Below, piece by piece: positions 1-50,244 of a stretch of DNA of 50,244 bases. Source of the DNA: Halieaceae bacterium (lineage in GTDB: Bacteria > Pseudomonadota > Gammaproteobacteria > Pseudomonadales > Halieaceae); the NCBI GenBank assembly GCA_902613175.1, contig CACMGJ010000014.1, positions 1-50,244 on the forward strand, given 5' to 3'. Below the pieces are notes generated by a model that saw only the letters and a program-made list of their open reading frames with translations, was not told the DNA's origin and did not search any database. Numbering within the stretch: position 1 is the stretch's first letter; every line of letters starts with the position of its first letter. Both the position numbers and the translations under genes were made by a program.

Positions 1-2
1 TG

Positions 3-1229
3 TTCCTTCCGCTCGCACTGGCAAGTGTTGGCCTGCTCTCATCCGTCATTGGCATTTTGATCGTTCGGTCACGCTCGTCTTCTGAGCCTGCGACTGCACT
101 TCGCTATGGCACTTTTGCGGCGCCTATCATCTTCGCAGGTCTCGCGTACATGCTGGTGCAAGAGCTGGGTGTCGACACATCAGTTTGGTTTGCAGTCGTT
201 ACAGGTGCTATCGGTGGTGTCGCGATTGGCTTGATCACGGAGTACTACACGGGTGGTAAGCCAGTCAGAACGATAGCCGCTTCCGGTGAAACCGGTCCTG
301 CTACTGTCATGATTACGGGATTGGCCGTTGGTATGCAGTCGGTTGTCCTTCCAGTCTTAGTTCTCGCAGCCATCATCTTTGCGTCGACGCAGCTTGCAGG
401 CCTGTACGGCGTGGGTATTGCGGCGGTCGGTATGCTCGCGACAGTTGGCATCACGATGGCGATCGATGCCTACGGTCCCGTTGCTGATAACGCAGGTGGC
501 ATTGCCGAGATGGCGGGCATGGGCGAGGAAACCCGCGCCATTACTGATGGACTTGATGAGGTGGGGAATACCACAGCGGCCATCGGTAAAGGTTTTGCGA
601 GCGGTGCCGCTGCTTTGGCTGCCCTTGCCATTATCGCTGCGTTTGTAGAAACGGTATCGGCTAACAACCCGGGCTTCTCACTGGAGCTGTCGAACCCCAC
701 CGTACTGGTCGGTATGTTCATTGGAGGCACCATTCCATTCCTGATCGCTGCGATCACCATGACAGCGGTCGGAGAAGCTGCATTCGACATGATCAATGAG
801 ATCCGTCGGCAGTTTAAGGAGATTCCTGGACTCCTCGAGGGTACTGCAGACCCCGACACAGCGCGTTGCGTTGATATTGCAACGACAGCGGCACTTAAGC
901 GCATGGTTTTGCCTGGTGTCATCGCTGTTGCATCGCCCGTCGCGGTAGGCTTCCTACTTGGTGCGGCATCGCTGGGCGGCATGCTCGCAGGTGCACTTCT
1001 CGGATGCGTTCTCATGGCATTGATGATGGCTAACGCCGGTGGTGCTTGGGATAACGCTAAAAAGTATGTTGAGAAAGGTAATCTGGGTGGCAAGGGCTCC
1101 GACACACACTCTGCGGTTGTGGTAGGCGACACTGTTGGTGACCCCTTCAAGGACACCTCAGGTCCCTCGATGAATATCCTGATCAACGTAATGGCAATCG
1201 TAAGCTTGGTGATCGCACCACTACTTTGA
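3..1229 (+). CDS. hppA: Membrane-bound pyrophosphatase, C-terminal part (K+-dependent type)
   Basis: The frame is open from the window edge, so the N-terminal part lies outside; about 408 residues are present. The protein is an inner-membrane pump that couples pyrophosphate hydrolysis to H+ or Na+ transport. Many hydrophobic helices are visible, together with family signatures: [16 protein letters not shown] near base 465, [12 protein letters not shown] near 1040, and [15 protein letters not shown] near 1130. The segment GNTTAA at about 567-584 carries Ala where K+-independent enzymes have Lys, which points to the K+-dependent group. Whether it pumps Na+ or H+ cannot be judged because the deciding upstream helices are missing. 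It is followed by its own terminator. Confidence 0.95.
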
Positions 1230-1258
1230 TCTAGTCTAGATCGACAGAAGTAACCGTG

Positions 1259-1284
1259 AAGAGGAGCCTAGCTCCTTTTTTTTT
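1259..1284 (+). terminator. Rho-independent terminator after the pyrophosphatase gene
   Basis: AGGAGC (1262-1267) pairs with GCTCCT (1271-1276) around a three-base loop. Flanking A and T bases extend the stem, and a run of eight T follows directly. It lies 30 bases after the stop codon. Confidence 0.85.
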
Positions 1285-1523
1285 GTTCAATCTATATGCT
1301 CAATTTTTAAATCAGTCATCAAAGAAGACGCGGGATTAATGTCTCCGTAACAATCAGGTATTACTGTATCATGGGCGTGAAAGCGTGGCGGCCACGCCTC
1401 CAGCAAATTTTTAACCCCAGTGCTTAACGAACGCGATGATCGGTTGGCCAATCGATCGTACGTCAGCGTTTGCCTTTGAAAATAAGGCATCGCTGTAGGA
1501 GCGCTGCCAGACGTAAGCACAGT
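1285..1523. other. Intergenic region between hppA and serA
   Basis: No credible gene is seen. A compact hairpin, GCGTGG/CCACGC with a three-base loop, sits at 1383-1397 without a T-run, so it is not a typical terminator; it could lie in the serA leader. No clear ribosome binding site stands directly before serA; the nearest purine-rich stretch (TAGGAG, 1495-1500) is over 20 bases upstream. Confidence 0.4.
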
Positions 1524-2711
1524 ATGTATAAAGTTCGAACCTACAATGCTATCTCCTCAAAGGGGCTTGATCGGCTAAGCCGCGATTGCTTTGAAGCCAG
1601 TAGCGACATCAATGCACCCAACGCCCTATTGTTGCGAAGCTACAAACTCTCGGATGCCGACATTGGCGACTCTGTATCAGCCATCGCTCGCGCCGGCGCC
1701 GGCGTGAATAACATCCCTATCGAGCAATGCACCGAACGCGGTATCGTTGTGTTTAATACTCCCGGTGCGAACGCTAATGCAGTCAAGGAGCTCGTAGCGG
1801 CAGGGATGCTTCTCGCCTCACGCGATATCGTGGGCGGCATGCGTTTCATCAACGAACTCGATCCATCGTTGTCCGCAGAAGACATGGGCCCCGTGCTGGA
1901 GGCTCACAAAAAGCAATTTGCAGGTTCTGAACTGCAGGGGAAAACGCTGGGCGTCCTTGGTCTTGGGGCAATCGGAAGCTTAATTGCGCGCCTAGGACTC
2001 GACCTGGGGATGGAAGTTGTTGGCTACGATCCTGCAATCTCTGTCGAGGCAGCCTGGCGCTTGCCGAGCTCAGTCAAAAAAATGGATAACATGCAGTCGC
2101 TGTTTGCGCGGTCAAACTATGTATCTCTGCATATTCCGGTGCTGGACAGCACTCGCGGCCTCATTAATGCAGATACCTTGTCTTATTTCAAAAAAGACGC
2201 CTGCCTACTCAACTTTGCCCGCGACCAGATCGTAAATACCGATGCGGTCGTCGCCGCGCTGGATAAGGATCAATTGCGCGCTTACGTCACCGACTTCCCG
2301 CATCCGGCGCTGCGAAATCGGTCAGATACCATCCTCATGCCACATATCGGGGCAAGCACCGCTGAAGCTGAAGAAAACTGTGCCGTGATGGCAGCTGATC
2401 AGATCAAGGCGTTCCTCGATCACGGCAATATCAAAAACTCGGTAAACTTTCCTGCCATCGAGTTAGAGCGCACGACCGATTCACGACTCACTGTGACCAA
2501 CCGCAACGCTCCTGGCACCTTGAGTCATATCCTCAACGTATTGGGTGATGCCAACCTGAACGTCGCTGACCTTCTCAACAAGAGTCGTGGCGACATCGCA
2601 TACAACCTGATTGACCTGAACTCCGCGCCCACCCCCGACGTGCTTGATAAGGTAAGCGCTGTGGATGGTGTTATTAACGTGCGTTATTTAGGAAAGCCCT
2701 GCTCGATCTAA
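1524..2711 (+). CDS. serA: D-3-phosphoglycerate dehydrogenase
   Basis: This is the first enzyme of serine biosynthesis, oxidising 3-phosphoglycerate to 3-phosphohydroxypyruvate with NAD+ in the cytosol. I chose the ATG giving MYKVRTYNAIS, the usual N-terminus of this roughly 395-residue class, over an upstream in-frame start that adds 18 unrelated residues. The NAD-binding motif GLGAIG is at residues 146-151, the substrate-binding Arg in the FARDQ segment is near 233, and the catalytic His of PHIGAST is near 274. A C-terminal ACT domain (about 319-395) suggests feedback control by serine. The gene stands alone between the pyrophosphatase and the DUF305 gene. Confidence 0.95.
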   Translation: MYKVRTYNAISSKGLDRLSRDCFEASSDINAPNALLLRSYKLSDADIGDSVSAIARAGAGVNNIPIEQCTERGIVVFNTPGANANAVKELVAAGMLLASRDIVGGMRFINELDPSLSAEDMGPVLEAHKKQFAGSELQGKTLGVLGLGAIGSLIARLGLDLGMEVVGYDPAISVEAAWRLPSSVKKMDNMQSLFARSNYVSLHIPVLDSTRGLINADTLSYFKKDACLLNFARDQIVNTDAVVAALDKDQLRAYVTDFPHPALRNRSDTILMPHIGASTAEAEENCAVMAADQIKAFLDHGNIKNSVNFPAIELERTTDSRLTVTNRNAPGTLSHILNVLGDANLNVADLLNKSRGDIAYNLIDLNSAPTPDVLDKVSAVDGVINVRYLGKPCSI

Positions 2712-2734
2712 AGTCATTGGCGCTCTGGGGACAA

Positions 2735-2756
2735 GAGCACGGCAATGGTCGTGCTC
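2735..2756 (+). terminator. Possible weak terminator hairpin after serA
   Basis: GAGCACG (2735-2741) can pair with CGTGCTC (2750-2756) around an eight-base loop, 24 bases after the serA stop. The T-rich stretch begins only about 10 bases later, so termination strength is doubtful. Confidence 0.35.
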
Positions 2757-2890
2757 AATAATCCTATTTTTTGTATTACACCTAGGTTCTTGATGTTTCC
2801 TCAACACAGTTTGCGTTACATTCTGAGCGCGCGTTATAGGCTTTGACCTTCGCAATCTAGATAATCACTGTGGTTTGGAGAAAAAACATC

Positions 2891-5329
2891 ATGCCCCACA
2901 CTCAACTCAAATCGTTGACGGTCGCACTGCCGCTGTCCAGTTCGCTTTTCATCGCCTTGGCAAGCGCGGCGCCTATTGTGCAGCCTGGCGCCCCGGGCGA
3001 TAGCGGTCGCATCTTATCTGCCGAAGAAGCGGTCCAAATTACCGACACCAGTTATTCGCCCGCGGATGCGAGCTTCATGCGAATGATGATTCCGCACCAC
3101 CAGCAGGCATTGGAAATGGCTGATCTTGTGGAAGGTCGAACTAACCGGCCTGAACTTGTCGAGATCGCAGGGCGTATCAAAGCGTCTCAGAGCGATGAGA
3201 TTGAGTTTATGGAGGGATGGCTGAACGACCGGGGTGAGTCTGCGATGGCGCATGCGCTTCACATGCTCAGCGCGCATCACAAAATGGAAATGGGTATGGC
3301 CACCGATCAGCAAATGGCTGCATTGGGGGATTCCGAATCAGTAGGCTTCGACCGCCAGTTTCTGCAGCTGATGATTCGTCACCATGAGGGCGCGGTGGAC
3401 ATGGTCAAGGACCTACTCGACAAGCCCGGTTCTGCCTACGACCCACTACTTTATGAGTTTGTCGGTGATTTAAAAAATGACCAGATGGTCGAGATAGAAC
3501 GCATGAACGCCCTGCTGGTCACACTGTCAGATGACCCTCGCGCCAACCTCAGGCCTGGCCTTACAGATGCCGGTATCGCGATCAAAAATATGACCTTAGT
3601 GGCGTCGCTGTCCAAGCCCGCAGGCTTTGTCGATCCCAATAATCCGGGAGAAATGGCCAAGGGTCCTGCAAACAAAGAAGGTGAAGAATCTGAGGATGCG
3701 AAAGATAAAAAAGCATCTCCCATTGAGGGCGGGTCTCGCAAGCGCTCTCCACTGCTGAGCTTTTCGAATACGGATATGGCGTTCTCCGGTAATACGCTCG
3801 TTGCCGGGAGTTACCACGGCTTCAACGTCTACGACTTGCAAGAAGACGGCATTCCCGAACTATTGAGCTCTGTCGTCTGTCCAGGTGGACAGGGTGACGT
3901 CAGCATTGTTGGCGATCTATTGATCATGTCAGCACAGGAAACCCGCGGGCGCCTTGACTGCGGTCTACAGGGCATCTCAGAGGATGTCAGCGATGAGCGA
4001 TTCCGTGGGTTGCGCATCTTTGACATCAGCGACCTCGAGGCGCCGGTCCAAGTGGGCGCTGTACAGACCTGTCGCGGTTCTCACACCCATTCCGTGGTTT
4101 CAGGTCCAGGCGACTATGGCAAGATTGTCGTCTACAACTCGGGCACCTCCAGCATCCGAGAGCGCGAGGAGATGGAGACTTGCTTCGATGCCTCACCCGG
4201 CGATCCGAGGACTGCTCTTTTCAGAATCGACGTCATTGAAATTCCGGTTGATGATCCTGGCTCTTCAAGGATCGTACACAGCCCTACCGTGTTTGCTGAT
4301 GAGGAGACAGGCGCAATTGCTGGATTGTGGCGTGGTGGCGATCATGGTGATGACACACAGGAAACCCGTCGAACGGATCAGTGTCATGACATCACGGTAT
4401 TCCCCTCGAAGAACATTGCGGCGGGTGCCTGCTCTGGTAATGGCATTCTGTTTGATATCACTGATCCAAGGAATCCGAAACGAATCGACGTCGTAACCGA
4501 TGCCGGGTTCGCCTATTGGCACTCAGCGACATTCAACAACGATGGCACCAAGATTCTGTTCACTGATGAATGGGGTGGCGGCAGTCGTGCTCGCTGCCGC
4601 GCGTTCGACCCTCTCGATTGGGGGGCCGATGCAATCTACGACATTGTTGACGGAAAACTTGAATACCGGAGTCATTTTAAAATGCCAGCACCTCAGCGTG
4701 AGTTTGAGAATTGCGTCGCACACAACGGCTCAATCGTACCTGTCCCTGGCCGGGATATTTTTGTACAAGCCTGGTACCAAGGTGGTATCTCCATCATCGA
4801 CTTCACCGACTCGAGTAATCCCGTAGAGATCGCCTATTTCGATCGAGGGCCCATTGATGCTGAAGAGCTGGTAACAGGTGGCTTCTGGTCGACCTACTGG
4901 TACGGCAATCACATTTACGGCACCGAGATCATTCGTGGACTCGACGTGCTGACGCTCGAGGCAAGCGAGCACATTACAGCCAATGAAATCACAGCTGCTG
5001 GGCTCGCTGATTACGACGGCGTGCTCAATCCGCAACAACAGCTGCCGGTCACATGGCCGGACCATCCAGTGGTTGCCCTAGCGCTGCTCGACCAGCTGGC
5101 TCGGAAAGGTGCTGCAGATACTCTGACGATTAAAGCCGCAAGTGATGTGATCGAGGCGGTTCGAGAAAGCTTTGATGCAGGCGAATCGAATAGACGCTCT
5201 GCTCGCAAGATTGAAGGACTGGCCGCCAAAATAGGGACGTCGGATGATGGTAAGGCCGCTGCAGAGGTGATGCGGGCCGTGGCAGCTCAGTTGCGAGAGG
5301 CTCAGATCACAAGTAACGGCGCTAACTAG
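2891..5329 (+). CDS. Secreted DUF305 plus LVIVD-repeat protein
   Basis: The 812-residue product is predicted to be exported. A signal peptide with an ALASAAP cleavage region ends near residue 27. Residues about 50-212 form a tandem DUF305 module rich in His and Met (MMIPHHQQ near 65-72, MIRHHEGAVDM near 161-171), a family often tied to copper. Residues about 280-700 look like LVIVD-type repeats (GFNVYDL, LRIFDISD, ISIIDFTD), probably a beta-propeller, with several Cys. The last 90 residues are helical. I chose the ATG at 2891 because GGAG lies 10 bases upstream; an in-frame GTG at 2870 lacks this. dsbB follows one base after the stop, so periplasmic disulfide formation may serve this Cys-containing protein. 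No enzymatic role can be assigned. Confidence 0.85.
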   Translation: MPHTQLKSLTVALPLSSSLFIALASAAPIVQPGAPGDSGRILSAEEAVQITDTSYSPADASFMRMMIPHHQQALEMADLVEGRTNRPELVEIAGRIKASQSDEIEFMEGWLNDRGESAMAHALHMLSAHHKMEMGMATDQQMAALGDSESVGFDRQFLQLMIRHHEGAVDMVKDLLDKPGSAYDPLLYEFVGDLKNDQMVEIERMNALLVTLSDDPRANLRPGLTDAGIAIKNMTLVASLSKPAGFVDPNNPGEMAKGPANKEGEESEDAKDKKASPIEGGSRKRSPLLSFSNTDMAFSGNTLVAGSYHGFNVYDLQEDGIPELLSSVVCPGGQGDVSIVGDLLIMSAQETRGRLDCGLQGISEDVSDERFRGLRIFDISDLEAPVQVGAVQTCRGSHTHSVVSGPGDYGKIVVYNSGTSSIREREEMETCFDASPGDPRTALFRIDVIEIPVDDPGSSRIVHSPTVFADEETGAIAGLWRGGDHGDDTQETRRTDQCHDITVFPSKNIAAGACSGNGILFDITDPRNPKRIDVVTDAGFAYWHSATFNNDGTKILFTDEWGGGSRARCRAFDPLDWGADAIYDIVDGKLEYRSHFKMPAPQREFENCVAHNGSIVPVPGRDIFVQAWYQGGISIIDFTDSSNPVEIAYFDRGPIDAEELVTGGFWSTYWYGNHIYGTEIIRGLDVLTLEASEHITANEITAAGLADYDGVLNPQQQLPVTWPDHPVVALALLDQLARKGAADTLTIKAASDVIEAVRESFDAGESNRRSARKIEGLAAKIGTSDDGKAAAEVMRAVAAQLREAQITSNGAN

Positions 5330-5330
5330 T

Positions 5331-5822
5331 ATGATTTGGCAATCGCTTTCCCTTCGTTCGTTCTGGTGGGCGATGCTGACGCTCGGGGGCGGCATGTTTG
5401 CCGCCGCCTTGTATTGGCAGTATGCGCTGGGCGAGGATCCTTGTCAGGTATGTATCCAAGCCCGCCTATGGGTTGTCGCAATTGCGCTTATTGGAGCACT
5501 GATGCTGATCCTTCCTGATACTACTGGTACTCGTTTGGGAGGTCTGATCCTATTATTCATATCGAGTATGGGCCTGGGCGAACGATCATATTATTTGTAC
5601 GAGATCGAAAACTTTATGGGCGACGGCAGCTGCCAATTCACGCTCGGCATGCCTGACTGGTTTGCCGTTGATCGCTGGTTTCCAGCGCTCTTTGAAGTAA
5701 GAAATATCTGCTCCTACACGCCTGAAATAGCCCTAGGAATCACAATGGCAGAGTTTCTAGTGGGTATCTCTGCTTGCCTTTGCGTCCTGTGCATATTCGC
5801 CTCTAAAACCCTGCTTGATTAA
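5331..5822 (+). CDS. dsbB: Disulfide bond formation protein DsbB family
   Basis: This is an inner-membrane quinone-linked oxidase that reoxidises DsbA-like thiol oxidases. The 163-residue protein has four hydrophobic helices. The first redox pair is C38-x-x-C41, directly after the first helix, and the second pair is C101 and C127 in the second periplasmic loop, as in DsbB. It begins one base after the stop of the DUF305 gene (TAGTATG), so the two are probably translationally coupled and co-transcribed. No dsbA homologue is visible nearby. Confidence 0.92.
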   Translation: MIWQSLSLRSFWWAMLTLGGGMFAAALYWQYALGEDPCQVCIQARLWVVAIALIGALMLILPDTTGTRLGGLILLFISSMGLGERSYYLYEIENFMGDGSCQFTLGMPDWFAVDRWFPALFEVRNICSYTPEIALGITMAEFLVGISACLCVLCIFASKTLLD

Positions 5823-5851
5823 CCTATTAGCTAGCTTGTAAGCCGAAACCT

Positions 5852-5872
5852 CCGCATTATTTATTGATGCGG
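5852..5872. other. Hairpin downstream of dsbB
   Basis: CCGCAT (5852-5857) pairs with ATGCGG (5867-5872) around a nine-base loop. No T-run follows, so it may be an mRNA-stabilising or attenuating hairpin between dsbB and the small gene at 5903 rather than a classical terminator. Confidence 0.3.
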
Positions 5873-5902
5873 CCGCACGTTACAAAATATGGGGGTTGGA
5901 AC

Positions 5903-6031
5903 ATGAATCAGTATGTCTTTGGAGCGATTTGCTTAGCAGTGCTAATTGCCTTCGGATCTTATTATCTAACAAGTGATTTAGGAGGCAACAGTCACTTTGA
6001 TAAGGCTGGAGAAAATTGGAAGCGGAAGTGA
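5903..6031 (+). CDS. Small single-helix membrane peptide (42 residues)
   Basis: A short reading frame starts with ATG seven bases after a G-rich ribosome binding site (GGGGG, 5891-5895). The peptide has one hydrophobic segment (about residues 5-23, FGAICLAVLIAFGSYYL) and then a hydrophilic tail with Gly, Asp and Lys, ending KRK. It could be a small membrane accessory protein. I do not recognise a family. It sits alone between dsbB and fliS. The case for a real gene rests on the binding site, the membrane-segment pattern and the lack of any other explanation for the gap. Confidence 0.5.
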   Translation: MNQYVFGAICLAVLIAFGSYYLTSDLGGNSHFDKAGENWKRK

Positions 6032-6225
6032 GTAGTTACCACTTCAAGTGACACGCTACTTAATCACTTGTGGCCCTTCCGAAACCATCATAATAGTTTA
6101 GTCAGCGCAGGGCGGCCGAACCTGAAAGACTTCAGGCAAACATCAAATTATGCGATTGAATTTGGATGTCTAGGGTATACCTGAGGTTGATGCTGGTGTT
6201 AAGACAAAAACCAAGGTGACTTTCC

Positions 6226-6252
6226 TAAAGCTCAAGCAATAACTTCCGATAC
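6226..6252 (+). promoter_or_regulatory. Sigma-28 (FliA) type promoter upstream of fliS
   Basis: TAAAGCTC (6226-6233), an 11-base spacer, and TCCGATAC (6245-6252) closely match the FliA consensus TAAAGTTT-N11-GCCGATAA. It lies 26 bases before the fliS start and has the same layout as the promoter before fliC at 40815. The rest of 6032-6278 shows only a loose inverted repeat (CAAGTG 6045-6050 with CACTTG 6065-6070). Confidence 0.85.
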
Positions 6253-6278
6253 TCTTTTACATCATTAAGGAGATCTGT

Positions 6279-6665
6279 ATGAATAGCATTTCACGCGCGG
6301 CTGCGTACGACGATATGGCGACTAAGTCAATGGTTATGGGGGCAACAAGTCACGGATTGGTAAGGCTTTTATTCGAGGAGTTAAGCGGCTCTTTGAAATC
6401 GGCCGAGTTCTATATTGAGCATGGAGACGAGGCAAACATGCGGAAAAGTCTAAGCAAAGCGAGCCGAATACTTGCGGGACTTCAGGGTAGCCTTGATTTC
6501 GAGAAAGGTGGGGAGATAGCGACGAATTTGGCGGAACTTTATCGCTTCTGCATCAAAGAGCTCTATAGAGCCAACACTGCTGCGGATAAAGAGGCCATCT
6601 CATCTGTTAGAGCTCTCATAGATCCGATCCAGCAAGCCTGGAGCGACATGCCACAGAATGATTAG
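6279..6665 (+). CDS. fliS: Flagellin export chaperone FliS
   Basis: The 128-residue cytosolic helical protein is the size of FliS, which caps flagellin in the cytosol and hands it to the flagellar export gate. Typical elements are the N-terminal YDDMATKS segment, the HGLVRLLFEE segment (family form HELIxMLFDG), and the middle KGGEIATNLAELYRF block. An AAGGAG binding site precedes the ATG. Unusually it is not next to fliD but over 34 kb from fliC, flaG and fliD, with its own sigma-28 promoter, so it should be co-regulated with fliC in trans. Its stop is four bases from the stop of the convergent Sel1 gene. Confidence 0.92.
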   Translation: MNSISRAAAYDDMATKSMVMGATSHGLVRLLFEELSGSLKSAEFYIEHGDEANMRKSLSKASRILAGLQGSLDFEKGGEIATNLAELYRFCIKELYRANTAADKEAISSVRALIDPIQQAWSDMPQND

Positions 6666-6669
6666 CGAC

Positions 6670-7413
6670 TCACTCTAAGGCGGCGATAGCGGGTGCACAC
6701 AACTCCAAACCTGAAGTAATGCATGCCTTTATGAGGCGATCAGCTCGGATCGTCTGTCCCGAACTCATCCGATTGCTAGCCGCGTCGACGAGTTCAGCCG
6801 ACTGAGTCTGATCGTTGTCATGGGCAAGACTTGCCCAAACATATGCCTGAATCGGCTGTTCAGGGATCCCCGAACCGTCAAGATACATGAACGCGATCAT
6901 ATACTGTGCGTCAGCGTATCCATCCAATGCAGCATCCATGAACTCTCGAAATGCACGAGGTCGGTTTTGGATGTTCCCTTCTCCCTGAAAATACGTATAC
7001 CCAATCATATAGCGACTTGCAGGGACATCGCCGGCAGCTTCCTCAAAGTACCTCAAAGCGCGAACCCAGCTCTGCGAAGTACCCCTCCCTTCGGCAAAAA
7101 TCATGCCTAGATTATGTTTCGCTTGCATCGAGCCAGAAGCTGCTGCTTTATTGTACCAACCAACCGCAACATCAAACTGCTTAGATACACCTAATCCCTC
7201 TTCATACATATACCCGACATTCGCTTGAGCCTCAGGATCGCCTGCTTCAGCGAGAGGCAACCATGAACGAAGTGCGGTGGCGTAATGCTCACGCTTTAAT
7301 GCTGCTAGACCTGCATTCAACCTGTCTTCTCTATCTGAGGCTAACAGTGGTTGTGAGCAAATTAGCGTCGCGATTAAAAAAGCGTTCCGCCATCGTGCTT
7401 TAATTGCGCTCAT
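6670..7413 (-). CDS. Exported Sel1-repeat protein
   Basis: The 247-residue protein has an N-terminal signal peptide (hydrophobic AFLIATLICSQPLLA, cleavage near LLAS). About four Sel1-like repeats follow, of the type AQxxxGxMYxxGxGVxxxxxxAxxWYxKAA (residues about 60-190). Sel1 repeats form helical solenoids for protein contacts, so this is likely a periplasmic scaffold or envelope adaptor. Two Cys near the C-terminus may form a disulfide. It overlaps the end of the CLC gene by 14 bases, so it is the last gene of the motA-led operon. No specific function can be named. Confidence 0.85.
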   Translation of the reverse strand: MSAIKARWRNAFLIATLICSQPLLASDREDRLNAGLAALKREHYATALRSWLPLAEAGDPEAQANVGYMYEEGLGVSKQFDVAVGWYNKAAASGSMQAKHNLGMIFAEGRGTSQSWVRALRYFEEAAGDVPASRYMIGYTYFQGEGNIQNRPRAFREFMDAALDGYADAQYMIAFMYLDGSGIPEQPIQAYVWASLAHDNDQTQSAELVDAASNRMSSGQTIRADRLIKACITSGLELCAPAIAALE

Positions 7414-9085
7414 AACCCTTAATCGCTTCTTGCTGCTCTAATGCGGCACCCAAAATGGCTCCTTCTGTGATACAGCCAACGTATGTATTTTTTTCGTCTA
7501 CCATTGGAATCGCCTCACCAACGAAGGATTGTGCCGTCTCCATTGCGGACAACAGATCCTGTTGAAGCGTAAGAAAGTGAAACTCCTTGGACATAAAAGT
7601 GTAGGCGGATCTATCTTGGTTGCCCATTGCATCAATAATGGTGACTACGCCGACTAGAAGGTCATCGTCGTCAACAATATAACCCTCAGTCTTATTTGCA
7701 GCGGTTAGCTGCAGTAGCACGTCGGAACCAAGACTGTTCGTATTGAATGCGCACCCAGGATCAATATTTAGTTTAGAAACTCGGTAATCTGATAACGCCA
7801 AGGTCTCTCTTCCCATTCGCAAATCATAACCACGACCCTTTAGCTGACGATCAAAGAATGAATAACCAAATATGCGAGTAGAGATGAAGGACGACATTGC
7901 CACAGCTATGAGCGACGTTAGAGCGAATTCATAGCTTCTAGTAAACTCCAAAACTATGATCACGATTGCTACAGGAGCCCCAACCACAGAGCCCGTAACC
8001 GCTGCAACGCCACAAACTGCCATCAAGGTCAGGGCGAAATCTGGATAGCCCAGTGTTGCGGCTAAGATCCCAAATAATGACCCAACACCCGCTCCCATGA
8101 AGACCGCGGGAGAGAAAACGCCACCAAAGAGCCCAAACCCTAAACAGAGTAACGTAGCTATAAACTTGGCAACTAATATAAGCGCCACGTCCGATGCCAT
8201 TCGCTCTCCCGAAAGAAATTCATTGACCGTGTTTGTCCCTAGACCAAGAGCTTCAGGCACAACGGAACCAATCAGAGCCATGCCTGTCGCCGCAATTAGA
8301 ATCAATAGAAGTCCACGATTTTGTTGTTCGGCCCAGGTTATTATCTTGAGTAATGAAGACATAAAAAGCACGGCTACTAGCGCGGATGATGCGCCTAGCA
8401 GCAATACAAGAGGAAGTAAGTTCCAATCCAACCCACTGACATCAACAATGTAGGGACTGCTTCTATTGAAGAAGAGACGAGTACTAGCTGAAGCTATTAT
8501 CGAGGAAACTACTATTGGGGCCAAAGCCCTTACTGAAAAATGACGCAGTATTGACTCGCAAGCAAAAACAACCCCAGCAATAGGCGCCCCAAATCCGGCC
8601 GATATTGCCGCGGCTGCCCCGCAAGCAATATATACTTCAGGGTTCAATTTTGTAGGCAGCACTGACCTTACAAGTGCACCGACCGAGGAGCCAAAGTGAA
8701 GCACCGGACCATATTGGCCTACAGATGCGCCGCCACTTGCTGATATAAATGCAGCTGTGGTGGATAAAAATCCCGCTCGAACTGGGAAAGACGCTGAAAC
8801 GCGATGCGTGCTAAGGATTGTGTCAGCAGGTCCATGCCAACGATCCATGTCAAAGGCGCGTTTCAATCCGAAAATCAAAAGGGCTGCCGCAATCAGCGCC
8901 AACCAACGCGTGACGTCAAACCCTATAAAACTGGCTCTCATCGGATCCGACGTTATTAAAGCATCGATCTCTAAGACGCCCAGTACGAAAAGGTTCGCTG
9001 CGACACCACCAGAGATACCTATGATCGCTCCCACCAGAAGCATGCGTAGTAACTCAAACGTGATACCCTGTATCGCAGACCTCAT
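7400..9085 (-). CDS. CLC-family chloride channel/transporter homologue with CBS domains
   Basis: The 561-residue integral membrane protein has the CLC fold (about residues 10-420) and two CBS-like domains at the end (about 435-550). I chose the ATG at 9085 because it overlaps the upstream stop as ATGA; a GTG at 9094 is also possible. The third selectivity segment is normal (GVFSP within GLFGGVFSPAVFMG). The usual GSGIP segment is replaced by RWHGPADTI, and the usual GREGP reads GQYGP (123-127), so the gating glutamate is Tyr125. Such Tyr variants may act as channels rather than Cl-/H+ exchangers. Its place in the motA operon is unexplained. Confidence 0.9.
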   Translation of the reverse strand: MRSAIQGITFELLRMLLVGAIIGISGGVAANLFVLGVLEIDALITSDPMRASFIGFDVTRWLALIAAALLIFGLKRAFDMDRWHGPADTILSTHRVSASFPVRAGFLSTTAAFISASGGASVGQYGPVLHFGSSVGALVRSVLPTKLNPEVYIACGAAAAISAGFGAPIAGVVFACESILRHFSVRALAPIVVSSIIASASTRLFFNRSSPYIVDVSGLDWNLLPLVLLLGASSALVAVLFMSSLLKIITWAEQQNRGLLLILIAATGMALIGSVVPEALGLGTNTVNEFLSGERMASDVALILVAKFIATLLCLGFGLFGGVFSPAVFMGAGVGSLFGILAATLGYPDFALTLMAVCGVAAVTGSVVGAPVAIVIIVLEFTRSYEFALTSLIAVAMSSFISTRIFGYSFFDRQLKGRGYDLRMGRETLALSDYRVSKLNIDPGCAFNTNSLGSDVLLQLTAANKTEGYIVDDDDLLVGVVTIIDAMGNQDRSAYTFMSKEFHFLTLQQDLLSAMETAQSFVGEAIPMVDEKNTYVGCITEGAILGAALEQQEAIKGYERN

Positions 9086-9312
9086 GAGTAACACTTCAGC
9101 GCTGCAGTCTTCTTGAGTGTTTCAAGAGGATACTGGTCACCGAATTCCTCAATGTATTGCTCGTAGCACAAATCAGATTCATCTATGTCAGCCTCATCAG
9201 CTACGCATCCCCCGAAAAAAAGTGCCATTACGGCAATGATGTTGTGTCGATAGAATTGCCAAGATCTAGCTTTATGCCTCGCCATCGAAGTTTGCTCGAG
9301 CATTGCCCTCAT
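9082..9312 (-). CDS. Small putative lipoprotein
   Basis: A 76-residue product starts at an ATG preceded by GGAGAGG with six-base spacing. A shorter start at 9285 gives 67 residues. A hydrophobic stretch (IIAVMALFFGGC) ends in a lipobox-like Cys, followed by an acidic stretch (ADEADIDESD) and two further Cys. It overlaps the coiled-coil gene upstream by about 40 bases and the CLC gene downstream by ATGA, so it is embedded in the operon. The family is unknown. The Asp residues after the Cys could matter for inner- versus outer-membrane sorting. Confidence 0.6.
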   Translation of the reverse strand: MRAMLEQTSMARHKARSWQFYRHNIIAVMALFFGGCVADEADIDESDLCYEQYIEEFGDQYPLETLKKTAALKCYS

Positions 9313-10783
9313 ACAGCACCTCTCCAAGCTTAATCATTGTGGTTGTAATCGAATCTTCTACATCTCCAATAAAATTTGATCTTGAGTCGGTAAGCCTCTT
9401 AATTCCCTCCAAAATTTCATCGGCGTCAGACAGTAAGCCAGCAACTAGCACTTCCGCTTCTTCATAGTCTTTTTTTGCCCCGCGATGTGCGTCATTCAAT
9501 CGCTTAACAGTCTCCTCCTTTTTTTGAAGAGCACTAGCTAATTTACTAGAGAAAGCCTTATCAACCTCAATCTCGGCATCTAACATCTGTTGATCTACAC
9601 GCGCCAGTTGCCTCTTTAGCTCTCGAATAGACTCGCGCTGCGTAGTTACCCACTCAAGATACTGAGTAATCGACTCTTCATAATCCATCTCACCACCCTC
9701 AGAGGCTGTACTCTCTACGTCTGCTCCTGTAAGGCTCTGCAATACTGATTGGGGAGGCTCTAAAGTCTCAGCCCCGAGTTTTCTCACCGCTGCACCGAGT
9801 TGATCTGACTCGCTCTGTAATATGGATATTTGATCCGTAACGGCCGCAGTTTTCTCATCACAGATACGGTCATATGACTCCTGATCGTTTCTAAATTGGT
9901 CTACTAACTCTCCCAGCCACTGATATTGAGTTCCCTCAATACCTCTTATGAGACCGTCGCTTTTTGAGGCTTGCTCCACAAAGTCCAGGCAATCTTTAGA
10001 CTCGTCCATTCTTGCCTTGGCATTCACTAATTTCTCGCACGTGTCCTTGTAAATTTTTACCTGTTCTTCTTGCTCTTGCAGGGAATTGGCAATAGCGGTA
10101 ACCGATGCCTCAGCCAAAGATCTCAGTGCAGCCTCCAAAACAGGATTCCCAGGCCGGCCGGCTCCTGTCGCCAAGATCGAGGTTAGAACTTTGTCTGAGG
10201 CTAAGTACTCCCTTGCCGTAGTTGTCATTTCCTGCATTTTCGCCGCTTTCTGCAACAAGCCCTCAGCGGATAACTGAGTACTCTCATGGTGGAGCTCGCC
10301 CAGTGTATCTGCGGGAGTCTCATCATCTCCTTCAGCAAAGAGCGCCTCGGTAACCAGTTCAGCAACAAGAAGTTTTAATTCTTCAATAGCTCCTGAATGC
10401 TCATGTGTTGCAACACTTTCTAAGCACCCACGCAACTTTTCGGCTCTCAATACAAAACCCTCTTCGTCCCCGGTAAAAAGCAAAGACGACAGGATCTCTT
10501 CTCTAAACGAAGTGGAATTATCAGTTAGTCCCGGCATTTCAGCGGGTATCTCACTCAACGCCATACCGACCGCGGACAGATCTCTCGAATTCTCTGAATC
10601 AATATTTAAAAATTGATCCGTAAGTGCTCGAACAAGGTCATTCATTGATGAATCCTCTGCTTGACGTAAGCCGACGTCGCTGGCGACCTCAGCATACTCC
10701 TCCTGGGCCATTGAATCCTCATTATGAAGGGCCTCCAAATTTTCGTGAAGGCGGTTTTTTTTGCCCATACCCAACAATCTCAT
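9272..10783 (-). CDS. Large acidic coiled-coil protein of unknown function
   Basis: The 503-residue protein has no signal peptide or membrane helix and is rich in Glu, Asp, Ala, Leu and Gln. Long heptad-like helices are visible at about 200-330 and 380-460 (for example QEQEEQVKIYKDTCEKLV and SIRELKRQLARVDQQML). The start overlaps the stop of the upstream lipoprotein gene as ATGA, indicating translational coupling. The product looks like a cytosolic rod or scaffold. In this operon, after motA and two motB genes, it might be a cytoplasmic partner of the stator complex, but this is inference from position only. I recognise no family. Confidence 0.75.
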   Translation of the reverse strand: MRLLGMGKKNRLHENLEALHNEDSMAQEEYAEVASDVGLRQAEDSSMNDLVRALTDQFLNIDSENSRDLSAVGMALSEIPAEMPGLTDNSTSFREEILSSLLFTGDEEGFVLRAEKLRGCLESVATHEHSGAIEELKLLVAELVTEALFAEGDDETPADTLGELHHESTQLSAEGLLQKAAKMQEMTTTAREYLASDKVLTSILATGAGRPGNPVLEAALRSLAEASVTAIANSLQEQEEQVKIYKDTCEKLVNAKARMDESKDCLDFVEQASKSDGLIRGIEGTQYQWLGELVDQFRNDQESYDRICDEKTAAVTDQISILQSESDQLGAAVRKLGAETLEPPQSVLQSLTGADVESTASEGGEMDYEESITQYLEWVTTQRESIRELKRQLARVDQQMLDAEIEVDKAFSSKLASALQKKEETVKRLNDAHRGAKKDYEEAEVLVAGLLSDADEILEGIKRLTDSRSNFIGDVEDSITTTMIKLGEVLYEGNARANFDGEA

Positions 10784-12006
10784 TGCGATACGAGCGCCTC
10801 ACATATCTCTTCCGTAATATCGTACTCAGATGCAATAGGTGTAGGCAAACCCTGAAAACAAACCCGTGCATATCGAAGCTTACTGACAGGATCCGGATAC
10901 TCTGCGCCTCTCTCAGCATACAAGTCAAACCGTAAGGTATTGTCATCGATACCACTCTCAAAAATTTGCAAAAGCCCGCTCTGCCCCTCTCCAGATGCAT
11001 CACCAACCGCAACGATATAGCCATCCTGATCAGTCAAATCACAGTTGCCAATATTTAAGTCAGCGACGGGAACAATAGAGCCATCGCCTTCCGTCGCTGT
11101 AATTAACTCCTGACTATATGGCTGAAGGAGTCCCGATGCGCTACATTGCGCCACCTCGGCGTTACTAGCTAACGAGCTACTGACTGTCTGATCGGTAATA
11201 ATTAAAAAGTCTAAATTAGGTTTTAAAATAGACAGGTAGACGCCTGAGTAGTCTGTGTCTGGACTAACATAGGCTTCTCCGACATCACTAAAAGAGAACT
11301 CAAAAGACTCTGCACTCCCATCATAAGAATATGTTAAGGCTAGATCACCAGTCTCCTGATAAGCGACTGTTAGATCGGAAATGACAGCAACCTCCACAGT
11401 GCCATCCGATACAAACTTGCAAAACCCGTCCCCCTCAGCAGTATCTCCAGAAATACTAATTGAGCCGGCGCACAGGCGATTGATAAACATGGTCTCGTTG
11501 TCTTCCTGCGTATACCAATAAAGACTTCCCGTACGACTCAACACATATCCATCGTCACCTTCAGTTGCTGAACTTTGCGTCATGGCGAGACTGGCTGATT
11601 CATCGCCTGCAGCTGTATACCGTCCGCCAAAATTCGCGTCTGACAAAATCTGAGTCGTTTGTGAAGCGGTAGTCTGATCTACTGTGGCAGAAACTGTAAT
11701 GTCGTAAACGCCAGGCGCTAATGCTGTTCCAGATATGGTTTGGTTGGTGGTATCCAATACGAGCTGTGTTGTGCCGTCGTAAGTGACACTCGCATCAGAC
11801 GCCAACTCGCCACCTAGAGTGTAGGTTAGTGTTACCGTCTCATCGGCGCGATACTTGGTATTTCCAGAGAGGGCTATCGTTAGGCGACTCTGCGTTGCGT
11901 CGGGAGTGCTGTCGGAATCTGATGTGTCCTCCGGGTCCTTGCCTACGCTGCACCCATACAAATTAGCGATGATAAATGTAAAGGCTATTCTCTTTATTGT
12001 GCCCAT
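10780..12006 (-). CDS. Large lipoprotein with an Ig-like N-terminal region
   Basis: The 408-residue product carries a lipoprotein signal (FTFIIANLYGC, Cys at residue 19), then an acidic Ser/Asp/Thr linker. Next is a beta-rich segment (about 40-125) resembling a cadherin-like or putative Ig domain (TVTLTYTLGGELASDASVTY, then SGTALAPGVYDITVSATV). The remaining 280 residues are beta-rich, low in Lys and unassigned, with several Cys. It probably faces the periplasm or the outer surface. It is the fifth gene of the motA operon, 27 bases after the preceding small gene. The role is unknown. Confidence 0.75.
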   Translation of the reverse strand: MGTIKRIAFTFIIANLYGCSVGKDPEDTSDSDSTPDATQSRLTIALSGNTKYRADETVTLTYTLGGELASDASVTYDGTTQLVLDTTNQTISGTALAPGVYDITVSATVDQTTASQTTQILSDANFGGRYTAAGDESASLAMTQSSATEGDDGYVLSRTGSLYWYTQEDNETMFINRLCAGSISISGDTAEGDGFCKFVSDGTVEVAVISDLTVAYQETGDLALTYSYDGSAESFEFSFSDVGEAYVSPDTDYSGVYLSILKPNLDFLIITDQTVSSSLASNAEVAQCSASGLLQPYSQELITATEGDGSIVPVADLNIGNCDLTDQDGYIVAVGDASGEGQSGLLQIFESGIDDNTLRFDLYAERGAEYPDPVSKLRYARVCFQGLPTPIASEYDITEEICEALVSQ

Positions 12007-12033
12007 ACATCCCCCATTACCTAATACATGACA

Positions 12034-12384
12034 CTATTTTATGCAGTTGTAACTCTCCAAGAGCTCCATTTTTTTTGTGCCGCGATATAGTGATGAATCC
12101 ATAAACCACACTACGAGGTACCTGTATTTCTTATGGCTACCGCACAACCGTTCTCCTAGAGAATCATAGTCAAGAGAACTCTGCAAATTAGGTGATGGCC
12201 AGACAACCAGTGCATCATCTTCAATATTGACGTCGTCGATTAATGAGGTTTCCTTTAACGAGGTCAAATAATCGTCGATCGAACTTTGCGCAAAGGCACT
12301 AGAACAACAAACTACTGTTATAAATGCTATACAAGCGTAGAGTTTCTTACCCTCTATAAACTGAGAAAAACTAAACTTACACAT
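12034..12384 (-). CDS. Small exported protein, unknown
   Basis: The 116-residue product has a signal peptide with hydrophobic core YACIAFITVVCCSSAFA and likely cleavage after AFA. The mature part (about 80 residues) is mixed charge and contains two Cys that could pair. Its ATG overlaps the end of the upstream motB-like gene (ATGTGTAA), which argues that it is a real, coupled gene. No family is recognised. It is probably periplasmic and, by position, might contact the MotB-like periplasmic domains. Confidence 0.65.
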   Translation of the reverse strand: MCKFSFSQFIEGKKLYACIAFITVVCCSSAFAQSSIDDYLTSLKETSLIDDVNIEDDALVVWPSPNLQSSLDYDSLGERLCGSHKKYRYLVVWFMDSSLYRGTKKMELLESYNCIK

Positions 12385-13633
12385 CAGTATTCACCATAAT
12401 TTCGATTCGCCGATTCTGAGATCTTCCAGCGGCCGTGTCATTGGATGCAATAGGTACAGTATCTGCATAGCCTGTAACCGTGACCTGTTGACTAGTGATG
12501 AACCCCTCCCCCACGAGATAATCCACCACAGACGCTGATCTAGACACTGACAAATCCCAGTTGGACTGAAATCGTTCACTGAACGCAACGGGCACACTAT
12601 CTGTGTGACCAGCTACCACCATTTCACCCGAATTTTGACCAAGCGCCTCTCCCACTCGATCTAAGACACCATAAAATTCTGCCTTAAGATCGGCACTCCC
12701 ACTGGTGAAGGAACCCTGATCAGCCAAAGTGATTTTAACCTGATTATCGATTTGCTCGACGTTGACCCTGCCCTTGCTAATATCGTCGCTCAACCTGGCC
12801 CTCAACTCCTCAACTTGATTGCTAGCGATTTCTCGTAACTCAGCGAGCTCAGCGCTACTTCCCTCAAATGAATTAGCATTATCAACGGGAGACGAATCGG
12901 CGACTTCAACGGGAGTCGCGACTTGAGCTTGCGCGTTGGCGACCTTTGCGAAAATCTCCACAGTATCCGCGTCCAAACGTCGACCAGATTGGGCTCCAGA
13001 ATCACCCTCATACGACGCATCTTTAGCGCGAGGAGATAGAGAAACCTGGATAGTTCCACTGCTCTCATCGACAGTTACAAGGCCCCGTTCTATCTCCTCT
13101 CTTAAAGCTGACTTGACAAGCTCAACATCCGAAGAATTTGGCGTAGAAGAGGGCGAGGTGGTTATTTTCAGCTCGGGATCATCGGGCTGTTGCTCGTCGG
13201 TGGTTTGCTCACTAATTGTCTTCAGAGCAGTCGCCTGTACCTTTGCTTGAACAAACTGGGTTGCAATAATGTTATCGGCTGTGGGGGGCTCTACCACTGG
13301 CACCTGCCTTTGCACCCCCATAGTGTCATTCATGGATCCACTGACCTCTTTGAACTTCGGGACATTCATCTGTGCAAACGAGAGGATCAAAACGAAAAAG
13401 GCCATCAACAACGTTGCCATATCAGCGAAGGTCGCCATCCAAGCAGGAGCTCCTCCTTTACAGGGAGGGCAGTCATCCTCAGGCGCGTCCTCGATCTCCT
13501 CAGCCACACTCGCAATCGCAACAGTGTTCGGAGCCTCGACCGGAACTTCCGCCGAATCATTGCTTCCATCGGCTTCGCCCTCGGGGACTTCTACTGGTTC
13601 TGTGGTGACTTTTTCGTCTGAATCTTCAGCCAT
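12377..13633 (-). CDS. motB: MotB/PomB-family stator protein (second paralogue)
   Basis: The 418-residue protein has an acidic cytosolic N-terminus (1-53), a CPPCKGG motif (C55, C58), one transmembrane helix with the ion-binding Asp (D71 in TFADMATLLM), and a C-terminal OmpA-like peptidoglycan-binding domain (about 300-418; HTDSVP near 343, SNWDLSVSRS near 357). It is over 100 residues longer than usual MotB/PomB because of a periplasmic insert. A segment at 172-199 resembles the segment at 274-303, an internal duplication shared with the neighbour. It lies 20 bases after the first motB. It probably anchors a Na+- or H+-driven stator; which MotA it pairs with is unknown. Confidence 0.88.
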   Translation of the reverse strand: MAEDSDEKVTTEPVEVPEGEADGSNDSAEVPVEAPNTVAIASVAEEIEDAPEDDCPPCKGGAPAWMATFADMATLLMAFFVLILSFAQMNVPKFKEVSGSMNDTMGVQRQVPVVEPPTADNIIATQFVQAKVQATALKTISEQTTDEQQPDDPELKITTSPSSTPNSSDVELVKSALREEIERGLVTVDESSGTIQVSLSPRAKDASYEGDSGAQSGRRLDADTVEIFAKVANAQAQVATPVEVADSSPVDNANSFEGSSAELAELREIASNQVEELRARLSDDISKGRVNVEQIDNQVKITLADQGSFTSGSADLKAEFYGVLDRVGEALGQNSGEMVVAGHTDSVPVAFSERFQSNWDLSVSRSASVVDYLVGEGFITSQQVTVTGYADTVPIASNDTAAGRSQNRRIEIMVNTDV

Positions 13634-13653
13634 CGTACATCACCAAAAGCCTT

Positions 13654-14916
13654 CTACGCGTCATCAACAATCACCTCTATCCGGCGATTACGCGAGCGCC
13701 CATTGGGAGTTTCATTAGTATCCAAAGGTCGGGTATCTGCAAAACCGGCAATCTGTATGCTGCCAGCCTCAAGCGTCGATGAGGTCAACAAATAATCTGC
13801 GATGGCGGCAGCGCGAGCGGCAGAGAGGTCCCAATTAGATTTAAATTTTTCACTAAAAGCGACAGGGACATTATCGGTATGGCCCTCTACCTTTACCATT
13901 CCCGGATATTTTGCAAGGGTATTACCCAGTTTTAAGAGGGTGAGAGAAAAGCTGTCTCTCACGCCCGCAGAGCCGGAAACAAATCCTCCCTGGCTAGCCA
14001 GTCTCACTATAATTTTGTCTCCCTCTTTTTCTACCTCAGCCAATCCTTTGGATATCTCGTCCTGAAGATCAGCACGCAGTTGCTCATACTTTGAAAGCCC
14101 TGATCCGCCGTCTCTTATGCTATTCGAAGCCGTCGAGCGAGCTCCCCGAGCAGCTCCATCAGATTTATCTGAGACATGAACCCCTACGGTGGATGTTATT
14201 TTGCTGGATACATCCGCTATTTTGGCGACGGCATCAATTGTCGCCTGAGGGACTAAACCACCTTTGCCCCTCCCTTCAGATCCTTCAGCACCTGCGCCGG
14301 AGGTATCCTCAACTAATGTCACTCTAATCTCGCCATTTTCCACTTTTACATCAGCCATGCCGGCATTTATCTCTGCCTCCAGCGCCTCCTGAACCTGCTG
14401 GAATTCTTCCTGAAGAGTCTCGTTAAATTCTCCCTCTTCAGTCTTCTCTTCAATGAAATCACCACGAACAAAGTCGGACAGCTGCTCTTTCTGGTCAATA
14501 ACCGAGCGTTCGGCCACAGCTGGCGTAAAGTTTTCCACCATGATGCTGCGCGCCATCGGAATAGTTACTTTTGGGACAATTTTCTCGATACCAAAAGCTT
14601 GTTTGAGTGATCCCGCCACTTGCTTGAATTTTGGAACTTCGGTTTCTGCGAAGCTAAGTAACAGAACGAAGAACGCCATAAGCAAGGTAGCCATGTCTGC
14701 AAACGTAGCCATCCAAGCAGGAGCGCCCCCTTTACAGGGCGGACACTCCGTCTCAGGAGGATCTTCTGAGGACGGTTTGTTTTCTATGACCCCCTCATCA
14801 ACCAGGGCATCGTCGCCAGCCCTGACCTCCGGGGAATCATCACCCTCAGACTCCTTCAGCGTATCATTGATGTTCTGATCTGCAGGTAACTCGTTTTTTG
14901 TGTCGTCATCAGCCAC
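13654..14916 (-). CDS. motB: MotB/PomB-family stator protein (first paralogue)
   Basis: The 420-residue protein has the same architecture as its neighbour: an acidic N-terminus (1-55), CPPCKGG (C58, C61), one membrane helix with D74 in TFADMATLLM, the PomB-like FKQVAGSLKQAFG plug region after the helix, a long periplasmic linker, and an OmpA-like domain (HTDNVP near 346, SNWDLSAARA 360-369). Segments 175-201 and 277-306 repeat each other. PomB-like features suggest Na+ drive, but that is inference. It lies 16 bases after motA and is the natural partner of that gene. Together MotA and MotB form the torque-generating stator in the inner membrane. Confidence 0.92.
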   Translation of the reverse strand: MADDDTKNELPADQNINDTLKESEGDDSPEVRAGDDALVDEGVIENKPSSEDPPETECPPCKGGAPAWMATFADMATLLMAFFVLLLSFAETEVPKFKQVAGSLKQAFGIEKIVPKVTIPMARSIMVENFTPAVAERSVIDQKEQLSDFVRGDFIEEKTEEGEFNETLQEEFQQVQEALEAEINAGMADVKVENGEIRVTLVEDTSGAGAEGSEGRGKGGLVPQATIDAVAKIADVSSKITSTVGVHVSDKSDGAARGARSTASNSIRDGGSGLSKYEQLRADLQDEISKGLAEVEKEGDKIIVRLASQGGFVSGSAGVRDSFSLTLLKLGNTLAKYPGMVKVEGHTDNVPVAFSEKFKSNWDLSAARAAAIADYLLTSSTLEAGSIQIAGFADTRPLDTNETPNGRSRNRRIEVIVDDA

Positions 14917-14932
14917 GTTAGATCACTCAAAC

Positions 14933-15688
14933 TCATGCCGTGCTTAGCTTTTCCCGACTCTTTGGCGAAACAAACGATGCCAGCATGTCGGCGAGCACCC
15001 TAGGGTTACCTCCCTCTTGCATAAACAACACGCCTTCTATGATCAACTCGTTGTTTGCAGCTTCAAGTGATGAAGCATTTTCCAGCTTTTGCGCGATTGG
15101 TAGACAAATAACATTAGCCAAAATCGCTCCGTACATGGTTGTAAGCAGCGCCACCGCCATTGCAGGTCCAATCGCTTTGGGATCCGACATATTCCCAAGC
15201 ATAATTACCAAGCCAGCTAGCGTACCAATCATTCCCATAGCGGGAGCGATCTCGCCCCAGGCACTGAAGATGTTAGCGCCCATAGAGTGGCGCAGTTTCA
15301 TCATAGTGTTATCTCTATTCAAAGAGCTTTTTATGATCTCCCCGTCAGTGCCATCAACGAGCATAGCCACGGCCTTGGCGAGAAACGGATTGCTTATTTC
15401 CTGGCCTTCCAAAGCAATCATGCCGTCCTTTCGCGCAATGTTCGCGAGTTCCACAATCTGTGTTATCAGATCAACTGGATCATCGATCTTTCTCGAGAAA
15501 ACTTTGCCCATCACTCCAATAGCGCCCAAAAACTCCCCCAGAGAACAGCGTGCCATCACCACTGCAATCGAACCTGCAACAACAATGAGCGCAGACGCGG
15601 TATCGACAAAAGCGGGAGCGTTTTCTGCAATAGCCATGAAAATGAGGCCAAACGCAGCCAATAGCCCAACAATAGTTGCAATATCCAT
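14933..15688 (-). CDS. motA: MotA/PomA-family stator subunit
   Basis: The 251-residue inner-membrane protein has four hydrophobic helices (about 1-20, 28-47, 145-165, 175-200) and the large cytosolic loop between helices two and three. R86 and E94 in the ARKDGMIALE segment match the charged pair that contacts the FliG rotor in MotA/PomA. P149 in the EIAPAMGMIGT segment matches the conserved helix-three proline. There is no long C-terminal tail of the kind found in ZorA. It heads the operon that continues with two motB genes. A leader of over 300 bases with repeats precedes it. Confidence 0.94.
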   Translation of the reverse strand: MDIATIVGLLAAFGLIFMAIAENAPAFVDTASALIVVAGSIAVVMARCSLGEFLGAIGVMGKVFSRKIDDPVDLITQIVELANIARKDGMIALEGQEISNPFLAKAVAMLVDGTDGEIIKSSLNRDNTMMKLRHSMGANIFSAWGEIAPAMGMIGTLAGLVIMLGNMSDPKAIGPAMAVALLTTMYGAILANVICLPIAQKLENASSLEAANNELIIEGVLFMQEGGNPRVLADMLASFVSPKSREKLSTA

Positions 15689-16006
15689 CTATTTACCTCG
15701 TGTGTATGTCGCTAGTCGCGAGAGCTCAATCAATCACACAAATTAAGCATCATCAACATTCATTAGCAACCACCTAATGACCGTTTGTCTTGTCTTTTTG
15801 TCTTGTCTTTGCGTGATAATAACTATTGAATAATATCGACCGATCCCCTGTCGACTTGAGATTGATTCCCACTCGGAGATTGATCGATGGTGAGGATCCT
15901 TAGTCTAATAGCTAACGACTTACTCAAGTTATGCGACAAAGCACCGAAAGTTTATGCATAGTAAGCCTCACACTTTATCTGCGACGAACGCCTTTGGATA
16001 ACCTTG
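15689..16006. promoter_or_regulatory. Divergent control region between the motA operon and a lipoprotein gene
   Basis: No gene is supported here. It holds a perfect 13-base tandem repeat (15784-15809) and a spaced 9-base direct repeat GAGATTGAT (15858-15866 and 15876-15884). Palindromic GATC-containing bits lie near 15837-15850 and 15880-15888. No convincing sigma-28 promoter for motA was found. Control by another sigma factor and a regulator binding the repeats is possible. Confidence 0.4.
15784..15809. repeat. Two tandem copies of a 13-base repeat upstream of motA
   Basis: TTTGTCTTGTCTT occurs at 15784-15796 and again directly at 15797-15809, about 100 bases upstream of motA. On the motA strand it reads as a purine-rich AAGACAAGACAAA direct repeat. 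It may be a regulator site or a slippage-prone tract. Confidence 0.7.
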
Positions 16007-16552
16007 ATGACAGATATAAAACCAGTTGGATTAGCAAGAATTGCACTCGTGATGTCTGCTGTAACCTTTTTTTTAGGTTGTGCAGATCAGCGGAACCAAC
16101 CCGATTGCGCTGACGTTTTTGAGAGTAGGTTAGAAAAGTCCAACTTTAAAATCTTTAAAAATGGGCTTGCTCTACACGAGCCAACTGGCCTAACAGTAAC
16201 GCAGTGCGCCGTTGGGCAACGCATGGTGAATTTTAAATGCCGCGGCGATGCCATCAAGCTGACGTGGGATGATGCCATGACCTATGCTGCGGAGATTCAA
16301 GAAAAGACGGGGGAGCCTTGGCGGCTTCCGACCAAGAGCGAAATGCCAAAGTTGCTGGAAAAACAATGCATCAATCCTGCAGTTAACCCTTTCGTTTTTC
16401 CCAACTTCGAGGTGACAAATTATTGGACCGAATCCAAAGGGTTGCATCAAGATCAATTCCGATGTTCAGTATACAGCTATCAGGGTCGAGTGTTTTGCAG
16501 GCAAGCTCGAAAGATTGAACAGCCATTCCTGTTGGTAAAGGGAGAAACATAA
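16007..16552 (+). CDS. Lipoprotein with DUF1566 (Lcl-like) domain
   Basis: The 181-residue protein has a lipoprotein signal (ARIALVMSAVTFFLGC, Cys near residue 24). The DUF1566 pattern follows: a WDDAMTYA segment near 85, WRLPTKSEM near 103, NPAVNPFVFPN near 122, and YWTES near 138. Six further Cys suggest disulfides. The ATG at 16007 is preferred; an in-frame TTG lies just before it. DUF1566 domains occur in surface lectin-like and lipoprotein settings, so it is probably an envelope protein. It is a single gene, divergent from motA. No precise role can be given. Confidence 0.8.
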   Translation: MTDIKPVGLARIALVMSAVTFFLGCADQRNQPDCADVFESRLEKSNFKIFKNGLALHEPTGLTVTQCAVGQRMVNFKCRGDAIKLTWDDAMTYAAEIQEKTGEPWRLPTKSEMPKLLEKQCINPAVNPFVFPNFEVTNYWTESKGLHQDQFRCSVYSYQGRVFCRQARKIEQPFLLVKGET

Positions 16553-16837
16553 ATATTTTTAGCGTAGGTCATGTCCCTAAGTACGTGAATATGCTGTTTA
16601 TATTGAGATCCGAAGAGCTGAAAATAGGTTAGTGATTAGGGATGAGACATCCCCTGAGCCAATCCCCACGCCACAGGAATAGGGGCCAAAATAGGTAAGC
16701 GCAGATATTCAACTTTTTATAATTTGATGGATGCACACGCCCAAAACAGGCAGGATGCTGCATGCTAACCTGTGGGTGGAACGTTGGGATGCTTTGAATG
16801 AATAATTGACCAATTTATTGGTCAAAGGAGGATAAAC
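16553..16837. promoter_or_regulatory. Leader region of the ABM-like gene
   Basis: Contains a hairpin GGGATG/CATCCC (16639-16653, three-base loop, no T-run) and, at its end, a perfect palindrome next to the ribosome binding site. No gene on either strand is convincing. Confidence 0.4.
16806..16825. promoter_or_regulatory. Operator-like perfect palindrome before the ABM-like gene
   Basis: TTGACCAAT (16806-16814) and ATTGGTCAA (16817-16825) are exact inverted repeats around a two-base centre. The right arm runs into the AAAGGAGG ribosome binding site (16824-16831). Position and symmetry fit a dimeric repressor (for example TetR or MarR type) site, or an RNA hairpin that hides the binding site. 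Confidence 0.6.
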
Positions 16838-17137
16838 TTGGGATTGATCGTGAGAACAAGCTATAAGGTTCGTGCTAAACATAAGGCATCGTTTCTTGCT
16901 GATTTCTCTGTTATTGCAACTGCGACTCGGGCAGCACCAGCCTGCGACTGGATCTATGTGGTTGAAAACGAGGAAAACAACACAATAGAGGTCATGTCTT
17001 GTTGGCAATCAGAACACGGATTTGACGACCACCTCAGATGGAGAATAGAGACAGATCGATGGCGTGAAATAGAGGCGAAATACATTGATGAGGGTCCGAA
17101 CATACAGTTGATGCCAGTAATGTTCCGATTTATGTGA
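16838..17137 (+). CDS. ABM-domain-like small protein
   Basis: The 99-residue product starts with TTG, six bases after a strong AAAGGAGG site; this spacing decides the start. The sequence fits the dimeric alpha+beta barrel of antibiotic biosynthesis monooxygenase-like proteins: a beta strand (LIVRTSYKVRA), a helix (HKASFLADFSVIATATR), strands (CDWIYVVENEENNTIEVMSCW), then a helix with FDDHLRW. Members act on small aromatic or quinone compounds, or degrade haem, often without cofactors; the substrate here is unknown. The palindrome before it suggests ligand-responsive repression. The gene stands alone. Confidence 0.75.
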   Translation: MGLIVRTSYKVRAKHKASFLADFSVIATATRAAPACDWIYVVENEENNTIEVMSCWQSEHGFDDHLRWRIETDRWREIEAKYIDEGPNIQLMPVMFRFM

Positions 17138-17467
17138 GTGGCCTTACTCAGGTCGCACAGATTATTGGTTTAGTGAAAAGGTATAGTTATTTGCAGAACC
17201 GGTCGATCAGAAAGATCTGAAGGTTTGTTTCCAGAGAGTCAGCCGTGTCAGCCGCAGTTCGTGTAGAACAACGATTTAAGCTCTAGCATCTACACACATC
17301 AAACAAGCGAGTAACGCAGAGTTACAGTATTGCAGCTAAAGAGTTGTTTTCCTCGAAACCAAAGCTAGCTTTTGGTCGAGAAAAAATAGGTTGGGCATGT
17401 GACAAGCTTGGGAGCTAATGCCGCGGCTCAATCTGAACAGCTAAAGATTTGAAGTAGGAGTCCTTAC
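17138..17467. promoter_or_regulatory. Region upstream of the pse operon
   Basis: No gene is seen in this 330-base gap. It holds a short direct repeat GTCAGCCG (17238-17245 and 17247-17254), a small hairpin TCAGA/TCTGA (17207-17220), and an imperfect inverted repeat running from CTCGA (17352) to TCGAG (17380). It should contain the promoter of the PhyH-pseF-pseG-pseH operon, but no clear sigma-28 or sigma-70 match was found. Confidence 0.4.
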
Positions 17468-18409
17468 GTGCGCAAATCCAACTGGTTGCATTCAAATTTA
17501 CAGTCGTTTGAAAGCTATGGAATAAGTTTCCTAGGGAAAATCCTTAGCAAACAAGACGCGGATAGTATTCTGCGATCGATAAAAGCGTCTCGGCCCTTCG
17601 ATTCAAACCTATTCCTATCGGAATCTGAGTTTGCTTCAAACCAAGAGTTTAGAGGCGTTAATCCCAGACCGGGACGAAACTTCTTGGAAACTATCGCCTC
17701 CGCTCTCGATCCAATAGACAAAAATGCTCGTTTGGACGGTTTGGTCTCAAAATTATTAGGGGATGAATATTACTTACTAGATCGGAAGGTGGTTTGTGGG
17801 ATACCTGAGTGGAATATGCCCCCATGGCTTAGATCCAGACTGGATGGAAGAGCAATTAACAACTTAGGTGCATACATAAAGCCCGAGTACCGAGATATTA
17901 CTTACTTTTATGGAATTGATTACCATCAAGACCTGATCGACTGGCCAGAGAGAGAACCAAATTTCATCACTTTGTATGTTTATCTCGATGACGTGGGAGT
18001 AGATGACGCCCCACTTACTTTGTTGGCGGGTTCACATCACCTAGGAGCCACAGAATTCCCTCACGACTTGGAGCTGTCAGACCCTACCGACCGCATATGG
18101 ACGTATAAATCATCTTCAGGTGAAGTAGAGTGCAGCGAAAAAAAGTTCATGGCGGGTGCTGGGAGTGCAGCCATTTGGCATGCCTGTACGCTTCATGGGA
18201 CCACACCACCTAAATCCACTATCGCTCGTATCTCCCTAAGGTACCTTTTAACCTCACGCCAAATCGGTAACCGCCCCAATATAGTCGACATAATGAATAC
18301 AAAGCTCTTTGGCAGCGTATCTCAAAAAACGACACGCCGGGATCAAAGCTCTTTTGGCGAAATCGTTAAATCTGGCAATAAACTTATCGAGAGCGTCGTG
18401 GATAAATGA
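17468..18409 (+). CDS. Phytanoyl-CoA dioxygenase (PhyH) family protein
   Basis: The 313-residue cytosolic protein fits Fe(II)/2-oxoglutarate dioxygenases of the PhyH family: an HxD iron motif at H153-Q-D155 (DYHQDLIDW) and a distal His at 243 (TLHGTTPP), followed by Arg residues (RISLR) for 2-oxoglutarate. GTG is the start, with AGGAG seven bases upstream. It overlaps pseF by four bases (ATGA), so it leads the pseudaminic acid operon. A hydroxylation of the sugar, its precursor or a substituent is plausible but unproven. Confidence 0.85.
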   Translation: MRKSNWLHSNLQSFESYGISFLGKILSKQDADSILRSIKASRPFDSNLFLSESEFASNQEFRGVNPRPGRNFLETIASALDPIDKNARLDGLVSKLLGDEYYLLDRKVVCGIPEWNMPPWLRSRLDGRAINNLGAYIKPEYRDITYFYGIDYHQDLIDWPEREPNFITLYVYLDDVGVDDAPLTLLAGSHHLGATEFPHDLELSDPTDRIWTYKSSSGEVECSEKKFMAGAGSAAIWHACTLHGTTPPKSTIARISLRYLLTSRQIGNRPNIVDIMNTKLFGSVSQKTTRRDQSSFGEIVKSGNKLIESVVDK

Positions 18410-19095
18410 AAATTGCTGTCATACCAGCACGGGGGGGTAGCAAGAGAATACCCAACAAAAACATTAAACCATTTCTTGGAAAACCCATAATCACCTACCC
18501 CATTGACTCCGCTCTGGCTAGTCGGCAATTTGAATCTGTAATAGTGTCCACGGACTGCGAGCGCATAGCGGAGATTGCACGAGATGCAGGCGCTGAAGTG
18601 CCATTCACGCGCCCACCGGAGCTAGCTGACGACCTAACGGGCACCACCCCCGTCGTAGGTCATGCGATTAACTGGTTTGAGCAGAATGTAAGTGATATTG
18701 AAGGCGTTTGCTGCATCTATCCAACCGCTGTATTTGTAAGCCCAAATATGGTCACTGAAGGATGGCGCAGGCTACTAGCGAGCAACTCAGATTTCCTAAT
18801 GACGGTAGCAGAATTCGAATTTCCAATTCAGCGCGCCCTGAAAATAAACGAAAATGGTTGTCTTGTTGCCTCAGAACCGGACAATTTTCACAAAAGATCG
18901 CAAGACCTTGCCCCAACTTTCCATGATGCAGGGCAGATGTACTGGGGTAGAGGGCAAGCGTTCCGGGGTTTATCTTTGAATTTAAACTCCATACCTATGA
19001 TCCTTCCGAGATGGAATGCACAAGATATCGATACCCTAGAAGATTGGGAAATGGCCGAGAAACTTTTTTCAATTTCAGAGCCCTGGCACACCTAA
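18406..19095 (+). CDS. pseF: Pseudaminic acid cytidylyltransferase
   Basis: The 229-residue cytosolic enzyme activates pseudaminic acid with CTP to CMP-pseudaminic acid, the last step before transfer. It carries the CMP-sugar synthetase signature IPARGGSKRIPNKNIK (6-21), a STDCERIA segment near 48, and the PseF-type HDAGQMYWG near 172, which differs from NeuA proteins. It overlaps the PhyH gene by ATGA and pseG by TAATG, so the three are coupled. A second, different cytidylyltransferase lies at 23274. Confidence 0.93.
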   Translation: MKIAVIPARGGSKRIPNKNIKPFLGKPIITYPIDSALASRQFESVIVSTDCERIAEIARDAGAEVPFTRPPELADDLTGTTPVVGHAINWFEQNVSDIEGVCCIYPTAVFVSPNMVTEGWRRLLASNSDFLMTVAEFEFPIQRALKINENGCLVASEPDNFHKRSQDLAPTFHDAGQMYWGRGQAFRGLSLNLNSIPMILPRWNAQDIDTLEDWEMAEKLFSISEPWHT

Positions 19096-20189
19096 TGGAG
19101 GTGGTCATCAGGGTAGACGCAAGCTATGAAATTGGCTCTGGACATGTGATGAGGTGCTTGACGTTAGCAGAAGCTCTTAAAAATAGATCTGTAAATGTAA
19201 GCTTTATCTGTCGCGAGCTTGAAGGACATCTCATCGAAGTAATTAAACGCAAAAGCTTCAGAGTACACTCATTAAAATTACCGAGGGGTTGTCCGCAGTT
19301 CAGCAGAAATTCGGGCAGCTTAAGCCATGCAAGCTGGCTGGGGGTCGATCAAGAAAGAGATGCAGAGGAAACCCTTAAAGTACTCTCATCCAAACAAAAG
19401 ATTTCATGGGTAGTAGTCGATCATTACGGAATTGACCATATCTGGCACTCTCGGGTACGACAGTCTGAGACAAAAATTTTTGTACTTGACGACTTAGCAG
19501 ATCGAAAACACGACTGTGATCTTTTACTTGACCAAAGCTACTTTGGCGCAGACCCGCATCGATACCACAAATTGACGTCCGAAAATTGCAAAAATTTAAT
19601 TGGACCGCGCTACGCTCTACTTAGACCAGAATTTGATCACAAATTACGAACAAATCGTGCGGGCGGTGGCGCGCTTCGTAGAATCTTCATAAACTACGGT
19701 GGAGTCGATAAATTCTGTATGACGACCAAAACGCTTGAGATAGTGTTCCCGTGTCTTCCTGGTCACATAGCGATTGATGTGGTCGTTGGCGCGAAAAATA
19801 CAGATTTGCAACATTTGAGGCAAATATGCAGAGCTAGCAATATCAATCTGCACATAAACACGACTGGAATTGCCAAGCTAATGACGAGCGCTGATCTAGC
19901 TATTGGATGTGGGGGCGTGGTTGCACTGGAAAGGGCATTCTGGGGATTACCATCTATTGCTATCTCCACCGCGGTGAATCAGGAGGAAACACTTCGCGAC
20001 ATGGCTGCCAGAGGCCTAGTCACCCTGATTAAATCATTGACTGAATTACCCAAGTTGGTTGCATCGGCGATCCATCAACCGCATAAAAAGATTGATCTGG
20101 CTGTCGATAACGGAACGGAAATTGTGGTAAATCATATGCTTACAAACGCTTGCGGAACCTCGAGGCATGTTGACCGAATTACTAGCTGA
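19095..20189 (+). CDS. pseG: UDP-2,4-diacetamido-2,4,6-trideoxy-beta-L-altropyranose hydrolase
   Basis: This enzyme removes UDP from the pseudaminic acid precursor. The 364-residue protein has a GT-B like fold, with the N-terminal motif GSGHVMRCL including H17, the known catalytic His of PseG. A second-domain motif, IGCGGVVALERAFWGLPSI near 280-298, matches the nucleotide-binding end of MurG-like proteins. The start was taken at the ATG overlapping the pseF stop (TAATG); a longer in-frame start lies inside pseF and is unlikely. It overlaps pseH by 23 bases. Confidence 0.92.
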   Translation: MEVVIRVDASYEIGSGHVMRCLTLAEALKNRSVNVSFICRELEGHLIEVIKRKSFRVHSLKLPRGCPQFSRNSGSLSHASWLGVDQERDAEETLKVLSSKQKISWVVVDHYGIDHIWHSRVRQSETKIFVLDDLADRKHDCDLLLDQSYFGADPHRYHKLTSENCKNLIGPRYALLRPEFDHKLRTNRAGGGALRRIFINYGGVDKFCMTTKTLEIVFPCLPGHIAIDVVVGAKNTDLQHLRQICRASNINLHINTTGIAKLMTSADLAIGCGGVVALERAFWGLPSIAISTAVNQEETLRDMAARGLVTLIKSLTELPKLVASAIHQPHKKIDLAVDNGTEIVVNHMLTNACGTSRHVDRITS

Positions 20190-20712
20190 GCAACTACCAC
20201 TCGTTCTTAAGTGGCGCAATGATCCTGCTGTCAGGCAAAATATGTACTCCTACGAAGAGATCAGCCCCCAGGAGCACAAACACTGGTTTCACTCGGTGCA
20301 AACTGACCCTGGACGTCGATATTTCATTTACTCCTGCAGTGGAAAGCCCACCGGCGTTGTCTACTTTTCGAATTTGATGCCTTTCAAACAACAAGCAATG
20401 TGGGGGTTTTACAGCGCCCCCGGTGCTCCGAGAGGTACTGGGCTACGGATGGAATTAGAGGCGTTGGACTTCGCTTTCATCGATCTTTCATTGCAAAAAC
20501 TTAATTGTGAGGTGATAGCCACTAACAAGAAAGTTATCAACCTGCATCGCAAGACGGGCTTTCAAGACGAGGGTCTCTTCAGGAACTACCACTTCGATGG
20601 TCATCGCTACATAGATGTTGTCAGGCTGGGTATGATAAGGAGCGAGTGGCCACAGGCAAAAAAAGTGCTGACTGACCGGATTATTAGAACAAAAACTACC
20701 GATACCGCATGA
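20167..20712 (+). CDS. pseH: UDP-4-amino-4,6-dideoxy-N-acetyl-beta-L-altrosamine N-acetyltransferase
   Basis: A 181-residue GNAT-family enzyme that acetylates the 4-amino group made by PseC, using acetyl-CoA. Family features: an LVLKWRNDPAVRQNMYS segment near 13-29 typical of PseH, a GVVYFSNL strand near 63, and a C-terminal NKKVINLHRKTGFQDEG stretch near 119-135 that matches GNAT motif B. It sits between pseG and the formyltransferase-like gene, overlapping both. Confidence 0.88.
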   Translation: MLTELLAEQLPLVLKWRNDPAVRQNMYSYEEISPQEHKHWFHSVQTDPGRRYFIYSCSGKPTGVVYFSNLMPFKQQAMWGFYSAPGAPRGTGLRMELEALDFAFIDLSLQKLNCEVIATNKKVINLHRKTGFQDEGLFRNYHFDGHRYIDVVRLGMIRSEWPQAKKVLTDRIIRTKTTDTA

Positions 20713-21416
20713 GCATGGGCGACTATAAAAATTCAATAGCCATTTGTGCCCCCCAGCCACACTGGGATGCTGTGGCGCAACGTCTGACTACTTGCCGTAA
20801 TATCGACGTAATACGTATTTATGATCCCGCCGAGCTTGAGGCACTGGCAAATGGCCAAACTGATCGATTGTTGTTCTTTCCTCATTGGAGCTGGAGTGTA
20901 CCCGAGAAAATCTTTACCAAACATGAGTGCATAATGTTTCACATGACAGATCTCCCGTTCGGAAGGGGCGGAACGCCTTTGCAGAATTTGATTTCTCGTG
21001 GATTTATGGAAACAAAACTGACCGCATTTCGCTGTGAAAAAGAATTAGATTCAGGTCCCATTTATATGAAACGCCCTCTTTCACTAGAGGGCACGGCGCG
21101 GGAAATAATGGAAAGGGCCGCCAAAATCACAGAACAGATGATAATTGAATTGATAGGATCCTCACGAACAACAAGCCCTCAAGAAGGTGTAGGTAGCTAT
21201 TTTAAAAGGCGTACGCCGGACGAGAGTGAGATAACTTGGGAAGGGAGCCTAAAATCAATCTTTGACCACATTAGAATGCTAGACGACGACTATTATCCCC
21301 GTGCCTTTATCGAGACTGAAAATTTTCGACTCACTTTTAGTGATGCCAAGACTGAGGGCGACGTTTTAAGTGCCAAAGTCCTCATAAGTAATAAAGAACA
21401 TCACGATGAAACCTGA
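20709..21416 (+). CDS. Formyltransferase-like protein (Fmt/ArnA fold)
   Basis: The 235-residue protein resembles the N10-formyltetrahydrofolate-dependent formyltransferase domain: MFHMTDLPFGRGGTPLQNLI (76-95) aligns with the usual NxHxSLLPxYRGxxPxxWAI motif, and D114 in LDSGPIY matches the catalytic Asp. H78 is kept, but the usual catalytic Asn is Met76. It is thus a variant subfamily. In a pse operon it could put an N-formyl group on pseudaminic acid, or do another one-carbon or hydrolytic step. It overlaps pseH by ATGA and the PIG-L gene by 11 bases. Confidence 0.8.
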   Translation: MSMGDYKNSIAICAPQPHWDAVAQRLTTCRNIDVIRIYDPAELEALANGQTDRLLFFPHWSWSVPEKIFTKHECIMFHMTDLPFGRGGTPLQNLISRGFMETKLTAFRCEKELDSGPIYMKRPLSLEGTAREIMERAAKITEQMIIELIGSSRTTSPQEGVGSYFKRRTPDESEITWEGSLKSIFDHIRMLDDDYYPRAFIETENFRLTFSDAKTEGDVLSAKVLISNKEHHDET

Positions 21417-22095
21417 AAGAATCTTGGCTGTGGTAGCACATGCGGATGATGAAGTTTTAGGCTGCGGCGGCACGCTTGCAAGACACTCCTCTGAAGGGCA
21501 TGAGGTTCGTGTTCTTGCAATGGCTGACGGAGTGAGTAGTAGATTAAACTTGGATGACGACCAGCGAAATGCAATCTATGAAAGGATGGAATTCGCAAAA
21601 GAAGGAGCAAGAATTTTAGGCATCTCTGCTATAGAGTTTGTGGGGTACCCCGATAACCAAATGGACGCCGTTCCCCTCCTGGAAGTCATTCAGCGCGTTG
21701 AAGCATATCTAAAAATATTTCCCGCTGATACGGTATACACGCACCATTGCGGTGACCTCAATATCGACCACTGTATAACCGGTCGCGCAGTGGTTACGGC
21801 AACGAGGCCCCTGCCCAATGCGTGTGTTCAAAATCTCTATGCGTTTGAAGTTCCATCCAGCACCGAATGGCGATTTGACAGTGGCTTCAACTCCTTTCAA
21901 CCAAACTTTTATATGGATATCTCAGATACGTTGGATAGGAAAATAGAAGCGTTGAAGGCCTATAAGAGTGAGGTCAAGGATTCTCCCCATCCTAGATCAA
22001 TCGAAGCCTGCAAGAGCCTTGCTCGGTTTAGAGGTAGTAACATTGGCATGTCGGCTGCGGAGGCCTTTATGCTGGTGAGAGCAATCCGAAAATGA
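21406..22095 (+). CDS. PIG-L family deacetylase
   Basis: The 229-residue cytosolic protein carries the zinc motif AHADDE (residues 11-16, family AHPDDE) and the later THHCGDLNIDH (112-122) that supplies the third zinc ligand. PIG-L/LmbE enzymes remove N-acetyl groups from GlcNAc-type sugars. Here, beside a formyltransferase-like gene and PseH, it may strip one acetyl group from a pseudaminic acid intermediate so that another acyl group can be added. The order is inferred from neighbours only. It overlaps pseI by ATGA. Confidence 0.88.
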   Translation: MKPERILAVVAHADDEVLGCGGTLARHSSEGHEVRVLAMADGVSSRLNLDDDQRNAIYERMEFAKEGARILGISAIEFVGYPDNQMDAVPLLEVIQRVEAYLKIFPADTVYTHHCGDLNIDHCITGRAVVTATRPLPNACVQNLYAFEVPSSTEWRFDSGFNSFQPNFYMDISDTLDRKIEALKAYKSEVKDSPHPRSIEACKSLARFRGSNIGMSAAEAFMLVRAIRK

Positions 22096-23192
22096 GTATG
22101 ACCATCGCCGGCTACACCATTAGTAGAGATCGTCCACCGATGATCATTGCAGAAATATCTGGTAATCATAAACAGTCGCTCGACCGGGCCCTCCAAATGG
22201 TTGAAGCAGCCGCAGAAAATGGCGCACACGCGGTAAAACTGCAGACCTACACAGCAGATACGATGACACTTCCCTCTAGCGACGAAGCGTACATCATAAA
22301 GTCACGACAAAGCCCCTGGTTCGGTCGCCATCTCTATGAGTTGTACGAGGAAGCCTATACGCCTTGGGAATGGCATCAACCCATCTTCAAACGCGCCAAA
22401 GAACTAGGAATAGGTGCTTTCAGTTCAGCATTCGATATCAGTGCGGTCAATTTTTTGGAAAGTATCGACACCCCAGCATACAAAATCTCTTCATTTGAAT
22501 GTTGTGACCTTCAACTACTTGCAGCGATTGCCCGCACCAAAAAGCCTGTAATCCTATCCTGTGGTATGGCGTACCTAAGTGAGATAAACCTGGCTGTCGA
22601 CACGTTACGGTCAGCGGGAAACACAGATATTGCGATTTTAAAATGTACCAGTGACTACCCCGCTGATCCCGAAGAATCTAATTTAAAGACGATCGAAGAT
22701 CTTCGGAATCACTTTAATTGCGAAGTGGGATTATCAGATCACACGTTAGGAGTCACGGTTGCAATCGCAGCTGTCGCACTTGGCGCCACGATCATAGAAA
22801 AGCACTTCACGTTAGAAAAAAACGATGGTGCCGTCGACTCTGAGTTCTCTGCGGACCCCAATGAACTGAAGCTTTTAGCCAACGCTACTAAAACAAGTTG
22901 GGAGGCGCTAGGGTCTATCACTTATGGACCAACAGCCTCGGAGCAAATTAATCGGTATTATCGACGATCGTTATATGCCGCACGTGATATAGCAAAAGGT
23001 CGTCAGATAGAAAGAGATGACCTTGTCTCTTTGAGGCCGCACTTAGGAGTTGATACCAAGTATATCAACTCTGTAATTGGGTCCTATGCCGAATCAGCAA
23101 TCGTGAAAGGCCAACCTATTAAGTCGCAACTTTTATATCCAGCTCTACAGGTTAGTGATGAGGTTAGCACCGAATCCAACCTAAAGGACTAA
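22092..23192 (+). CDS. pseI: Pseudaminic acid synthase
   Basis: This enzyme condenses phosphoenolpyruvate with the hydrolysed hexose to form pseudaminic acid. The 366-residue protein has a NeuB TIM barrel (about 15-275) with AEISGNHKQS near 18, VKLQTYTADT near 47, a YELYEEAYTPWEWH stretch typical of PseI near 82-95, and IEKHFTLEKNDGAVDSEFS near 235. A C-terminal SAF/antifreeze-like domain (about 295-352) contains RRSLYAARDIAKG. It is the last gene of the plus-strand pse operon, convergent with the second cytidylyltransferase 81 bases on. Confidence 0.94.
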   Translation: MSMTIAGYTISRDRPPMIIAEISGNHKQSLDRALQMVEAAAENGAHAVKLQTYTADTMTLPSSDEAYIIKSRQSPWFGRHLYELYEEAYTPWEWHQPIFKRAKELGIGAFSSAFDISAVNFLESIDTPAYKISSFECCDLQLLAAIARTKKPVILSCGMAYLSEINLAVDTLRSAGNTDIAILKCTSDYPADPEESNLKTIEDLRNHFNCEVGLSDHTLGVTVAIAAVALGATIIEKHFTLEKNDGAVDSEFSADPNELKLLANATKTSWEALGSITYGPTASEQINRYYRRSLYAARDIAKGRQIERDDLVSLRPHLGVDTKYINSVIGSYAESAIVKGQPIKSQLLYPALQVSDEVSTESNLKD

Positions 23193-23273
23193 CAATATTT
23201 GCAAGTTTGATGGCACCCAGTATTACCGGTTACATTTAAAACTGCTACCTAAAACGTCTTCGCTTCATAATTC

Positions 23274-23966
23274 TCAATGCCCACGTGCTTTAGAACTAAT
23301 TAAACTTTCGCACAACTCAAGATCTTCTTGATGGCTGACCTTAATGGACTTCAAGACGTTGAGAGGATGATATAACCTTTTCCTGCCAAGCGCTGCGGCA
23401 CCAAATCGATCAAACCTATCTATGAATGAGGCAGCATCCCAAATGGTTATAGCCCAGTTAAGAATATTCACTACTGCATTATCTTGAGTTGGCGCAAGCG
23501 TCTCTCCTAGTTTGATGTTAACCGGAGTATCTTCACAAAAAACCTGCATTTGAGTTGAATTCGATGTAATTAGCGTGTCACAGTCACTACCCTCATATGC
23601 TATAACGGCGTCCCGCACATCAACCGCCGTTATCAAGGGGCAAACCGGATTTATCATAATGAGCGTATCAGGCGAAAGCCGTGCAATTATATCCGCATTA
23701 AAGTGATCACTTTGCGTGGTATCATCAGCTAACGCTTTATCTCGCTCATATATATTAACTTCCGGATAGCTCCTTCTAACGTACTGTATGATTTCTAAAG
23801 AGTCCGTATTGACATAAATATTATCAGTTACCTTTGCTCCAACTGCAGCGTCGATAGCATAAGAAATCATTGGCCGCCCTCCCAAAAGTCTGAGATTTTT
23901 ATGACGCAGGCGTTTACTACCGTCCCTTGCCGGTATATGCAGTATCACTTTCCCAAGCCGACTCAA
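23274..23966 (-). CDS. CMP-sugar-type cytidylyltransferase (acylneuraminate family, not PseF)
   Basis: The 230-residue protein has the nucleotide signature IPARDGSKRLRHKN (11-24), a MISYAIDAA segment, and NTDSLEI near 53, all typical of NeuA-like CTP transferases. It lacks the PseF-type QMYWG block. It therefore probably activates another acidic sugar as the CMP derivative. It is the last gene of the seven-gene minus-strand operon and overlaps the phosphatase gene by ATGA, suggesting that it acts right after dephosphorylation. The substrate is unknown. Confidence 0.85.
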   Translation of the reverse strand: MSRLGKVILHIPARDGSKRLRHKNLRLLGGRPMISYAIDAAVGAKVTDNIYVNTDSLEIIQYVRRSYPEVNIYERDKALADDTTQSDHFNADIIARLSPDTLIMINPVCPLITAVDVRDAVIAYEGSDCDTLITSNSTQMQVFCEDTPVNIKLGETLAPTQDNAVVNILNWAITIWDAASFIDRFDRFGAAALGRKRLYHPLNVLKSIKVSHQEDLELCESLISSKARGH

Positions 23967-24691
23967 AGGTGTACTCCTATACTTATATTAATGAGATCGT
24001 CATCTAGAAACTGTAGATCAGTCTCTATACCCAACGCTCGATTAATTGCAAGACCGGCAGCAATATCCCAAATCTTAATATACTCCTCTGAGTACGCATC
24101 GACTCTGCCACAAGCAACATAGGCTAACGATAGCGCTGCTGATCCTAACAGACGAATCTTTTTAAACTTTTTGGAAAGTTCCGCGAGCCTGTAGAACTGA
24201 ATTTCCGATTGAACTCCATAAATAGAAAATCCGGTTGCCAGAACCGACTGACCTATAGGTCTCTTTCTTGGCCTAATCAATGGCTTATCGTTAAGCCATG
24301 AACCTACCCCACATACGCCACTGAACATCTCATCATTATTAAAATCGTATATTACTCCCACTAAGGGCACGTTACCTTTAAACAATGCAATTGAAATACA
24401 AGAAAGAGATATGCCTCTCGAATAATTGAGTGTTCCATCCAAAGGGTCAATAATCCAGAAAATGGAATCATTTTTGATGATGCCGATACGTCCAGTTTCC
24501 TCAGATAAGATCGGATAATTAAACCGGCTTACTAACTGCTGCATGATAGAGTTTTCCGCGATTTTATCTAAATTAATCTTGATATCTTTGTCTTCTTCCG
24601 CTTCTATCCTTACCTCCGATCTACGCTTCTTAAGCATATCGCCTACATTCGCGGCTATATTTTTCGCTAAATTCAGCTCGTTACTATACAT
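23963..24691 (-). CDS. Inositol monophosphatase family phosphatase
   Basis: The 242-residue protein carries the Mg2+-dependent sugar phosphatase set: EE at 64-65, DPLDGT at 82-87, and IWDIAAG at 207-213. Relatives hydrolyse inositol phosphate, PAP or sugar phosphates. In this operon, between a 2-hydroxyacid dehydrogenase (one base upstream) and a CMP transferase (overlapping), it likely removes the phosphate from the acid sugar before CMP activation. The substrate is inferred only from order. Confidence 0.88.
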   Translation of the reverse strand: MYSNELNLAKNIAANVGDMLKKRRSEVRIEAEEDKDIKINLDKIAENSIMQQLVSRFNYPILSEETGRIGIIKNDSIFWIIDPLDGTLNYSRGISLSCISIALFKGNVPLVGVIYDFNNDEMFSGVCGVGSWLNDKPLIRPRKRPIGQSVLATGFSIYGVQSEIQFYRLAELSKKFKKIRLLGSAALSLAYVACGRVDAYSEEYIKIWDIAAGLAINRALGIETDLQFLDDDLINISIGVHL

Positions 24692-24692
24692 A

Positions 24693-25625
24693 TTATGCGT
24701 AAAATGATATCAATTGTTCTATTGCGGCCTCTCCCATTGAGCGAACGGCCTCTCGAGAATTACCCCCAACATGCGGAGTGGCAATCAGATTGGGCAAACC
24801 GATAAAATCCATATCGTCAGGTGGTTCGTTGTCAAATACATCAATAGCTGCACCAGCAATCACATTTTCTTTCAGCGCGCGCTTCAAATCTTCCTGGTTG
24901 ATTAATTCTCCTCTCGCAGTATTGATAAAATAAGCGGAGCTTTTCATCATTTTTAGGCGATCATAATCGAAATAACTTCTGAGCTCATCGGTGAGCGGTG
25001 CGTGTATAGTAACAAAATCAGATTCGCGCAATAACTCGTCTTTTGCGACGCTAATCAATTGGTGTTCGTTGCAAAATTTGCTTTGATCAACAATATCATT
25101 AATGAGCACTTGGCATTTAAACGGTCGAAGAAGTTCTACAACTTCTTTTCCAATATTTCCTAACCCAATGATACCAACAGTTTTTCCAGTTACCTGTGCA
25201 CCGCCATCTTTATTCCATCGCCCGAGCTTCAGTTGATTCGAGGTGACATACAGATTTCGTGAAAGCATCAGCATACACCCTAAAACCTGCTCAGCGACTG
25301 ATCTTTTGTTAACTCCGTAACACACACATACGGCCACACCAAGCTTCTCGCAGTCTAAGAGATTGATATTATCCAGTCCCACTCCATATTTAGATATCAC
25401 TTTCAAACGCTTAGAATTCTTCAATACAGAAAAATCTATTCGATCCAACCCTATAATTGCTGCATCAACATCATGGAGCATCTCATTTAGCTCTCTAGAT
25501 GCGAGCCTTTTACCCGAGTCGTTAAACTTTATTGATCGAAAGCCCGCCGTTGAAATCCGATTCACCAAATACTCGTCCGTCGAAAAAGCAACTGTAGTGA
25601 CAGCCACATCTATTTCACTAATCAT
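24693..25625 (-). CDS. D-isomer-specific 2-hydroxyacid dehydrogenase
   Basis: The 310-residue NAD(P)-dependent enzyme has GLGNIG at 154-159, catalytic Arg238 (NTARGEL), Glu267 (FDNEPP) and His285 (TPHVGG), so the active site is complete. It lacks the ACT domain of serA in this window and is a different branch. It overlaps the Gfo/Idh/MocA gene by eight bases. It may reduce a 2-keto acid or oxidise a 2-hydroxy acid made from a phosphosugar in the same pathway. The substrate is unknown. Confidence 0.88.
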   Translation of the reverse strand: MISEIDVAVTTVAFSTDEYLVNRISTAGFRSIKFNDSGKRLASRELNEMLHDVDAAIIGLDRIDFSVLKNSKRLKVISKYGVGLDNINLLDCEKLGVAVCVCYGVNKRSVAEQVLGCMLMLSRNLYVTSNQLKLGRWNKDGGAQVTGKTVGIIGLGNIGKEVVELLRPFKCQVLINDIVDQSKFCNEHQLISVAKDELLRESDFVTIHAPLTDELRSYFDYDRLKMMKSSAYFINTARGELINQEDLKRALKENVIAGAAIDVFDNEPPDDMDFIGLPNLIATPHVGGNSREAVRSMGEAAIEQLISFYA

Positions 25626-26625
25626 AGTTATCTAAAGCCGCAGCATATATTTTTTCAATTGTCTTTAACGATTCATAAGCGGCTTGAGAGCGCCCATTTT
25701 TAACCTTTCCCTTGTTCCTTATTGCTGAAAAAAATTCATCAATTTCAAGACTCCAGGAATTATCGTTTTCAAACCAAATGGTATTTTCCGCTGGCTTACC
25801 CATGGCATAGGTAATATCTTCAAATTCCCGCTTACCAACGGTCAGTTTCTCTGGAGAGTAACTTCTCGTCTCTGATAAAATTCCATCCAAATTTATATAT
25901 CCCTCTTCAAATGTCATTTCCAAAGAGAACTTATGTCGCCATTGCGTAGCAGATGAATGCATCATAGCAGTAACATTATTCTTAGACTGCATGATAATAA
26001 ATGCATTATCCTCCGCCTCAATATTCCAATACGAAGTGTTAACGAAACTTTTTATATTTTCGAATTTTTCACCGGAGAAAAAATGCATTAGATCCAGCAT
26101 GTGAATTCCCTGGTCGATTAAGATCCCGCCACCTGAAAACTTTTTATAATTTCGCCAGTCTTTATGATAATCAATACTTCCGGCTTTACCATACACACCC
26201 CGGATCCACAACATTTTACCTAGCTCACCAGTTGCGATGATCTTTTTCGCCTCAATAACGGAGTAATGGAAGCGGTGATTAAACCCATATTTAAGAACGC
26301 TATTTGACTTTGCCTCCAATTCCAAAATCGGGTGAAGCTCGTCAGAACTACGAGCTCCCGGCTTTTCGCAGAAAACATGGACGCCGTTGAGCAGGGCTTC
26401 CATAGTATATTCGGCTAGGACATTGTTAACCGCACACACAAACACAGCATCAATGTCGAGAGCGAGCAGATCGGCATAGCTGCGCACAAACTTAACACCC
26501 TTTGGTAATACGTCCGGCCTTTCAATATCATGAACAGCTACAAGCGTGACATCCTCCCGCTTTAAAATCTCCCGTGCTCTGACCTGCCCGATCTTACCAA
26601 ATCCTGCAATAGCAACTTTAATCAT
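25618..26625 (-). CDS. Gfo/Idh/MocA family oxidoreductase
   Basis: The 335-residue NAD(P)-dependent sugar oxidoreductase has GFGKIG at 8-13 for the nucleotide, the CEKP motif at 86-89 with the catalytic Lys, and DQGIHMLDLM near 170 typical of the C-terminal sheet. Relatives such as WlbA oxidise UDP-GlcNAcA at C3, while others act on inositol or free sugars. Here it overlaps the SIS isomerase by eight bases and precedes the 2-hydroxyacid dehydrogenase, fitting a multi-step oxidation of a phosphosugar. The reaction is not known. Confidence 0.88.
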   Translation of the reverse strand: MIKVAIAGFGKIGQVRAREILKREDVTLVAVHDIERPDVLPKGVKFVRSYADLLALDIDAVFVCAVNNVLAEYTMEALLNGVHVFCEKPGARSSDELHPILELEAKSNSVLKYGFNHRFHYSVIEAKKIIATGELGKMLWIRGVYGKAGSIDYHKDWRNYKKFSGGGILIDQGIHMLDLMHFFSGEKFENIKSFVNTSYWNIEAEDNAFIIMQSKNNVTAMMHSSATQWRHKFSLEMTFEEGYINLDGILSETRSYSPEKLTVGKREFEDITYAMGKPAENTIWFENDNSWSLEIDEFFSAIRNKGKVKNGRSQAAYESLKTIEKIYAAALDNYD

Positions 26626-27202
26626 TAGACATCAATTGAAGATAGTAAGAATAAATTAAGTGATCCAGTATCATGTGCACGTCTTCTACCAATCCATAAT
26701 CACCAACTTCAGTCCGCACATGGAAGTTGATATCTGCAAGCTCCATAAGCTCTCCTCCGTCGAATCCGCTGACACCCACCACTTTTGTACCTTCGGTCTT
26801 CGCATATTTAATCGCCTTAATCACGTTAGACGAGTTACCACTGCAGGAAAATGCAATTACTAGGTCGTTATCACACAGTCGATTACGAAGTTGTTCATAA
26901 AATACGTTCTCGTAACCCACGTCATTAGCTAACGCCGTCATCACTGATGTGTTGTCCGCTAGCGAGATCATATCCAGCGAAAGTAAACCTCTTCGACCCA
27001 AACCTGAGACACCAAGATCGTTCGTCATGTGTGAAGCCGTAGCCGCACTCCCGCCATTACCGATAACGTAGACGCGACCCCCGGCCTGAGCCACTAATTC
27101 CAGACTCTCGACGATCTCGCAAACTACACCTGCATCAATCTCCTCGATCAACGTGATCAATTTTTTTGTATACAACTCTACAAAGGATCGGACGTTTAGC
27201 AT
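26618..27202 (-). CDS. SIS-domain phosphosugar isomerase, GmhA-like
   Basis: The 194-residue protein consists of a SIS domain: VYVIGNGGSAATASHMTNDL (44-63) and IAFSCSGNSSNVIKA near 115-129, the phosphate-binding signatures of sedoheptulose-7-phosphate isomerase GmhA and its relatives. It is the likely entry enzyme of the following oxidoreductase-phosphatase-cytidylyltransferase series, acting on a ketose or heptose phosphate. Four bases separate it from the DUF115 gene upstream. No hldE or gmhB partner for a classical heptose pathway is in the window. Confidence 0.87.
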   Translation of the reverse strand: MLNVRSFVELYTKKLITLIEEIDAGVVCEIVESLELVAQAGGRVYVIGNGGSAATASHMTNDLGVSGLGRRGLLSLDMISLADNTSVMTALANDVGYENVFYEQLRNRLCDNDLVIAFSCSGNSSNVIKAIKYAKTEGTKVVGVSGFDGGELMELADINFHVRTEVGDYGLVEDVHMILDHLIYSYYLQLMSND

Positions 27203-27206
27203 TTAA

Positions 27207-28355
27207 TTACTCGCTATCAATGGGCATTACTTTCTGCAGTTCTTGCAAAGGTATTAAGTCCAGCTCAGTCTGTCGAGATAAATTATAGATTTTTATATCA
27301 TTAGTTTCACAAAACTGCATCACTCTCTTGAAGCTCTGTCGCTGCATGTGGAGGTTTGGCTTATTCCACCTCTCCCCTTTTTTTCTATAGTCCTGGTGAA
27401 AATGATTCTGTTCGCCAACACTTAATATCAACTGATCTGTGTGCGCCGACGATTCAGGTACTTCAAATTTAAAATCTATACCTAGAAGATAAATTTCTTT
27501 TATACCCATGTACAGAGCAAGTTGCACCATTGTATATGTTATAGTTGAGCCCCAATAAACGCCTTCAAAAGGATCGACGCTAAAATCAGGAAGACCTGGA
27601 AAAAATGAATGCCATCTATGATTAAAATAAATAGCGTCGTTTATCGGCGGCCCAAATTGGAGGAGTGAATTCGATACGAGCTTTACGACATCCGATAAAC
27701 AATGGATATCCGTATAGTTTTGAAGAAAAACTTGGTCGTCTTCAACACAATAATAAGTTGGTCGCCACGATGTTGAACCAAACGCAAGATAAATTTTATT
27801 AGACGCAAAGGTCACCTCGCCCTCAAGCAGCGACAAGTCTGAAACTCGTAAACTAGGACCATTACCGATTAAAAAAGCTCTTCGCCCATAATGTTTATTT
27901 TTCAGCAACGACAAACGCTTCTCGTTTCTAAGGTATCGCACACCGAATCTTACGGCAAGCCAGAATCTAATCCGTGATATGTTATATCGCGGTTGAGATA
28001 AGCTGACAAAAAACCTGCGAGCGGCACGGGTAGTTAAATACCATGTAATCGAATCTGTAGTGGCAAATGAATTTTCATCAACGAAAAAAATTTGCTTTTT
28101 TGAAATACCTTTAGTCACCAGGGTGTTGTAGATTTCCACGCCATAATTTGGCGAAATAATCAAAAAAGTTGCATTTGAATTAGTCGAACTAAGTACTTTT
28201 TGAACTGGATTTTTTTGTTTATCTAAATAACCCTGAAACCCAGAATCTAAAAATCTCTCTCGTAAATGACTGAAAAAATTATACGCTAAGTTATTCTCAG
28301 GAAGGATATAATAATTATCGTAAGGATTCCTTTTTTTGCTCGAAAAATCAATCAT
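27207..28355 (-). CDS. DUF115-domain protein (Maf-related, putative glycosyltransferase)
   Basis: The 382-residue protein has the DUF115 signature FLIGNGPSLR near residue 166, FASNKIYLAF near 183, then YCVEDDQVF near 202, a WGSTITYTMVQLALYMG helix near 270 and YLLGIDFKF near 290. It is related to the core of Maf flagellin glycosyltransferases, to sialyltransferase-like CST proteins and to 6-hydroxymethylpterin pyrophosphokinase MptE. A role in transferring a CMP-activated sugar is plausible. DNA here is visibly AT-rich compared with the flagellar genes. It is second in the seven-gene operon. Confidence 0.8.
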   Translation of the reverse strand: MIDFSSKKRNPYDNYYILPENNLAYNFFSHLRERFLDSGFQGYLDKQKNPVQKVLSSTNSNATFLIISPNYGVEIYNTLVTKGISKKQIFFVDENSFATTDSITWYLTTRAARRFFVSLSQPRYNISRIRFWLAVRFGVRYLRNEKRLSLLKNKHYGRRAFLIGNGPSLRVSDLSLLEGEVTFASNKIYLAFGSTSWRPTYYCVEDDQVFLQNYTDIHCLSDVVKLVSNSLLQFGPPINDAIYFNHRWHSFFPGLPDFSVDPFEGVYWGSTITYTMVQLALYMGIKEIYLLGIDFKFEVPESSAHTDQLILSVGEQNHFHQDYRKKGERWNKPNLHMQRQSFKRVMQFCETNDIKIYNLSRQTELDLIPLQELQKVMPIDSE

Positions 28356-28361
28356 GATGAT

Positions 28362-29489
28362 TTACCTCAAGCAAACAAGATCTATATAACCATTATATTC
28401 AGAAACTCCGTTCTCAAAATATTCTATAATTCCTTTTTCTGAAATTGGAACTAAGTTATAGTCACAAGTCTCTGACGGCTCTATAACGAATATCTCATCA
28501 AACTCTCGGAGAGTGCGCATAATTTTCGGCCCAGTAGAACCATTTAATCCAAGATGATATGGTGAAAACTCTATTGCAACTTTTAAAGGACCAAAAAAAT
28601 GATCTAAAATATCTGATAAAATAACAAAATCTCCACCCTGGGTATCAATTTTTATTATATTGGGAGATAAATTTGGATAAAGGTCAAAGAGCAATTTTGA
28701 TCCACGTGTCATCGATACTAAATGCCGAGACTTTTTAAATCGTTCGCTCTCGTTACCCTGCGGTTTTGTGGTTCTGTGGTCCCCATAGTTTTCTATACTT
28801 TGGTGAAGCTCTGCGTGGCCTTCTCCGGAACCTAGAGCTGTATTGAAGACTGTAATGTTATTGCAGTGGTTTGCATGCAAATTGATTTGAAATAGAGAAA
28901 AATTCAATGGATCAGGCTCAAAAGCAAGTATTTGAGCACTGGGTTGTTGTTTTGAGAGGTATATAGAGACAGAGCCGAGATTGCCCCCCACATCCAGAAA
29001 AATAGTGTCTGGCAATATTTGGTCTCGTAGCCAGGCGAGCTCGGCGAGGTATCGTGAGCATAGAGTTCTGTCTTCCCGCAACATTGCACCTAATACTCGG
29101 TCTTTTTCCGATGTAGCAAACCTAATATTTGTGCCAAGAATATCTAAGTTTGAAAAAACAAAAGGTTGAAAATAGATTGGGGATTCTAAAAATTTAAAAT
29201 CAATATCTGATTCCCGAGCTATAAAGGAAGGTACGCTGAACTTTTTCGCAGGCACATAAAGTTCCAAAAGTTGTTCACAGATTTCCTCGTAAAACTCGCT
29301 TGCAATTATAATTTCGTCAAAGGCCATACCAGGTAGATCTTTTGGGTGAACAACAGGTATGCCATGCATGTAGCGTCCAACTCGACTATCGTCGTTGTCA
29401 CAAAATGCCGAAACTCGTGTGTCGGGCGGGATGCTCGAAATTACTCGCTTGCCACCAGAACCGGAGCCGAAAATTATAACTGTTTTCAA
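28362..29489 (-). CDS. FkbM-type methyltransferase with an N-terminal Rossmann-like domain
   Basis: A two-domain protein of 375 residues. The first 85 residues (TVIIFGSGSGGKRV, then VSAFCDNDDSRVG and FDEIIIAS) form a small nucleotide-binding-like domain seen also at 30972 and 31814. The rest is an FkbM SAM-dependent methyltransferase: FLDVGGNLGSVSIY near 173, ILAFEPDPLNFSL near 195, and IIKIDTQGGD near 272. The TTG at 29489 is preferred because AGAGG lies 10 bases upstream and the domain begins there, as in the paralogue; ATG at 29522 and GTG at 29555 are longer options. It heads the minus-strand operon and probably O-methylates a glycan. Confidence 0.82.
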   Translation of the reverse strand: MKTVIIFGSGSGGKRVISSIPPDTRVSAFCDNDDSRVGRYMHGIPVVHPKDLPGMAFDEIIIASEFYEEICEQLLELYVPAKKFSVPSFIARESDIDFKFLESPIYFQPFVFSNLDILGTNIRFATSEKDRVLGAMLREDRTLCSRYLAELAWLRDQILPDTIFLDVGGNLGSVSIYLSKQQPSAQILAFEPDPLNFSLFQINLHANHCNNITVFNTALGSGEGHAELHQSIENYGDHRTTKPQGNESERFKKSRHLVSMTRGSKLLFDLYPNLSPNIIKIDTQGGDFVILSDILDHFFGPLKVAIEFSPYHLGLNGSTGPKIMRTLREFDEIFVIEPSETCDYNLVPISEKGIIEYFENGVSEYNGYIDLVCLR

Positions 29490-29904
29490 TAGAAATTTGC
29501 CTCTTATTGTTGCTGGCGGCATGAGTTCATTGTTGATACCTGCGTTTGTGATCACCTAACGCCCTCAAAGGTTACATTGCCACTAGCGTATACATTATCA
29601 TGATCTGATTGCGTTGTGGATTTGCCTCAAAAAGCCTCTCACGAGGATAGATAAATATCCTTCATTATGCGGATTATGCCTGTGTATGCGCTTCGGTGCG
29701 CCTGCTGAGACTTGGCGCGAAATTGAATTATCGCGGGGTTTCGTCATTTGCTCTGCTGGTACTTTTTTTGGGCCTTGGCGCTCACGTATGTTAGGGCCCT
29801 CGCTTTGCAGGTAAGGCTACCTTCACGTAGGCTCTAGGATTACAGTTGTTTTATGAATTCCAAAATCGCGTCCTACGCTTAGATACTTTGAGAACGAAAC
29901 ACCT
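29490..29904. promoter_or_regulatory. Divergent promoter region between two glycan operons
   Basis: This 415-base gap separates the minus-strand FkbM operon from the plus-strand DUF115 operon and should hold both promoters. It contains small hairpins: GGATA/TATCC around 29653 and GCGC/GCGC around 29690. The open stretch at 29614-29814 gives a Cys/Trp-rich translation with no binding site or family resemblance, so I do not call a gene. Confidence 0.4.
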
Positions 29905-30975
29905 ATGAGCTTCCAATATGATGTCATCGTCTGCCACAACACCCCTTTGGATGTAGTCAAACATTGCAGCCAATATGACAAAACACAATTCTTGGTCTTC
30001 GGTGGGCAAGACGTCAATTGTGATGCCATTCAGCGGCTATCAAACACGCGGTGCTTTCCCATCAGTGAGTTCTACCTTGTCCTAGGTCGCCACCAAGGAG
30101 AAATTTCATCAGTAATCTACTTTCCTGTAGGTGGTTTCGAAAATACCGAGCATGAGTTCATGAGGAAGCCGGTTATCAGGGTCAAGCGCTATTACCAGTT
30201 AATTGACTACGCTACACAAAAATCAATTCCTCAGTTTTATTTCGACAAAGATCGGATTTTGCCATTTCCCAAATTTGACACGCTTACCATGCATTACAAT
30301 GCTCACGAGGGAAAGCGCGGCTTTATTCTGGGGAATGGCCCATCGCTTGCAAATTTCCCGGTGCACGAATTAAAAAATGAGATTACCTTTGGAGCGAATC
30401 GGGTCTATCTGGGCTTCAAAGACTGGGGATTTGCAGTCACGTATCACGCATGCTTAGATCGGATTCAGTTCGAGGAACATTTGCAAGAATGGCTTGAAAA
30501 TGTCCCTGAAGAGTGTACAAAGCTATGGGCCTTTGATTACTTTGGTTATTTTGCGCCGAAAAAGAGCCTTCCCCTAAATTTTAACTATGCGTTTAGTGCT
30601 GCTCCGCGATTTGCGGGCGGTCCCGAAGAGGTGTTCATGGGGCACAGTTCCGTATACCTCTTATTGCAAGTTGCATATGCTATGGGATGCAATCCGATTT
30701 ACTTAGTCGGTGTTGATACCAACTATGAAATTTCGACTGAAGAACAACGGCGTGGTTTTTGGACCTCGAACGAATCACAATTCCACTTTCATAAAGATTA
30801 CTGCGATCAAGGTGACCGAAAATTTGCGCTGCCTAACCTAGAACTTGCCTTCCAATCATATGCATATGCTCGTCAGTTCCTTGATCGGAGAGGCGTGAAG
30901 GTAATAAACCTAAATCCGGACTCAAAAGTTCGCGATTTTGAATTTCAGGACTACAGAGAAATACTTTCCCAATGA
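29905..30975 (+). CDS. DUF115-domain protein (Maf-related, putative glycosyltransferase)
   Basis: The 356-residue protein shares the core of the protein at 27207: FILGNGPSLANFP near residue 145, TFGANRVYLGF near 161, a MGHSSVYLLLQVAYAMG helix near 247 and YLVGVDTNYE near 270, then a His-rich SQFHFHKDYC. The N-terminal 140 residues differ. It overlaps the methyltransferase gene by ATGA and starts a three-gene operon. A glycosyltransferase or transferase-like role in the same glycan is likely; the donor is unknown. Confidence 0.8.
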   Translation: MSFQYDVIVCHNTPLDVVKHCSQYDKTQFLVFGGQDVNCDAIQRLSNTRCFPISEFYLVLGRHQGEISSVIYFPVGGFENTEHEFMRKPVIRVKRYYQLIDYATQKSIPQFYFDKDRILPFPKFDTLTMHYNAHEGKRGFILGNGPSLANFPVHELKNEITFGANRVYLGFKDWGFAVTYHACLDRIQFEEHLQEWLENVPEECTKLWAFDYFGYFAPKKSLPLNFNYAFSAAPRFAGGPEEVFMGHSSVYLLLQVAYAMGCNPIYLVGVDTNYEISTEEQRRGFWTSNESQFHFHKDYCDQGDRKFALPNLELAFQSYAYARQFLDRRGVKVINLNPDSKVRDFEFQDYREILSQ

Positions 30976-31817
30976 AAAATATTATAATTTTTGGAGCAGG
31001 ATCTGGTGGAAGCAGGGCCGCTCAAAATCTATCAGCAGACGTAAGAGTTCATGCTTTCTGCGATAACGACAAACGTAAAGCAGGAACCTTCCTAAATGGG
31101 ATACCAATAATACTTCCTAATAACCTCACCGATCTGCCTTATGACGAAATTATTATAGCGAGCGAACATTACGAAATAATTTGCAAGCAATTGGAACAGA
31201 CAGGAGTACCCTCAAATAAGATAAGGATATCACCCATCGTAATGCAAGCTGCAGGATCCTCTGACACCCCCGCGCGTAAAGAGAGCAACATACCGCCTCA
31301 TTTGCAGCCGAGAAAAATATCCGAAACTTGCAAGGTCCGAGCATCGCTTTCGAGATTCTGTATTGGTGATGGATTAGACGTGGGATATGGCGGAGACCCG
31401 ATCGTGCCCAATGCGATATGCATGGACCTGCCGAAGAAATATGCGAACTATGAGGGTCATCCACAACACCTTCATGGGTCTGCCGATAACCTAAATTGGT
31501 TTAAAGATAATTCCCTAGACTGGGTCTATTCTTCCCATGTGTTTGAGGATTTCGAGGATACCCAGCAGGTATTGTTTGAGTCGCTCCGTATTATTCGCCC
31601 CGGAGGATTTTTAATCTTATTTTTACCCGATGAACAAGCCTACCGAAGTCACTGTAAGTCGCAGGGAAAGCCGCCTAATCACAATCACATACACGAATAC
31701 TTCTCACTAAGCTACGTAAAAGATCAACTTAAAAAGTGCGACAACCTTAAATATGTACATGAAGTTTTCCCCAGTAACATCTACAGCTTCGAGCTTGTAA
31801 TTCAGAAATTAAGGTGA
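30972..31817 (+). CDS. SAM-dependent methyltransferase with an N-terminal Rossmann-like domain
   Basis: A two-domain protein of 281 residues. Residues 1-85 repeat the small domain (NIIIFGAGSGGSRA, VHAFCDNDKRKAG, YDEIIIASEHY). After a linker comes a class I methyltransferase-like domain: LDVGYGGDP near 135, DNSLDWVYSSHVFEDF near 177, and IIRPGGFLILFLPD near 203. The domain looks like that of hypothetical glycan-cluster methyltransferases. It overlaps both neighbours (ATGA and GTGA), so it is tightly coupled with the DUF115 and GT9 genes. Confidence 0.8.
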   Translation: MKNIIIFGAGSGGSRAAQNLSADVRVHAFCDNDKRKAGTFLNGIPIILPNNLTDLPYDEIIIASEHYEIICKQLEQTGVPSNKIRISPIVMQAAGSSDTPARKESNIPPHLQPRKISETCKVRASLSRFCIGDGLDVGYGGDPIVPNAICMDLPKKYANYEGHPQHLHGSADNLNWFKDNSLDWVYSSHVFEDFEDTQQVLFESLRIIRPGGFLILFLPDEQAYRSHCKSQGKPPNHNHIHEYFSLSYVKDQLKKCDNLKYVHEVFPSNIYSFELVIQKLR

Positions 31818-33325
31818 AGGGGCTTGTTATAAAAAATGACGGGGTTGGTGACCTGGTACTGGCATCAGGACTCATCTCCGACCTTAGTGCACTCTTTTCT
31901 GATGGTCTGGATTTAGTCACTTGTGAACAAAACCGAGAAGTCGCAACAGCTATCCCCAACGTAAATAAAGTTTTTTATGTATCGAGAGACGAACTAAATA
32001 TCACTAGTGAAAGTGGTGCTATTCATGCAGTTACAAACAATTCACTTGATTCAGAATCATTAAAACTAATCGCTGAGGAAGCATACGACGTCGCTTTGGT
32101 CTTGCGACGCTTCATTCGGAAGAGCACATTTGCCATCATGCAGATTGTCGATTCCAAGGATAAGTGGGTGACATGGCAATATCCTACGAATTTGAGTGAG
32201 GAACAAGCAGCGGCACTGAGTGTCGGCTGGCATCATGTCGAAGGCCCTCGTAGTTTGCTGCCTGAGCTCAGCTACTACCGCTTGGTACTGACAGAGATAT
32301 TTGGCGTCAGAGACTGGTCCAATCCCCGCCTCACGACATCACTCCCGGCAATAGACCTGACTAAACAAAAAAAAATTGCCTTGTCGATTGGTGGCCAATC
32401 TTCACGTTGGAACCCGGGACACTGGATAGAACTATGTCGTCTGCTGACTTATGATAGATGGGAGATTTCACTGTTTGGATCCAACGATCAAGCTGATCTA
32501 CAAATCGCGCGAGAACTTTCAACAGAATTTCCTCAAATAAACTCCTTCGTTGGCCAACTCGGATTAATAGAAGCGCTAAAAAAAATTGCGTCACTTCCAT
32601 ACTACGTAGGCAATGACACTGGCCTTTCTCATCTTGTAGGGCTAGCTGAAACGAAGTCATTAGTGATCTATGGAGGCGGGACTTTTCTTAGATTCTTCCC
32701 GTGGCCACGAGCGACAAATCAACATGTCGTATACCGTCCATTATCATGCTTCGACTGCAATTGGCGCTGCACTCAAAGAGACAAGAGTTTGTGCCTCTCT
32801 TTAGTTTTACCCAGCGCTATTTTTACGCACCTAAACGATCTGTGCGAAGGTAAACGACTTCCGATGACACTGCCTAGCGAAAACTCAACTGAAAAATTTC
32901 CCATCGCAAGAAATTTATCGATCCGCCCTACCATAGAATTCGAATTCAACGATGTAACAAACGCATTAACCCCTCCAGACGAAAATATTAATACGATTGA
33001 AGAGAACATTAACCCCTTATTCGATAATTATCATCGTACGGTGATAATCTTCGGAGCAGGCGCAGGCGGCCTGAGGTGCTTAGACCATCTTAGCAGTACC
33101 AAACTAACCGTGGTTGGTTTCGCGGATAACGCAAAATCCAAACAAGGAAATACATTAGCAGCCTTGCCTATATTTGCGCCCGCGCAGTTAAGCAAAAAAA
33201 AATTTGATTATATAGTAATTGCAAGTACGTATAACTTACAAATTTACTCACAGTTGCGAAGTCTCGGGATAAAGTCGAATAAGATATTATTCGAAAGTAT
33301 AAATATAATAACAAACAGGCCTTAA
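31814..33325 (+). CDS. GT9 glycosyltransferase with a C-terminal Rossmann-like domain
   Basis: The 503-residue protein begins with a heptosyltransferase-type GT9 module: KNDGVGDLVLASGLISDL near 7-24, IALSIGGQSSRWNPGHW near 190, and VGNDTGLSHLVGLAETKSL near 267. A low-complexity linker (about 350-400) follows. The C-terminal 90 residues carry the small domain found in the two methyltransferases (VIIFGAGAGGLRC, VVGFADNAKSKQG, FDYIVIAS). The start codon is GTG, overlapping the previous stop (GTGA). It probably transfers a heptose-like or other ADP/nucleotide-activated sugar. Confidence 0.83.
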   Translation: MKGLVIKNDGVGDLVLASGLISDLSALFSDGLDLVTCEQNREVATAIPNVNKVFYVSRDELNITSESGAIHAVTNNSLDSESLKLIAEEAYDVALVLRRFIRKSTFAIMQIVDSKDKWVTWQYPTNLSEEQAAALSVGWHHVEGPRSLLPELSYYRLVLTEIFGVRDWSNPRLTTSLPAIDLTKQKKIALSIGGQSSRWNPGHWIELCRLLTYDRWEISLFGSNDQADLQIARELSTEFPQINSFVGQLGLIEALKKIASLPYYVGNDTGLSHLVGLAETKSLVIYGGGTFLRFFPWPRATNQHVVYRPLSCFDCNWRCTQRDKSLCLSLVLPSAIFTHLNDLCEGKRLPMTLPSENSTEKFPIARNLSIRPTIEFEFNDVTNALTPPDENINTIEENINPLFDNYHRTVIIFGAGAGGLRCLDHLSSTKLTVVGFADNAKSKQGNTLAALPIFAPAQLSKKKFDYIVIASTYNLQIYSQLRSLGIKSNKILFESINIITNRP

Positions 33326-33455
33326 CCGCCACTACCTAAGCTTACGATCTAGCGAGCAAAAAAGCGCACCGTCAGCATGACTAACGTTCGGTCTGTCGGA
33401 TCACACGAAAATAAACAATATAGCTGATGCTAAAATACCGGTCACTTTTACCGAT

Positions 33456-34613
33456 TTACGCGCTACGAAACTGATCAAAAGTTAAAAGAGCATTCGCAAC
33501 CGCATCATCCATATCGAAGTATCTGTATTGCGCCAGTCTCCCTACTGGAACGATATTCGAAATATTAGAGAGCTTCCTATTATATAACTCGAATAACTCT
33601 TTATTTTTATGGGTAAAAACAGGATAATACGGGATATTTTTCATATCGTCGAAACGATCATAATCTTGGGGAAACTCCTTAACAATCGTAGTTCTTGAGG
33701 TTGCCGCGGGAAGTATGTTTTTAAATTCTGTTATGCGAGTAAAATCATAGTCGTTGGGGTAATTGACGGTTGCCACCGGCTGAAAACTTGGCTTATTGTG
33801 TTCCTCAAATACAAATTGTAGTGACCTGTATTCCAACTCACCGTCGCTATAATCAAACAGAGAATCTATTTGCCCAGTAAAGAAAATTAGTCCCGGAAAT
33901 TTTCTGCCATCAAATAACACTTTATTTCCCTGTAGCCTGAGACGCGTAAGGGCATCAACACCATATTTAACCGTGATTAGAGGCGATGAAGCCAGTGCTT
34001 TAAACATCGCAGTGTACCCATTAGTAGGAATACCTTGATAAATATCATCAAAATAGCGATCATCCCGGGACAAAACGACCGGCACCCGCTCAATAACCTC
34101 GTCGGATATATCTTCTACCCTGCAACCCCATTGTTTCGTCGTATAATTAACAAAAAACTTATTGAAAATAAATTCTGCTAACTCCTTAAGTAATGGCTGA
34201 CTCTCTCTCCTAAGTTGGAGTATTGATACTCTTGCGCCATATCCATATTTATTCAGAAGCAACCCCTCTATTTCTTCGGCTTCTCTAAGGTCATAAAGAT
34301 CATATAAAGTATTTAGATTAAACGGTAGAGGTACTAATTTATCATCAACACTACTCAATACTTTGTGTTCGTATTGATGCCACTTTGTAAACTTCGACAG
34401 ATATTCCCATACCGCCTGATTCGAGGTATGAAAAAGATGAGGTCCATATTTATGCACTAAAATTCCGTTTCCATCCCGATAATCAAAACAATTCCCTCCG
34501 ATATGATCTCTTTTCTCCAACACTAATACACGCTTTTGTAAAACGGAGCTAAATCGTTCAGCCAGCACGAGACCAGATAAACCTGCACCGACAATAATTA
34601 TATCGAACGGCAT
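33456..34613 (-). CDS. glf: UDP-galactopyranose mutase
   Basis: The 385-residue flavoenzyme converts UDP-galactopyranose to UDP-galactofuranose. It shows the FAD motif IIVGAGLSGLVLAERF near 6-21, EKRDHIGGNCFDY near 33, KYGPHLFHTSN near 54, NYTTKQWG near 160, and the C-terminal GRLAQYRYFDMDD near 359 that binds substrate. It follows the GT2 gene by two bases, so galactofuranose may be used by that transferase. It is convergent with the GT9 operon, with a 130-base gap and no obvious terminator. Confidence 0.95.
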   Translation of the reverse strand: MPFDIIIVGAGLSGLVLAERFSSVLQKRVLVLEKRDHIGGNCFDYRDGNGILVHKYGPHLFHTSNQAVWEYLSKFTKWHQYEHKVLSSVDDKLVPLPFNLNTLYDLYDLREAEEIEGLLLNKYGYGARVSILQLRRESQPLLKELAEFIFNKFFVNYTTKQWGCRVEDISDEVIERVPVVLSRDDRYFDDIYQGIPTNGYTAMFKALASSPLITVKYGVDALTRLRLQGNKVLFDGRKFPGLIFFTGQIDSLFDYSDGELEYRSLQFVFEEHNKPSFQPVATVNYPNDYDFTRITEFKNILPAATSRTTIVKEFPQDYDRFDDMKNIPYYPVFTHKNKELFELYNRKLSNISNIVPVGRLAQYRYFDMDDAVANALLTFDQFRSA

Positions 34614-34615
34614 TA

Positions 34616-35566
34616 CTATTGATCCTCAAACAGTAAGATTTTTAGTTTGCCTGGGTCTTGCCGAAGCGACCAACTCAGCTCATGTTTTGCGTTGAAAAAC
34701 CCTGCAGTATTGGCCGACAAATTAATATATTCAGTAAATAATTGAGTTTCATTATTGCGCAAGAAATGTAGTGCGGCGGCAAATTGATGCTGCTTCACGC
34801 CCTGTTCTATAACTCTTTCCGATACCCCAAAACGTGAACAAGCTCTGACCCCTGCTATCATTTCGTTTGCACTCTGAATCCTTCTTTTAGTGTCGCTAGC
34901 GGTTCGAAAGGAGAAACTATCCGTGTGAAGTCTATACTTTCCCAAGGTAACAGGAAGGAAGTCTATATTTGCCGAGAGGTATCCGGCATTCATTAAGTAG
35001 AAAGGGTAATCGCATACCAACTGACATTCGTAAAGGATGGTTTCACTTAAATGACTATGATTGCGGAACATGACACTTCCAGAATGCATATAGGTACCGT
35101 ATCGAATAAGGTCACTGATACCTGAACGCATAGGTATGTGATGCCAGTTGTAATATGATTCCGAAAATAATTTGATATTTTCGTTTGTTGCTGAATTAAA
35201 AACTTGTGACTCATGAAAAACCATATCACAGTCGGCGTTTTCATCCAAGTACTCTGCTTGTATTTTCAATTTTTCTGGGAGTGCAAGATCATCACCGTCC
35301 ATATAAGCAATGTAATCCCCTCTTGCGAGATTTATCAGAGTTTGCATGTTTTTCGCCAAACCCTGATTTTCTTGTTTGTACACGCAAACTAAATTTCCGA
35401 ATCTATTTTCCATATCACGAAGGATATTTTTGGTTCCATCATTCGAGCCATCATCACAAACAATTACTTCAAATTCGTCTTTAATGTCCTGCATGAGCAA
35501 AGAAATTAGGCAGGCTTCAATATATTCTTGTAAATTATATACTGGAACTAAAACAGATACCTTCAT
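34616..35566 (-). CDS. Family 2 glycosyltransferase
   Basis: The 316-residue protein has a GT-A fold: VSVLVPVYNLQEYIEACL at 3-20, VCDDGSNDGT near 36-45, and the metal-binding DGDD at about 90-93. The C-terminal half contains Trp/His-rich and helical stretches without a membrane helix, so it is cytosolic or peripheral. It is directly followed by glf and may be a galactofuranosyltransferase, though GT2 donors cannot be read from sequence alone. The gene is AT-rich relative to the flagellar genes. Confidence 0.88.
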   Translation of the reverse strand: MKVSVLVPVYNLQEYIEACLISLLMQDIKDEFEVIVCDDGSNDGTKNILRDMENRFGNLVCVYKQENQGLAKNMQTLINLARGDYIAYMDGDDLALPEKLKIQAEYLDENADCDMVFHESQVFNSATNENIKLFSESYYNWHHIPMRSGISDLIRYGTYMHSGSVMFRNHSHLSETILYECQLVCDYPFYLMNAGYLSANIDFLPVTLGKYRLHTDSFSFRTASDTKRRIQSANEMIAGVRACSRFGVSERVIEQGVKQHQFAAALHFLRNNETQLFTEYINLSANTAGFFNAKHELSWSLRQDPGKLKILLFEDQ

Positions 35567-35617
35567 ACGGATAATCTAGACTCAATCAATTAAAAAATAT
35601 TTTCTCTATAAATTTGG

Positions 35618-35634
35618 TATTTTACCCCAAAATA
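35618..35634. repeat. Short AT-rich inverted repeat between pseC and the GT2 gene
   Basis: TATTTT (35618-35623) and AAAATA (35629-35634) flank five bases. It is the only clear structure in the 35567-35804 gap, upstream of the GT2 gene, and may be part of its promoter region. Confidence 0.35.
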
Positions 35635-35804
35635 ACGATAAGCCGATGCGTTGAGAGTGATGTCATTTAAAAAAATGCCGCAATTTCTCTAATACCTTGA
35701 CGAAACTTCAATTTTGTAGCCTCCAACACTAGTGTGAAATCATAAAAAGAAACATTGACTACAGAGGCGCGTATTTCTGCATACGGTACTCCCTTCAAAG
35801 TCCG

Positions 35805-36956
35805 CTACATTATTATCGCGCGCTGACATAATGAAATTATTTTGTCGATGTCCCGTCGCTTCAAGCCCGGAAAGAGCGGTAATGAAACGGATATCTCCGC
35901 ATAACGACAGGCGTTTGGGAAGTCATTGGGGCGCGCTCCCAACCTCTCATAGTAAGGTTGAAACGGGATGGGTAAATAATGCAGGTTAGTGCCATACCCT
36001 TCTTGTCGCAGGTAGTTCATCAGGGCATTACGTTTCACGTGACTAGTGCACTGCACAACAAATAAGTGCCAGCTGGGCCGACACTCAGGATCCCTCCGCA
36101 GACTATAAAGGCTCTGATCGCAAAGCTGAGTTATGTAGTAATCTGCAAGAGACTCCCGCTCCCGAAGAAAATGATCAACTCTCTTGAGTTGCGAGAGGCC
36201 CAACGCACTATGAATGTCTGAGAGACGGTAGTTATAACCGAGCTCATGTTGTTCGTAGTACCAAAATGAATCAGTAGGTGTCATATGATTACTCGTGTTG
36301 CGCTCGATACCATGCTCGATCAACTTACGAGCTCTGGACGCCATGTCTGAGTCGTTAGTCATTAACATTCCGCCTTCTCCAGTGGTAAAAGGCTTAACGG
36401 GATGAAAACTAAACACCGCAATATCGCTAAATTCACAACACCCTATTCGTCCATCTCGGTACTCCCCGCTAAACGCGTGTGCGGCGTCTTCAACGACCTT
36501 AATATCGTATTCTTGGCAGAGCTCTGAAATCTGTTTCATGTTCGCTGATTGACCGGCAATGTGAACGACGATTAGCACTTTGGGCAGCGCGTTCAATCTT
36601 TTTGCGTCGAACAATCGTCTCTCTAAATCATCGACACAAATCAAGCCTGTAGAAACGTCCACGTCTACGAATTCGACAGTAGCGCCACAATATCGTGCGC
36701 AATTGGCTGTCGCCACAAAACTGATTGCAGGTGCCCAGACAGAATCGTTATGACCCACGTCAAGTAGCATCATAGCCGTGTGCAGTGCAGCCGTAGCATT
36801 GACGGTGGCAATACCATGTGTCGCACCGCAGTATGTTGCAACAGCGGATTCGAACTTTGACACCACCGGGCCCTGGGTAAGCAAGTCGCTTCGAAGGACA
36901 TCCACTACTGCTGAGACGTCATCTTCTGAAATTATTTGGCGACTGTAAGGGATCAC
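35805..36956 (-). CDS. pseC: UDP-4-amino-4,6-dideoxy-N-acetyl-beta-L-altrosamine transaminase
   Basis: This PLP-dependent aminotransferase is the second step of pseudaminic acid synthesis, adding an amino group at C4 of the PseB product. The 383-residue DegT/DnrJ/EryC1-type protein has VEDAAHAF near 155 (PLP Asp157) and the Schiff-base Lys188 in FSFHPVKPFTTGEGG. It overlaps pseB by ATGA, so the pair forms one unit, separated by 12 kb from pseF-pseG-pseH-pseI on the other strand. Confidence 0.93.
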   Translation of the reverse strand: MIPYSRQIISEDDVSAVVDVLRSDLLTQGPVVSKFESAVATYCGATHGIATVNATAALHTAMMLLDVGHNDSVWAPAISFVATANCARYCGATVEFVDVDVSTGLICVDDLERRLFDAKRLNALPKVLIVVHIAGQSANMKQISELCQEYDIKVVEDAAHAFSGEYRDGRIGCCEFSDIAVFSFHPVKPFTTGEGGMLMTNDSDMASRARKLIEHGIERNTSNHMTPTDSFWYYEQHELGYNYRLSDIHSALGLSQLKRVDHFLRERESLADYYITQLCDQSLYSLRRDPECRPSWHLFVVQCTSHVKRNALMNYLRQEGYGTNLHYLPIPFQPYYERLGARPNDFPNACRYAEISVSLPLFPGLKRRDIDKIISLCQRAIIM

Positions 36957-37954
36957 TGTTTCGCACCAATATGCATCGCTCGAATTTCATCAACTGACAA
37001 GAATCTAGAATTTGTACCGGAGTCATATGAAAAGCCGGGGTTGCAATCCACCCCCCTCTCCCCAAGTTTGTTGATACGATAGTCGACTTCAGCATCTGCG
37101 AACCGAATACTTGGAGTTATGACGTAGTGATCAGCAAACTCAATGGTTCGATAGCTGTCATCAGACGGCACCATAGTTTCATGTAGCTTTTCTCCGGGAC
37201 GGATTCCCACGTGTTTGTGATGCATCGCGGGCGCCATTGCACGTGCGACATCGACTATTCTTACCGAGGGAAGTTTTGGAATAAAAATTTCGCCACCGTA
37301 CATACGTCGAAAGCTTTCTAACACGAAATCAACACCTTCTTGCAAGGTGATCCAAAAACGGGTCATTTGCTCATCAGTTATCGGCAATTCACTCTCACCT
37401 TTTTCAATCAAGCTTTTGAATATAGGTACAACAGAACCTCGTGAACCAAGCACGTTGCCGTATCGGACGACAGAAAAGCGTGGAGTATTGGCGCCGACCA
37501 TGTTGTTTGCCGCCACAAACAATTTATCTGAACATAGCTTAGTCGCACCATATAAATTGATAGGGCTAGCAGCCTTGTCAGTCGACAGTGCAATTACTTT
37601 CTTTACTTTGTTGTGGATCGCAGCATTTATTATATTTTCTGCACCATTTACGTTCGTTTTGATGCATTCCATGGGATTGTATTCAGCGGCCGGCACCTGC
37701 TTTAGTGCGGCGGCATGTATAATATAGTCCACTTTGTTACACGCTTGGATAAGTCGATCGGTATCTCTTACATCGCCTAAAAAATAGCGTATGCAGGTGC
37801 TGCTCAAAGACTGTTGCATTTCTAATTGCTTCAACTCATCTCTAGAGAAAATTATGATCTTTTTAGGCTTATATTTGGATAGTAAAGTCTCGGTGTACTT
37901 CTTACCAAACGAGCCTGTTCCACCCGTAATTAAAATTGACGCGCCATCAAACAT
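36953..37954 (-). CDS. pseB: UDP-N-acetylglucosamine 4,6-dehydratase (inverting)
   Basis: This SDR-family enzyme opens the pseudaminic acid pathway by dehydrating and inverting UDP-GlcNAc. The 333-residue protein has the NAD(P) motif ILITGGTGSFGKKY at 7-20, HAAALKQVPAAEYNP near 85-99, and STDKAASPINLYGATKL near 127 that contains the catalytic region. It lacks the long membrane part of CapD/WbpM-type enzymes. AGAGGG lies six bases before the ATG. It is followed immediately by pseC. Confidence 0.95.
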   Translation of the reverse strand: MFDGASILITGGTGSFGKKYTETLLSKYKPKKIIIFSRDELKQLEMQQSLSSTCIRYFLGDVRDTDRLIQACNKVDYIIHAAALKQVPAAEYNPMECIKTNVNGAENIINAAIHNKVKKVIALSTDKAASPINLYGATKLCSDKLFVAANNMVGANTPRFSVVRYGNVLGSRGSVVPIFKSLIEKGESELPITDEQMTRFWITLQEGVDFVLESFRRMYGGEIFIPKLPSVRIVDVARAMAPAMHHKHVGIRPGEKLHETMVPSDDSYRTIEFADHYVITPSIRFADAEVDYRINKLGERGVDCNPGFSYDSGTNSRFLSVDEIRAMHIGAKQ

Positions 37955-38344
37955 TCAGAGCCCTCTATGTCCAACCCAGTAAGCTTAACCTTGGAGCAAA
38001 AAAAAACCGTGCTTGCCAAAAGTGTTGCAGCATATACCAAATGATCTCATGCCTCTTGTTTTCGGGCATAAAAGGCTGTTTTACTTTTGACCGTCATAAC
38101 CAATGAAGCCCACTCGAGGCGCTTACACTCACGGGCCGATCTTGGACGGCATAAAGTTTTTCTGAGATCTTTCTCTTTAATCAGCCCGCTTATATTTTGG
38201 ACAGCAACGTCCAAAGCGCCTCGATAGCCGTGTTGTCCAAGAGACGTACAGTATCGGAAAAGATTTACTTAAAAAATTAGCCTATAGATTGCAACCACTT
38301 GGTATTTGTCTGCGGCCCAACACCGTTGGTTAACTCGTTGACTA
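37955..38344. promoter_or_regulatory. Intergenic region upstream of pseB
   Basis: No gene is supported in these 390 bases. They should hold the pseB promoter and the end of the small membrane protein gene. A CCGATAC box on the minus strand (38251-38257) resembles a FliA -10 element, but the -35 at the right distance is poor, so I do not call a promoter. Confidence 0.35.
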
Positions 38345-38632
38345 TTAAATCTCATCATCACCATTATCTTGTAACATCTGCTCGAGCGCTCTTGCTCTCT
38401 TTTTTGGCAACCAAAATTCAACATAGCTTCGGTAACCAATAACCATTAATAGTGCGCCAAGGGCACCATATGCTAAGAAATCAATCAAGGCTACGTCTAC
38501 AAACCACAACTTTGAACCACGGCTGTCATCAGAATTCATAGACCCAATCCCAACTATCGCGATCAAGGGAACGGCCAACAGCAAATAAAATCTGATAAGT
38601 CGACAGATTGGGCAGTCTTCGGTGCGTCGCAT
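38345..38632 (-). CDS. Small two-helix membrane protein with CPxC motif
   Basis: The 95-residue product has an N-terminal Cys pair (CPIC at 7-10), a first hydrophobic helix (about 13-31), a short polar loop, a second helix (about 47-66), and a charged C-terminal tail (KKRARALEQML, then an acidic end). A strong AGGAGGG site lies five bases before the ATG, which supports expression. I do not recognise a family. CPxC next to a membrane helix could bind a metal or be a redox pair facing the cytosol. It lies between Maf and pseB. Confidence 0.65.
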   Translation of the reverse strand: MRRTEDCPICRLIRFYLLLAVPLIAIVGIGSMNSDDSRGSKLWFVDVALIDFLAYGALGALLMVIGYRSYVEFWLPKKRARALEQMLQDNGDDEI

Positions 38633-38786
38633 AGTGTCCCTCCTAGTTTCACTAACTTAGCAGAAGTTCATCTTCGTAGGGTCCCACTAGAGATTGATCG
38701 AGTTAAGGCAATTGTCGTGGTTTTGGTCATGAGCAAGCTGCAAGCACAAATTTCAAATATCTAATCCTCCAAATCTACGAGGCTTT

Positions 38787-40736
38787 TTACGTCTTCACCA
38801 ATTCAACTAGAGATTTCGCTCTGATCAGCATGTCTGACAAACGCTTGCTCTGGACCTTTACGGCTAAGTAATAATCGTGTGATATCATCAAGTTGTCGTC
38901 TAAGCTCTGGACGGACTGCAGAGAAGCATCAGCCTCCAGCTTCGCTGGTAGGGTATAGAAGTTTATGAACGAACCCGTCGTTGACATTTTTTTTGATAGC
39001 TCTTGCTCAACCTGGCTCAAAAAGGTCGTTTCACTAGACTTCTGATCAAGTAACGATTGCAGCTCGTCTACCAGCATACCAGCCAACACCTCTACATCGC
39101 CAAGCTGGGAAATTTCAGCAACTAGCGCAGAAACAAGATCTCTTGATTCAACGGACTTAGTTAGCTCTGATTGCCATCCAGATATGTCGCCTCCTCTACC
39201 GGAACCTGATTGCTGCTTGATCACAACTGGGTGGGAAGAATCCAGTGGGAGGTGTGCCCAGTTATCCAAAAAGGCCCCCCTTACAGTACAGTTATACAAC
39301 GCTACAGCACCGCCGTATTTCTCCCCTAGGTACGCTAACTCTCTGATGAACTGCAGATAATCGTCTTGTGTGGAATGTTGCTCGCCATCGATGCCCTTAC
39401 ACGTCAAACCGTCAACTTGCTCGCGCTCGCGCTGTTGATCTTCCGACGCATATGGGTCTTTGGCGAAGCTTAGGTCTTGCCCCACAAGTGTAATCGATTC
39501 AACTCCAAGCTCAGCGCATAACGATACGGCATGAGACGCAACGCCTGTTCCCACTACGGCCGGTGGATTTTTCCCATGTATTTCGATCGACAGCGGGCTG
39601 CCTGTTAACTCAACTGTCGGTATTACAATGAAGTGCTGGAATTTGGCCTCGAGCGTTGTCGTGTGGGTATATTCAGTGACTATCAGAGGTATTTGACTTA
39701 AGGAGTCGTCCTCCGGAATCAAATTTAAGTTACCCTCAGCATGGTCGGCAGCGTCAGAAAGAATTGCAAAATCAGGCACGATATCGAAATCCAAGAGTAA
39801 GGGCGCAGATCGGAGCATCGATATCAAAATAAAGTGGTCTCGAAACTCCTTAATAGCGGGAAGAGATTCAAGAAGTGATGGACCAGGCGAGACTATTAGG
39901 ATCGGCTCTCCCTCAAAAAAGGTCCGCAAATTTGAAATACTTGGCAAATCTACGATTTTAGGGATATTCCGAGCAAATCGATTTGAAAAGACCACAGGCA
40001 AAAAGCTTTGTGAAGCCTCAAGTATGAACTCTTTTTCAACCTGCTTTACAAGACTTTCAAAATATTCAAACTGCTTGTCAACTGCCTCTGTCGATATGTG
40101 CGTTAAAGCAGGCGGCTCAGCGGCCCGAATGGTGTCAAGTTGATTTTCGGTAAGGATACAATGCTCTGTGACATACAAGATGGTCGCAGCCTCGGCAGAA
40201 GTCCGTCCACTTCCTGTCGGAATAGCGACAGTGTCTATTGGCATGTTAACTGGAGCATCACGCTCCAATACGACTATTACCTTAGATTGTCCTCGTGAAA
40301 CGAGTGCTTCCACAAAAGATTTAGAGTTCTTTCCTGTAAGGATGACGATGTCATTCGCAAAGTCCCACCTGCTGTCTAGCCTCCTATCCAGCAAGATGCT
40401 TATGCCGTCTTCCGACTTGACGAGCTCCGCCTCGCCGACCGAGCTTATGATGCTGTCAAACCAAACAGCTATAGATTGCCAGTGTTTATTTATTTTTTGT
40501 AGTGAGATCCTAGCTGAGTCTGCCGATCGCGCACTTAAATGGTTTTGATCCGCCCAATCTGCGTCCACGGCAGATGCCCTCTCCAATCGCAAATGTCGCC
40601 TGTAAATTCTTGAGTTCAACACCCTAGCAGAATCTAGGTTAATTCGAGCGCTCTCTAGATCTCCGTGGGCGAGCGCTTCTTTAGCTGAATAGAGTACTTT
40701 CTCAAGCCGCGGATAAATTAGAGGCTGCTCGTTCAT
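38787..40736 (-). CDS. Maf-type motility accessory / flagellin glycosyltransferase
   Basis: The 649-residue cytosolic protein is a DUF115 protein of the motility accessory factor family, thought to load nonulosonic acids on flagellin. The core has EPILIVSPGPSLLESL near 277, FAILSDAADH near 327, GTGVASHAVSLCAELG near 396, and TLVGQDLSFAKD near 416. The N-terminal 250 residues and C-terminal helices flank it. I chose the ATG at 40736; a frame extension to 40889 would run over the fliC promoter and adds unrelated residues. It is divergent from fliC, so the target sits next door, and pse genes supply the donor. Confidence 0.88.
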   Translation of the reverse strand: MNEQPLIYPRLEKVLYSAKEALAHGDLESARINLDSARVLNSRIYRRHLRLERASAVDADWADQNHLSARSADSARISLQKINKHWQSIAVWFDSIISSVGEAELVKSEDGISILLDRRLDSRWDFANDIVILTGKNSKSFVEALVSRGQSKVIVVLERDAPVNMPIDTVAIPTGSGRTSAEAATILYVTEHCILTENQLDTIRAAEPPALTHISTEAVDKQFEYFESLVKQVEKEFILEASQSFLPVVFSNRFARNIPKIVDLPSISNLRTFFEGEPILIVSPGPSLLESLPAIKEFRDHFILISMLRSAPLLLDFDIVPDFAILSDAADHAEGNLNLIPEDDSLSQIPLIVTEYTHTTTLEAKFQHFIVIPTVELTGSPLSIEIHGKNPPAVVGTGVASHAVSLCAELGVESITLVGQDLSFAKDPYASEDQQREREQVDGLTCKGIDGEQHSTQDDYLQFIRELAYLGEKYGGAVALYNCTVRGAFLDNWAHLPLDSSHPVVIKQQSGSGRGGDISGWQSELTKSVESRDLVSALVAEISQLGDVEVLAGMLVDELQSLLDQKSSETTFLSQVEQELSKKMSTTGSFINFYTLPAKLEADASLQSVQSLDDNLMISHDYYLAVKVQSKRLSDMLIRAKSLVELVKT

Positions 40737-40814
40737 TTGGCATCTACCTGAATGCAACAGCGTGATGGTGTCATTTAGTCTGAGAGCCCTCAAGAAAAAA
40801 ATAACAGTCCTCGT

Positions 40815-40841
40815 TAAAGAAATCCAAAAATCCACCGATAC
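40815..40841 (+). promoter_or_regulatory. Sigma-28 (FliA) type promoter of fliC
   Basis: TAAAGAAA (40815-40822), an 11-base spacer and ACCGATAC (40834-40841) match the FliA consensus closely. It lies about 75 bases before the flagellin start, leaving a leader that contains a small GGGC/GCCC hairpin near 40870-40880 and the AAAGGAGG binding site. It equals the fliS promoter in design. Confidence 0.88.
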
Positions 40842-40916
40842 TTCTAGTTGTCGGGAAGATTCTGACATTAGGGCGAAGCCCTTCAACAAAGATTAACTTA
40901 TTTAAAGGAGGCCAAT

Positions 40917-41777
40917 ATGGCTGTTGTAAACACTAACGTGGGAGCCTCGGTGGCACAGGCCGCATTGGCGAAAAACGCACGCGAACTCAATACCGCAATG
41001 ACGCAGTTATCAACTGGAGTACGAATAAACTCCGCTAAAGATGACGCATCAGGTCTTGCTATCAGCAATCGAATGACTTCACAAATCAATGGTCTGGGGG
41101 CGGCAGTCAAGAATGCGAACGATGCTGTAAGCATGATTGCTACAGCCGAAGGTGCGCTTGATGAGGTAACCGAGATGCTCCAGCGAATGCGCGAGCTCGC
41201 GGTTCAGGCAGGTACGGGAAGTATGTCCTCAGATGACAGAACGTATCTCAATAACGAGTTTGCCGCTCTTAGAAGCGAGATTGATCGAATTGCTGACAAC
41301 ACTGAGTGGAACGGCAATACGATCCTTAACGGTACAGCCGGCGGTACGAGCGCTAGCTCGGTAACGTTCCAGGTCGGTGTGGATGGTGGTCAAACTATTG
41401 CTGTAGATTTTGGCAATATCACCGACGCTTCGGGCGGCGACATGAATGGCATTAGCGCGTCAGTAATTACTGGTACTACGGCAGCGTCAGGCCAGACTAA
41501 TGCCACATCGGCAATTACGGCTTTGGATACCGCAATAGAGGCCGTATCGACTCAGCGGTCGGCATTTGGTGCTGGATCAAATCGGTTGGAGCATGCTATT
41601 GACAACCTGACAAACGTTCAGACTAACGCGGAGGCTTCTCGTAGCCGCATTTTGGATACTGACTATGCACAGTCCACATCTGAACTTGCGCGAACTCAGA
41701 TCATCCAACAAGCAGGAACTGCGATGCTTGCACAGGCTAATCAACTCCCTCAGACGGTGCTCGCACTGCTCCAATAA
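40917..41777 (+). CDS. fliC: Flagellin
   Basis: The 286-residue filament subunit has a conserved N-terminal D0/D1 region (MAVVNTNVGASVAQAALA, then LNTAMTQLSTGVRINSAKDD) and C-terminal D1/D0 (TNAEASRSRILDTDYA, ending PQTVLALLQ). The middle, about residues 140-210, is short and rich in Ser, Thr, Gly and Ala, so the outer domains are minimal; these Ser/Thr are likely sites for Maf-driven glycosylation. There are no Cys. AAAGGAGG precedes the ATG. It is exported through the flagellar channel with FliS as chaperone and has its own sigma-28 promoter and terminator. Confidence 0.97.
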   Translation: MAVVNTNVGASVAQAALAKNARELNTAMTQLSTGVRINSAKDDASGLAISNRMTSQINGLGAAVKNANDAVSMIATAEGALDEVTEMLQRMRELAVQAGTGSMSSDDRTYLNNEFAALRSEIDRIADNTEWNGNTILNGTAGGTSASSVTFQVGVDGGQTIAVDFGNITDASGGDMNGISASVITGTTAASGQTNATSAITALDTAIEAVSTQRSAFGAGSNRLEHAIDNLTNVQTNAEASRSRILDTDYAQSTSELARTQIIQQAGTAMLAQANQLPQTVLALLQ

Positions 41778-41800
41778 CGTAAGTTTTCTGGGTAAAAGTG

Positions 41801-41840
41801 AAGCTGGGTGTGCTGAGGAAATCAGACATCCAGCTTTTTT
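41801..41840 (+). terminator. Rho-independent terminator after fliC
   Basis: A long stem (41801-41816 with 41822-41836, GGAAA loop, one wobble and one bulge) starts AAGCTGG and ends CCAGCTT, followed by T6. It lies 24 bases after the flagellin stop and likely limits flaG expression relative to fliC. Confidence 0.88.
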
Positions 41841-41881
41841 AGTTTTAAGCGCAACACTTTGACGGTAATTTGGAGGGTTAA

Positions 41882-42301
41882 ATGGTTGACACAATTGAAA
41901 AGAGCGGTCATCTGACCCAATCACCCACCTTGCGGTCACCGCAATCTGCACCTGATGGCAAAGAAACACCCGCTAAAAAAGCTGATTCATTGTTGAAAGA
42001 ACCAGCCGTTAACATTGCCGAAGTTGCAAGCAAAGTATCAGCAGAGAAAGTTGGCACTCTAGACTCCTTAGACCAAATGGCCTCTGAACTTCGGGAAGCG
42101 ATACAAACGTTAAACACTGCGCTGGAAAGGTCTCCCACAAAGGCAATAATCACGAGAGATGAGGCCTTGAATCGCTTTATTGTAAAGATTCAAGATAAAT
42201 CAAGCGGAGAATTAGTTAGAGAAATACCAAGTGATGCTTTGCTAAAGTTTGCTCGCAATTTACAGGAGTTAAAAGGCCTGATTTTTGACGCTTCACTGTG
42301 A
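41882..42301 (+). CDS. flaG: FlaG-family protein
   Basis: The 139-residue protein ends with the FlaG domain: FIVKIQDKSSGELVREIPSD at about 101-120, then LLKFARNLQELKGL. The N-terminal 60 residues are polar and low in complexity. FlaG influences filament length in some bacteria and usually sits between fliC and fliD. A GGAGGG binding site precedes the ATG. Expression probably depends on read-through past the fliC terminator or its own weak promoter. fliD follows on the opposite strand. Confidence 0.88.
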   Translation: MVDTIEKSGHLTQSPTLRSPQSAPDGKETPAKKADSLLKEPAVNIAEVASKVSAEKVGTLDSLDQMASELREAIQTLNTALERSPTKAIITRDEALNRFIVKIQDKSSGELVREIPSDALLKFARNLQELKGLIFDASL

Positions 42302-42390
42302 TACGAGGCTTTCAGGTTCGTTTCTAGTCAACAAAGCGTGATTATTGCGTCGCAAACACCTTCCCTCTCGTAACCAACTTAATCCTAATT

Positions 42391-43857
42391 TTAGCGGTCA
42401 AAATTACCCATATTGGCCCAGGTCTCTGTCAAGGAGGTGCGCGTGCTATTCAACTGACTTACTAGCGCCTCCATGATAGTAAACTGAGATACATAACGGT
42501 CGTACAACGCGCTCATTTTTGTTTCGAGATCCTCAAGATCTTGCTCGTAAGCAAATAGCTGTCTGCGAGATGACTCTGTCCTAGTAGCAAATAGTCCATC
42601 TACGGAATCATTTAGCGTATCTAGTGAAGCCATCGCATCCCGTGCCAGACCTTGAGGCTGTCCATCATACTTTGATTGATTATCGCTGCCAGCACTAAGC
42701 ATAAGCGCAACGTCATTCGCGCTAGTGCTCAAGGCAGCATCGAATTTCTTCTCGTCGAACTGTAAATCACCTGCCTTGGTGAGCTCCACACCGATGTCTC
42801 TTAATGCGGAAATCGACCCTGATGCAGTGGATGAATCTTGGGTTACAGCCTTATAAATAACCGAGCGAACATGCCTAATAGTGGCAAAGTCAGATGCTAA
42901 TGCACCACCGACATCTTGATCTGCGGAGTCGGGATCGGCTATCTCGCTGAGCGCATATCTTGTAGCATTATAGGACTGAACCAGGTCACTCAGACTACTT
43001 TTGAGTGTTTCTATACTTTTTTCGATCGTTACTGTTGCCGAACTTCCAGTACCGTGCGTACCTTTTAAAAGTAGAGTTACACCCTCCACGGCATCCGTTA
43101 CCGTATTGGATGTTCTTTCCAGAGATACTCCATTCACGGAAAAAACAGAGTTGGTCGCCAACTGCTGTGCATAGATGCCATCAGCCTGTTGCGAATTTCC
43201 ATTACTAACATCGTGAAACCCTAAATCAGAATCTGTAAGTTTACTGCTCACACCGAATGTATTTGAAGCACCCGGGTTTCCATTCATCACAATTCTAAAT
43301 TGACTGGAATCAGCGTCTGTTGTCAGCAGTGAAGCGGAAACGTCTGCATTTGAGGCATTGATCGCTGCAACAACCCCCTCCGGTGTATCACTTCCATCCG
43401 AAACAGCAACAGTGGTAGCTGCTCCCAGGCTATCAGTAATACTAAGCGTAAAACCAGCACCCCCATTTAAACTCTGTGAGGCAGAGCTGTAGAGATTCGA
43501 TACATTGCTTTGCTGTTGAGCGAGGGAAGAAACTGAGACCGCGTGATTACCGCTATTCGCGGAGCCGAGCGCGTTTGAGATCTCTACCTTAGTCGTGTCG
43601 CTAGAACTCGCTTTAGATGCCAACACCTCACTAGCATCATCAAGTGCCTCAAACCTAGTAATCAGCTCCTCGACATTAAATTTGAGGACAGCGTACGCCG
43701 AGATTTGTGCAGACTCTTGATCCCGTAGATTCGTGAGACGCTCTTCGGCAGGCTTTCGCTCAACGTCTGTAAGATCCTCAGCAAGCTTTCGTATATCTAT
43801 GCCTGATCCACCAGTCAGGCTAGCTACAGTAGAGGAAATAGAGTTTTCACCTGACAC
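42391..43857 (-). CDS. fliD: Flagellar filament cap protein FliD
   Basis: The 488-residue cap protein has the FliD N-terminal domain (SGIDIRKLAEDLTDVERKPA near 18-37), a Ser/Asn/Gly-rich central part, and the C-terminal domain (LRDIGVELTKAGDLQFDEKKF near 350 and the coiled YEQDLEDLETKMSALYDRY near 435). GTG is the start, with AGGAG seven bases upstream. It is exported and sits at the filament tip to help flagellin fold. It is convergent with flaG rather than following it, and lies downstream of flgL. Confidence 0.94.
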   Translation of the reverse strand: MSGENSISSTVASLTGGSGIDIRKLAEDLTDVERKPAEERLTNLRDQESAQISAYAVLKFNVEELITRFEALDDASEVLASKASSSDTTKVEISNALGSANSGNHAVSVSSLAQQQSNVSNLYSSASQSLNGGAGFTLSITDSLGAATTVAVSDGSDTPEGVVAAINASNADVSASLLTTDADSSQFRIVMNGNPGASNTFGVSSKLTDSDLGFHDVSNGNSQQADGIYAQQLATNSVFSVNGVSLERTSNTVTDAVEGVTLLLKGTHGTGSSATVTIEKSIETLKSSLSDLVQSYNATRYALSEIADPDSADQDVGGALASDFATIRHVRSVIYKAVTQDSSTASGSISALRDIGVELTKAGDLQFDEKKFDAALSTSANDVALMLSAGSDNQSKYDGQPQGLARDAMASLDTLNDSVDGLFATRTESSRRQLFAYEQDLEDLETKMSALYDRYVSQFTIMEALVSQLNSTRTSLTETWANMGNFDR

Positions 43858-43929
43858 TTACGAACTCCTGCACTCTTGATTTTATGTAATGAGCAATGGC
43901 AAAAAAAATGCAGAAATGCACTGTTTCTA

Positions 43930-44814
43930 TCAACGCAAATAGTTGAATAAAGACAACTGGGATATCTTTGTAAAGCTAGCATGGAGTGCTTGCAGTGCTA
44001 GCGATTCCTGTGACAACTCAGTAATTGCTTTTGCGTAATCTAAATCCTTATGCCCCGATAGAAGCGTCTCCAGCCTGACCGTGGTATCCTCTTGCAACTG
44101 AGACTGCGAGTTCAGCGTGGCCATACGGGCACCCAGCCTCCCGAAAGAGACCGATAAGCGGTCAGATGACGTCTTGACCACGTCGATACTTGATCGAACG
44201 TCTGCTAGGTTATTACTAATCAAGCCAGCCTCAAGAGATTCAATTGCAGCAAAGTCTTCAGGCGTCAGAAGCTCACTGCCAAGTGTATTTATATCCATAG
44301 TTCGACTGTCAGACACCCGTATTGAGAGTCGACTGTAATCACCAACGTATTGCGTCACACCCTGGTCATTCACTGAGAAAGGTGGCGACTCAATGCGGTT
44401 ACCGCCGAACAAATAATTGCCATCGATGTCTTGTGAGTTACCTAACCTAATTAACTCCTTTTTGAGTTCAGTTACTTCGGCTCCCAACACAGCCCTATCC
44501 TCGGCGGCCATAGTACCGTTAGCACCCAAAATTGCTAACTCTGATGCTCTTTGAAACACCTCGGTGATGGACGTAAGTGCCGTCTCTTCAGAGGTAAGAC
44601 GTGTCATAGCCACTTCAATATTTTCTTTATAAATTTTTTGGCTCAAAATATTACTCTCAAATCTAGAGATTAAATTCGCCTTCTGAACATCCTGACTCGT
44701 GGAGGTAATCTGTTTACCGGAGCCCAGTTTGGCCTGTAGATCTGATACTGAGTACTGGCCCTTGCTGAGAGCCTCAGCGTTCGTTTTGAAAAATTGTGCG
44801 GTAGATATCTTCAT
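43930..44814 (-). CDS. flgL: Hook-filament junction protein FlgL
   Basis: The 294-residue protein is flagellin-like at both ends: MKISTAQFFKTNAEAL at 1-16, LQAKLGSGKQITSTSQD near 26, GNYLFGGNRIESPPFS near 133, and a helical C-terminus (SQESLALQALHASFTKISQ). With FlgK it forms the junction between hook and filament. It begins four bases after the flgK stop and is followed by fliD after 72 bases, so it is part of the flgG-to-flgL series. Confidence 0.95.
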   Translation of the reverse strand: MKISTAQFFKTNAEALSKGQYSVSDLQAKLGSGKQITSTSQDVQKANLISRFESNILSQKIYKENIEVAMTRLTSEETALTSITEVFQRASELAILGANGTMAAEDRAVLGAEVTELKKELIRLGNSQDIDGNYLFGGNRIESPPFSVNDQGVTQYVGDYSRLSIRVSDSRTMDINTLGSELLTPEDFAAIESLEAGLISNNLADVRSSIDVVKTSSDRLSVSFGRLGARMATLNSQSQLQEDTTVRLETLLSGHKDLDYAKAITELSQESLALQALHASFTKISQLSLFNYLR

Positions 44815-44818
44815 GCGC

Positions 44819-47800
44819 TTAACGAGCCTGTATCAATGTGTCAAACATTCGCTGGGATATTTGTATTACCTGAGCGGCTGCTTGGTAAGCCTGCTGAAAT
44901 CTGATCAAGTCTGAGGCTTCCTCATCTAGATTCACTCCCACCGCTGCCTCTCGACTCGCCTCAGCTTGATCTTTTATCACCTGCATCGCATCCTCGTTGA
45001 GTTGCGCTAATCGGCTTCTTGAGCCGGCACCCGCCACCAAATCCCGGTAAGCCTCCGAAAAAGTCTGTCCTTGTATTATCGGTTCTTTTCCCAATTCTAT
45101 TAGTCTCAGGAGATTTTCATTACTACCCGTACCACTAACATTTTTCTCAACGAAGAAGACATCTCCACTCTGTGGATTAGAGCTGAACTCCAAGGTTACG
45201 TCTTGATACTGAATTCCTTGGTACTCATCATACAGACGAGTTGTTACTACAGTGTCGGTCTCTATATCTGTGATTGTATAGATTGAGTCACTTATAAAAC
45301 TGACGCTGAAAGGCCTCGCTGGCATTTTCTCAACTTGCTGTTGAGCTTCTGGAACAGCTCGGATCGAAGCATCTAAATCGCCCGAACCAGTTACAAATAC
45401 GGCTAAATCAGCTGGAACTTTTCCGTCTATTATTAGCTCTGTGTTAAGACCTATCCGCCCGAGATCTGACGGCTGACCCTGATCCGAGAGCTTTAGCACG
45501 AAACTTTCAATCGATGGACGATTAGTCGAGGGATCAGTCCCGGTTACCTGTATTTCGTATGTTCCAGCATAAATTCCTGGGACTTGTCCAAGCGCAGACC
45601 TCTGATCAACTAATGCTGGCGCTCCCAAAACAATATTTTCACCTTCGAAGCCACTTGTATTTACCAATGCAATGCCATCGTCACCAATCCATTCAGCTCT
45701 TACATTTGTCAAATGAGACTGATCATTAATCGCACCGATAATCTGAGCAAGCCCCATCGCAGGAGAGAGTATGATTTCTTCGCCATTTATCGATAGCGAC
45801 CGTTCAGGGTCGACATCAGAGGCGATAACTCTAGTTAGAGCGGAGGCAGAAAAATCTCCCAAAGAGTTGGCCTCGAATTGACTTTCAAAGTATTGCGCTA
45901 TCGCCCTCGCAGATAGCTGGGAAGACGGGTCTATTTCAAGCGCATCGAGAGCAAAGCTCTTTTTAACTTCCCCATCTTCATCAGCATCGACGTCAGATGG
46001 GTCGAGATAAGCGTATTCAAAGACCAAATCCCCAGAATCAATGATAGTCGTCGCTTGGCTCTCCCCATTTTCGGTTGGAACGATGGGCTTTGATACTACG
46101 GCAGGAGCATCGATTCGCGTTCCGTCAATCAAGGCTCCAGTCTCGGGGTCAATAGATTCAACGCTCTCTGTTCTCGTCACTGCCAAAACACCGAATAGGA
46201 TAGATGTATCTAAAAATGCTTCAGACCCATTCTTATTCAAATATGAAGAGCTATATGCGCCCTGACCAAAACCCTCATCGCTGGAGATGAGTGCATTCGC
46301 CTCTGCCAGCGTGAGGGTATTAGTACCTGCCAGGTGAACACCTTCGCTGGTAAATACATGCAAGTGCTGATTTGCATCGTACTCAATGCCAAACTCTACA
46401 TTGACACCTGTGCTGTCTCGCAAAAGCTGGAGACTTGGTCCGCGGCCACCCGCCGTCAGATTTAAATCCTGTCGAGACGCGACACTGTCAGGACTTTCAA
46501 GAAAGAACCCGCGCTCAAAAACGGGTTGGCGAGGGGACTCCGATGGGCGAAACGTAAGGTCGGTATCGATAGACAACGAATTACCGTCATGTGGTCTTGA
46601 TTGCATTGTAGCGGCAACAGCAACCTTCCTCGGATCAGAAATTAAAGCTGCAATACTCTGGGCCGGCCTATACTCGGGAGTGAATGTGATGACATCGCCA
46701 TTTTCTGGATCGCCAGCAATCGAGAACTTCAAGCCACCTGAAGTCCCGCCCTCGACTGGCAACGTTGCGATCCGATCCCTAGTTACTGTGTTAATAACAT
46801 CCCAGGCATCTACGCGTTCCCGGTAAATCAGCTCAATTGGCTCTGCTTCAACGTCTACGTAGTCAGTTGCTATTAGGCTGGCAGAAAGTTTGCCATTTGA
46901 TGTCTCAAACGACGTGGTGAAAGTCGTTTTCACATCAAACAATGGCCCTCCAGAGAAGCCATCTTGATCCTGGCCTAGTTGGTGCACGGCGTTTACCTCA
47001 TGGGCAAACGAGGCCGCGAGATGATCCATGCCAACTCTCGCGGGCCTAAGGACCTCAGTATTGAGAGCCAGGTACCCTCCAAGGGTACCGCCAGGGTTAT
47101 TAGGGAGCGGCCGGCGAACTCCGAAAGGATCTAGGACTAGACGCATATCGACAGCTGATTTTTCGTTGTTAGAAAAAATTCCTATTTTAGTAACAGAGTT
47201 AGGCGTTATGAATTCGAACCCACGTCCTGGACCCCCAAAATTCACCGTAACCTGACCACTCAGCGACTCCGAAACCCCAATTTTTGACAACGCCGCCATG
47301 TCCCTCAAAATGGCGTCACGTTGATCCAGCAGACCCGGTGGCTGCTGATCGACCGATGTTTTACGATTTAGCTGACGATTAACTACGAGGAGTTGTTCTG
47401 CGAGAGAGTTCATCTCGTCTACCGCATCGCTAAACTCCAATTCGGCAGCACGGCTGATACTCTCTATTTGAAGAGAAATGTCGTTGAATCGGTCAGCTAC
47501 AACCTCAGCCGAATTGAGGAACTCATCTCTGTGAACAAGTGAGGTCGGTTGAGCGCTTAGCAAATCAGCCGAGTTGAAAAAATCATCAATAGCGTTTGAT
47601 AGACTCCCACTATCATTGCCCATTAAGTCAATAATGCGGTTGGCGTGCTGAATGACAGGTTCGTTAACTGAAAGGTCTCCTAGAGCATCCCTCAATGATT
47701 TTTCTATAAACTCATCATAAGCCCTGACGATAGCGTCGGACTGCGCTCCAGCACCAAAACTGAAGGCCCCTTCCTGCACAGGAAAACTCTCACCTATTTG

Positions 47801-47917
47801 CAAGGCTCTCTTACTGTAGCCCGGAGTATTTACGTTAGCGATGTTATTACTAGAGGTTGCCAACGCCTGCCTGTAGGCGTTTACCGCTCCACTGCCAATC
47901 GAGAGAATATCAACCAC
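44819..47917 (-). CDS. flgK: Hook-associated protein FlgK (unusually long)
   Basis: At about 1032 residues it is much longer than usual FlgK proteins (around 550-680). The N-terminus (VDILSIGSGAVNAYRQALATSSNNIANVNTPGYSKR) and C-terminus (NLDEEASDLIRFQQAYQAAAQVIQISQRMFDTLI) are classical. The extra length lies in the central, acidic, beta-rich region, which faces outside the hook-filament junction. I chose the GTG at 47917, with AGGTGG five bases upstream; two GTG codons at 47926 and 47923 are alternatives. It overlaps the flgJ stop. Confidence 0.95.
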   Translation of the reverse strand: MVDILSIGSGAVNAYRQALATSSNNIANVNTPGYSKRALQIGESFPVQEGAFSFGAGAQSDAIVRAYDEFIEKSLRDALGDLSVNEPVIQHANRIIDLMGNDSGSLSNAIDDFFNSADLLSAQPTSLVHRDEFLNSAEVVADRFNDISLQIESISRAAELEFSDAVDEMNSLAEQLLVVNRQLNRKTSVDQQPPGLLDQRDAILRDMAALSKIGVSESLSGQVTVNFGGPGRGFEFITPNSVTKIGIFSNNEKSAVDMRLVLDPFGVRRPLPNNPGGTLGGYLALNTEVLRPARVGMDHLAASFAHEVNAVHQLGQDQDGFSGGPLFDVKTTFTTSFETSNGKLSASLIATDYVDVEAEPIELIYRERVDAWDVINTVTRDRIATLPVEGGTSGGLKFSIAGDPENGDVITFTPEYRPAQSIAALISDPRKVAVAATMQSRPHDGNSLSIDTDLTFRPSESPRQPVFERGFFLESPDSVASRQDLNLTAGGRGPSLQLLRDSTGVNVEFGIEYDANQHLHVFTSEGVHLAGTNTLTLAEANALISSDEGFGQGAYSSSYLNKNGSEAFLDTSILFGVLAVTRTESVESIDPETGALIDGTRIDAPAVVSKPIVPTENGESQATTIIDSGDLVFEYAYLDPSDVDADEDGEVKKSFALDALEIDPSSQLSARAIAQYFESQFEANSLGDFSASALTRVIASDVDPERSLSINGEEIILSPAMGLAQIIGAINDQSHLTNVRAEWIGDDGIALVNTSGFEGENIVLGAPALVDQRSALGQVPGIYAGTYEIQVTGTDPSTNRPSIESFVLKLSDQGQPSDLGRIGLNTELIIDGKVPADLAVFVTGSGDLDASIRAVPEAQQQVEKMPARPFSVSFISDSIYTITDIETDTVVTTRLYDEYQGIQYQDVTLEFSSNPQSGDVFFVEKNVSGTGSNENLLRLIELGKEPIIQGQTFSEAYRDLVAGAGSRSRLAQLNEDAMQVIKDQAEASREAAVGVNLDEEASDLIRFQQAYQAAAQVIQISQRMFDTLIQAR

Positions 47918-48299
47918 GAGCACCACCTAACTGTGATGCCGCCCCTTGCACGACCCGGTATTGACTGAGGCCTTTACTCCGGTTGTGGATAGCGGCAGAT
48001 CCATCGCCTACAACCTGATCAACAAGCCATTCAGCAACACCAAGCCCACCAGACTTTGCTAAAGAGGTAGAAAGCTCACTATCAAACATGTCTTGATAAG
48101 ACGTCATAGCGTTTGAGTTCCAAAGCTCACTTTTCAGCGGCTCGCTAGCCTTTCTCATTGAGGTCAACATCGACTTGATGAAAAAAGCCTCAAACTGCCG
48201 ACCGACCTCTTCAGCAGACTTCACTGGATCCTTTTGAGCCGATACACGCAGCTTCGCCAATCCTGTAAAATCACTATACCCAGCGACAATATTCCCCAT
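47910..48299 (-). CDS. flgJ: FlgJ rod-capping domain protein without muramidase
   Basis: The 129-residue protein matches only the N-terminal rod-binding part of FlgJ: EEVGRQFEAFFIKSMLTSMR near 30-49, and SYQDMFDSELSTSLAKSGGLGVAEWL near 67-92. The peptidoglycan hydrolase domain of enteric FlgJ is missing, as in many bacteria where a separate hydrolase opens the wall; none is nearby. It sits between flgI (overlap TAATG) and flgK. Confidence 0.92.
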   Translation of the reverse strand: MGNIVAGYSDFTGLAKLRVSAQKDPVKSAEEVGRQFEAFFIKSMLTSMRKASEPLKSELWNSNAMTSYQDMFDSELSTSLAKSGGLGVAEWLVDQVVGDGSAAIHNRSKGLSQYRVVQGAASQLGGARG

Positions 48300-49441
48300 T
48301 AGATAACCACCAACTCTGCGCGCAAGCTTCCTGCGCTCTTTAGTGCTTCCAAAATGGCAATTAATGAGGTGGTCGACGCACCACTGTCATTAATTGCGTC
48401 GACGATGTCCCTTAAATCAACCGTCTCTTCAATAATATCGGTCTGACCAACGGATTCTGTAACTTCGATAGCACTGTTAGAGACTCCGGCCGTTTGAGCT
48501 TGTGATCCAGCTGTGAAGGGGGCTACAGGTTGAGAAATTTCATTCAATGTTGCGACATTCACACTAACCGCACCGTGAGAAACTGCGGCAGCAGATATCC
48601 TTACCTGTTGGTTGATTACCACGGTACCCGTGCGAGAATTGACAACCACCTTGGCTTGGGGTACCCCTGGGCTTACCTCAAGGTTCTCAATCATCCCGAC
48701 AAAGCTAACTCGCTCCGACAAGCCCGCCGGTGCTCTAACCCCTAAGGAGACACCGTCTAATGCAAATGCAGTCCCTTCACCAAAAACCTCATTGATCTTT
48801 TTCGTGATCGCGGATGTGGTGCTGAAGTCATTTGAATTAACGTTAAATATAAGGGTGTCACTTTTATCAAAAGCCGTGTCTACTTGGCGTTCGACCGTGG
48901 CGCCATCTGGAACCCTTCCCGAGGTCGGTATGCCAATCTGCACGCTTGTTCCGTTCTGCTCTTCGGTGATACCCGTGACTGTTAACAATCCTTGTGCGAT
49001 GGCATAGGTCTGACCATCAATGCCGCGTAGTTCAGTCATGATGAGGCTACCACCTCGCAGGCTTGTCGCTGTTCCTAAAGCCGCAACATTTACATCAACG
49101 AGCTGACCTGGTTTGGCGAAAGGTGGCAAGGTGGCAGTCACCATGACAGCCGCAACATTATCCACTTGGATGGGACGGCCTCTGGACTGGGCCAAGTCGT
49201 AGTCATCATAGGGGTTTGTTGTCACACCCAATGATTCCAAGATCGCCTTGAGACTCTGTCCTGTAAAGGTTGGATCTTTGCCATCTCCAGTACCAGCAAG
49301 ACCAGTCACTAGACCATAGCCAACCAGCTGATTGGACCTTACGCCACCAACACTGGTCAAATCCTTCACACGATCAGCAACAGCTGCCTGTGCAACTAGG
49401 CACAGAGATACAGCAAGGATCCATTTAAAAAAATCGGACAT
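48299..49441 (-). CDS. flgI: Flagellar P-ring protein FlgI
   Basis: This protein forms the periplasmic P-ring around the rod. The 380-residue product has a signal peptide (SDFFKWILAVSLCLVAQAAVA), then RVKDLTSVGGVRSNQLVGYG typical of mature FlgI, and the conserved TVVINQQVRISAAAVSHG near 270. The ATG at 49441 has GGAGG six bases upstream and gives a normal signal peptide; the longer start at 49462 lacks this. It follows flgH by 17 bases. Confidence 0.97.
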   Translation of the reverse strand: MSDFFKWILAVSLCLVAQAAVADRVKDLTSVGGVRSNQLVGYGLVTGLAGTGDGKDPTFTGQSLKAILESLGVTTNPYDDYDLAQSRGRPIQVDNVAAVMVTATLPPFAKPGQLVDVNVAALGTATSLRGGSLIMTELRGIDGQTYAIAQGLLTVTGITEEQNGTSVQIGIPTSGRVPDGATVERQVDTAFDKSDTLIFNVNSNDFSTTSAITKKINEVFGEGTAFALDGVSLGVRAPAGLSERVSFVGMIENLEVSPGVPQAKVVVNSRTGTVVINQQVRISAAAVSHGAVSVNVATLNEISQPVAPFTAGSQAQTAGVSNSAIEVTESVGQTDIIEETVDLRDIVDAINDSGASTTSLIAILEALKSAGSLRAELVVI

Positions 49442-49458
49442 GTTCGACCTCCACAGGC

Positions 49459-50151
49459 TCACAGCGGCCAGTACTTAAATAAGAACTGGCTAAGCCAGCC
49501 GGGTTGCGCTGAGTCAGCCAAATTGCCTGTCCCGCGGTACGATATCTGAGCCTGCGCCATCCTCATAGACGAAACAGTGTTATCTGGCTGTACGTCACGG
49601 GCGCGAAGGACACCGCGGACCTGTATGAATTCAGCGCCCTCGGTCAGCGACAACTGCTTCCTTCCTTCCACCACCAGATTTCCATTTGGCATGACTTCCA
49701 CAACCATCGTGGTAACCACACCAGACAGCGCGTTAGCCTGAGCCGCTGTACCGCCACCTTCCGTTTCTATGGAGGCCGTTTTTAGATCTATCTTTGGAAC
49801 TATTCTTCTCACGTATTGACCAAGGTATCCACGGCTACGGCCGATTGCATCCTGTAAATCATCCGTCATCACGTCGTTTGTAGACTTTCGCTCCGCAATC
49901 ACCGAGGCATTTCTCGAGGCCTGAGTGGCTTCAGAAAGAATGATGGTTACGATGTCGCCTACTTGCCAACGTCGCTGACCCTGAAAAAAAGTCATGCGCT
50001 GTGGGTTGCTCATGATAGAGCCGGTCGGCAGTGGTTGAGCTACCTGAGGCAGCGGCCGGACAGGCGCAAATTCATGGTGCACCTCGAGGGGCGGCTTAGT
50101 TGCACATCCGACCAACAAGCAAAGTAGCGTTATGGTGAAAAGGGCTTTCAT
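49459..50151 (-). CDS. flgH: Flagellar L-ring lipoprotein FlgH
   Basis: The 230-residue outer-membrane ring protein has a lipoprotein signal (FTITLLCLLVGC, Cys at residue 16), QRRWQVGDIVTIILSEATQA near 59-78 and NGNLVVEGRKQLSLTEG near 156. It forms the L-ring bushing in the outer membrane, confirming a Gram-negative envelope. It lies eight bases after the flgG stop. Confidence 0.97.
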   Translation of the reverse strand: MKALFTITLLCLLVGCATKPPLEVHHEFAPVRPLPQVAQPLPTGSIMSNPQRMTFFQGQRRWQVGDIVTIILSEATQASRNASVIAERKSTNDVMTDDLQDAIGRSRGYLGQYVRRIVPKIDLKTASIETEGGGTAAQANALSGVVTTMVVEVMPNGNLVVEGRKQLSLTEGAEFIQVRGVLRARDVQPDNTVSSMRMAQAQISYRGTGNLADSAQPGWLSQFLFKYWPL

Positions 50152-50159
50152 ACTAAAAC

Positions 50160-50244
50160 CTACAAATTCTGGTTCAGGAACCGCAACATGCCATCGGCTG
50201 CAGAAATAGCCTTCGAGTTGACCTCGTAAGCCCGCTGTGTCTCG
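50160..50244 (-). CDS. flgG: Distal rod protein FlgG, C-terminal end only
   Basis: The last 27 residues are in the window: ETQRAYEVNSKAISAADGML followed by RFLNQNL, the classic C-terminus of FlgG, which builds the distal rod. The frame runs off the edge. Its position before flgH is the standard order. Confidence 0.9.
   Translation of the reverse strand, partial: ETQRAYEVNSKAISAADGMLRFLNQNL

Follow-up and report, generated by a model that had tools for sequence, protein, structure and literature searches.

A conserved five-gene operon in a Halieaceae flagellar island that may produce a CMP-activated 2-ulosonic acid by oxidation

Five abutting genes in the flagellar island of a Halieaceae bacterium look like an undescribed way of making an activated acidic sugar, with oxidation replacing the three-carbon addition of the sialic acid and Kdo routes. 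The genes lie within a 50,244-nucleotide stretch of DNA (the window). They recur as a set in other genomes, their products keep the catalytic motifs of their families, and the related operons have two alternative endings that were never found together. We give slightly better than even chances to the reading that the five enzymes together yield a CMP-activated 2-ulosonic acid by way of oxidation. To our knowledge, known CMP-ulosonate pathways build the acid by phosphoenolpyruvate (PEP) or pyruvate condensation, and no description of the gene set was found in the open-licence literature. If true, this reading would extend the nucleotide sugars by a further class.

Results and Discussion

Organization and conservation of the operon

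The five open reading frames are transcribed from the minus strand in the order isomerase, oxidoreductase, dehydrogenase, phosphatase, cytidylyltransferase (Table 1). The isomerase and oxidoreductase genes overlap by 8 bases, as do the oxidoreductase and dehydrogenase genes; a single base separates the dehydrogenase gene from that of the phosphatase, which overlaps the cytidylyltransferase gene by 4 bases. Each of the five products exceeded the gathering score of its Pfam family, bearing out the original prediction of overlapping or abutting genes of these families. Directly upstream on the same strand are a Maf/MptE-like gene, 4 bases from the isomerase gene, and, a further 6 bases away, an FkbM-family gene, neither of them named in the original prediction. 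Separate from the operon, the same flagellar island carries all of PseB, C, H, G, I and F, each above cut-off. Among the five operon proteins, Pfam and NCBIfam models gave no match to the NeuB family, as predicted, PseI belonging to the separate Pse set; Pfam gave no match to PEP-condensing families, a heptose kinase or a guanylyl/adenylyltransferase. The window operon also has neither a lactonase nor a DUF386 gene.

Table 1. Features of the operon and its surroundings (positions in the window).
Feature	Position	Strand	Remarks
Five-gene operon	23274..27202	-	
SIS-domain sugar-phosphate isomerase, divergent GmhA paralogue	26618..27202	-	194 aa; Pfam SIS_2
Gfo/Idh/MocA oxidoreductase	25618..26625	-	335 aa; GFO_IDH_MocA + GFO_IDH_MocA_C3
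D-isomer-specific 2-hydroxyacid dehydrogenase, PGDH-like	24693..25625	-	310 aa; 2-Hacid_dh + 2-Hacid_dh_C
IMPase-family phosphatase	23963..24691	-	242 aa; Inositol_P
Cytidylyltransferase, PF02348, not PseF	23274..23966	-	230 aa, TTG start; CTP_transf_3
MptE/Maf-like protein, candidate glycosyltransferase	27207..28355	-	PF01973
FkbM-family methyltransferase	28362..29555	-	likely first gene of same transcription unit
PseI	22092..23192	+	
True PseF of the window	18406..19095		TIGR03584, 295 bits

In 13 of 16 new contexts the family Gfo gene had the isomerase, 2-hydroxyacid dehydrogenase and cytidylyltransferase genes all in its vicinity, versus 0 of 20 control contexts around paralogous Gfo genes, ruling out chance adjacency. 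The seeds of the neighbor HMMs came from some of the 28 loci analyzed for gene content and from none of the 19 new loci. Three new loci (L037, L042 and L052) were omitted from the 16 as the weakest matches, lying outside the main Gfo clade, itself with support of only 81/97; their inclusion gives 13 of 19. The controls were 20 of 59 weaker paralogue matches, hand-picked across E-values, none less than 20 kb from a cassette; four of these contexts were incomplete, and one (L076, about 23 kb from a cassette) had a cytidylyltransferase match. All five genes occur together in L016, L035, L036, L041, L043, L046, L053 and L054 as well. The set extends to several phyla, the cultured marine bacterium Leisingera aquaemixtae being one carrier, answering the question of recurrence in other genomes that the original prediction had raised. 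L004, at a contig end with its Gfo gene out of view, stands outside the 28, and L044 and L045 are interrupted by contig ends. Two loci, L021 and L022, come from viral contigs; INPHARED phages had no Gfo match at E <= 1e-40. An oxidative route, if true, would explain this recurrent uncharacterized gene set of several phyla and of contigs classed as viral.

Predicted pathway

We infer the substrates, step order, carbon number, product and acceptor as follows. The SIS isomerase would form an aldose phosphate from a ketose phosphate, for which sedoheptulose 7-phosphate is the likeliest candidate. The Gfo/Idh/MocA enzyme would oxidize C1 to a lactone, which would open to the phospho-aldonate spontaneously or through a lactonase from elsewhere, and the 2-hydroxyacid dehydrogenase would oxidize C2, giving a 2-ulosonate phosphate (3-hydroxy-DAHP if the sugar is a heptose). 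Sugar phosphate would then be removed by the IMPase, in place of which related operons would use an AroB-like lyase with an SDR, and the cytidylyltransferase would act as a CMP-2-ulosonate synthetase. Finally, the neighboring Maf/MptE-like transferase may put the ulosonate on a flagellar protein. The order originally proposed (isomerization, two oxidations, dephosphorylation and CTP activation, without PEP) fits the lactonase, anomerase-family, AroB-like and Maf-like neighbors described below, and of the aldonic, keto or deoxy acids that it named as possible products, a 2-keto (ulosonic) acid is probably the one that applies. Seven carbons are suggested by two features, relatedness to GmhA and relatedness to DHQS. 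A broader reading, advanced tentatively, is of a horizontally mobile multi-phylum pathway in which CMP-hept-2-ulosonates would arise by two oxidations of heptose 7-phosphate, without PEP, the swap of ending leading either to the full heptulosonate or to a 7-deoxy or carbocyclic form. Such a pathway would stand as a third source of CMP-ulosonates beside those of NeuB and Kdo, and would put a shikimate-like reaction to use in glycan synthesis. The oxidative route predicts concrete products and masses to seek on flagellins and capsules.

Isomerase and dehydrogenases

The operon isomerase scored 105.3 bits with the GmhA model TIGR00441, below the cut-off of 209.45. At the positions of H64, E68, Q175 and H183, the metal and catalytic residues of GmhA, it carries H, D, E and H. 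These substitutions characterize the family: the alignment has D for E68 in 26 of 26 rows, and E for Q175 in 25 of 25 rows with data. Active-site losses affect the last histidine in L018, L020, L022 and L046, the first histidine in L051 and H178 in L050. A second, GmhA-like SIS protein of the window's genome has the canonical E and Q, and its gene adjoins an ORF that reads as a HAD-phosphatase-like protein. The operon shares with GmhA/NDP-heptose pathways an isomerase family and, probably, sedoheptulose 7-phosphate as starting point; it differs in the D and E residues, and both a kinase and an NDP-heptose pyrophosphorylase are missing from it. A GmhA-like isomerase beside an IMPase-like phosphatase could also mean that a common operon for NDP-heptose or an inositol-type sugar has been misread as one pathway. 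Given the failed GmhA cut-off, the separate canonical SIS gene with its HAD-phosphatase-like neighbor and the conservation of the set, we hold this explanation to be very improbable; the plain NDP-heptose form is ruled out by that separate gene and by the missing kinase and NDP-transferase.

Gfo/Idh/MocA proteins have as their hallmark a Rossmann domain and a C-terminal domain with catalytic K, D and H. Both domains are present in the window protein, which keeps K88, D171 and H175; the three residues were found in 27 of 28 aligned rows. The R/E/H triad of the 2-hydroxyacid dehydrogenase is retained in 27 of 27 aligned rows, the window protein included. In L049 a 6-phosphogluconolactonase (157.2 bits, cut-off 124.45) directly adjoins the dehydrogenase and Gfo genes, and PF04199 hydrolases, which may serve as lactonases, occur in L004, L016, L017, L046, L047 and L048. 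These neighbors argue for oxidation at C1 by the Gfo enzyme. HpcH/HpaI-family aldolases near the cassettes of L017, L049 and L050 make an aldol step, and thus a route to a 2-keto-3-deoxy acid, possible in those versions.

The same logic could apply to another carbon number or oxidation site, with a hexulose or pentulose phosphate as substrate, or with Gfo acting at C3 as other Gfo-family enzymes do, to give another keto or aldonic acid. In NCBIfam the window Gfo protein matches models as different as inositol 2-dehydrogenase, UDP-GlcNAc 3-dehydrogenase and xylose 1-dehydrogenase, reaching the cut-off of none, the isomerase active site is unlike that of GmhA, and the substrate named for the L049 lactonase is a hexose acid. 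Against these points, the DHQS pocket of the AroB-like proteins and the GmhA relatedness indicate seven carbons, and glucose 6-phosphate would presumably need no dedicated isomerase; we therefore judge such variants unlikely. Against the oxidative route itself count the promiscuity of the Gfo/Idh, SIS and IMPase families, the active-site losses in some isomerases, the aldolases of three loci and the lack of a lactonase and a DUF386 gene in the window operon, together with three features described below: the KdsB-like cytidylyltransferases of one group, the change of K181 in half of the AroB-like proteins and the loci with neither ending.

Two alternative endings

Of the 28 loci, 10 had an IMPase; in 12 an AroB-like gene was found together with an SDR. 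Six loci had neither ending and none had both. The metal motifs of IMPases (EE, DPLDG and WD) were present in 10 of 10 rows, the window included, placing its phosphatase in that family; the L049 IMPase is a weak match (97 bits) about 5 kb from the Gfo gene. The window has no AroB-like gene, the IMPase being in its place.

According to PMC6262012, eleven residues make up the DAHP pocket in DHQS from S. aureus. Ten of these are kept in all 12 AroB-like proteins, and K181 of the pocket is replaced by His in six of the 12. With the AroB-like profile, DHQS chains came out highest (up to 231 bits), ahead of DOI synthase at 168 bits and EEV synthase at 155. Retention of the pocket suggests that the intermediate is a 2-ulosonate phosphate resembling DAHP. 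Compared with shikimate entry, where AroB converts DAHP to 3-dehydroquinate, the predicted intermediate would be a 3-hydroxy analogue of DAHP, formed by oxidation rather than by DAHP synthase. A second AroB above cut-off was found in 10 of 10 AroB-branch genomes searched (those of all AroB-branch loci except L021 and L022 on viral contigs), with the cassette copies below cut-off, and this rules out the cassette AroB as the housekeeping DHQS. No AroB was found in the window's own genome, which is 59% complete. The closest model for the AroB-like alternative is TIGR04425, a hypothetical family of AroB-related putative sugar phosphate phospholyases (cyclizing), at 387.7 bits in L003 versus a cut-off of 400; the oxidative route, if true, would assign a role to the proteins that resemble this family.

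Cytidylyltransferase and known pathways

With the PseF model TIGR03584 the operon cytidylyltransferase scored 72 bits (cut-off 205.7) versus 295 bits for the true PseF, so that it is no PseF duplicate and is distinct from the island's PseF, as anticipated. The KdsB model TIGR00466 gave 24.6 bits (cut-off 155.2). The TTG start agrees with the alignment of relatives. KdsB-like cytidylyltransferases in L039, L040, L043, L050 and L051 fell below 155.2 with TIGR00466 and exceeded the cut-off of at least one KdsB subfamily model; in L049 the gene is absent from view. The cytidylyltransferase is thus not strictly co-inherited with the rest of the set. In a tree of PseF and the 18 cassette cytidylyltransferases scoring at least 130 bits, KdsB-like ones excluded, IMPase and AroB labels were no more clustered than in shuffles.

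The CMP-Kdo pathway consists of KdsD, KdsA, KdsC and KdsB. Like the operon, it starts with a SIS isomerase, forms an acid, and then employs a phosphatase and a cytidylyltransferase, but the operon has no PEP condensation, its isomerase has no Pfam match to a CBS domain, its phosphatase is an IMPase rather than a HAD enzyme, and the window cytidylyltransferase is below KdsB cut-offs. Pseudaminic, legionaminic and sialic acid pathways also have a PF02348 cytidylyltransferase as their last enzyme and supply flagellin glycosyltransferases of the Maf type, but use NeuB-type PEP condensation where the operon has two dehydrogenases and an isomerase. A passage of PMC7371886 gives the NeuB-type PEP-dependent synthase as the one conserved gene of nonulosonic acid pathways, and the five-gene operon falls outside this definition.

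Alternatively, the operon could tailor a known nonulosonate or Kdo pathway, its cytidylyltransferase activating the product of PseI or of a Kdo synthase. The PseI gene ends 81 bases past the end of the cytidylyltransferase gene, on the opposite strand, some relatives have a KdsB-like cytidylyltransferase, and NeuB-like genes occur also in L022 and L051. Yet the window has its complete Pse set with a PseF above cut-off, a NeuB-like gene was found in just three of 28 loci, the window among them (HMM from two seeds), and PEP-condensing families are unmatched in the operon, making this alternative quite unlikely. Supply of a known nonulosonate or heptose pathway, which the original prediction had recognized as the competing outcome, has lost ground with the scores below PseF, KdsB and GmhA cut-offs, the absence of a NeuB match and the separate Pse pathway.

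Transferase and other ulosonate-related genes

The gene upstream of the isomerase matches PF01973 at 39.6 bits (cut-off 34.6), identifying a Maf/MptE-like protein as candidate transferase for the CMP sugar of the operon. Maf/MptE-like genes were detected by HMM in eight of 28 loci. DUF386 genes, from the family of N-acetylneuraminate anomerase, are present in seven of 28 loci and in L004, and fell below the cut-off of the anomerase model where tested. Maf enzymes accept CMP-Neu5Ac and CMP-Kdo beyond their native legionaminate-type donor (PMC11339370). This range, together with the DUF386 and Maf/MptE-like genes of the loci, points to ulosonate handling. The FkbM-family methyltransferase may O-methylate the sugar. 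A weak resemblance between the Kps-like protein of L016 and proteins of L053 and L054 was dropped, as the L053 protein matches only a methyltransferase domain.

The cassette as a conserved functional unit

The gene set is real and conserved, and most likely encodes an undescribed, predicted pathway that forms a CMP-2-ulosonate by oxidation, for use in flagellar or surface glycans. No description of it was found in open-licence literature, and passages on Geobacillus flagellin islands (PMC5109656) show no such set. All five genes named in the original prediction are present on the minus strand, with overlaps of 4 to 8 bases or a one-base gap, and all exceed Pfam gathering scores (SIS_2, Gfo/Idh/MocA, D-2-hydroxyacid dehydrogenase (HADH), IMPase and CTP_transf_3). 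Upstream, an MptE/Maf-like gene ends 4 bases from the isomerase (SIS) gene and is itself preceded by an FkbM methyltransferase gene; both genes are an upstream continuation of the operon unit. The window has neither the DUF386 gene nor the lactonase gene that accompanies the set in some relatives.

Recurrence in other genomes, proposed at the outset as a check, was confirmed by a five-gene set in the Arcobacter phylum (L016, Gfo profile search). A protein search of plasmid records added two more, one carried by a Leisingera aquaemixtae plasmid (L035) and one from Paenibacillus cellulosilyticus (L036). A cytidylyltransferase (CT) scan of genome contigs yielded eight loci. Arcobacter L003 and Halarcobacter L005 carry consecutive SIS-Gfo-HADH-DUF386-SDR-AroB-like-CT genes, and Tannerellaceae L004, interrupted by the contig end, shows SIS, IMPase, DUF386 and CT; the set was not seen in the stretch examined at the remaining five, although the genome of one of these, L006, encodes a Gfo-SIS-HADH-SDR-AroB-like set elsewhere (L017). 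Among 17 IMG/VR matches, 12 were weak and left out. L018 and L020 are compact HADH-Gfo-SIS-CT arrays, L019 is interrupted by the contig end, and L021 and L022 are AroB versions. L018, L019 and L020, classed as viral, hold HADH-Gfo-SIS(-CT) embedded among consecutive glycan genes, and no IMPase or AroB gene is visible on the stretch covered.

Unbiased sampling with Gfo profile A6 (E <= 1e-60) gave matches in 10/398 genomes of the window's phylum (counting the window), 2/249 of the Arcobacter phylum (both previously found loci), 7/247 of the Tannerellaceae phylum and 4/50 of the Denitrovibrio phylum (Denitrovibrio itself included). Of the 293 genomes searched in the window's order, the window's own was the sole match (profile A1, E <= 1e-90). 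Nineteen new places were taken with flanks of up to ~9 kb per side; the three weakest, outside the main clade and lacking the set, were left out. The remaining 16 contexts contained SIS in 15, HADH in 15 and CT in 14, with all three jointly in 13, as against 1, 0, 1 and 0, respectively, in 20 control contexts of other Gfo/Idh genes. A clean gap separated the weakest family Gfo (8.5e-115) from the best other Gfo/Idh (2.9e-39) in 18 carrier genomes. From the joint counts (13/16 versus 0/20), we conclude that the set is a real functional unit; it is rare and scattered, a spread as expected for a horizontally moving glycan module.

Catalytic positions are well preserved: IMPase motifs in 10/10, HADH R/E/H in 27/27 and Gfo K/D/H in 27/28, the exception being L043, a frame with a stop. 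In-frame stops also occur in Gfo frames of L017 and L046, where, as in L043, decay and sequence error are both possible. The isomerases carry D at GmhA E68 (26/26) and E at Q175 (25/25 rows with data), whereas the window genome's own GmhA-like protein has E and Q. This changed site marks a separate subfamily whose substrate, judged from these residues, may differ from that of GmhA. The last GmhA histidine is missing from SIS of L018, L020, L022 and L046 (SIS of L019 is cut off) and the first from SIS of L051; in L050, Q replaces H178.

Two alternative endings and the predicted intermediate

Among the 28 loci where a family Gfo is present, window included, 10 have IMPase, 12 an AroB-like gene, 6 neither and none both; under independence the chance of zero overlap is ~6 in 10,000, although the loci are related. 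An SDR gene adjoins the AroB-like gene in 12/12. The labels interleave on the Gfo tree, where well-supported branches force at least five changes for either label, although some long branches leave parts unsure; AroB is nonetheless more clustered than in shuffles (equally low in 5/500). This interleaving suggests several exchanges of one ending for the other while the early enzymes stayed the same. AroB-type enzymes remove phosphate from their substrate by elimination (PMC7144000), which would account for phosphatase-free AroB operons. IMPase and AroB operons do not separate on the CT tree, so both products may look alike to the CT.

Eleven named residues bind DAHP in Staphylococcus aureus 3-dehydroquinate synthase (DHQS; PMC6262012). 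By alignment to the S. aureus structure 1xag, 10 of the 11 are conserved throughout the 12 AroB-like proteins; at the remaining position, K181, six have Lys and six His. With the AroB-like profile, thirteen DHQS-type chains score between 171 and 231 bits; DOI synthase reaches 168, EEV synthase 155 and a further DHQS-labelled chain, 5tpr, 125. The known substrates of DOI and EEV synthases have no carboxylate. In 10/10 AroB-branch genomes searched, another AroB exceeds the housekeeping cut-off and the cassette copy falls below it. Judged from its likeness to DHQS and from the presence of a separate housekeeping AroB, the cassette enzyme most likely takes a DAHP-like 2-ulosonate 7-phosphate as its substrate. 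Such a compound would follow directly if the GmhA-like isomerase produced a heptose 7-phosphate, Gfo oxidized its C1 and the PGDH-like dehydrogenase its C2. Two kinds of neighbor favor oxidation at C1: in L049, a 6-phosphogluconolactonase that scores above cut-off adjoins HADH and Gfo, and six loci contain PF04199 hydrolases, putative lactonases.

HpcH/HpaI-family aldolases near the set in L017, L049 and L050 suggest that an aldol route may operate in those loci, and the L049 arrangement is an apparent alternative pathway version. The KdsB-like CT of one group (L039, L040, L043, L050, L051) likewise counts against the oxidative scheme, as do the SIS residue losses and the window's lack of DUF386 and lactonase genes.

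Product transfer and the flagellar island

Three kinds of neighbor together point to a CMP-ulosonate donor. DUF386, the family of N-acetylneuraminate anomerase, occurs in 7/28 loci plus L004 (two tested genes score below the anomerase model cut-off). In 8/28 loci (HMM), among them the window, an MptE/Maf-like gene is close by, and Maf transferases accept CMP-Neu5Ac and CMP-Kdo as well as native donors (PMC11339370). Directly after the set, L016 and L036, from two phyla, encode homologous ~1085-aa proteins that are possible CMP-ulosonate transferases; the L016 protein weakly matches Capsule_synth (24.2 bits, cut-off 20) and the L036 protein has a HAD match only. The Capsule_synth family includes Kdo transferases.

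The operon lies in a flagellar island (MotA/MotB, FliD, FlgL-type flagellin, FlgI) with a complete pseudaminic acid pathway (PseB, C, H, G, I and F, each above its NCBIfam cut-off). The operon CT had been called distinct from PseF, and this held: the PseF model (cut-off 205.7) gives it 72 bits, versus 295 for the island's true PseF. The operon therefore supplies a second CT, surplus to pseudaminic acid synthesis, and two CMP sugars would supply different donors to the island's three MptE/Maf-like proteins. The PseH to PseI interval contains two genes, both scoring below cut-offs, for a formyltransferase-like protein and a BshB-like deacetylase; their similarities suggest a formylated variant of pseudaminic acid. 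Two further island-contig genes, for a PhyH dioxygenase and a DUF305 protein, are listed with the other features.

Coordinates of features in the window and related loci
Locus	Position	Feature
Window	2870-5329	819-aa protein, DUF305 domain close to start, long remainder without assigned domain
Window	17468-18409	PhyH dioxygenase gene, ahead of PseF
Window	20709-22095	PseH to PseI interval
Window	27207-28355	MptE/Maf-like
Window	29905-30975	MptE/Maf-like
Window	38787-40889	MptE/Maf-like
L016	12965-16231	~1085-aa protein
L036	10011-13262	~1085-aa protein
L049	6371-10014	Consecutive Gfo, HADH, 6-phosphogluconolactonase, HpaI-type aldolase
L017	9184-10191	Gfo frame with in-frame stop
L043		Gfo frame with in-frame stop
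L046		Gfo frame with in-frame stop
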